Part shown: positions 1 to 38,767 of the stretch, in pieces
How positions within the stretch are numbered: position 1 is the stretch's first letter
How the letters are laid out: every line of letters begins with the position of its first letter
Assembly (NCBI GenBank): GCA_023334545.1
Contig: JAADVB010000181.1
Location: 1 to 38,767 of the forward strand
Source: Salisapilia sapeloensis
Lineage: Eukaryota > Oomycota > Peronosporomycetes > Peronosporales > Salisapiliaceae
Direction of reading: 5' to 3'
Length of the DNA stretch: 38,767 nt
Made by a program: the position numbers and the translations under genes
The notes under the pieces: model-generated
What the model was told of the DNA's origin: nothing
Databases searched by the model: none
What the model saw: the letters and a program-made list of their open reading frames with translations, nothing else

Positions 1-543
1 GACGGTGGCAACTGCTCTAAAGCGTACAAAGGCGGACGTGGTCAATATTGCTATGATTGGGTCGACAATCTAGGAACTAGTCGTCCATGCTGCTGTCCAA
101 CGGATGCGGTGTGCAAGCCTTCAACCGATGAATGCCTGTGCCCACACAACGGGAACCATTCGGCGAAATCCACTGATGGTAACGCTTTTTACGATTCCAA
201 AAGTGACGATGGTTTTGGCAGTATCGGCGATGAAAACGGTTTCTTCTACCGTGATTCTGATGACGACGATCGTTCTTTTGGCGTTTCTAAAGACTTAGAG
301 TATGGCTTAGTCGCGCTGGGCATATGTATAGTTATGATATCCTCGGCTATCTGTTTCTCGTGCTGTCGACGTCGGTCGGGCAACAGTAACAACGGACACC
401 CTTACGTTCGCCACGGCGGTCGCACGAGTACTGTTTACGGAGGTACTGGTGTCGTACAGCTTCGTATGATTGGCAACAATGGCAGAGGTGGTGGCGGAGA
501 TAAGCCTGGTGGTGGCGGAGGAAACTGTGATGGCAATCGTTAG
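1..543 (+). CDS. Cysteine-rich single-pass membrane protein, 3' end only
   Basis: The reading frame is open from the first base of the window, so the gene starts to the left. The visible part has a Cys-rich ectodomain (CCCPTDAVC, then CLCP), an acidic Asp/Ser/Gly stretch, one clear membrane helix (GLVALGICIVMISSAICFSCC) followed by a basic stop-transfer RRR, and a Gly-rich cytoplasmic tail of about 60 residues ending NCDGNR. This implies a type I surface protein with its C-terminus in the cytoplasm. I do not recognise the family. The GTG at 109 and ATG at 104 are not convincing starts, because the Cys-rich frame continues upstream of them. Confidence 0.6.
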   Translation, partial: DGGNCSKAYKGGRGQYCYDWVDNLGTSRPCCCPTDAVCKPSTDECLCPHNGNHSAKSTDGNAFYDSKSDDGFGSIGDENGFFYRDSDDDDRSFGVSKDLEYGLVALGICIVMISSAICFSCCRRRSGNSNNGHPYVRHGGRTSTVYGGTGVVQLRMIGNNGRGGGGDKPGGGGGNCDGNR

Positions 544-1046
544 TCTTGTAAAGCGATCGTATGCTATTGAAAACAATTAATGCAGCTAATAAAATGAACC
601 CAAGTAAGGCAGATAATAAGCTGTTGTCGATACTACAACTCCATCCAAGTACACTTTATTTTTTACTGGAAGCCTATTGCACGTTTCGTTTAGAAATCCG
701 ATCTGGGGAAAGCACTAGCCAAATAGGACCGACTACAACATTATTATAAACAACATTTCATTTATAAAGTTCGATATATCCACTAAAATTAACATTCAAG
801 ATTATTTATTACGATGGTAACTTCGCCTTCATGAAAATTTAGATGACTAGCACTGTAGTACGTTCCTTCCATCTTAAACAGCGACACATACAGCCTCCAT
901 GCTGCAACATGTGATAGTAGACTTGGCAATAAGGCTACGATCATCTTCCAAGAAATACATCTCTTTTATTGGCTTAAATCATCTAATTCTAGCGAATGAA
1001 ACACTTCAAATAGAGATCTAAGACAAGGAATTCACGAACAGGAATC
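544..1046. other. Intergenic spacer
   Basis: AT-rich spacer between the membrane-protein gene and NAE1. It should hold the 3' UTR of the first and the promoter of the second. A 62-codon open frame at 561-749 has no protein-like character. I see no RNA gene or repeat. Confidence 0.5.
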
Positions 1047-2757
1047 ATGAGTACCGACAAATACGATCGTCAACTACGTTTATGGGGCGCCGAAGGTCAG
1101 AAGCGACTTGCGAGCAGCCACGTCCTACTTCTGCATGCTAGTGCCGTTGGTGCCGAAACTTTGAAAAACCTGGTGCTTCCTGGTGTTAAGCAATTTACAA
1201 TTGTTGATGATCAATCAGTTTCCTACGCCGACGTCACGAATAACTTTTTCGTTGATGAAGATGATGTTGGCAATTATCGAGCAGAAGTCGTGACAAAGTT
1301 ACTGTTAGAAATGAATTCCGACGTCTCTGGAAATGCACGGGTCGCCGATCCTCGTGCGATAGTCCAGTCAGGTACATCAATGCGATTGTCTTATAGACAC
1401 GATCTATTAGAATCGGCAACTAATAAGCCATTTAATGCATAGAACCGGAGTACTTTGATCAATTTAACCTTATCATTGCTTCCCAAGTGGACGATGAAGC
1501 CACGACGCGTCAACTAGGTCGTCTATGCCTACAAAAAAACATTCCTCTCATCGTACATATCCTACGTCTCCCATTAATCTGATCCATTTCTAATTCTGAA
1601 CGCAATAGATGGTGAATGTCACGGGTTTTCTAGGCTACTACCGGCTTCAAGTCGCGCAACATGCCGTCTTAGACACGAAGCCAGATCCCCCGATCCAAGA
1701 ACTCCGCCTCTCTCGTCCGTTCCCAGCTCTAGAAGAATTTGCCAACTCTTTTAAACTGACAGAGCTCTCGACTATCGATCATGCTCACGTTCCTTTTGTC
1801 GTTTTACTACTCCAAGCAATTAGTAAGTGGAAGTCAAGTCATGACGGCCAACTGCCTTCCACCTTTGATACGAAAGCAGAGTTTCGACAGATGGTGAAAA
1901 GCATGGCATGGGGTCCAGAAGGACACGAAGTCAACTTCACTGAAGCCGTGGACAACGCTTTCAAAGCGTATGCTCCTCCGATCATCCCATCGGAAGTAGA
2001 GGACGTCCTGTCACGGGCGAAAAGCATGACCTTGACAGCTCAAACCGATGCTTTCTGGATCCTAGCAACTGCTGTAGCCACCTTTGTGGACCAAAACGAC
2101 GGTATGCTCCCTGTAACGGGCGTCGTACCGGATATGACAGCATCCACAGACGGATACATCGCGTTGCAGCGTGTGTACAAGATGAAAGCAGAGGAAGATG
2201 CGACCAAGGTGCATATCCTCTTGCTCGATCTATGTCAGCGACTATCGATACCATGTCATATTTCGATGGATGAAACGCGAGACTTTTGTAGTAACTGCTA
2301 TAACCTCGCGATCATTCAGACGCGGTCGATTGAAGAAGAGTTGGATTGTGTCGATCTAAGCGACTTTGACGAAGAAGATGAAGACTCGACGCAATCACCA
2401 CTCATCTGGTACCTCCTCTTACGTGCTGCATCGTCCTTTACAGAGCAATTCCAGCGAGATCCAGGCAGTTCAGAAGAAAGCGCGACACAAGAACAGCTAT
2501 GGCTAGTGGACAAAGCTCAGTCGATCGCGACGAACGGATCAGGTGCCGGTGCTTCGAAGCTGGCGACGTGGGTTACAAGAGCCCATGCGATGGAGGTCGT
2601 ACGCAGTTGTGAAGCTGAGCTACATACCGTCGCGAGTCTCATGGGTGGCGTGGCATCTCAAGAAGCGATTAAAGTAATCACTCGCCAATTCCTTCCGCTT
2701 GATCATACGTACGTCTTCAATGGTGTGAACGGAACAGCAGGTACGTACAAGTTATAA
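1047..2757 (+). CDS. NAE1: NEDD8-activating enzyme E1 regulatory subunit (APPBP1/ULA1)
   Basis: Non-catalytic half of the E1 that, with UBA3, adenylates NEDD8 for cullin neddylation. Three exons: 1047-1371, 1443-1552 and 1609-2757. The introns of 71 and 56 bp both have CTAAT-like branch sites, and their phases match, giving 527 residues (human about 534). The N-terminus has the family signature YDRQLRLWGAEGQKRL and a ThiF-type Rossmann segment (LKNLVLPGVKQFTIVD, then NNFF). The join at exon 2/3 restores IPLIMVNVTGFLGYYR, which aligns without gaps to the human IPLL...VGYMR segment. The C-terminus keeps the QEAIKVITRQFLPL and TYVFNGV blocks. No catalytic Cys is expected in this subunit. The gene is convergent with the SMYD5-like gene, only 77 bp between stop codons. 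Confidence 0.94.
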
Positions 2758-2834
2758 GGTTGGAGAGTAAAACGAAACAAAGGTTGCTTGTTGCTTTGGT
2801 CGTCGACAAGATGTCGGAATACATAGAAAAGAGA

Positions 2835-4554
2835 TCACGCGCATAATTCTTCCTGGCAACGAGGACAAGTGCACGTAAATTGGTACTCACGTAGACACTC
2901 GTGACGCTCATGCACGTTTTGATCGACATCAATGTACGAGATACATAGCTCATCTCCTTCCTACACATTGCTTTAGTAGGAGATACAGGATACTAGTACA
3001 CGATAGACATACCTTGATCGGTTGCACGGCAAAGACGTGGGCGGATCCGTCCTTGGTGTAAAGGACGGTGCAGTTCGGGTCACAGCTATGGTTCATCGTG
3101 CAGATACCGGAGAAGAGGGCGGTGCCTTCGACACCGACAAAGTCTTCGTCGTCGGCAGATGCGTCCTCTTCATCCGGTTCAACTTCTTCCGCCACGTGGT
3201 GGTGGGAAGCAGAAAAGTCTCGAAGGGCGTTTTTCACTCGCACCAGGACCGGCGGCATGCCTGCACTCTTCTTCTCAGTGTTTGCTGCTTCAGCTAGTGC
3301 CTCTGCAAGCGCGTGGAACGGATGGTCGATCTCCATACTAATGTTGTTCATCTCGAACATGCCGACGATTTGACTGAAGAAGTCGACGTTGAGCACTGGT
3401 GCACATGCCGATAAGACGTCAGCGGTCGTGAGTCCATTCAGCTCTTCATTCTTTTCCAATGTCGATAAACTTTCTTCCAGTCCAGCGCGTAGATGGCCAA
3501 ACGTTTGAGCTAGCAAGTCCTTGAATTTCGCCTGATACTCTTCTAATGTTTCACTATCATCCGCTTCCAAGTCGGCTTCTGATGTAATGACCTCCCACCA
3601 AGGCTGTTTACAGAACATGTCGACAGGTTCCTTTGCTCTTGACAAGTCTTGTGTCTGGATGAAGGAACTGAGGATACGACTGAGGACTTTCGCTGCTAGT
3701 TGAAAGATCTCATTCGTGATCATCGAATGATTGATAAAGTGACCCATGGCACTTGAGTTATCTTCCGATCGAGTGCAGAGGAGAGCATGATGCTCCTTGA
3801 AGGCTTTGTCCAGACACGTTTGGGAGCAGTATTGCGCATGACACTTGTGTGGGCAATCGACGCGTCCCTTTCCGAGCGTAAAGACACTAAAGTAGCTTTC
3901 TTCCGGTGTCTTCCCACCCTCCTTTTGAAGGTAGTCGATCGCGTTGTAAAAGTCCTGCTCGGTCGCGACGGACTCTGAGGTACTAGTCGACTGGACACGC
4001 TGCCAACAGTCACTCGTGTCGATCAAAGGCACAAAGCACTCGTCACAGCAGTCGACAAACTCCTATCATCAATAGAACCCGTTTAATGTAAATTCGAAAG
4101 ACTAGACACATGGCCAACGTCGAAGAAGAGCCATGGGATGGCATGCTACAATGCGACTTGTAGCGACAATTAGTTAATAAATTCGAAACGTACACGATTG
4201 TCTTCGTGCTGCATGGCAACGAATGGAGCTTCTGTCCAGATCGGAGATCCGGCAGCAAAGGTCGATCGAGCAAAGACGCCTTTGCCTTTGTCCTTGCCAG
4301 CATCCTCACAAGCGATTGGTGGTCCATGGAGCTTTCCATCAATCAGTTTTTTAAAGTACGCCTGAACGTTTGCGTCTGAAGCTTGCATTGAGCACAGTAG
4401 AAAGGGATATTCGTGCAGTAGATGGGCCAAATTTGGAAATGGAGTCTGCAGCCGCGCTTCCAGCTTAACGTTTTATGCATCTATCGCCACTGTCATTACC
4501 AGCCACGTTTACTATTCATACATCTAATAACTTTATTCTGAACTTAGTAGACAT
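2835..4554 (-). CDS. SET/MYND lysine methyltransferase, SMYD5-like
   Basis: Predicted protein-lysine N-methyltransferase (SET domain split by a MYND-type zinc segment). Exons, 5' to 3': tentative 4554-4522, 4445-4194, 4062-3013, 2960-2835; about 486 residues. Visible in order: SET-N (KGKGVFARSTFAAGSPIW), zinc-binding Cys pairs (CCDEC, then CPHKCHAQYCSQTC...H...C), a helical insert with GMFEMNNISMEI that recalls SMYD5, the SET core NHSCDPNC, GDELCISYI, and a post-SET CTCPRC. The last exon is essential because it supplies the catalytic Tyr region and post-SET Cys residues. The first small exon is the least certain part: if it is wrong, translation could start at ATG 4388. SMYD5 enzymes methylate histone or ribosomal substrates; the substrate here is unknown. 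Confidence 0.82.
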
Positions 4555-4798
4555 GAAGTGTATAGACTCAACATCGATATCTTCAGTGAATGGCAGATGT
4601 ACTTGTAGTGCGGACAAGATTTAAAATGGCTACACCGATCTTGGAATCTCATTGCGCGAATGTTTCGCGAGATGGTGCTGATGGATCGGATGGCGTCAGG
4701 CGTGAGCTTTCGTTGGTCGTGAAGGGTGGATGAGTTCACCGATTCGGAAGAGGCGCTTTCTACTTTTATATGAATTTAGAATCCCTACGCCAGTGCAT

Positions 4799-5616
4799 AT
4801 GAAGATTACAACTCTGAGTACATATCTGCTCATTCGATCTTCAAAGGCTGCCATTGGCGACATTGATCCAGCAGCTTGCTCCAAGTGCTCTGGACTCGAG
4901 TATTGCACGGCACTTAATGGAAAATGGCTATACGATCCGGTTATTGGGTACACAAGGTAAGATCTCTTGACAAACAATGCATTGCAGTCGAATCCATTGG
5001 GTGTGGGACCTACTTTGCGACACCACCGAGCGATGATGTGGAAAGATATGTACTTACTCTCTTTCTTTTTGTTTGGAACAGGCAGACAACGTCGCAGCTT
5101 GAAGGCCAGGGTGCGTGCCAAGATATAGATACAAAGACTTACATCTTGAGCCAGTTCGGGCCCGAGCATCACTTCGTAGACACTCCAGCGTGTCACGAGC
5201 TCGTCTGGAATTTCCATTGTCTCGCATGGACAGATGCAATCTTCCAGCGAGTATCTATGCGTACTTCGACACCTTGCGCTAGTAGCGGTGGGTCGAAGCC
5301 GTTACCACCCTGTCGCTCACTATGCGTCGAAGTGGCAGACAAATGTGTCTACCCGCATCTGTATAGAACCTACTTGGAAGAAGTTTGTGGTAACATACCT
5401 TGTGTCACTGAAGAGGAAGAGCTCAAGTCATCCAATACATCTGATCCAGTCTACCAGAAGCCGTGTGTGCCAGGTGAATGGGAGAAAGAGGTGAACTCGT
5501 CATTTTCGAGGTGTTCCATACGTGCCTACGAGATTCCGAAGTCGATTGCTGCAAATTTGAAGTGCACAAAAGTGTTGATTGCGATTGTATTTACAATCGT
5601 ATTTCTGTTAGTGTAG
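4799..5616 (+). CDS. Secreted Frizzled-like cysteine-rich domain protein with C-terminal anchor
   Basis: Two exons (to 4956, then 5082-5616) around a 125-bp GTAAGA...AACAG intron with matching phase; about 230 residues. The key signature is PLPPCRSLCVEVADKC, which closely matches the PPCRSLC...C block of Frizzled-type CRDs, preceded by CHELVWNFHC in the place of the family's CSPDLxFFLC. The C-terminus is a hydrophobic tail (VLIAIVFTIVFLLV) with nothing after it, consistent with a GPI-attachment signal or tail anchor. The N-terminus is uncertain: ATG 4799 gives a weak signal peptide, and an in-frame ATG at 4730 exists. Full seven-helix Frizzled receptors are excluded by length. Probably a cell-surface protein; ligand unknown. 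Confidence 0.62.
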
Positions 5617-5959
5617 TCAAGCTGAAGTAGTATAGGAGTATTGGACCGTTTGATTATCAATCGACGATACGATAGTTTCGTACAGCATTGTAGAGACCAC
5701 GAGTTGACCACATACTATCCAATTATTGAAATAAATACTGTCTTTACAGATCTACTCGGTGGTATATTTCTTTAAGGTTGTACATGCATGTGCAAGAATT
5801 GTGACGGACGATCGGAAAATGTATATTGTAGTAAAATTAGACTACTTTTTGCGTCGATTAGCTTCAAATGTCATTCGAAGTGCTTTGATCGCCCGGGTCA
5901 AAGGTGAAAATGCTCTACGTAGTGTTCAAATCTTTCGACGCTGGAGACTTGGTACCAAA
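5617..5959. other. Intergenic spacer between convergent genes
   Basis: Shared 3' region of the Frizzled-like gene (plus) and the giant Ser/Asp-rich gene (minus). AT-rich, with no coding or RNA signal that I can see. Confidence 0.5.
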
Positions 5960-8900
5960 CTAGGACTCGCCCAATGCAAGTTTCTCGATTTGGTTAAATG
6001 TCGCCTTGTCGATTCGCTTGAGACCAGCTCCGTCGACTTGCTGGTTCGATGCTTTTGGTTCTTCCCTAGCTTTTGGCTTTTCGGTAACTTCTGGTATTTC
6101 TCCAGGCTCTGGTTCCGCTTCACTCTCGTCGTCTGGCATCCTCCCGTTTGCATAATAAGCTGCCTTATCATATACAAATTTCCATTTCAAATCATCATCG
6201 CTGTCTTTAGATGGTGACGCGTCTACAACCGAATTGTAGTACACTTTGTAGTCGTACTGTAGCATTGCATCCTCCCAAATACCGGTATCAGATTGATCAT
6301 CCTGCACTGAGCTGGAGCTTTCTTCACTACCTTCTTCAGCAGATAAAGATCCATCCGACTCGCTGCTGTCATCTTGCGACAAATCTTCATCTGACGCACT
6401 CTCAGACTCTTCATGCGAAGAAGATTGGCTTTCTGAGTCAATCTTTGACCCTTTATCGGGATCGTAGTAAGCTTTTTCATCATACTGTAACTTCCAATCT
6501 TCAGACTCAAACGTGTCCACTTCGTCTCTCTCATCTGATGCATCGATGCCAGATCCTGATTGACCGGCTGAGGTAGATGATTCGGATTTTACTTGTGGAT
6601 TGTAATACGTCTTGTTATCATACTGAAGTTGCCAGTCATCAGGCATGTCAATCACTTGGTCAGTACTGTTAGATGACGATGGCCCTTGGGAGGAAGCAGA
6701 ATTAGAAATAGAAGACGATTCACTCGAGTCGCTTTGTGATGCAGAATGGTCGTCTGAAGAATCTGATTGGGATTTTACTTCTGGATTGTAGTACGTCTTG
6801 TTATCGTACTGAAGCTGCCATCCTCTAGGAATATCAATCTCTTGCTCATCACTCTCAGTAGCCGATGCTTTTTCATCAGATTTTGCTTCAGAGCTTGAAG
6901 ATGATTCACTCGAATCCCTTTCTGATGCAGATTGACTATCAGAGCTAGACGCCTCTGTACTTGCATCCAAACTTCGACTCTCAGAGCTAGAATCATCTTC
7001 AAATGAAGACTTGGATTCTATCTCCGGATTGTAGTATGTCTTATTATCGTATTGGAGTTGCCACCCTTTTGGGATCTCAATCTCCACTTCATCACTGTCA
7101 GATGATTCAGACGTCTCTGATAAAGCTGAGGACGGTGCTTCAGTCGATTGAGAATTCGAATCTGAAGCGGAGTCACTCGAATCACTTCCCGATGCCGATT
7201 GACCGTCAGAGTTAGTTGATCCCATACTTCCACTCATGTCCAGACTGTCCAAACTAGATTTACTTTCTGATGCTGACTCGGAGTCTAATTCGGGGTTATA
7301 ATATGCCTCTTCTTCATATTGAAGTCTCCAGTCGCCAGTGACACTAGGCTCTTCCTCTAGACTTTCAGAAGATGATTTGTTTCTATCATCATCATCCGAC
7401 GATGAATCATCATCTGATGAAGAATCGGAATCCGAAGATGAATCGTCATCCGACGAAGAATCGGAATCCGACGAAGAATCGGACGCGGATGAAGAATCAT
7501 CGCTGGACGAGTCCGACCCAGAGCTAGAGTCAGATTCACTGGATGAACCACTGTCCGACATAGATTGACTGTCGGATTCAATCGATCCCATACTGTCGCT
7601 TGCAGAATCTAGTCCCGAGTCTGATGCAGAGCTCAGCTCGGAGCTACCTGCTTCACCACCAAATGAGCCTGAAGACGAACCACTCTCGGATGACATGGAT
7701 TGCGAGCCAGATTTGGAACCCGAATCACCATCCGATGAGTCTGAGAGAGACATAGACATCGAATCAGATCCACTGTCGGAGGCACCCGACAGCGAAGTGG
7801 ACATTGATACAGATCCAGCTTCAGGATCTTGTGAACCTGACGCAGAGGTACTTTCGGACGACGTCGAGTCCGAATCAGACTTCGAATCTGAATCACTGTC
7901 TGAGGAGTCAGACTTGGAATCGGAACTGCTATCCAAGGAGTCTGACATAGAGGTAGACATGGAGCCAGATCCGGCATTCGACTCGAAGCTACCAGCTTCA
8001 GGCTCGTTTGAGTCTGAGGCTGAACCACTATCAGAATCTGTGGAACTCGAGTCAGACTTTGAATCCGAGTCGCTATCGGAAGAGTCGGGTGTAGAGGAAG
8101 ACTTGGAGTCAGATCCACTGTCAGAATCCATAGAGAGTGAGTCAGACCCACTGTCCTCCATCGATCCAGCTTCATCTTCACCACTACCACTGGATCCAGA
8201 GCTACTATCCGAGTCATCGTCTGAGCTGGAGCTGCTGTCCGACTCACTTTCAGATCGGTCGCTGCTTCCAGAATTATCATCTGACGTGGAAGAACCGGAG
8301 TTGGAGCCACTCGAATTTGAAGTGGATTGATCCGAATTGTCATCTGATGTCGTCGACTGTGATCGACTCTTGTCCTTTGAAGTATCTGACGACTTGGAAT
8401 CCGGTTTCGACCTGCTTGTATCTTTATCGTTATTGTCATCATTATTGCCTTCCTTCTGCTTCGCTCTCTCTTTCAACTCCTCCAGAACCTCCTCCATCTT
8501 CTTTTCATTCTCCAGTTGTTCCTCTAGTTCCTGCATTTGTTCCTGTTGCATTTCCATTTCTGCTTTCGGAGTACCCGTGTTTCCGCCGCCACCGCCGCCA
8601 CCGCCGCCACCACCAAATAAGCTTGAGAAGAACCCACCGATTGCATCAGAAATGCCCGAAGCAAGTTTTGAAAACGCATCAATTGCATCCAAGGCGAGTC
8701 CAACTCCTTGAATGAATAACTTGGCTCTACGTATAGGACCGACAAGCTCAAGGAGTGGACCGAGCGTCGATATAACGCCGCTAAGAGAACCGGCCATTGA
8801 GCTGAGTGAAGTTAATGAGCTTAGGCCGGTGCTAATACCGGATATACCTGAAGTAAGACCACCAAGCTTGGTCCCAAGACCACCCATGTTACCAAGGCCA

Positions 8901-10880
8901 CTCAGCACTCCTCCCAAGCCACCTGCGGCTCCACCCGCCCCTCCGGCAAATGCACCTGCCAAACCCCCGGCAGCGCCTCCTAAACCACCACCAGCACCTG
9001 TTAAACCACCGGCGGCGCCAATCGCGCCACCAGCAGCACCAATCGCAGCAGCAGCTCCACCACCACCGGTAATCGCCGCTGTCACGCCACCGATGCCTGC
9101 ACCAATTCCACCAGCGAGGGCTCCGATTGCGCCAAAGCCGGTGCCTACTCCGACAATACCGGCACCGATCAATGCAGCTGCATCTCCGGCGTCACCATCA
9201 TTGTCACCACCTTCACCGACCATGTCAACGGTTGGGAGTACGGCTTCACCCGCTTCTACCCCGCCTTCTCCATCTGCGTCAATTCCAGGTAGATCGATGG
9301 ACGTTTCCGGTGCGTCCGTAGTCGGGCTTGGTGGATCATCATCATCACCGCCGTCTACATCCGGAACTTCGACAGGGGTTTTATCTTCATCTGATTCACT
9401 CGGAAGACCCCCGATGATGCCTGCGATACCACCTCCCGATTCATCAATACCGCTACTTGCGCTACCCTGATTCGATTCCTTCGAGACAGGTTCTACAAAG
9501 CCAGGAATAATAGCTCCCGACCCACCACTATCACTGCCTCCAGTATTTCCACTCGAGTCGTCCGGAAAAATTTCTACACCAGCAGGCAGACCAGCTTCTG
9601 GCTCATCACTACCGTCGCTTCCGCGATTGCCACTTTGACTGTTCACCGGTCGTTGAGGCTGCTTTGAATCCTCCGATGGTGGTGCAGTTGTGGAACTCTC
9701 ATTAGCGTTTTGATTCGAACCACTAGAATCTACGCTGTCTACACTTGGCGATATGAAGCCAGGGACTGTACCACCGGACGGTTGTTCATTTGCTCTTGAA
9801 CTATCTCCAGCGTCCGCAGTCGAACCTGTATCTGGTGACATGGAGCCAGGCACAGTACCGCCCGATGGCTCTTGACCTTCTCCTGGAGAATCTGGAGCTG
9901 ATGGTATGAAGCCAGGAACAGTACCGCCCGATGGTTCGTCTTGATCTCCTGAAGCCCCTCCAGTATCTGGAGTCGCAGTCGGTACGTTCTGGAACACACC
10001 AGTCTGCATAATGTCAGTCGTCGACTGACCTGGTATGTTCTTGAACACACCAGATTCCTTCGTTTCACTCTCAGGCTGAGTCGATTCGCCAGAGCCATCC
10101 GCTTGATTTCCGAGTAGACGTGGAGGCGGAGTCGGTAAGTTTGTGAACTGAGATAAGTGTTCAGTTTGACTCGTAGGCTGCTCTGGTAAGTTTTTAAATT
10201 CCGATACGTGTTTAGTTTGACCTGCAGAAAGACCCGATGTCGTCGGCTGTGAAACTTGTGAGCTTTTGTCGGTAATATCTTGTTCACCCAAGAGATGTCT
10301 GTGCGAGACTTTTAATGTTTTCGCAGCTACTGTAGTTGCGAATCGCGTTTGAATCTCAAAATCACTGCTACGACTACCCTTATTCATCTTACTTGACGAT
10401 AATATTCGCTTTTTCTTCATCAATTGGTTATCGCTATCCACAACTTTCCGGAGAGTTTGCGTCCGGGTATTTCGTCTCAGGTCCGACAGTACCGCATCCG
10501 GATGGTAACTTTGCTGCGAATCGGACGACACGAATGCATGAACACTATAATAGTTTCGTTCCCTGGTAGTATCGCTTACACCTTCACTAGCCGATATTGC
10601 TTTAGCACTTGCATGAGGCGCTATTGCATGCTTTAAGACTCGTACATCTAGGATGAATTAAATAGAAATGATTACCGTTCCAGACGCCCTGCTGGTCCTT
10701 CGTATCGTGTACTGATACCTCATTATATCTAGCACTATCTCCTGACCATTGATCTGTTGCTGCTGCGTCCATATTGCGATTTGTACTCTTATGCAGATCT
10801 GAAAAACTCTTCGCATCAATTACGATCTGTACCGATTGTAAGAAGCTGAGTACGAGCAACTTTTGCAATATTTTATTCAT
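5960..10880 (-). CDS. Giant secreted Ser/Asp- and Gly/Ala-rich repeat protein
   Basis: Not a family I recognise. The start is ATG 10880 because it gives a clear signal peptide (MNKILQKLLVLSFLQSVQIV). A frame change near 10650 requires an intron ending CCTAG at 10648. The donor is either 10786 (139-bp intron, 1,593 residues) or 10675 (28-bp intron, 1,630 residues); both keep phase. Order of regions: Lys/Arg-rich head, (F)KN(L/I)P repeats, PSGGTVPGF repeats, Asp/Glu-rich linker, a long Gly/Ala-rich hydrophobic segment ending in a poly-Gly run, a Glu/Gln coiled coil (EMEMQQEQMQELEEQLENE), about 350 residues of Ser/Asp repeats, seven aromatic WxLQY...YYNP repeats, and a Pro/Glu/Lys tail ending LALGES. 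The composition suggests a matrix, wall or adhesive protein that is highly phosphorylated or glycosylated; this is inference only. Confidence 0.75.
6147..7335 (-). repeat. Seven aromatic repeats W-x-L-Q-Y-x-x-K-x-Y-Y-N-P
   Basis: Within the giant protein, seven copies of a roughly 19-residue module such as GWQLQYDNKTYYNPE are separated by 25-80 residues of Ser/Asp-rich linker. Approximate nucleotide positions are 7281-7335, 7015-7070, 6766-6827, 6586-6640, 6456-6504, 6231-6273 and 6147-6190. The middle three are nearly identical (LQYDNKTYYNP) and the outer ones are diverged, the last reduced to KWKFVYDKAAYYA. The IP-x-GW start and the YY spacing recall the first half of a WW domain, but the second Trp and the Pro-binding end are missing. 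Confidence 0.8.
7340..8420 (-). repeat. Ser/Asp-rich coding minisatellite
   Basis: Long run of Ser-Asp-Ser, Ser-Ser-Asp-Asp and Ser-Glu codons in the giant gene, most regular at about 7383-7500, where near-identical units of about 30 bp encode DSSSDDDSSSDSDSSSD-type sequence. Longer irregular repeats of about 150-200 bp ending in Pro-Glu-Ala-Gly-Ser occupy 7640-8180. This composition is typical of heavily phosphorylatable acidic matrix proteins. Confidence 0.8.
8583..9210 (-). repeat. Gly/Ala-rich hydrophobic coding repeat with poly-Gly run
   Basis: Encodes a stretch of about 200 residues rich in Gly, Ala, Leu and Ile (for example GAIGALAGGIGAGIGGVTAA), ending in an uninterrupted Gly run of about 11 residues encoded by GGT/GGC codons at 8583-8612. 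The antisense strand is also open and would encode Pro/Ala-rich protein, which I treat as a composition effect. Confidence 0.75.
9495..9940 (-). repeat. PSGGTVPGF(I/M) coding repeats
   Basis: Three clear copies of PSGGTVPG(F/S)(I/M) at about 9757-9785, 9842-9873 and 9906-9938, and a weaker copy (GAIIPGFVEP) near 9495-9520, spaced by Ser/Asp/Gly linker. A second short repeat, (E/V)F(K/Q)N(L/I/V)P, occurs upstream in the protein at about 9979-10200. Confidence 0.7.
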
Positions 10881-11386
10881 CCTTTTGTCTGCCACGTATA
10901 CCACCCTCTTGGAGACTAAACAAGATTCCAAGTAATGGAGTACTGATGAAAATATTTGACCATCGCATGACGCAAGAAGTTCTACTAGTGTCCGGAGAAT
11001 ATACTTGAATTCAGTTCGACACGTCATAAATCATCATCTTGGGAATTGATGCAATCCTAGGTAGTATGTAGGGAACCCAAGCATCTACATAGAATCAAGT
11101 TACAGATCATCTTTGAATCTCCCTTGGATTAAGCTGTCATCGCAAGAAAGTCGTTTCATCCCTCGAGTGATGTTTCATATTGAAGTTAGGTCGAACCTGA
11201 TACGTCGTTTCAAGCTACCAAGCAGGCTCATGGGCACGTCCGTTTGTACTTGGCTAATGCATCGATCGCTATTTCAGGAACAGTTATCAAGAGATCGTTC
11301 ATTGGGCTATATAAAACTGCACGAAACAATCATTATAGTAGGCGAGAAGAGCTTTCTGCTACAAGTGATTGGGTGCAGTAGGCACG
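10881..11386. other. Divergent intergenic promoter region
   Basis: Lies between the starts of the giant secreted gene (minus) and the multipass membrane gene (plus). It holds the TATA-like element described separately. A minus-strand open frame runs through 10881-11027 upstream of the signal peptide but looks unrelated in composition. No RNA gene seen. Confidence 0.5.
11308..11336 (+). promoter_or_regulatory. TATA-like box and TCATTAT initiator
   Basis: TATATAAAA at 11308-11316 is followed 24 bases later (start of box to the A of the initiator) by TCATTAT at 11330-11336, and by ATG 11387 about 50 bases further on. The spacing fits a classical TATA/Inr promoter for the membrane gene. TATA boxes are uncommon in described oomycete promoters, so this is a prediction. 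Confidence 0.4.
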
Positions 11387-13766
11387 ATGCCGAGAGTAAC
11401 TGGACGTAAGCTGTTTATTATCGCTCTCAACTTGTTCGCCACTGCCATTACGCTTTATGCCGGGCTGCAAGAAAACCCTTTCATCGTGTTCGTCCTCGGC
11501 CGATACGATCGACTTCGAGGTCGCTTCCGAACTGATTCTATCAACTATGATTTGGCGATAACAACTCTGCAGGATGTATCGACGATGCCAAACTTGAAAT
11601 ACGTCGGAGACCACTACCGCTTCTATTCGACGCCATCGCGGTCTTTTGATAGTATGGGAGAGGACCAAAATACTTGCATGGCTCTAGGTACAATGTCCGC
11701 GGTAGACTACGTCATTAGGTACAAGGACTTTTGGGGTGTTGGCCCAAGACGACTCTTAAAAGTATTCTCCTCGTTTTCAGCTCCTGGATGTCAAGTCATC
11801 AACCTTAAGCCGAACTGGGTTTATGATACTTGCATAGAGGAACTTCACCAGGGTAACGAGACAGCTTGCTATCAGTACATTCATGACAATTTCTACGCAT
11901 TGAAAAGTAAAAGGAGCATCCAAGTGAAGAATGCACATGTAGATGGAATGCGTGGAGCACCATATCTATATTGTCATGATCGTCCTTATGAAAGCTTCTA
12001 CTACATTACAGACACGCTGATGGTTGTAAAATATTGGTCTGGAATGGATGATATAATCTATCTCCGATCGAGTCAATGTTTTGCCTGGCCGATTGCTGGT
12101 GGAGATATGAATGCTGTCAACCTTACCCGACTCTACCAAGGGAGCGCCGTGAACGAGCACAGTAATGCTGTTTATGGTGTGAATGATATCGGCTGGTTTT
12201 CAGCTATCGTGTCCACTTTGTACAGTCTAGTGTCGATCACACTGATATGGAAAGGGATTATAGCGACCATCACATACTCTTCGACTGTGAACTATGTGCC
12301 AAAAGCATTGAGATTCGTTCAAGAGCTGCATTTCTTCAAGTACTTTGTGCCGTTTATGTCAGTTGCAGTGGCATTTCCATCCGTTGACACTGCTGTGATT
12401 CGATTTAAAGGTGCTCGGTTCTTTGCTTCGGACATATGGATGAACCATTGGCTATACATTTCATTAAGTACGTATACGTCTTTTGCCGATATCTCCATTA
12501 GACGACATTGACCACATGACAACAGGTATGCTTGATGCAGTTTCTAACTTTCGTCCGACGTACATGCTATTTCAGTACGGCTCCTTTATGTTGGTCAATA
12601 AAATGGCCTTCGAGAATTTTATCTTCGTCTCGGCGAGTGTCGGACGGATGACATGGGCTATCTGCTTTGTCCATACGGTGGTCTATAGATCACTTAAGTT
12701 GTTTGTGAGGGGTGCACGCAAAAGTATAAGGCCTCGGACGTTCCATCGTATAAATCGCGCATTAGATGCATGGGCACTTTTTTCGACTTACAAGGTGATC
12801 GAATGATCTACTTATCCAGATATCATGGACTAACGTGCTTTCTGTAGGTTTATAGTATTCTAACGTTCCTGATACTTTTCGTGGTTTATCGAAGCCAAGG
12901 GACGACGACGTTTATGGTAAAACATAATAACTTACTCATCTATACATTTGTAAATCGATCTGAATTATTTCTTACGTTTCATATAGGTCCGTGATGAACC
13001 CTCCAAAGTTCCTGTGTATGGTGGAGAACCTTACCTTCCCAAGTTTTGGAGAAGCGAGCTCGTGTGTGACACCATTCTTCTATTTCCAACAGTTTTATTC
13101 TTAAGTAGCTTGTTCACCATCGCCATCATGCAGACGAAATATCGGTACGTCGTGGATAACAGTCTCGTCAAACTAATTCAGCGACGATACTTTGTCGTTG
13201 GATGGGATTCGCTCGTTATAATGGATGCTCTTGGCATTGATCCGTACAATAGTGATCGAATCTCCAATGGGGTTGCTATCGCCCATTCTTCACTTGGAAC
13301 GATGCTCAAATGCCTGTACAGCTCAAGTCCAAGTGGCTTGGTCGATCTAGCAGGTGACTATGTTTTACAGGGAGGCGACAAAGAAACAAAAGCGTATCGC
13401 TACACGCTTAAACAAGCAATGTCGCTCGGACTTTATAAACGCCATGATAGCTACTTTGCAGGATCCGATACCGGTAGCTTAAGTGCAGAACCTTTATCAA
13501 GTGTAAGAGATCGTGGTTCAGACGGTGGTGATGATGAAAATGCCAAAGCACGTAGCAACGTCAGCCTGTTTGATAAAAAACTACAGGTTGTATCTGCTAA
13601 TATGTTGTCACCAATCTTTATCGTTGAGACCGAACATAAAGGTCGAGTAGTTAAAGTGAATGAGGGATCGATCTCTATGTTTGAAGTCGAAGAAGCGCTT
13701 GCAGAACTTCAGATCCTTGATATTAAACATTTACTTGGAAACACACGAAGACTTGCTATTGTGTAG
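11387..13766 (+). CDS. Multipass transmembrane protein, oomycete type
   Basis: Four exons: 11387-12467, 12526-12794, 12848-12916 and 12987-13766. Introns of 58, 53 and 70 bp all begin GT and end AG with matching phase; the joined protein is 732 residues. An N-terminal signal-anchor helix (LFIIALNLFATAITLYAGL) precedes an ectodomain of about 240 residues with several Cys and NxT sites. Then come about six helices, including IGWFSAIVSTLYSLVSITLI, VYSILTFLILFVVYR and ILLFPTVLFLSSLFTIAIM, and a cytoplasmic C-terminal domain of about 200 residues (YFVVGWDSLVIMDALGIDPY). Splicing restores complete helices, which supports the model. I cannot assign transport or receptor function. An upstream TTG at 11369 is not needed as a start. 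Confidence 0.75.
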
Positions 13767-14563
13767 CATACGATGCGATCACCAGGTTACTATGGATAGG
13801 CAATGGAATGATAGAACTCGCTTTGAAGACTTATATACAAAGGTTGCTACCTTGCGGACGAGCACTGCCAGATAAATATACCATTAGCATGGGATTCGAC
13901 GTATTAGGCACAGCAGGTGAAAATAAAATAAATTCCACATATTATGATGATACAGTTGCTTTCAAAAAAGAACTTGATAGCACTTAACTTCTTTTGATGT
14001 GGCGTTCACTAGTACTAAATAATTTTGAAATGAAGAAGTATTGATGAACAATTTATACTTTTGCTTGCTACTGATGCCGTTCATCGCAATTTTCAATTAG
14101 CGATTAACTATTGTGTAGTTTTGCAAGTCAAAGGCTTTAAATGTTAAAGGCGCTTGTGAATATCCTATGAGTTCAAATCATTCATCGAGCCAGAGATACA
14201 AGTCTATTAGCATTGGCAGATTGAGCTTATCTATAAAAAATCTGTGCATAACAATCGATTGTTAATTATATCATCCTTAAGTGTTTCTGAAAAGCAATTG
14301 TCTTTTGGAGTCAGCTAATGGCAGTTTTTTAGGTCTTCACATTGGCAGTATTGCACGAATAAATGATATAGATGAGTATAGCACCTGCCATATACCCATA
14401 ATATATGCATATCGACTGCAGAACAATTTAAGCGTGAATTATGCAAGAAACGGCCATCCGAAATTTCCATTCTTGAATTAAACTCGCGATTTAGTCCAAG
14501 CTAAGCTCACCTGCACAAACGTTAGATCTACGCGTCGTGATCACTGCTATGTCCTCTTCAAAC
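13767..14563. other. Intergenic spacer between convergent genes
   Basis: AT-rich 0.8 kb holding the 3' ends of the membrane gene and the second Ser/Asp-rich gene. A 66-codon open frame at 14281-14481 has no support. I see nothing else. Confidence 0.5.
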
Positions 14564-16843
14564 TCATGGTACAGGAGTCCCTGCCGTAGCAATTACACTA
14601 CCTCCGCTCGAAGCACTTTCATCTGACCCACCCGAGCTCGACATTCCGTCACTTCCCGATGACTCTTTGTTCGCCTTGCCGCCATCCTCTGAAAAGTCAG
14701 TCATGTCCGTTGGATTGCTCCCGCTAGTACTTCCTTCATCCGACATGCTAGATCCGGACATGCTCCAGCCATCTGACGATGTCTCCGCTGACTCGGTGCC
14801 TTCATCGTCAAGATCATCCGTCTCACCGCTTTTAGAGCCGTCACTTTTAAAGCTGTTGTCGACAGAACTAAAGGTTGACGTGCTTGAGTCATCAGAAGGA
14901 GCAAACATCAACTCGTCACCTTCGTCAATAAGGTCGTCAGTGCCATCACTTTTAGAGCCATCAATTGTAGAATTACCGTCGATAGAGCCCGCAGTCGATA
15001 CACTCGAGCCATTGGATGAGGTTGTCGTCGACTCGGTGCTGTTGTCATTAAAAATGTCAACAGGATTGGCCGTCTCGGAGTTATCATTTTCACCGCCCTC
15101 ATCCATAGAACCAGAGGTCGACACATTCGAGCTGCCAGGTGGAGCGCCGACCATCCCCTCGTTTTCGTCCAATGAGCCGGAGGTCGAAATGCTTGAGCTG
15201 TCGGACGGAGCATCAGTAGCCACGATGCTTTCTTCGAAAAGGTCATCATTATTGTCCGTTTCGCTGCCATCATTTTCAGAGGCGTTGTCCACAGAACGGG
15301 AGGTAGACATACTCGAGTTTTCCGATAGAGCATTAGTCACCTCTTCGTCTTCGTCTACAGAACCGGAGGTCGACGTGTTTGAGCCGTCAGATGACACGTC
15401 CGTTCCCTCTCCGCCTTCATTCACAGAGCCACTACCATCACTCGTCTCGGAGCTATCGCTTCGACTAGCTTCGCCTGACATATTAGAGGTCGACATGCTC
15501 GAGCCATCGGATGAGGTTTCCATTGAATCGGTGCCTTCATCATCAGCAAGTTTTTCACTGCTATCCATCGACGCGGATGTCTCACTATCACCGGATTTGC
15601 TATTTTCAGCTAGACTACCGTCAGTGTTGCTGTCAGCTGCTTTAGAAGTGATGTCTTCCTGGTCGGTACTTGCGTCAGAATTGCTACTGGCATCAGTTGA
15701 AGGAACAGATCTGAAAGAGGAGTGAAAAGTATTGTCGCTCTCATCCGACCCGTCGCTGTCGTCACTCTCGGTGGAGCCTGCTTCGCCGTCCAGTTCGTTG
15801 TTCGAATCTAAACTGGAGGAACCATTTGCAGTGTTAGTCCCTTCTTTCATATCATCATCGTCATCTGATCCTTCGGTGTCCACATTAGCCGAGAGGTCAT
15901 CCGAATCTTGTCTAGAGTCGGCATGAACTACTCCAGCTTCCTCCTCTTCTGTCTCTGAAGCGGACGAATCAGACGGCTTGTGTTGACTATGAGGACTCGA
16001 AGCGATACCTAATAGTTCAAAAGTAGCCTGTGATGGAGATGGAGGTTGGTCACTATCGACGGCCAAGTCATCCGAAGTGTCACTGTCACTCTCTCCTACA
16101 TCCAGGTTATCATTATTCTCGCTTCCAGTACGCTTGACAGCCGAGTCATCAGAAGTATCACTATCACTCTCCCCAACATCTAGGTTTCCACCAGTTTCGC
16201 TTCTACCATTTTTCTCACTCGAACTCGAGCCAGACTCGCTCTTCGCATCTCCTTTTTCAATCGTTATGTCCGCGCAGTTCACATACATTTGATCTCCTTC
16301 GAATTGGAGTTGGAGAGCACATGCACCTTTATCGACGCATACCGTAACGTTTGACGGAATTTGGACTTGGACCTTCTTCGCATCAGACGATGGATTATAC
16401 TTGTCATTCGAATACAGCGTCTGGTAGGCGTTAAAGAAGGGCTTTGTAGCTCCACTATCAATGGGCTGGACGATTGAAACGGACAACTTTCCAGCTTCCT
16501 TCCCTTCCAATTCGAACGTCACATCCAGTTCATCTCCGGGCGACAACACTTCCACCGGCGTTTTCCCAGCTTCATAGACAGTCCCGCCACATCCATTGTA
16601 CAGCGCATTGTTAAATTCACCATCATTTCCATCCTTTGTCTTCGTAGCAATGGTAACAATCTCTTCCAGACTCTTTTTCTCGAAATCTTCGTCCGAGACA
16701 TCAAACTTGGTCAAATTCAATCGATCTCGTAGTCCATCCGTAAGTGGACGAGGCTTTGGATTCTTTAGAAACGTTTGTCCCAAGACACTCGAGGCTAGGA
16801 GACTCGAGATGAAAAGGTACGTCGAGGTAGAAGGTATCTTCAT
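14564..16843 (-). CDS. Secreted Ser/Asp/Thr-rich protein with Cys-containing N-terminal domain
   Basis: About 759 residues. ATG 16843 is preferred because it gives a clean signal peptide (MKIPSTSTYLFISSLLASSV, cut near VLGQ) and because an initiator-like element begins at 16880, so the upstream ATG at 16882 would not be in the mRNA. The first 200 residues form a beta-rich domain with four conserved-looking Cys: NGCGGTVYEAGK, SPGDELDVTFEL, TVCVDKGACALQLQF and MYVNCADI. The GCGG start and the CAD(I/V) end resemble secreted LPMO-auxiliary/BIM1-like domains, but the metal-binding N-terminal His of that group is not present. The remaining 550 residues are Ser/Asp/Thr repeats (MSTSGSVDE-like) with NxS/T sites. 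No hydrophobic GPI tail is visible. Probably a wall or matrix protein. Confidence 0.72.
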   Translation of the reverse strand: MKIPSTSTYLFISSLLASSVLGQTFLKNPKPRPLTDGLRDRLNLTKFDVSDEDFEKKSLEEIVTIATKTKDGNDGEFNNALYNGCGGTVYEAGKTPVEVLSPGDELDVTFELEGKEAGKLSVSIVQPIDSGATKPFFNAYQTLYSNDKYNPSSDAKKVQVQIPSNVTVCVDKGACALQLQFEGDQMYVNCADITIEKGDAKSESGSSSSEKNGRSETGGNLDVGESDSDTSDDSAVKRTGSENNDNLDVGESDSDTSDDLAVDSDQPPSPSQATFELLGIASSPHSQHKPSDSSASETEEEEAGVVHADSRQDSDDLSANVDTEGSDDDDDMKEGTNTANGSSSLDSNNELDGEAGSTESDDSDGSDESDNTFHSSFRSVPSTDASSNSDASTDQEDITSKAADSNTDGSLAENSKSGDSETSASMDSSEKLADDEGTDSMETSSDGSSMSTSNMSGEASRSDSSETSDGSGSVNEGGEGTDVSSDGSNTSTSGSVDEDEEVTNALSENSSMSTSRSVDNASENDGSETDNNDDLFEESIVATDAPSDSSSISTSGSLDENEGMVGAPPGSSNVSTSGSMDEGGENDNSETANPVDIFNDNSTESTTTSSNGSSVSTAGSIDGNSTIDGSKSDGTDDLIDEGDELMFAPSDDSSTSTFSSVDNSFKSDGSKSGETDDLDDEGTESAETSSDGWSMSGSSMSDEGSTSGSNPTDMTDFSEDGGKANKESSGSDGMSSSGGSDESASSGGSVIATAGTPVP
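14760..15520 (-). repeat. Degenerate repeats encoding SS..STSGSxDE
   Basis: About nine imperfect units of roughly 75-105 bp in the second Ser/Asp-rich gene, each encoding a core like SSxxSTSGS(V/M/L)D(E/N) followed by an acidic spacer ending NDGSE-like. A separate pair at about 16075-16190 encodes NLDVGESDSDTSDDxAV twice. These are coding minisatellites and likely vary in copy number. Confidence 0.65.
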
Positions 16844-16863
16844 GAAAAGTGTCGGCTGGCGAT

Positions 16864-16880
16864 GAAAAGTAAAAATGAGC
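16864..16880 (-). promoter_or_regulatory. Oomycete initiator-like element
   Basis: On the minus strand this reads GCTCATTTTTACTTTTC, a close match to the oomycete initiator plus flanking-region consensus (GCTCATTYYNCAWTTT). It lies about 33 bases upstream of ATG 16843, which supports that start for the secreted protein. Confidence 0.6.
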
Positions 16881-17031
16881 ATGACAAGCTTTCCTTCCCT
16901 CCCTTCCCTTCCATGACGCTTGTATTAAGTATTATCCAGCGTACATTCCATTTATCAATTCGAATCACATCCACATACATATCTCACGAAACACATCCAA
17001 GGGCATAAGTATATTCCTACCACAAATCTAT

Positions 17032-19968
17032 TTACAATCCCTTCGTCGTCACCACTTCCTCCAGGACCTTGGATGCTAATTCATCGTGAGGTGGTAACTG
17101 CCCTTCGCTTAACAACTTCTGACGTATCTGTTCCGCTGCGGACAAGTGATGAACAGATCGTTGGGAAAAGATTTTCAACACAGCGTTCGACTCACTCGCT
17201 TCCGTCAAGACAGTCACGATCTTCTGTCGCCAGAGCTCGTGGATGCCACGCATCGCACTGTGTCGTAGCTCCTGTCGCATGTCGCTAGAGCCTATCATTG
17301 GGATTGCACACGACACGTTCAAGACGTTTGCAGCACAGTTCATCGCCGGATCTCGCTCGCCCTCAATGGTTACCAGGACTTCGACCGCAAAGGATTCTCT
17401 TCCAGCGACATGAATGTGCATCCCGAATTCAAGACGAGTATCTGCCTCGTCATCCGGATCTTGCGTACTTAAGAAACAGTACTGGACATCTTCAACCTGT
17501 ACGTTTTCCGAATTTTTCACCGACATACAAAACGTTTGCTTCCGGATCTTGCCAATCGTTTCCGGCGATGAGTACGATCGATCGCGACTGTCATCAAGTT
17601 CACTCAAGTCCATCTTGTCGTCCTTGACGACTTGCTTCTGGTATGGCATCCAAGACGTAATGTCAACGTGTCCGTTAGTCGTACACTTGCGACCCACGGC
17701 ATACTGTGCCATGGCACTTTCATCGGACAATAAAGTCTGGAAGACAACCCAAGGACTCAACTTGCCATTAAGTTTCTCCGTGACGACTGGAACGAATTCT
17801 TTCTTGCTGCACTGGAAGAAAGGAACGGATGTAGCGATTGGACCGCCTCGATCGGATCCGCTACTACGTCGCATGTCTCCGTCGCCATTGTACACATTCC
17901 ATGAGATACCTCCGATGGGAAGTTTGGCAAAGTGGAGCGAAGCAGAGGAAGCTAGTTCTTGACGAGTGTACGATTTGGCTAAAGCAGTGAGCATGGACTT
18001 AGCTACTTCCATCGGTAGAGGGTGCACTTCGAGCATCTTCTGACCTGTCAGTGACTTGCGCTCGGAGGAAGAATCACCACGTCCACGAGCAAACGTACCG
18101 AGCATTGTGTTGCATGCATTCTTGACGCCTTCGAATGCACTCTTGTAGAGTTCGTCATCCACACGTACGGGGGAGACGACACCGGCACGACATTGGACGT
18201 CAACCTCACTCATGCCAGGCTCGCCATGTCCAGTCTGGAAGTCCAATACACACTCGACTGATACGTTGTTTGCCATGGGGATACCTAAAAGCACTACGCA
18301 TGAACGTACTGTCATGCTTCGAAAGTTCTTTTCATCCACTTCGCATGAAGTATAGACGTCCATCGCCACAGGATTCACATTCTTCACGATGGCTGAAGTG
18401 CTCTTGCACATGTCTGTCGGTGGTCGATAACAAATGCGACGGACATAGCCAAAGCGTTTATGATAATGCCACTCACGTCCGTTCTTACTCTCATTTTGAG
18501 AGGTCGAACCAGAATGATTGCTCGTCGAGTCTGCGACAGGAGATTCAGATAGTTGCGTCGCGTCATCCATGTCGGTTGAAGAGGTGGACACAGACGGAAT
18601 GAGAATGCCTTTCTTCTTCTTACTCACCGCAACAGCGTTCCGTCGAGCTTCTGTATCGACCATAAGCTCCACAATGTCTCGAACAGACCATTGGGTTAAA
18701 CTTGTGGCAAAGATCTGCTTCATTTTCTTCGCTGGTAGTTGAGAAAACTTCTTGGTAGACTTTGGATCTGGTCGCCAAGGAATGTACACACACGAGTGTT
18801 TGCTCTGCGTCAAGATGGGCGGCTGGAAGGCTGTATTTCCAATACGAGGGAACACCACGGGTGCAGATGTACGCGTAGGTTTGGCCGACGGCAAGCCGAC
18901 GTCTTCCGAGGTCATCTGCTGTTCTTCTCGAGCTTCAAATGCAGATAGGTCGGAAGCATATCGTAGTTTTAGTGCGTTTGAAAAGCTTCTGGATAAATAA
19001 ACAGGCGACGATCCATCGCTACTAAAGCTGCTTTCCAATAGATTGTTCATGCTGGACGACAAGATGTTCGAACTGCTACCACTAAACCCATTATTCGATC
19101 CACCCCATGAAGTGGAAGAGTTGGACGATTGTGAGAGAAAGTCAGTTGTCCTGGAAAGCCATAGTCCCTGTCCAAACCTGGCAGAACAGAGCAATAAATA
19201 GATAGGAGAAGACACCTGTGGTTCCTCTTCTTCTTCCTCTGTCTTTCCTTTCTTTTGAGACCCGACGTCTGGTGTCAAGACACGGAATGCTTCCCATCCT
19301 TGTAGCTTTTTGGCACTCACAACAGGCTTACCGACAAATGTCTGTCCGATAAGTCGTTGAGAAATGGTAGAACGAAATCCCCAGTGGTGAGTCTTTCCCT
19401 TTTCAATATGGAACAAACAAGAGGCATCCGGAGATGCAGTCATGACGAGCTTCCGCTGCCTCGTAACGCATAAAAAGAGTCCGCTGTTTTCGTCTTGTAG
19501 ATACACCGACTCGGACTCACTCGCGCTGATTTGATGATCACATAGAGACTCCGTCACCTGATAATAGGCAGATTTGTCCGCGGTGGCTGCTGACACGACA
19601 TGCTCCGAAGCAGACGCATCCGACCAGGCCTTGGCGCGTGCTCGAGCTTCTTCAAACAGTTCATCCGACAGACCGCGCGAGAGCTCTTCTCGCGCAGAAG
19701 CTGTTGCTTTCTTCGACTTTTCAACAATATGCGCATTCGTACTTTTGGATATCTGGCGCGGGTCGCTCCAGTGGAAGCATGCAGCGGCAACTTCCCGCAC
19801 AAACGAGCAGTATGAGTCCGTGGAAAGACATGCGCACGCGAAGAGTGTCGGTACGAGCGCCATGAGGAGCATGTGGGACCAAGAGCTGGCGCTCGCGGAC
19901 GCCAGGATCAACGTCAACACGGCACTCGTCGCCAAAGATGCGGCAACTGGTAGAAGCTCTACCTCCAT
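17032..19968 (-). CDS. Membrane-anchored double-VASt (Lam/Aster-like) lipid-transfer protein
   Basis: 978 residues, no intron, ATG 19968. Two hydrophobic helices at residues 5-26 and 31-48 give an N-terminal membrane anchor. Residues 150-235 (VYLQDENSGLFLCVTRQRK, then GWEAFRVL) look like a beta-trefoil/fascin-type fold. Two tandem StAR-related (VASt-like) domains follow, roughly residues 418-650 and 725-945. Each has the Lys/Arg-rich entry strand with YVRRICYRPP or IRKQTFCMSV, a V(D/E)(V/D)xxxC central strand, and a long C-terminal helix. VASt proteins in yeast (Lam/Ltc) and animals (GRAMD1/Aster) move sterols at membrane contacts, but there the anchor is C-terminal; here it is N-terminal and no GRAM domain is obvious. 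Lipid transfer is inference. Confidence 0.6.
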   Translation of the reverse strand: MEVELLPVAASLATSAVLTLILASASASSWSHMLLMALVPTLFACACLSTDSYCSFVREVAAACFHWSDPRQISKSTNAHIVEKSKKATASAREELSRGLSDELFEEARARAKAWSDASASEHVVSAATADKSAYYQVTESLCDHQISASESESVYLQDENSGLFLCVTRQRKLVMTASPDASCLFHIEKGKTHHWGFRSTISQRLIGQTFVGKPVVSAKKLQGWEAFRVLTPDVGSQKKGKTEEEEEEPQVSSPIYLLLCSARFGQGLWLSRTTDFLSQSSNSSTSWGGSNNGFSGSSSNILSSSMNNLLESSFSSDGSSPVYLSRSFSNALKLRYASDLSAFEAREEQQMTSEDVGLPSAKPTRTSAPVVFPRIGNTAFQPPILTQSKHSCVYIPWRPDPKSTKKFSQLPAKKMKQIFATSLTQWSVRDIVELMVDTEARRNAVAVSKKKKGILIPSVSTSSTDMDDATQLSESPVADSTSNHSGSTSQNESKNGREWHYHKRFGYVRRICYRPPTDMCKSTSAIVKNVNPVAMDVYTSCEVDEKNFRSMTVRSCVVLLGIPMANNVSVECVLDFQTGHGEPGMSEVDVQCRAGVVSPVRVDDELYKSAFEGVKNACNTMLGTFARGRGDSSSERKSLTGQKMLEVHPLPMEVAKSMLTALAKSYTRQELASSASLHFAKLPIGGISWNVYNGDGDMRRSSGSDRGGPIATSVPFFQCSKKEFVPVVTEKLNGKLSPWVVFQTLLSDESAMAQYAVGRKCTTNGHVDITSWMPYQKQVVKDDKMDLSELDDSRDRSYSSPETIGKIRKQTFCMSVKNSENVQVEDVQYCFLSTQDPDDEADTRLEFGMHIHVAGRESFAVEVLVTIEGERDPAMNCAANVLNVSCAIPMIGSSDMRQELRHSAMRGIHELWRQKIVTVLTEASESNAVLKIFSQRSVHHLSAAEQIRQKLLSEGQLPPHDELASKVLEEVVTTKGL

Positions 19969-20025
19969 CGTGGCAAATTTTCAAATGGAGATAGTAGAGC
20001 CCGACCATCATCATTGACATCTGTG

Positions 20026-20053
20026 ATTGGCTTATATTCGCATTTCTACCAAT
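20026..20053. promoter_or_regulatory. Paired CCAAT boxes in opposite orientation
   Basis: ATTGG at 20026-20030 (CCAAT on the minus strand) lies about 60 bases upstream of the VASt gene start, and CCAAT at 20049-20053 is on the plus strand. This suits an NF-Y-type site of the minus-strand gene; the OSCA-type gene starts almost 490 bp away, so shared use is less sure. Confidence 0.35.
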
Positions 20054-20127
20054 GAGACGGGAGCGTGAACATGGAGCAGATGGCAAGCGACGACTGATCA
20101 AGTGCCAGCAGCTCGCTCGTGTCACAG

Positions 20128-20196
20128 CATCTCTGCCTCGTATCATTGGAAACGTTTGGATGGTGAAGATATAAGGCGTTTTGCGAGGCAGAGATG
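20128..20196. repeat. Perfect 13-bp inverted repeat
   Basis: CATCTCTGCCTCG at 20128-20140 and its exact reverse complement CGAGGCAGAGATG at 20184-20196, with a 43-base spacer. It could form a hairpin in RNA or mark a regulatory or mobile-element remnant. Confidence 0.6.
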
Positions 20197-20539
20197 GACT
20201 TTCGTGGACAAGGGTGTTTACGATGGTGCTAGTACCGCATCATCGAATAGTATCTCGATGGAAATGCATGTTGTGGTAATCGCATTTTAATCGGGTGAAA
20301 GATATGTATCTCCTACACGTAATTCCGATCCTATCTTGCGAAGAATAGAGACACGACCGTGTTAAAAGTGTGCAAGCTGCATGCAAATAGCCGATCTTCC
20401 TCTAGGTTGAAGTTATATTGAAGTGAAGTACCCTGGTCCTCGTTTCAAATAAATCTGTCGGGATTCATGCTTGTTAAAATCAGGAAGTGGGTACACGCCC
20501 AGCTACCAGTCTCTACTTTATTAACCCACAAGCTGCTTC

Positions 20540-23074
20540 ATGGACAAACCCAAAGTGCCAAAGTTCTCGTACTCTACCTCCATGGCAGACACGCGTGGAT
20601 GTGACCAAGCACCGTCGGTCGCTCAAGCAAAAGAATGGTTTCGAACGGTCATCCTTCCTCGACGTAAATGGGATGAGAACACAAAGAGCTATCGTCTTGT
20701 GGAAATGGGTGAAGACACGACTGGCTCTGAGCTCTTTCCAGTCTTTGGTACCAATCTGCGAGACCTTAGTCAATTCGGCATTGGCATCGGACTATACTTT
20801 CGCATGTTACTGCATCTAGCTGTGCTCATGTGCATCCTGTCTGCAGTTTCGATACCTGCCATCGTCTACTTTCTAAGTGCAGACTATTCTGGACCAATGG
20901 AAGAAAGACGTGTTCAAGTGGATGGACAGTTGGAAAGCGTCGACTGGCGCGTATGGGGTACAGCCGTGTGCACTCGCCATGAGCCAAATGGGACCACAAA
21001 CGATTGTCCTCTGGACGTCACACAATTCGGAGTAGACATAGTCTCGATTATCGTTCTCTGCCTTTATTGCATCATCGTGGAAGCACTGACGGAGCGAGCG
21101 CAGCGTCTCATTGATGCTCAGAATCAAACGGCAGCAGACTACTCAGTCGTCGTAAAAGACCCGAACGCGGATGCGTGGGAAGTAGATGAATGGTATGACT
21201 ACTTTCGTCAATTCGGAACGGTCAAAATGATCACTATAGCCGTGGATAACCACGCTCTGCTCTCGTCCTTGGCTCATAAACGATATTACGAAAGCATGGT
21301 CCGCATGGGCTCGACCAACCAGAGCTTGACGGAGCAAACGCTCCAAGAAGCCATGAATCAGGACAAAGCCATCCGTCGTACGCTTCGTCGAAAAGTATCC
21401 TTCTTCCGTCGCATGCTACAAGCCCTTGGTTTCTCTCGCGACCTACCATACTGGCAAGCAGCAGTCGCCAAGGAGCGACAGCGAGTGGCAGCACACTTGC
21501 GTCAAGGTCATTTCCCGGTCTCGGCTGTCTTTGCCATGTTCGAGACGGAGAAAGACAAGCAGCGCTGTCTTCTAAAGACACAGACAGGTCTTTGCGCTAC
21601 GTTCTACGATGCGAGCTCTCGTGTCGACTCTGCACATCGCTTTCGTGGGTCCAATGTTCTTCACATTGAAGAGCCAGTAGAACCTACGTCTGTCCTCTGG
21701 TCATCCGTTGGTGTCGGATGGCTCAAACGTTTCTCCCAACAAGTCTGTACGTTCATCATCTTAGTAGGCATGATAATCGCTGTCTACTTTGGTGCCACCT
21801 ACCTCAAGCATATACTCTACCCATCTGACCTGTCGGAAGGCGAAGCAAACAGTCGAGTGAAACAGTTTGTCCTTGCCTACGCTTTGTCTTTCTCTGACTT
21901 TGTCGGTTGCTACATCCTGTCGTACGTCGATCAATTGGAAGACCATCAGACGAAAGAACGGGAGCAACTGTCTCGACTGAATAAACTCCTGGTCTTTCGT
22001 GGATTCAACGGAGCAGTCGTACTATACTTGCTCATGGACTTTACAGACACCTTGTCGGAACGGAACTTAATGCAGATCCAAGCGTTGCTCATAGCTAACT
22101 TGACGACGAACCCTGTTCTCCAACTAATCGGTCCATATAGCCGGGTGATGCGTCTACTCTTTGCCAGAAGTGCTAAGACACAACGCAAGTTGGATCAGTA
22201 CTACTCGGGAGACTACTGGCAGCTATCCGAGCGCTACACGGACATCACCAAGTCTGTCGGTACGGCACTCTTCTTCAAGCCTTTGCTACCAACGGGACTA
22301 GCCATTACGATGTTATCTTTAATCGTCAATTACTGGGTTGACAAGTACTGTTTACTTCGGAAGTGGAAGACACCTCCCAAGTACGACGGTCTCCTCGCAC
22401 ATGCTTCGAGGTACCATTTACTAATCATCGCCCTCGCCTCGTTAATCATGGTCGGACACTGGTACAATGGATGGCCGTTTGATACTGAAACACAAGACAA
22501 ACTGAAAGACTTGAGCTTTTATAGCGACTATATGGATGAAGATGTAGTCCAAGTACTAGCGCGCATCGTCCCTCTACCTCGTGAGTTTGATAATATCGTG
22601 CTACGGATCGGTATGATTATCCTGTGTTCCGGCATCGTGTTGATTTGGGTGATTGGTGTTATCCTTTTTCTGTCAAGTGTCATCTTTCGAACGTATCGAC
22701 GCTATGTCAGCGGTCGATTGCGTGGTAATACGAAGAGTGAGACACAGCTCAGTACGGTGCCAGCTTCTAGAGTCAAGAACTTGGATGGATATGTGCAGAC
22801 GTATGAAACACCCTTGTCCGACTTTGCTTTCATCTCGGTGCCTTTGCATGACTTTGATAACAAGTACATCTCGTGGACGGGGGAACATGAAGACTACTGC
22901 CTTGCGGATGATGTACTGAAGGATATCAACTTTGCTAACATGGTTGCAGAGAAAGATGTTACGAGGATCTTTGGTATCTGCAAACAGTATGACACGTCGG
23001 AGGAAACAAGTGAAGGATCTTGGGTTTCCGTGAAGAAGCCCCAGCAGATCAAAGGTAGGCAGGATGTCGTTTAA
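20540..23074 (+). CDS. OSCA/TMEM63/CSC1-type (DUF221) ion channel
   Basis: 844 residues without introns, start ATG 20540. OSCA/TMEM63 proteins are mechanically or osmotically gated cation channels of cell membranes. Visible are two N-terminal helices (about 88-113 and 165-185) and a cytosolic linker with an RRM-like segment (DYSVVVKDPNADAWEVDEWY). Then come the family tags AVFAMFETEKDKQ and IEEPVEPTSVLWSSVGVG, the latter matching the EAPxPxDIxWxNL motif. The 7TM channel region (about 400-720) includes TNPVLQLIGPYSRVM and LFFKPLLPTGLAITML followed by VDKY. It was compared with TMEM16/anoctamin, a distant relative, and the linker and motifs favour DUF221. An acidic C-terminal tail ends the protein. 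It is divergent from the VASt lipid-transfer gene. Confidence 0.82.
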   Translation: MDKPKVPKFSYSTSMADTRGCDQAPSVAQAKEWFRTVILPRRKWDENTKSYRLVEMGEDTTGSELFPVFGTNLRDLSQFGIGIGLYFRMLLHLAVLMCILSAVSIPAIVYFLSADYSGPMEERRVQVDGQLESVDWRVWGTAVCTRHEPNGTTNDCPLDVTQFGVDIVSIIVLCLYCIIVEALTERAQRLIDAQNQTAADYSVVVKDPNADAWEVDEWYDYFRQFGTVKMITIAVDNHALLSSLAHKRYYESMVRMGSTNQSLTEQTLQEAMNQDKAIRRTLRRKVSFFRRMLQALGFSRDLPYWQAAVAKERQRVAAHLRQGHFPVSAVFAMFETEKDKQRCLLKTQTGLCATFYDASSRVDSAHRFRGSNVLHIEEPVEPTSVLWSSVGVGWLKRFSQQVCTFIILVGMIIAVYFGATYLKHILYPSDLSEGEANSRVKQFVLAYALSFSDFVGCYILSYVDQLEDHQTKEREQLSRLNKLLVFRGFNGAVVLYLLMDFTDTLSERNLMQIQALLIANLTTNPVLQLIGPYSRVMRLLFARSAKTQRKLDQYYSGDYWQLSERYTDITKSVGTALFFKPLLPTGLAITMLSLIVNYWVDKYCLLRKWKTPPKYDGLLAHASRYHLLIIALASLIMVGHWYNGWPFDTETQDKLKDLSFYSDYMDEDVVQVLARIVPLPREFDNIVLRIGMIILCSGIVLIWVIGVILFLSSVIFRTYRRYVSGRLRGNTKSETQLSTVPASRVKNLDGYVQTYETPLSDFAFISVPLHDFDNKYISWTGEHEDYCLADDVLKDINFANMVAEKDVTRIFGICKQYDTSEETSEGSWVSVKKPQQIKGRQDVV

Positions 23075-26000
23075 ACACCTTGAAATGAAATCTATGTGGG
23101 AAAACTTGTAAGGTTGAATCGGAAAGTTCTTTCAGATATGGACAAATTGGTTTGAACACTATTCCAGGGTCTGTCCAGCTAGAGATACTATTCGTAATAG
23201 CCCGAGTAATGTTATTTAGAAGTTAACAACTGCTTGGACTAAGTATGATTGACGGTGTTTTCCAAATGCTTTTCGTGAGGATGACTCACCGTAGAGTCCT
23301 TCCAATACTTTATTTTCGTAGATTTAGAATCGTGCATGAGATATCTTGAGACTATCTTAAAGCGTTCTTGATTGCTTTTGATGCCATCTAGATGATTAGA
23401 ACTGTAGTGAGAGGTAGAAAGATTTATCGAAACGTCACAGTTGCGGTATATGGTAGTTGATGAAAGGTGTTTGCAGATTGCTTTAAATAAAATGGTGGGC
23501 TGGTAGAACTGAATACAGTTCACATGAGTGGATGGTAATTAAGTCTCAAACATTTTGCTTGGCAATGTTGTTGGCATCCCTATGAAAGCGAGGAAAGCGT
23601 TATTTATTTATCAAATAATAAATGTTTGCCCCTTTTCTGTCATAGCTTGGCGTATCCAACTGACCTATCGATTAAAAACTCAATGGCATTTAAATCTATA
23701 ATTTTGTCTAGCTCGCGAGAAATTGAAGCCATTTGTTATTTGTAATTATTTAGCATGATGATCAAGTTAAAAAATGGTGTCTTTACTGGCACTTATGCTA
23801 AAGTCAGTGCTCATACTGGTTTTGCTTCTAGATGGACTTAAAACATAGACGCAATTTAAAAAGAAAAGTCTCAATACCGACTACAGAACTCTTTCGAACA
23901 ACTAAAAGACTAGTGTTGTATCTGATGATGCACATAAATGTACGTCGCGCATTTTCATGAGTATATATACCTAGAATAGCAAAGTGCTACTTAACAGACT
24001 TAACTATATGAAGTGTGATCAAGCTAGACTTTATTATTTCTTGGTTATGACTTTAGTGTCATGGAGATGAGTCTATTTATTATTGTAGCCAGACAGGTTG
24101 AACAGTCTACAAGAAGATAGTTTTACGCTAACTTTTATCAAAATATCCTGTGAGAACGATGAACGTCGATGGACACCTAGGTTACCAAGCCGATAGTGAT
24201 GGATGCAATTTTGCTGTGGCAGCCATTCAGCATGGAATAGGTTAGATCTAGTCGGCTATTTAGTGGATACAAATCTGATCAACCACTTAACTTATGAGAA
24301 ATCACTATGCCATTATATATAGGGTGGGCCTGGTCTGCTAATGACGCGAAAGCATACCAACCAACGAATGTCGGATACCGTCCATGTATCTGAAAGCATT
24401 TCATGCTGTCTATTTATTTGTTTCTGATGACGCAGTCCAAATAGTGGCATCGACGCATCTTATAGACAGAGAGTCGATCTAAAAACCATTCGGATAGATT
24501 CTCACAGCCTTAAAATGAATAAGCTGGTAAGGTGAAGTATGTGTAAATAAACGTCTAACATAATAGCATAAGTCTATAAGTATTGTATGCTTGGAGTATT
24601 TCGAATAGCGCGAAATTGTGCACATTCTACACAAACAATAGACTTTACATGCGGCATATGACCTGATATTCATACCAGCACCGCGTTGAGCTCTATGAAC
24701 ATTCATGCCAAGAAGAATAAGGCTGACAGCTGTTGCACATTAGCGATAATAGGTCAAAATTAAAGTAGAAAGCAGCTTATATGTTGTGTACTTGGTCCTT
24801 TCATAGAAATAAAAGCAAAGTTCACTATCAAGATAAGTCTTACGCGAGGTATGCTATAATATTTAATATCGAATGCATACTTTATTTATTTTAAGTGAAC
24901 ATCTGTTGTTGAAAAGCCTGAATAAACACATATAAGTATTAAATTATCTTACGTATTTGGTATCGTCTCATATATGACATATACATGTGAAGTATTGGTT
25001 TTTCTATCTATTGTTGCAAAGGCAGAGGTATATTAAATTTCGTTTAGTCTACGTCTACCCTTGAAACCCACCGGCGGTGGGCTTAACCATTCCGAGAAAT
25101 GGTGTTATACACGCTCGGTTCATTCGGAGTCAGATGAATGGAGTGAGACCGCTAATTGATTCCAGAGCTCCCAATGCTGTGACCTACGCTCTTTAGTGAC
25201 GATGGTCGATACCAGTGGCGCAGTCGACAGTGTTTCTACTACTTGACTGCACTCCCTGACTTCTCCGTGGATCCTGTGGAATGCCTTTAACCATGCTCAC
25301 CATTCGGTATGTTTGAATGACGCTTGGTTGTTCATGACTATAAGTTTATCCCCATTGGAAGGACAGTTGTGGATAAGTCGCAGTGTTGTCGGTTGCTCTC
25401 TATATTGGTTCTTTCTTAACACGGATCCAAGGCAACATATTTTCTCCATTGAAGTTGATGCCATTGAAGGGATCAAACATCCAAGATGGACTCACTATTC
25501 GGCGTACGAAGACCTCAGTCGTTTATACGAAGAGCCTACGTTAAAGAAACATAGACTGCCAATTGCCGTGCGTGCTATGAGGACCGGTGTGATATAAAAC
25601 AAGTTTTACTAGGTTTGTAAGTATTAGTTTGAAGTTTTTTGTATTTAAAGCGTACATTGAACCAATGCTTGAAAGCTTATAGTAATGGTGAAGATTATTA
25701 TTAGAAGAATGGACTGGTCTGGTATGACAGGGAGATAAAGACATCTATAGCGGGGATGCATCGGCCTGGGCACGAAATATCCTCTTGTCTTAAAATTAAG
25801 TTATGTTATTTCGCATACGCATAGTTGAGCTACCCTAAAGTTAAAGCCATCGCTTCCGTCCGTAGTGTCTACAACGGCATGGTCAGTTAGAAGCTTATAC
25901 TGCGCTGTTGTACTCCATGACGCAAAAGGCTACAAAATTCTAGTGATCGCTATAGTACACAGCCATGACTAATGATTAACTTGTGCGCTCTTTATTAATG

Positions 26001-26532
26001 GGCGTTTGTACAAAGAAGCAATGTATCTCCTAGTCTGTTGTTTGATGATGAACAGATACCACATTTATAACATGAAATGCAACTAGCGGCAGTAAGAGCA
26101 ACGTCTTAAAATGGAAAGAAAAATATGCCCCTAAGTATTTGCCATGGAAAGTAAAATTCATATTATGTACGTAAGTATGCTCGTCATTTGGTACCGGAGT
26201 TTCTCCGATTAGATGTCGCTTTTCGAGTAGTGAATCAGTAACAGATTCATTGGTACGCAAAGATTCAATTTGTTCGATTTATCTAAATTCATAGTAAGAC
26301 ATTGCATTAATGGTAATGTCAACGAAATACAAGATCTATCGGAGCTATGCATATGCAAAACTCCGAGTAGATCTCCATGCATAATCGTAGTTTTCCACAA
26401 CTGTTCTGGAAACTTCCTTCATATACCGCCTCTACAAAGACTCCTCTGCTTTGAAAGGCATTAAAAGACATATCAATAATGACCACAGTCACAAGCCGAT
26501 ACGACTCAACACTTCCACATTCTATTTATCTG
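23075..26532. other. Gene-poor AT-rich region
   Basis: About 3.5 kb with frequent stops in all frames and AT-rich runs. Only scattered remnants read as protein: about 24159-24249 (DSDGCNFAVAAIQHGI, resembling the Q-x-D...C block of Ulp1-type peptidases found in some transposons) and an open frame at 25245-25597. A short GC-rich palindrome, CCCACCGGCGGTGGG, sits at 25067-25081. I see no intact gene, tRNA or terminal repeats. Confidence 0.5.
25245..25597 (+). other. Unassigned open frame, possibly a gene relic
   Basis: A stretch of about 117 codons open between stops in a region less AT-rich than its surroundings. The second half reads protein-like (IFSIEVDAIEGIKHPRWTHY, then SAYEDLSRLYEEPTLKKH) and ends at a stop after MRTGVI. 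There is an ATG at about 25346, but no signal peptide, splice partner or family match I recognise. It may be the last exon of a decayed gene or mobile element. Confidence 0.25.
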
Positions 26533-26661
26533 CTAACAAACCAATACATCTACTTCCTCCAGCATCTCCTCATAGTACAACGTAGAGTCGGATTCAGCAC
26601 CATCCAAACAGTACCATCCCATTGACTTGCACATCCTTTCATCGCACTTAAACACACCATC
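26533..26661 (-). other. Exon-like open segment downstream of the bZIP-START gene
   Basis: Just past the stop of the first bZIP-START gene, a 43-codon frame follows a good acceptor (TTCAAGTAG) and reads DGVFKCDERMCKSMGWYCLD, then an acidic tail ending in Val-Cys before TAG. It has the look of a terminal exon but no clear donor; the upstream gene already ends where its paralogues end. It could be an alternative 3' exon or a remnant of another gene. Confidence 0.25.
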
Positions 26662-26751
26662 CTACTTGAATCTTTTTCATCCACATATATTTGCAACTGT
26701 AACAAGAGGCCAATCCGACTCAAGCTCTCTTGCACACTCCGACTTGTCCGT

Positions 26752-28242
26752 CTAGACATTCGCCGACTTCTGTGGGTCCTCAATCGTTTTATCCAGCAAG
26801 TAATTCTCCACTAGTTGATGGCTCCAGCTAATGGTCGAAGTCACCGAGTTCGCCACCAAGTCCGTCAGGAGCCGCACACTCTTCTCATCCACTTCCCGAC
26901 CTCCTTGCTCTCCTCCATGCATGCCATGGAAACTATCGTTATTAATCTCTGGTTGGATGATAAAACACGTCTGGACGAGCGTATAGTCATGCGGTGTCGC
27001 GTGGATGCGTTGCAAGAGACTATAGCCTCTCTCTTGAAGCGTAATACCGTCCGCGACACCGTGCGAAAAGTTAAACGGACTCGAGTAACATCGCCAGGCG
27101 ATAACGACTTTATCATTATCCACATGCTTTCGGAACGTCTGACGGACATCAAAGTCGCACGTCATCTGATTATGCCGCAGCTCCAGTCCAAAGCGTTCGA
27201 TGATAATGTCTGCAGCCAGATCCTTGTGCTCACATTGCTCCAAGACCTTGGCGGCCAAGTCTGATGTGCGACGGAAGCTCTGGTGATTGTAGCTATACCT
27301 TTCCGGGATATTCGTCAAGCAGTCGGCAAAATGCTGCCACGTCGCTTCCGCCACAGGTTCGAGACTAAACGGCATCACTTTGCTACCAAAGATGTCCATC
27401 ATGGAGCCTGTCGGACCTTCCTGCCGGACTTGAACGCCGCGACGAGAAGCAGAGAGTCGCTGACAACCGTCCGGACCGAAGACAGCTTCCACGCGACTTA
27501 GCGCGTGGTCCGTGTCGTCCAGTAAGGCTTTAAAAATTTTCACTTCAGTCTTCTCGTCTCCCATTTCATGCAAATGTTTCTTCCGACGACGTTCTGCCTG
27601 TCCTTCCTCCGACTTGAGGATACGTGTCGTCGTGCGTTTATTCAAATCGGCCTGTAGCTTCCGCGCGACTTTCATCTGACCTTCTAATAGGAGCTTGAGG
27701 CGAATGTTTTCTCGCTCGGAACGTTCGCGGGCTTCAAATTGACGAGAAGCGAGGTCCTGCCACACGTATGCACCATGTGTTGCGGACCAGGAGCTCGCTC
27801 GCACGGCTGACGCGACCCACGAGGAGCCTGCAGGCGCCGACACTGGCCGCAAACGCTGCCGACGCTCGCCCTCCGGCTGCTGCTTCATTTCATGTAGCTG
27901 CTGTTCGAGCTGCTGTGCGCGACGACGCAAATAGATGAGCTCCTGCTTGCGTTCGTCCCGCGCCCTATTGGAGTTCGTGCTACGAGAAGCCGTGAGTGGC
28001 GGCTGCGAGACGCGCCGTCGCTTACTAGTGTTCCTATCTGTACTATTGTTGCTATTGGTATTGGTGTTCGCTGACTGTGGTGCTGGCAGTTGAAGCTCCG
28101 TGGTGTCTTGCAAGAGGGTCTTGAGTTCATGATCATCTTCGGTCGAGTGATCATCCATTTCATCCAGTAGATGCAAGACCGAGGACAGATCATCGTCTGT
28201 GAATTGCTCGTGAATCGGGAGCACGGGTGACAATTCCGTCAT
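26752..28242 (-). CDS. bZIP-like/START-like protein, copy 1
   Basis: 496 residues, intronless, ATG 28242. Likely a nuclear regulator or lipid sensor of the family annotated in oomycetes as M96 mating-specific. In order: an acidic/hydrophobic N-terminus (DDDLSSVLHLLDEMDD); a basic patch SKRRR; a bZIP-like segment NSNRARDERKQELIYLRRRA leading into a Gln-rich coiled coil (residues about 88-125); and a second helix SERENIRLKLLLEGQ. Then comes a START-like domain from about residue 215 to 480, with the strand IIERFGLEL, the basic strand KVVIAWRCY, GITLQERGYSLLQR and the closing amphipathic helix LVANSVTSTISWSHQLVENY. It groups with copies 2 and 3 by these tags. It lacks the junction intron seen in those copies. 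The ligand and DNA target are unknown. Confidence 0.78.
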   Translation of the reverse strand: MTELSPVLPIHEQFTDDDLSSVLHLLDEMDDHSTEDDHELKTLLQDTTELQLPAPQSANTNTNSNNSTDRNTSKRRRVSQPPLTASRSTNSNRARDERKQELIYLRRRAQQLEQQLHEMKQQPEGERRQRLRPVSAPAGSSWVASAVRASSWSATHGAYVWQDLASRQFEARERSERENIRLKLLLEGQMKVARKLQADLNKRTTTRILKSEEGQAERRRKKHLHEMGDEKTEVKIFKALLDDTDHALSRVEAVFGPDGCQRLSASRRGVQVRQEGPTGSMMDIFGSKVMPFSLEPVAEATWQHFADCLTNIPERYSYNHQSFRRTSDLAAKVLEQCEHKDLAADIIIERFGLELRHNQMTCDFDVRQTFRKHVDNDKVVIAWRCYSSPFNFSHGVADGITLQERGYSLLQRIHATPHDYTLVQTCFIIQPEINNDSFHGMHGGEQGGREVDEKSVRLLTDLVANSVTSTISWSHQLVENYLLDKTIEDPQKSANV

Positions 28243-28907
28243 GCTACTAGTCCGATTCCTACTTGATCCGTTCGTATTGTTTCTACCAGTCGAGGTCGTA
28301 CGAGTGCGTACGTTTCACAAGTAACATGTTATCTGAAATGCCTTGGAGGCCAGGAGAATATATGATTCGAACGAACCACTCATCATTAGCATCTGCCGGA
28401 CGGACGGTATGAGATACGGAGCACGACAGAGAGGCTCGAGTCAGAGCAGGTGGTTGTGGATGAAGAAAGCGACTAAGATAGAGTGTCCGTAGACGTACAA
28501 GCAGATACGAACGACGTGCAACTTTCTATCGTACAAAAGAGCTCGAAAGGGTTGACAAGATATTTTTCCTACTTGGAGAAGAAATGAAAAGTCGTCTATT
28601 CCAGGATACACGTAGTACATTAAGTGTCCCTTGGATTCACATGTAACCGTCTGATAACGGCAAGATGGTCCAGACCACGTACCTTCAAGTGCATATAAAG
28701 CAGACGAAAGAAAGGATAATTGGTATTCCTTACGAGAATCTATCTCTACGGCTTGAAGACATGACGATACACGGTAGCATCAGATACAAACACCCAGTCA
28801 ATTACGCATATTCGACTCGACGTGTGCGTACGCTCCTGTCTACGCCAGACATCGTCGAATGCTGTGTACGCTAGGTTTAAATCAAGTACATCAAGCATAC
28901 GAATCGA
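28243..28907. other. Intergenic spacer
   Basis: Promoter side of bZIP-START copy 1 and 3' side of copy 2. A 69-codon plus-strand frame at 28665-28874 has no support. No other signal seen. Confidence 0.5.
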
Positions 28908-30285
28908 CTAGACACATCGTAGTTGTGGAATCGATGGCTGGGTACACGCTTCTGCAAAGTGTTCGACTAATTTACTCTCCACCGCTCGCTGGGCAGAGCT
29001 AATGTTGCGGACGGTCGAGTCTAGAATGAACTCGGCTAGTGCCTCGACATGTGTCTGGGAGGCAGCATTCGGATCCGTCACGCGTGGCTCACCGACGTAC
29101 CTCGTACGCACGAGAGCATAGTCACTCGACAGCTCATTCGATTTTTCAATGACAAAGTACCCGCGCTCGATAAACTGGACACCTGTCGTCGGCTCAGAGG
29201 CAAAGTTCTGCGGATCAATGTGCGCTCGCCAGATGATCACGACGCGATCTTCTTCCACACGTCGACTCCACAGCTCGTGCACGCGGAAGCTCGCAGCTTT
29301 CCCATCTACATGTAGCTCAATCCCAAAGCGTTCTAATATCGTATCGGTCTCGTCGGACGGAATCTGCGACTGGAACTGTTGACGTTCATTTCCTGCTGCG
29401 ACTGTCTTCCAGTACGCTGCACCTGTGCTCCGAACGTCGAATGGAAGACGCTTACGGAGCATAATCTCAATGTTAACGCTATTCTCTGTCTTGTTCGTTC
29501 GAGCCGTGACGTCGTCGACGAACGATCGGAAGCCGACGGTCGTATTGAGATTCGATTCCATCGGGACACCGTCCGTCGCTTCCTGGAATAGCTTTTCGTT
29601 ATTTTCAAGTAGTTTATTACGAATCTCTCGATCCGTCGGATGCTCCTCCGTGTCATAGATGCGATAGAAGCGACCTTCATTGCCTAAGAAGGAAGATTTC
29701 TACCTCGAATACGTTAGTTGCAAGCACTATCAGCATCCACAAGTAAGCACGTACCGATGACTCAGTCTGACTACGCCATTGCTGCTGCAATTGATGGATC
29801 TGGAGCAATTGTCCGGCCATTTGAATACGTAGACTCGCATTCTCCTGCTCGGAGTCGGTACGTGCAACGGCTCGTTGGACTGCCATTTGTCGCCAGCTCG
29901 CTTTATTACGGTCTTCTGGTGCCATAGCCTGCCAGTCGAGCTCCTTCATCGCTTTCTTCTCTTCTAGCTCTTGCACATGCTTCAATAACGTTGGCACGAC
30001 GACGTCCCGAAGGTGTTTATGCTCCCTCGTGCGCTCTTCCCGAGCTTTGTTCGGGTTAAAGCCAGGCGGTCGGACCTTCTTCGGCTTAGCCCCATTGCTC
30101 GTCTTCTTTTGCGATGTCTTGCGTCGACTCTGCTTGGGTTTACTAGTGGTGGAGGACGTCGTCGATGGGACGCTCGTGCTATTGCTACTGCTACTGCTAG
30201 AAATCTCTGTGTACTTGTCTAAGAATGAAACGACGTCTTCAATAGTGCCCCAGTCGTCTTCTAGTAGCTGCATGTCCTCCCCCAT
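28908..30285 (-). CDS. bZIP-like/START-like protein, copy 2
   Basis: Two exons, 30285-29755 and 29699-28908, joined across a 55-bp GTACGT...GTAG intron with a CTAAC branch site; 440 residues. ATG 30285 (MGEDMQLLEDDWGTIEDV) is chosen because an initiator-like element lies about 35 bases upstream and because the paralogues also start with an acidic LLxx(D/E) block. A Ser/Thr run and a basic patch lead to the bZIP-like segment NPNKAREERTREHKHLRDVV and a long Gln-rich helix. The START-like domain follows: ILERFGIELHVDG, RVVIIWRAHI, GVQFIERGYFVIEK, closing helix ISSAQRAVESKLVEHF. The spliced junction reads TESSKSSFLGNEGRFYR. Confidence 0.78.
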
Positions 30286-30307
30286 GACGTCCTTACGCTG
30301 TCTGCCG

Positions 30308-30322
30308 AAGATTGCCGAATGA
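30308..30322 (-). promoter_or_regulatory. Oomycete initiator-like element
   Basis: On the minus strand, TCATTCGGCAATCTT, a good match to the TCATTYYNCAWTTT initiator/flanking consensus, about 35 bases upstream of ATG 30285. It argues against the longer open frame starting at GTG 30342. Confidence 0.55.
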
Positions 30323-30739
30323 CTCGAATGAATGGCATGCACTTCCTCCGGATGCTTTGTACCTGTCAGTGGGTAAAAACGGGTCTATTCAGATAACATT
30401 ACATAGACTACATTCAGGTCATATAATTTTATATTGGTTGTATTTTGTATAAAACGATACTATCCTTAGAGAAAGGCTTAATTAGATATTATTCAGTCTC
30501 AGAGGGCACGCTATGCCAGTTGATGATGGGGACATTGAAGATACGTGCGTATGGTCATGGATACGTCGACACTACTTCAACGTAACGTTCAGTTGCCACG
30601 TATCATTGGTAGCTTGGAGGCTGCGAAGCGATCTAGTTGGACGAAATAGAAATGTACACGACATGAGTGTATCGTATGATTGGAATCAGAACACGCTAGA
30701 TTCTAGGATCAATGGCCTTCCATGCTTTCTCAGCTTTAG
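30323..30739. other. Intergenic spacer
   Basis: Upstream region of bZIP-START copy 2 and 3' flank of the PrsW gene. A 76-codon plus-strand frame at 30513-30743 runs into the convergent PrsW stop and has no recognisable features. Otherwise empty. Confidence 0.45.
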
Positions 30740-32193
30740 CTAGACATTAAAGACCGACCGGACTTTTGCGGTGCTACCTCCGAATCCAATGTCTAGACTT
30801 TCATCTTCATCGTCGCTTAGGATCGCTGTGCCATCACTTCGTTCGCCCGACTCGAGGTCTGTTGCTACTTGCGAGTACGTCGAAGCTCCGTCCATTCGCT
30901 GCATCTGGCGCCAGAGGTACCATCCACTGCACCCGATGATGATGCAACAACCAACGACCGGCAAGACTTCTTCTAGCATCACTGGGTGTATGTCGATCCA
31001 CGCCTGCGGAACAAGGGACATGTACAAGAAAACAGTAAAGTCGAAGGAGCCATGAGCCAGGACAGCTGGCACAAGTATCTTAGCCTTGGTCTTGTACGAT
31101 CCCAAGGACTTGGACACAGCCGCAGATGCCGACGACGATGCATTCTCCACCGCCTGGCGACGATGACGACGCACTTCCTGCATATGCGACACGAGTCGGA
31201 CGCCAGTGAGGCCACCGCAGACAGCGTGGATAGGTGCACTCGTGCATGCTCGAAGCAAGGCTGTCACGAGGCGCTTGTGGGTCGTACTTTGCATGATAAC
31301 GTATCCAATATTTTCAATAAATGAAAAGCCGAGAGCACCGGAGATGACAGCAGCAAATACGACAAAGTTGTGGCTGTCGTGTCGGTCGGCGGAATACAAG
31401 AGTCGTTTCGGGTGACACAACCATCCTCGCTGCCTCCGACGCTGCGGAATGGAGGCAGACGATCGACTTGATGAGCGAGTGCACCTTCGACAGCATTTCA
31501 TCTGACAAGCACATTCGCCTTGGACGATCCATAGCTTGACCGCTTCTTCCACCAGCCCTGCGACAATGTAGGCCATGAGGAAGAGAAAGATAAAGTAACC
31601 AAGTGTCTGCTCAATATCTAACTTGTGGAGGATGTGACCCCATCGTGTGGAAGCAGCTGCAAGCTTGGGAGCACCGAGTGCCTCGATAGTAAGGTCTTGA
31701 TACTGTTGTTTAATAGATTCCAACTGGTCGGCAAAGCACACGAAGAGAAAGATAGGTAGCAATAGGAATTGCAATAGTAAAACAATAATAGATCCGGGCA
31801 CAATTCCACCTATAAAGCAGTAGACGAGCTGAAGGAGTTCCCGGTCACTGTGCATGGCATGGCGAGTAGGACATGAATTAGTTTATAACATGTCATTTCG
31901 ACTGTATAAGACGCATAGGAGCGTACGTGATGCCGCGGGTGGATTGCTGCTTTTTGATGTATGTTGTGAAAAGAGCTGGAGGTATGGACAAGATGACAAG
32001 TATCAGCGCTAATTCCGCTTGGCCCAAGATCTACGTCCGAAGCTTCGATTAGAACGCCTTGTACGCAACAAAGCAGCATATAAATGGATAGAAAGATCCG
32101 TACCGCAAGTATGAAAAACAAGAGCAAGCATCCAATCGCATATTGCGTCCGACTGCCCGTCCAAAGCCTCGAGAATGCGGCGCGAATGGCCAT
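30740..32193 (-). CDS. PrsW-type intramembrane metalloprotease
   Basis: Three exons, 32193-32104, 32030-31927 and 31847-30740, with 73- and 79-bp introns in matching phase; 433 residues. The first join restores a membrane helix (LALILVILSIPPALFTTYI) and the second gives QSTRGITDRELLQLVYCF. All four PrsW (peptidase M82) motifs are present: EEAVKLW (Glu165-Glu166), GFSFIENIGY (Glu243), APIHAVCGG (His272) and HGSFDF (His330, Asp334). About eight helices are seen, with a Cys/Arg-rich loop between motifs 1 and 2 (CQMKCCRRC) and an acidic cytoplasmic tail. In bacteria PrsW cleaves a membrane anti-sigma factor; the eukaryotic substrate is unknown. It sits between two bZIP-START paralogues, 106 bp from the stop of copy 3. 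Confidence 0.85.
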
Positions 32194-32299
32194 CTCGCGA
32201 ATTGTGTTGTGCTTGTACCTTACCTGTACAGCCCCTCAAACGTAATACTAACAAAAGAAAAAGAAAAGAAGTGGTATTTCGAAAGAAAAGAAAAACAGC

Positions 32300-33682
32300 T
32301 CAAGCAACGCATTCCGGAACGAGGCTGTCCAGCGTCCCGTTCAACTCGCGATCGACTAAGAAATTCTCAATCATCTGGTGACTCCGTCCGATATTGCGGG
32401 ATGTCACGTCCAGGACGAACTGAGTTAGCGGTGACATGCGTTCAGAGGCAGTGCAGTCGTCATGAATCACTGGTGTGATCTTGTACAGCGTCTGCATCAA
32501 CGTCATCTTATCTTCGACTTTCCGGATCACATAGTAGCCCTGCTCAAAGAAGTGCATGCCTAAGGATGCATTCGTGGTTTTATCCAGTGGCTCAATATAG
32601 GCCCGCCAGATGATGACTGTCCGCTCTTCTTCCACACGCTTTCGCCATATCTGGTTGATGCGGAACACCTCCGATTGGCCTGGCGTGTGCATTTCCACTT
32701 CAAACGTTTCGTAAATGGTGTACAGCTCGACATCGCCAAACACCTGCGGGGTACGTTCATAGTAACGGAAGGGTGCGCGCTCTTCAGCCAAAGAAAAGTT
32801 ATCCCACACACAGTGCGCAGTTGTGTGCCAAGCAAAAGGTAACATCATATCGGCAAAGATATCGATGTAAAGACCATTCGGACCGTCGGAATGAATTTTC
32901 GCATGACGGTTCTTCGGTTCGGCAGTCGCTGCGTGCTCTGGAAAGAGCTGGTCGACATCGCGAAAGGCATCTTGAATATTTCGAAGTAACTCTTCAAATA
33001 CTTGCGGGTCCTTCGCTTGACGCGGAGTAGCGCGCAACTTGCTACGGCAGGAAGCGGCAGTCGTATTCGCATCGGTCTTTAGAGGTAAAGTATCAGTTAT
33101 CAGGTGGTACTAGAAAGGTACAAGTATTAAACAACGTACGTCGAGTTGGTTGCGACGTTCGATGAGTTTGAGCAAGCTCTGAGATGTCTTATGATGAGAT
33201 TCGACAGCCAGCTTTAGTCGAGTATTCTCCGTTTCAGCACGACTGCGCTCTTCGCTCTGTCGAATCGCCATCGACCTCCATAACTTGATGCTACGAGAAA
33301 CATTGGGACTGGCAGACTCAGATGAGTTTGAAGTGGAGCTCATCGTATCGCTCGATCGCTTCCCAAGCGTTTGCTTCATGTTCACAACTCGAGCTTCCAT
33401 CTCCTGGACTTTGTTTCGGAGATACAAGAGCTCCTTTCGACGCTCTTCCCTCGCCTTATTCGGATTGTAATTACGCTTCTTCTTGCTCTTTGGTTCAGGG
33501 GCTACAGTCGCAGGAGGCAAGAAGACTGGAGCGGGAGACGCAGCTTCCGATGAAGAGGACGTAGAAGAGCACTCATCGATAAACGACAGCGCCGCTGCGA
33601 GCGTAGCACCTTCGTCGGCATCCAGCCCTAGCGGTGCCTCTGGGTCTAACGACAGAAGCGATGGCAAGTCTTCCTTCTCCAT
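32300..33682 (-). CDS. bZIP-like/START-like protein, copy 3
   Basis: Two exons, 33682-33140 and 33076-32300, around a 63-bp GTACGT...AAAG intron in phase 0; 439 residues. It starts with the acidic block MEKEDLPSLLSLDPEA and ALSFIDE. A Pro/Ala linker and KSKKKR patch precede the bZIP-like NPNKAREERRKELLYLRNKV and its heptads, then a second helix (AETENTRLKLAVE). The START-like domain carries GPNGLYIDIFADMMLPF, the basic strand RTVIIWRAYI, GMHFFEQGYYVIRK and the closing helix SRNIGRSHQMIENFLVD. It is closest in pattern to copies 1 and 2. Confidence 0.8.
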
Positions 33683-34089
33683 CGTAGAGAGCGTTTAATG
33701 GAGTGCGACTGACTACGGTTATCAGGTGTCTGCCCCGTCTTTGCGTTGATAAGGATCCCTATTTGCGCAATATGTACCCAGCATGTCGTCTAGATGCTGA
33801 GTATGGAAACGGGGTGTACTCGATGAATATGTGAGTGTTGGTTCACATATCCGCTACCTTGGATTCTCCTCTGCATATGCCTGCTTCCATGCTCGTATTC
33901 TAGCTTCCTTTAATCTAGTCATGCCGCAGTAGTATCCAAGTTACCATGTAAATGCGTATAGTACAGAGTCTTATCGACGATCGAAAGCAACGTTTCTATT
34001 CTCTTGGTCTCTGCCATTAAATTCTATTCACGTATGTGATGTAGTCGTTAAACCTCTACGGGAGTACTGCAAAATGGCTACTGATTATG
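33683..34089. other. Intergenic spacer
   Basis: Promoter of bZIP-START copy 3 and 3' flank of copy 4. No coding or RNA signal seen. Confidence 0.5.
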
Positions 34090-35517
34090 CTAAAGCTGAT
34101 ACATTTGTAGACTACCACCTTCAGTACACGCATTTCGTAGTGGAGCTTTCTCTTTCGAGTCTTCATCCAAGAGCAATCGGACAGTCAAGTTGGCTATGTT
34201 CGTAGACACTGTTCGCTGTGCCCGAACGACATTCAAGAGTTCACCCAATCGATTGTCGCTCCAGTCCAATTTGTCGTTATCTGGGATCGACCGATAGGTA
34301 AATCCCATGTGCATCACCGTCATTATACCATCATCCCTCACCTCCTGCGAACATATAAAGCACAATGTTGTGTCGAGAGTTATACCAGTCACTGCTTTGC
34401 CCATGATTTGCATCGGACGACCTTTTACTCTGGTGATAATGACGTCGCGATCGGCTTCTCGGTAACGACGGACCATTCGCTTGCTTACGGTATGAAAGGA
34501 AGTGCTGGAAAGATCCATGAGGCCAGTTTTCTCAGCGAACGTATCGTCCGAAACAAAGTACGGTAGTCGAAAGTAGACGTTTAAACCACCAGTTTCATGC
34601 ACCAATAGTCTCCAAATGGCTTTGGACACGACCTTCCTCGTAAGTGGTAGATCGATTTGACGTAGAATCGATGTGCTTATACGTCCAGACGCATCTGGCG
34701 TCGTACATACAGATTCTTTATCTTTTGGTAACTCGCCATGAATGTGATGGAGATTCGAAAAGTATTGGTCCACATGCTCATGCGCTTGATGCATTTCTTC
34801 TGAAAGAACTTGAAAATCATGTTGGTCTTGTACTTGGAACGAAAGTCGGTCTTCGGCTGTTATTTGAGCCACCGTATCGGACACTTTGGTGTCGTGAAGG
34901 GACAATCGAAAGTCCTGTTGACGGATGGAAAGTTAGACTAGATGAGATGTATATTTATACCAGGGATGGAAGCTTCTACGTACACTGGACGAAACAGAAA
35001 AGTCTTTTTGAACGGCTTCCGACAGTTGTAGAGCTTCAAAGGCTTGGCGTTCCAGTATCTGGCGCAAACGAGTGTTCTCTTGCTCTGCCTGTCGACGGTC
35101 TTGCTGACGTTCGCGACTTTCAGCTCGTTGATCTACAAAGTCTTGTGTGTCATGCACCCCCTTTTGAACTTTCAATCGGTTCAGCTGAGAATGGAGCCGT
35201 TCAGCTTGTTGGCGCAAGTCTTGCAGCTTCTGCTTCTGAGAAAGTGAACGAGTATTCTTCCTCGATTCATGTTGTGCTGTACTCGACGCACTATCACTTG
35301 AAATACTACTAGAATCAAGCAAACGGGATGGGTTGCCACCGCTATGATATATGTAGTTGTCGTCAAGTTCGCTGTTCCATGCCACAAGCTGTAGCTCTTC
35401 TTCAAGTGAGATGTTGATAGATGAATAGATCAAGTCATCAGAGTCCTCTGGTAGATGCAATGGCTCATCAGTCAGAAATTCTTCACTCAACATATCTAGC
35501 ATTTCGTTGTCTTCCAT
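34090..35517 (-). CDS. bZIP-like/START-like protein, copy 4 (second subfamily)
   Basis: Two exons, 35517-34984 and 34914-34090, around a 69-bp GTACGT...AACAG intron in phase 0; 452 residues. ATG 35517 (MEDNEMLDMLSEEFL) is supported by an initiator a few bases upstream; the open frame extends further but without support. The basic segment is weakened (TRSLSQKQKLQDLRQQAERL, no Asn-x7-Arg), but the Gln/Leu coiled coil is strong (LHSQLNRLKVQ, then ENTRLRQILERQ). The START-like domain carries LTRKVVSKAIWRLLVHETGG, LPYFVSDD, RMVRRYREADRDVIITRVKG, WSDNRLGELLNV and the closing helix ANLTVRLLLDED. It pairs with copy 5. Confidence 0.75.
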
Positions 35518-35518
35518 T

Positions 35519-35532
35519 TTGTAGTAATGAGC
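35519..35532 (-). promoter_or_regulatory. Oomycete initiator-like element
   Basis: Minus strand GCTCATTACTACAA, an exact GCTCATT core, directly upstream of ATG 35517 of bZIP-START copy 4. It implies a very short 5' UTR (about 12 bases) if used. Confidence 0.5.
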
Positions 35533-36270
35533 AGGGAGAAGTTGGTGAGTCGGGCTATGAAAATCCACGCAAAAAATGCTGGTCAAGAAGCGTGTCAGAT
35601 GTGCGGTGCCTAGAAGGTACCACTGACACAGTCTTCAACGTATCTTCAATATTAAGACTGCTAGGATCATTTTCGATGCTACATGTACCTTTGAAAGATA
35701 CTTCGATGATAGAACATAATCATGTATCGTAGTTATCGTTCTCTTATAGCATGCTCTGTTCTCCGTGCTGCTGTAGTCTCAGAAAGTAGTTGAAGTTTTT
35801 CAAGAGAAGAGAATGCTTGGATTGACAACTTGGACGAGGCATGCGAGCGCGAAGAAATACACGTTCGTAGTGCTTGTCCGGCGTATGGACATTTCCTGAA
35901 TATGATGCAATAGCTTGAAGATGGTGATGAAACATGAAGTAGACAGATAGTTTAAAGCAGTAACCTAGAAGCCTAGCTGTTGAATACGCTGGAAATGAGA
36001 TCACCTAATGGACCAAAGCTATGGCTACGACAGGCATACCAATTAACAAGGTTGCTATTGCTTACTCGTTTCAATATGATAACACCAAACACATCCGAAT
36101 CACACGAGCTACACTTTGATAGATACAACAATGATTGGGGCATTGTAGACACGGATATACCAAAAGATATTCGCGTCGACTTACATCGCTAACAGGTCAA
36201 ATGCAACCTCATAGATTCTATTGTCAGAATCAAAACAATCATTTGTTTGCTTGGTACATATAATTCTATT
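35533..36270. other. Intergenic spacer
   Basis: 0.74 kb between copies 4 and 5. A plus-strand frame at 35980-36192 ends in a protein-like stretch (FDRYNNDWGIVDTDIPKDIR) but is too short and isolated to call. Nothing else seen. Confidence 0.45.
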
Positions 36271-37458
36271 TCATTGTGGTCTCGTGTTTTCCTCATCTAG
36301 CACACGAAACATCAGATTGGTCACTTCCTTGGATACAATACGTTGAGCTTGTGTCACGTTTAATAGCTCGCCTAGCTTTGTATCCATCCAATCCTTGTTC
36401 TTATCATCCGGAATCGCTTCGTACGTCGTGCCCATTCGAAAGACCGAATTGGCCTCGTCACCATTTAATACAGGTGTAGAGGTGATAACTCCAGTCGTGA
36501 CAATCGTCACACCATGCACAGGCTTATCCATGATACGCAACGGTCGACTGCGCGAATGGATAATCGTCACGGTACGTCCATTACTACGAAACTGACGCAC
36601 GACTCGTTTCCCGATCATGTGGACGGCAATCTCGTTTCCTCTTATCGTTCCAATCTTTTGAGCGCAAACGTCATTCGAGACAAAGTATGGCTCTTGATAG
36701 TATGCCTTGGTACCACCACCTTCATGTGCTAGCATTCGCCATATTGCCCGAGAGACAACGTCTACGTGAAGCGGTATCGCGACTTGATGCATGACACTCG
36801 TGTTCATGCCACCATCGCCATTCTGAGCCGTAAACCAAAACGGGAAATCTCGATCAAAGCTACCGTGCATCTGCTCTATATCGCTGAAAAAGTCATCAAC
36901 ACGGTCGTGTGTCGCATTGACATGCCCTAGTAATTTGACAAAGTCTGCATGATCCTCGTCCGAGTACAGACCAGAGTCTCGATAGTCACCGACTGCGTGC
37001 AAGCCTTGCGGCCATACCTCAAAAGCTCTTGACATTGTCATTGCTTCCAACGCTTGCTTCTCTACTAAGCGTCGAAGTCGAGAATTCTCATTCTCAGCAT
37101 GGTCTCGAGCTTGCTTATGCACGTCCACACTGTCTTGGGCTTTTTGCGTGTTCTGTCTACTCAATCGAGTCTGAAGCTGCTGTAACTCGGTCGTCAATGT
37201 GCCCACTTTTTCCCGTAGCTCCAACAGCTCACGTTTCTGTCTGCGCATCGGCCTCTTCTTTTTCACTGGCTTACGTGCAGATTGCTCCATTCCGTTGGTA
37301 CTGGTAGATGAGATATCATCGTTTGTCAATGGAGTGGACTGGAGCTTCACGTCACGTGGGACTTCCGATAAAAGTTCGTCCAAATCCTGCAGAAGCTCCA
37401 CTGGAGGTTCGAACATCACGTCATCTCGCAGCAGATCAAAGAGACTGTCGTTTGGCAT
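36271..37458 (-). CDS. bZIP-like/START-like protein, copy 5 (second subfamily)
   Basis: 395 residues, intronless, ATG 37458; the frame extends five codons further to a GTG that I do not use. The acidic/hydrophobic N-terminus is strong (SLFDLLRDDVMFEPPVELLQ). A basic run VKKKRPMRRQKRELLELREK leads into heptad-rich VGTLTTELQQLQTRL and NENSRLRRLVEKQ. The START-like domain shares most tags with copy 4: VVSRAIWRMLAHEGGG, EPYFVSNDVCAQKIG, IGKRVVRQFRSNGRTVTIIH, MDTKLGELLNV and a closing helix with TNLMFRVLDEE. The intron that splits copy 4 at the coiled-coil/START junction is absent. Confidence 0.76.
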   Translation of the reverse strand: MPNDSLFDLLRDDVMFEPPVELLQDLDELLSEVPRDVKLQSTPLTNDDISSTSTNGMEQSARKPVKKKRPMRRQKRELLELREKVGTLTTELQQLQTRLSRQNTQKAQDSVDVHKQARDHAENENSRLRRLVEKQALEAMTMSRAFEVWPQGLHAVGDYRDSGLYSDEDHADFVKLLGHVNATHDRVDDFFSDIEQMHGSFDRDFPFWFTAQNGDGGMNTSVMHQVAIPLHVDVVSRAIWRMLAHEGGGTKAYYQEPYFVSNDVCAQKIGTIRGNEIAVHMIGKRVVRQFRSNGRTVTIIHSRSRPLRIMDKPVHGVTIVTTGVITSTPVLNGDEANSVFRMGTTYEAIPDDKNKDWMDTKLGELLNVTQAQRIVSKEVTNLMFRVLDEENTRPQ

Positions 37459-38161
37459 GATTGCTTCAGCCACGAGTGCTACTGTTGAGTATATTCTCGA
37501 TGGAGCTGAGAGCGGACACTGTACCTGAATAGTACCAGCCAGTCATCGAGCCAGTTCAAGATAGGACAAGGAAGATGTAGGTGCGTACAAGTATCTCCTT
37601 TGCAACAAGTTGATGGGCAAGATACGTCCTATCTTCGAAGGAAATGTCAACTATACCATAATAAACCCTGGATATTCTGTTGTAGAGTATGTTATATGAC
37701 AAGAGATGAAAGCATGCTATCACATTGAAGGATGTCTAGTTTCCAAAGTATCGACCTGATCTATCATCAACAGTTTCACGGCTCTTATTAAAACGGATCG
37801 ATCTGCTACTTTTCCATTTTAAATAAACCATTTCTGAAGTGGTTCTTAATGCTCAAAGATAAGACGGCAAGGTAAAATGAGAGTCAGCAGAGGAAACCAA
37901 GTCCAGATTTTCACAAGTATAACAACCCAAACTATAAATGAACATATTTTAAAATGCCTTGGCACGCTAAGATAGATAGCGACAAAGTCTAGAAAGGTTT
38001 AAAGTAAAGAACGCAACTTGTGCTTTGAGTTGGTGACCTCAATGAGTATTGATTCATTTACTGCCATTTCACATATAGTTGCTTCTGGGAAAAAGAGGAC
38101 TTTGGGAAGTAGAATGAAGAAGTTTGGATCAAGCTCTTTAAGTTCCATCGTGGGGTCTCGA
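37459..38161. other. Intergenic spacer
   Basis: 0.7 kb AT-rich spacer between copy 5 and the P450 gene. No coding, RNA or repeat signal seen apart from the expected promoter and 3' UTR sequence. Confidence 0.5.
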
Positions 38162-38767
38162 TTATCCGCGAATTGGTATCACCTTTACTGGCAAATCACT
38201 ATCCACTGATAACTCGAGTCCAGGAGTGGAGACGATTTGGTTCGGATCCTCCACCATCTTCAAGTCAAACTTGCTGAGCATCGAGCACATCACGATCTGT
38301 AATTCTACCATCGCCATCCGCTGTCCAATGCATCGTCTTGGTCCAGTAAGCTATGATAATAAACGACGTCGTTGAGCAAACGGGCAGTATAGAACAATAG
38401 AAAGGAACGTACGAAGATCGGGAACTGGGTCGGCGTAAAAGCAATAATGCCTCCTGTCGACGGATCAATCCAGCGCTCGGGCTTAAACTCACGCGCATCT
38501 TCTCCCCAAACACTAGGCAAGCGTCCTGTTGCTTGCATCGACGCCATCACGTCAGTGCCTTTGCTCACGTACGTCCCGTCACTCAGCGTAGTCGACTGAA
38601 GGGCACCTCGCGATGAAAGAGGAATCGTCGTATCTAGACGAAGTGTCTCTCGGATCACAGCCTCCAAGTAATGAAGCTGATCAGCCTCTTCCACGGTCGG
38701 AACATCCGAGTTTTTGTTCAAAAGATGAGGTAGCTTGGTCTTGATCTCAGCGCGAATTTTATTCACA
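38162..38767 (-). CDS. Cytochrome P450, C-terminal part, cut by window edge
   Basis: Haem-thiolate monooxygenase, probably of the CYP86/94-like fatty-acid hydroxylase type common in oomycetes. The frame is open at the right edge, so the 5' part lies outside. Exons 38767-38413 and 38350-38162 flank a 62-bp GTACGT...CATAG intron that interrupts the haem-binding loop. The visible order is the K-helix EAVIRETLRLDTTIPLSSR (ExxR = ETLR), the meander motif FKPERWID, and the spliced haem signature FLTGPRRCIGQRMA (F-x-x-G-x-R-x-C-x-G, complete only after splicing). The C-terminus ends VKVIPIRG. Without the spliced exon the gene would look truncated. Confidence 0.9.

Follow-up and report, generated by a model that had tools for sequence, protein, structure and literature searches.

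A five-gene set of zipper and START-like proteins in Salisapilia sapeloensis: putative lipid-controlled regulators

The array and its family

The window, the whole stretch of DNA analysed here, is one entire contig (C92) of 38,767 bases from a 19.5 Mb genome and carries five genes, A to E, all on the minus strand, where an earlier note on this DNA had already placed five same-strand paralogues (Table 1). All five gene models are readings of the DNA alone. Computation shows a common order in A to E, running from an acidic N-terminus through a bZIP-related zipper helix and a second coil to a START-like domain. C and D each contain one short in-frame intron, which has a GTACGT donor and separates the second coil from the START-like part. 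In gene B, the GTACGT donor would shift the frame, and a GT 4 nt downstream keeps it open. The two donors overlap, four bases apart (GTACGTGC, 29747-29754, minus strand), and use of the upstream, usual-looking one would end the protein ahead of the START-like part; this double donor is either a switch or an assembly error.

Table 1. Gene models and protein segments of the array
Feature	Position	Strand	Basis and remarks
Gene A	26752..28242	-	single open frame, intronless, 496 aa
Gene A bZIP-like zipper helix	27880..27978	-	residues 89-121, predicted model and register
Gene A second coil	27565..27783	-	residues 154-226, predicted model
Gene A START-like domain	26773..27555	-	residues 230-490, predicted model
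Gene B	28908..30285	-	exons 30285-29751 and 29683-28908, 436 aa; donor uncertain
Gene B NPNKAREERT basic/zipper segment	29956..30057	-	placed by residue count
Gene C	32300..33682	-	exons 33682-33140 and 33076-32300, 439 aa
Gene C basic/zipper segment carrying NPNKAREERRKELLYLR tag	33377..33475	-	
Gene D	34090..35517	-	exons 35517-34984 and 34914-34090, 452 aa
Gene E	36271..37458	-	single open frame, intronless, 395 aa
Gene E continuous helix, zipper plus second coil	37018..37248	-	residues 71-147, predicted model
Gene E START-like domain	36283..36960	-	residues 167-392, predicted model

The five genes are neighbours, as the term tandem array implies, but the series is broken between B and C by an ORF for a PrsW-family intramembrane metalloprotease (30740-31855, minus strand; PF13367, 4.2e-11), and the copies are old rather than recent duplicates. 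Beside the array, a partial cytochrome P450 (38305-38766, minus strand; PF00067, 4.4e-19) runs off the contig end. Elsewhere on the contig lie an ORF for an anoctamin-type channel or scramblase (20540-23074, plus strand; PF04547, 28.3 bits against a cut-off of 28), a SET-domain ORF (2950-3747, minus strand; PF00856, 27.5 bits), a Ser/Asp-rich open frame of 1486 aa with repeated LQYD.K.YYNP-like motifs (5960-10420, minus strand), and a 772-aa frame that starts hydrophobic, ends in a long repetitive Ser/Asp-rich tail and has no Pfam match (14564-16882, minus strand).

By sequence comparison, A to E are homologous beyond chance and are members of an old oomycete family. In searches of the genome, C retrieved A at 4.7e-34 and B at 1.0e-27, and E retrieved D at 8.0e-52; a gene on contig C420 was matched by both E (7.8e-17) and C (1.4e-7), which joins the A/B/C and D/E groups. 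In the tree, B and C formed a pair (support 94/93), as did D and E (100/100), and A fell in with Phytophthora proteins (90/82); all are on long branches (1.1-1.9 changes per site at the ends of A to E), and a recent tandem duplication was therefore rejected. The program flags long branches that meet, and the deeper joins of this tree are unsure. At least about 17 family loci were counted in the genome: the five of the array, four on contig C37 (two of them adjacent), two on C417, and one each on C161, C420, C346, C423, C15 and C246. Those on C161 and C346 and one of the pair on C417 are exon pieces only, and the locus on C246, a partial match over the coil region with an internal stop, is the least certain. 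Proteins related to A were found in Phytophthora, Peronospora, Hyaloperonospora, Peronosclerospora and Nothophytophthora, and also in Globisporangium. A homologue search with A, in which the 7996 candidates sharing most words were scored, gave 3 matches, and one with E gave none at 0.001. One P. palmivora entry (P0024) consists of the tail of one copy running into a whole second copy, from which we infer that tandem family neighbours probably exist in that species too.

The START-like domain and the zipper segment

The START-like domain that had been proposed for these proteins is present as a fold in the models predicted for A and E, the two proteins that were folded, although neither A to E nor 24 family rows gave a Pfam match to PF01852 (START); it is therefore called START-like and is not filed under PF01852. 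Both models display a helix-grip fold with an N-terminal helix, a curved sheet and a long C-terminal helix. They were built from 24 rows (A) and 12 rows (E) and have mean pLDDT values of 66.6 and 67.6, with 46-58 in the C-terminal helix of E and dips to 44-55 in places in A. The best VIA matches of both models were lipid-binding START domains; Foldseek ranked CoxG first for A, with low TM-scores over the whole model. A sequence search of solved structures gave nothing significant for the family. As compared to the START lipid-transfer domains of STARD3, STARD4 and CERT, the predicted fold is alike over 189-199 residues, whereas identity is 5-11% and the domain here lacks the PF01852 match and is coupled to a zipper.

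The suggestion of a bZIP segment held for the zipper register and for a profile similarity to real bZIPs, but the basic region lacks its typical Asn, and neither A to E nor 24 family rows gave a Pfam bZIP match. The Pfam bZIP model matched 18 places in the genome, none of them on the present contig. A position matrix was made from 16 bZIPs of the same genome, after one of 17 segments (L045b) that did not fit the register pattern had been dropped. In 10 of 15 family members, including A, C, D and E, its best match fell at one common register; for the other five (B, L050, L052, P0027 and L049) the expected register was not picked as best. The ten agree with the bZIP spacing, a Leu nine residues past the Arg position and heptads beyond it. 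At the picked register, Asn was at position 0 in none of the 15, which leaves the N-x7-R/K pattern of a bZIP basic region unmatched. In A and C, the bZIP residues Ala (+7), Arg (+8) and Leu (+18) are present; D and E are without the combination of Ala at +7 and Arg at +8 and without the basic tag. The tags that had been described as conserved are restricted: the first is exact in C only, with variants in A and B; B and C carry IIWRA(H/Y), of which A has a variant; and both tags are absent from D and E. Matrix scores were low (15 to -15 bits, with one shifted match of 24) as compared to 63 bits in two true bZIPs, each scored with itself left out. In local shuffles, the ten register-matching members gave frequencies from 0/2000 to 0.05.

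A family profile of 19 rows aligned with a six-row bZIP group at a score of 50.8 (probability 83%), or 59.0 on match columns, with shuffles and the reversed profile as the controls: the reversed profile reached 19.7, and the highest scores were 27.1 among 200 heptad-block shuffles and 40.0 among 200 shuffles of the N-terminal part. When 12 other bZIPs were used instead, the aligned stretch set in at +4 after the Asn (probability 47%, P 2e-4). The predicted helix of gene A begins at residue 89, two residues past the Asn position. Among solved structures, the same 19-row profile found no bZIP factor, only a GCN4-zipper-derived peptide (E 0.66), and the canonical bZIP group found GCN4 at 8.3e-5. 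We read the zipper as a bZIP helix that has probably lost its DNA-reading half, with D and E apparently further reduced.

Oomycete bZIP factors, including those in which the Asn is replaced (PMC4046829, PMC11267843), share this zipper register, and Asn replacement is common among them in what is available of both sources. In the available part of PMC4046829, the 71 P. sojae bZIP candidates are without an extra domain except for one PAS, and Arg is among the residues that replace the Asn; some zipper-START family members may thus already be present in such candidate lists. For P. infestans, motifs were reported for one of seven Cys-type and one of five Val-type Asn-replaced bZIPs, and the authors consider heterodimer or blocking roles for such proteins (PMC11267843, available part). 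A literature search over titles and the starts of abstracts, with most subscription journals outside its scope, found no description of a zipper-START fusion in oomycetes; PMC9715676, in its available part, concerns a host protein.

Some canonical bZIPs of this genome also carry C-terminal domains. L042, L044, L057 and L059 (on contigs C131, C41 twice, and C382) share a conserved unannotated domain that contains the motif GY(V/L)(I/L)(G/C) and, on visual inspection, resembles a START domain; the same domain recurs in L060 and L061, there in a frame without a bZIP match. A link between this domain and the START-like part of the array is not claimed: a profile score of 20.4 lay above 100 of 100 column shuffles (maximum 17.1), but its probability was 1.3%, and other comparisons gave 1.2% and, with two rows, 0.06-0.15%. 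Special kinship with the L042 group was not borne out, as the family HMM gave E-values of 0.07-0.2 for L042 and L044 and better ones (0.0007-0.006) for L036, L043, L037 and L035. L039, on contig C393, joins a bZIP to a SnoaL-like domain (PF12680, 7.2e-7). Folds with small-molecule pockets on bZIPs may be a wider oomycete theme.

Proposed function and its alternatives

Our preferred reading, to which we give a probability of roughly 0.45, is that A to E are putative lipid-controlled dimeric zipper-START regulators, with D and E as partners that would not bind DNA. Every step of the mechanism beyond fold and register is conjectural. Dimers would form through the zipper and second coil, and lipid held in the START-like domain would control the amount or assembly of the zipper dimer, by analogy to plant HD-ZIP IV factors, in which START ligands are reported to protect against turnover and to affect dimer levels (PMC10126025, available part). 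The acidic N-terminus would act on transcription, and A, B and C might contact DNA weakly through the half of the basic region that they retain, or through canonical bZIP partners; D and E would serve as partners without DNA contact. Nuclear import is uncertain: basic clusters occur in four of the five proteins, not in D, and in P. sojae a predicted monopartite nuclear signal was insufficient in each of eight fragments (PMC5288373, available part). The parallel to plant HD-ZIP III/IV proteins that the earlier note had drawn holds for the domain order, with a START-type domain placed after a leucine zipper in a single protein, but not for the DNA-binding module, as Pfam finds no homeodomain in A to E; the zipper here is bZIP-related, a second coil intervenes, and the lineage is unrelated.

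Because the START-like fold fits ceramide and cholesterol binders about equally, a sterol sensor is only one possibility, and sterol is one candidate as the putative ligand. No oxidosqualene/hopene cyclase was found in the genome in a search confined to the C-terminal domain. There are 18 elicitin matches and one weak match of squalene-epoxidase type (24.2 bits); since the model behind it matches E. coli too, this could be a different flavoprotein. In its gene content, the genome thus fits a sterol scavenger.

A serious if doubtful competitor is that the proteins are cytosolic lipid carriers or scaffolds, assembled by their coils, whose START-like domain carries or retains lipid at membranes and which do not act on DNA. 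The lipid-binding START domains among the best structural matches, the missing DNA-reading half and the lack of a basic tag in D and E suit such a role, but Pfam finds no membrane-targeting partner domain in A to E, and an acidic start joined to a bZIP-related coil is the layout of a transcription factor. It is also possible, if rather unlikely, that the zipper is an unrelated coiled coil that came to resemble a bZIP by convergence, in which case the rest of the preferred reading would stand. The missing Pfam match, the lack of a bZIP factor among solved structures and the low bit scores point that way; against it, the profile alignment exceeded the reversed control and all 400 shuffles, which were of two kinds, and was obtained with the 12 other bZIPs as well. 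Improbable, in turn, are transcription co-regulators whose START-like domain is ligandless and makes protein contacts only: the domain lies beyond profile detection in all members scanned, and D and E are far from A to C, as relaxed ligand binding would allow, yet the fold is kept in A and E despite large sequence divergence.

The M96 name and what the family may mean

That A to E are M96 mating-specific oospore-wall proteins, as the source-given names of 12 of the 32 relatives listed would have it (among them several Phytophthora proteins that group with A), is barely credible, since published M96 proteins are secreted and of a very different composition. In the available part of PMC5999078, these carry signal peptides and a His-rich first third (typically 14%), with a remainder of ~50% Gly/Ser/Tyr; the mature proteins have a median size of 271 aa, and mating induces them >100-fold. 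A to E start acidic, with His at no more than 3.6% of the first third and Gly/Ser/Tyr at 13-16% overall, and as judged by composition, and by hydropathy for the signal peptide, they fall outside M96; the likeness is one of name, borne by some relatives, against differences in composition, secretion and size. Because of this composition, the name on the relatives is taken as an error transferred between annotations, and with it falls the connection to mating that had been drawn through M96. The 'M96 mating-specific family' reported as expanded and positively selected in two cacao pathogens (PMC7341134, available part) may be either family. A family found in Phytophthora and downy mildews thus often bears the name of an unrelated oospore-wall protein, and through the shared name, studies of expression or selection may take it for a mating-related one.

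On a broader and speculative view, which we consider doubtful, oomycetes would have evolved a large class of lipid-gated regulators apart from plants by joining a bZIP to a START-type pocket; A to C would have lost the DNA-reading half and D and E all DNA contact, giving a lipid-balanced network of active and blocking partners in organisms seemingly unable to make sterols. If the zipper-START reading is true, the family would represent a second, independent version in oomycetes of the lipid tuning of transcription factors found in plants, and gene-level lipid sensing in sterol-scavenging oomycetes would become testable with a few recombinant domains.
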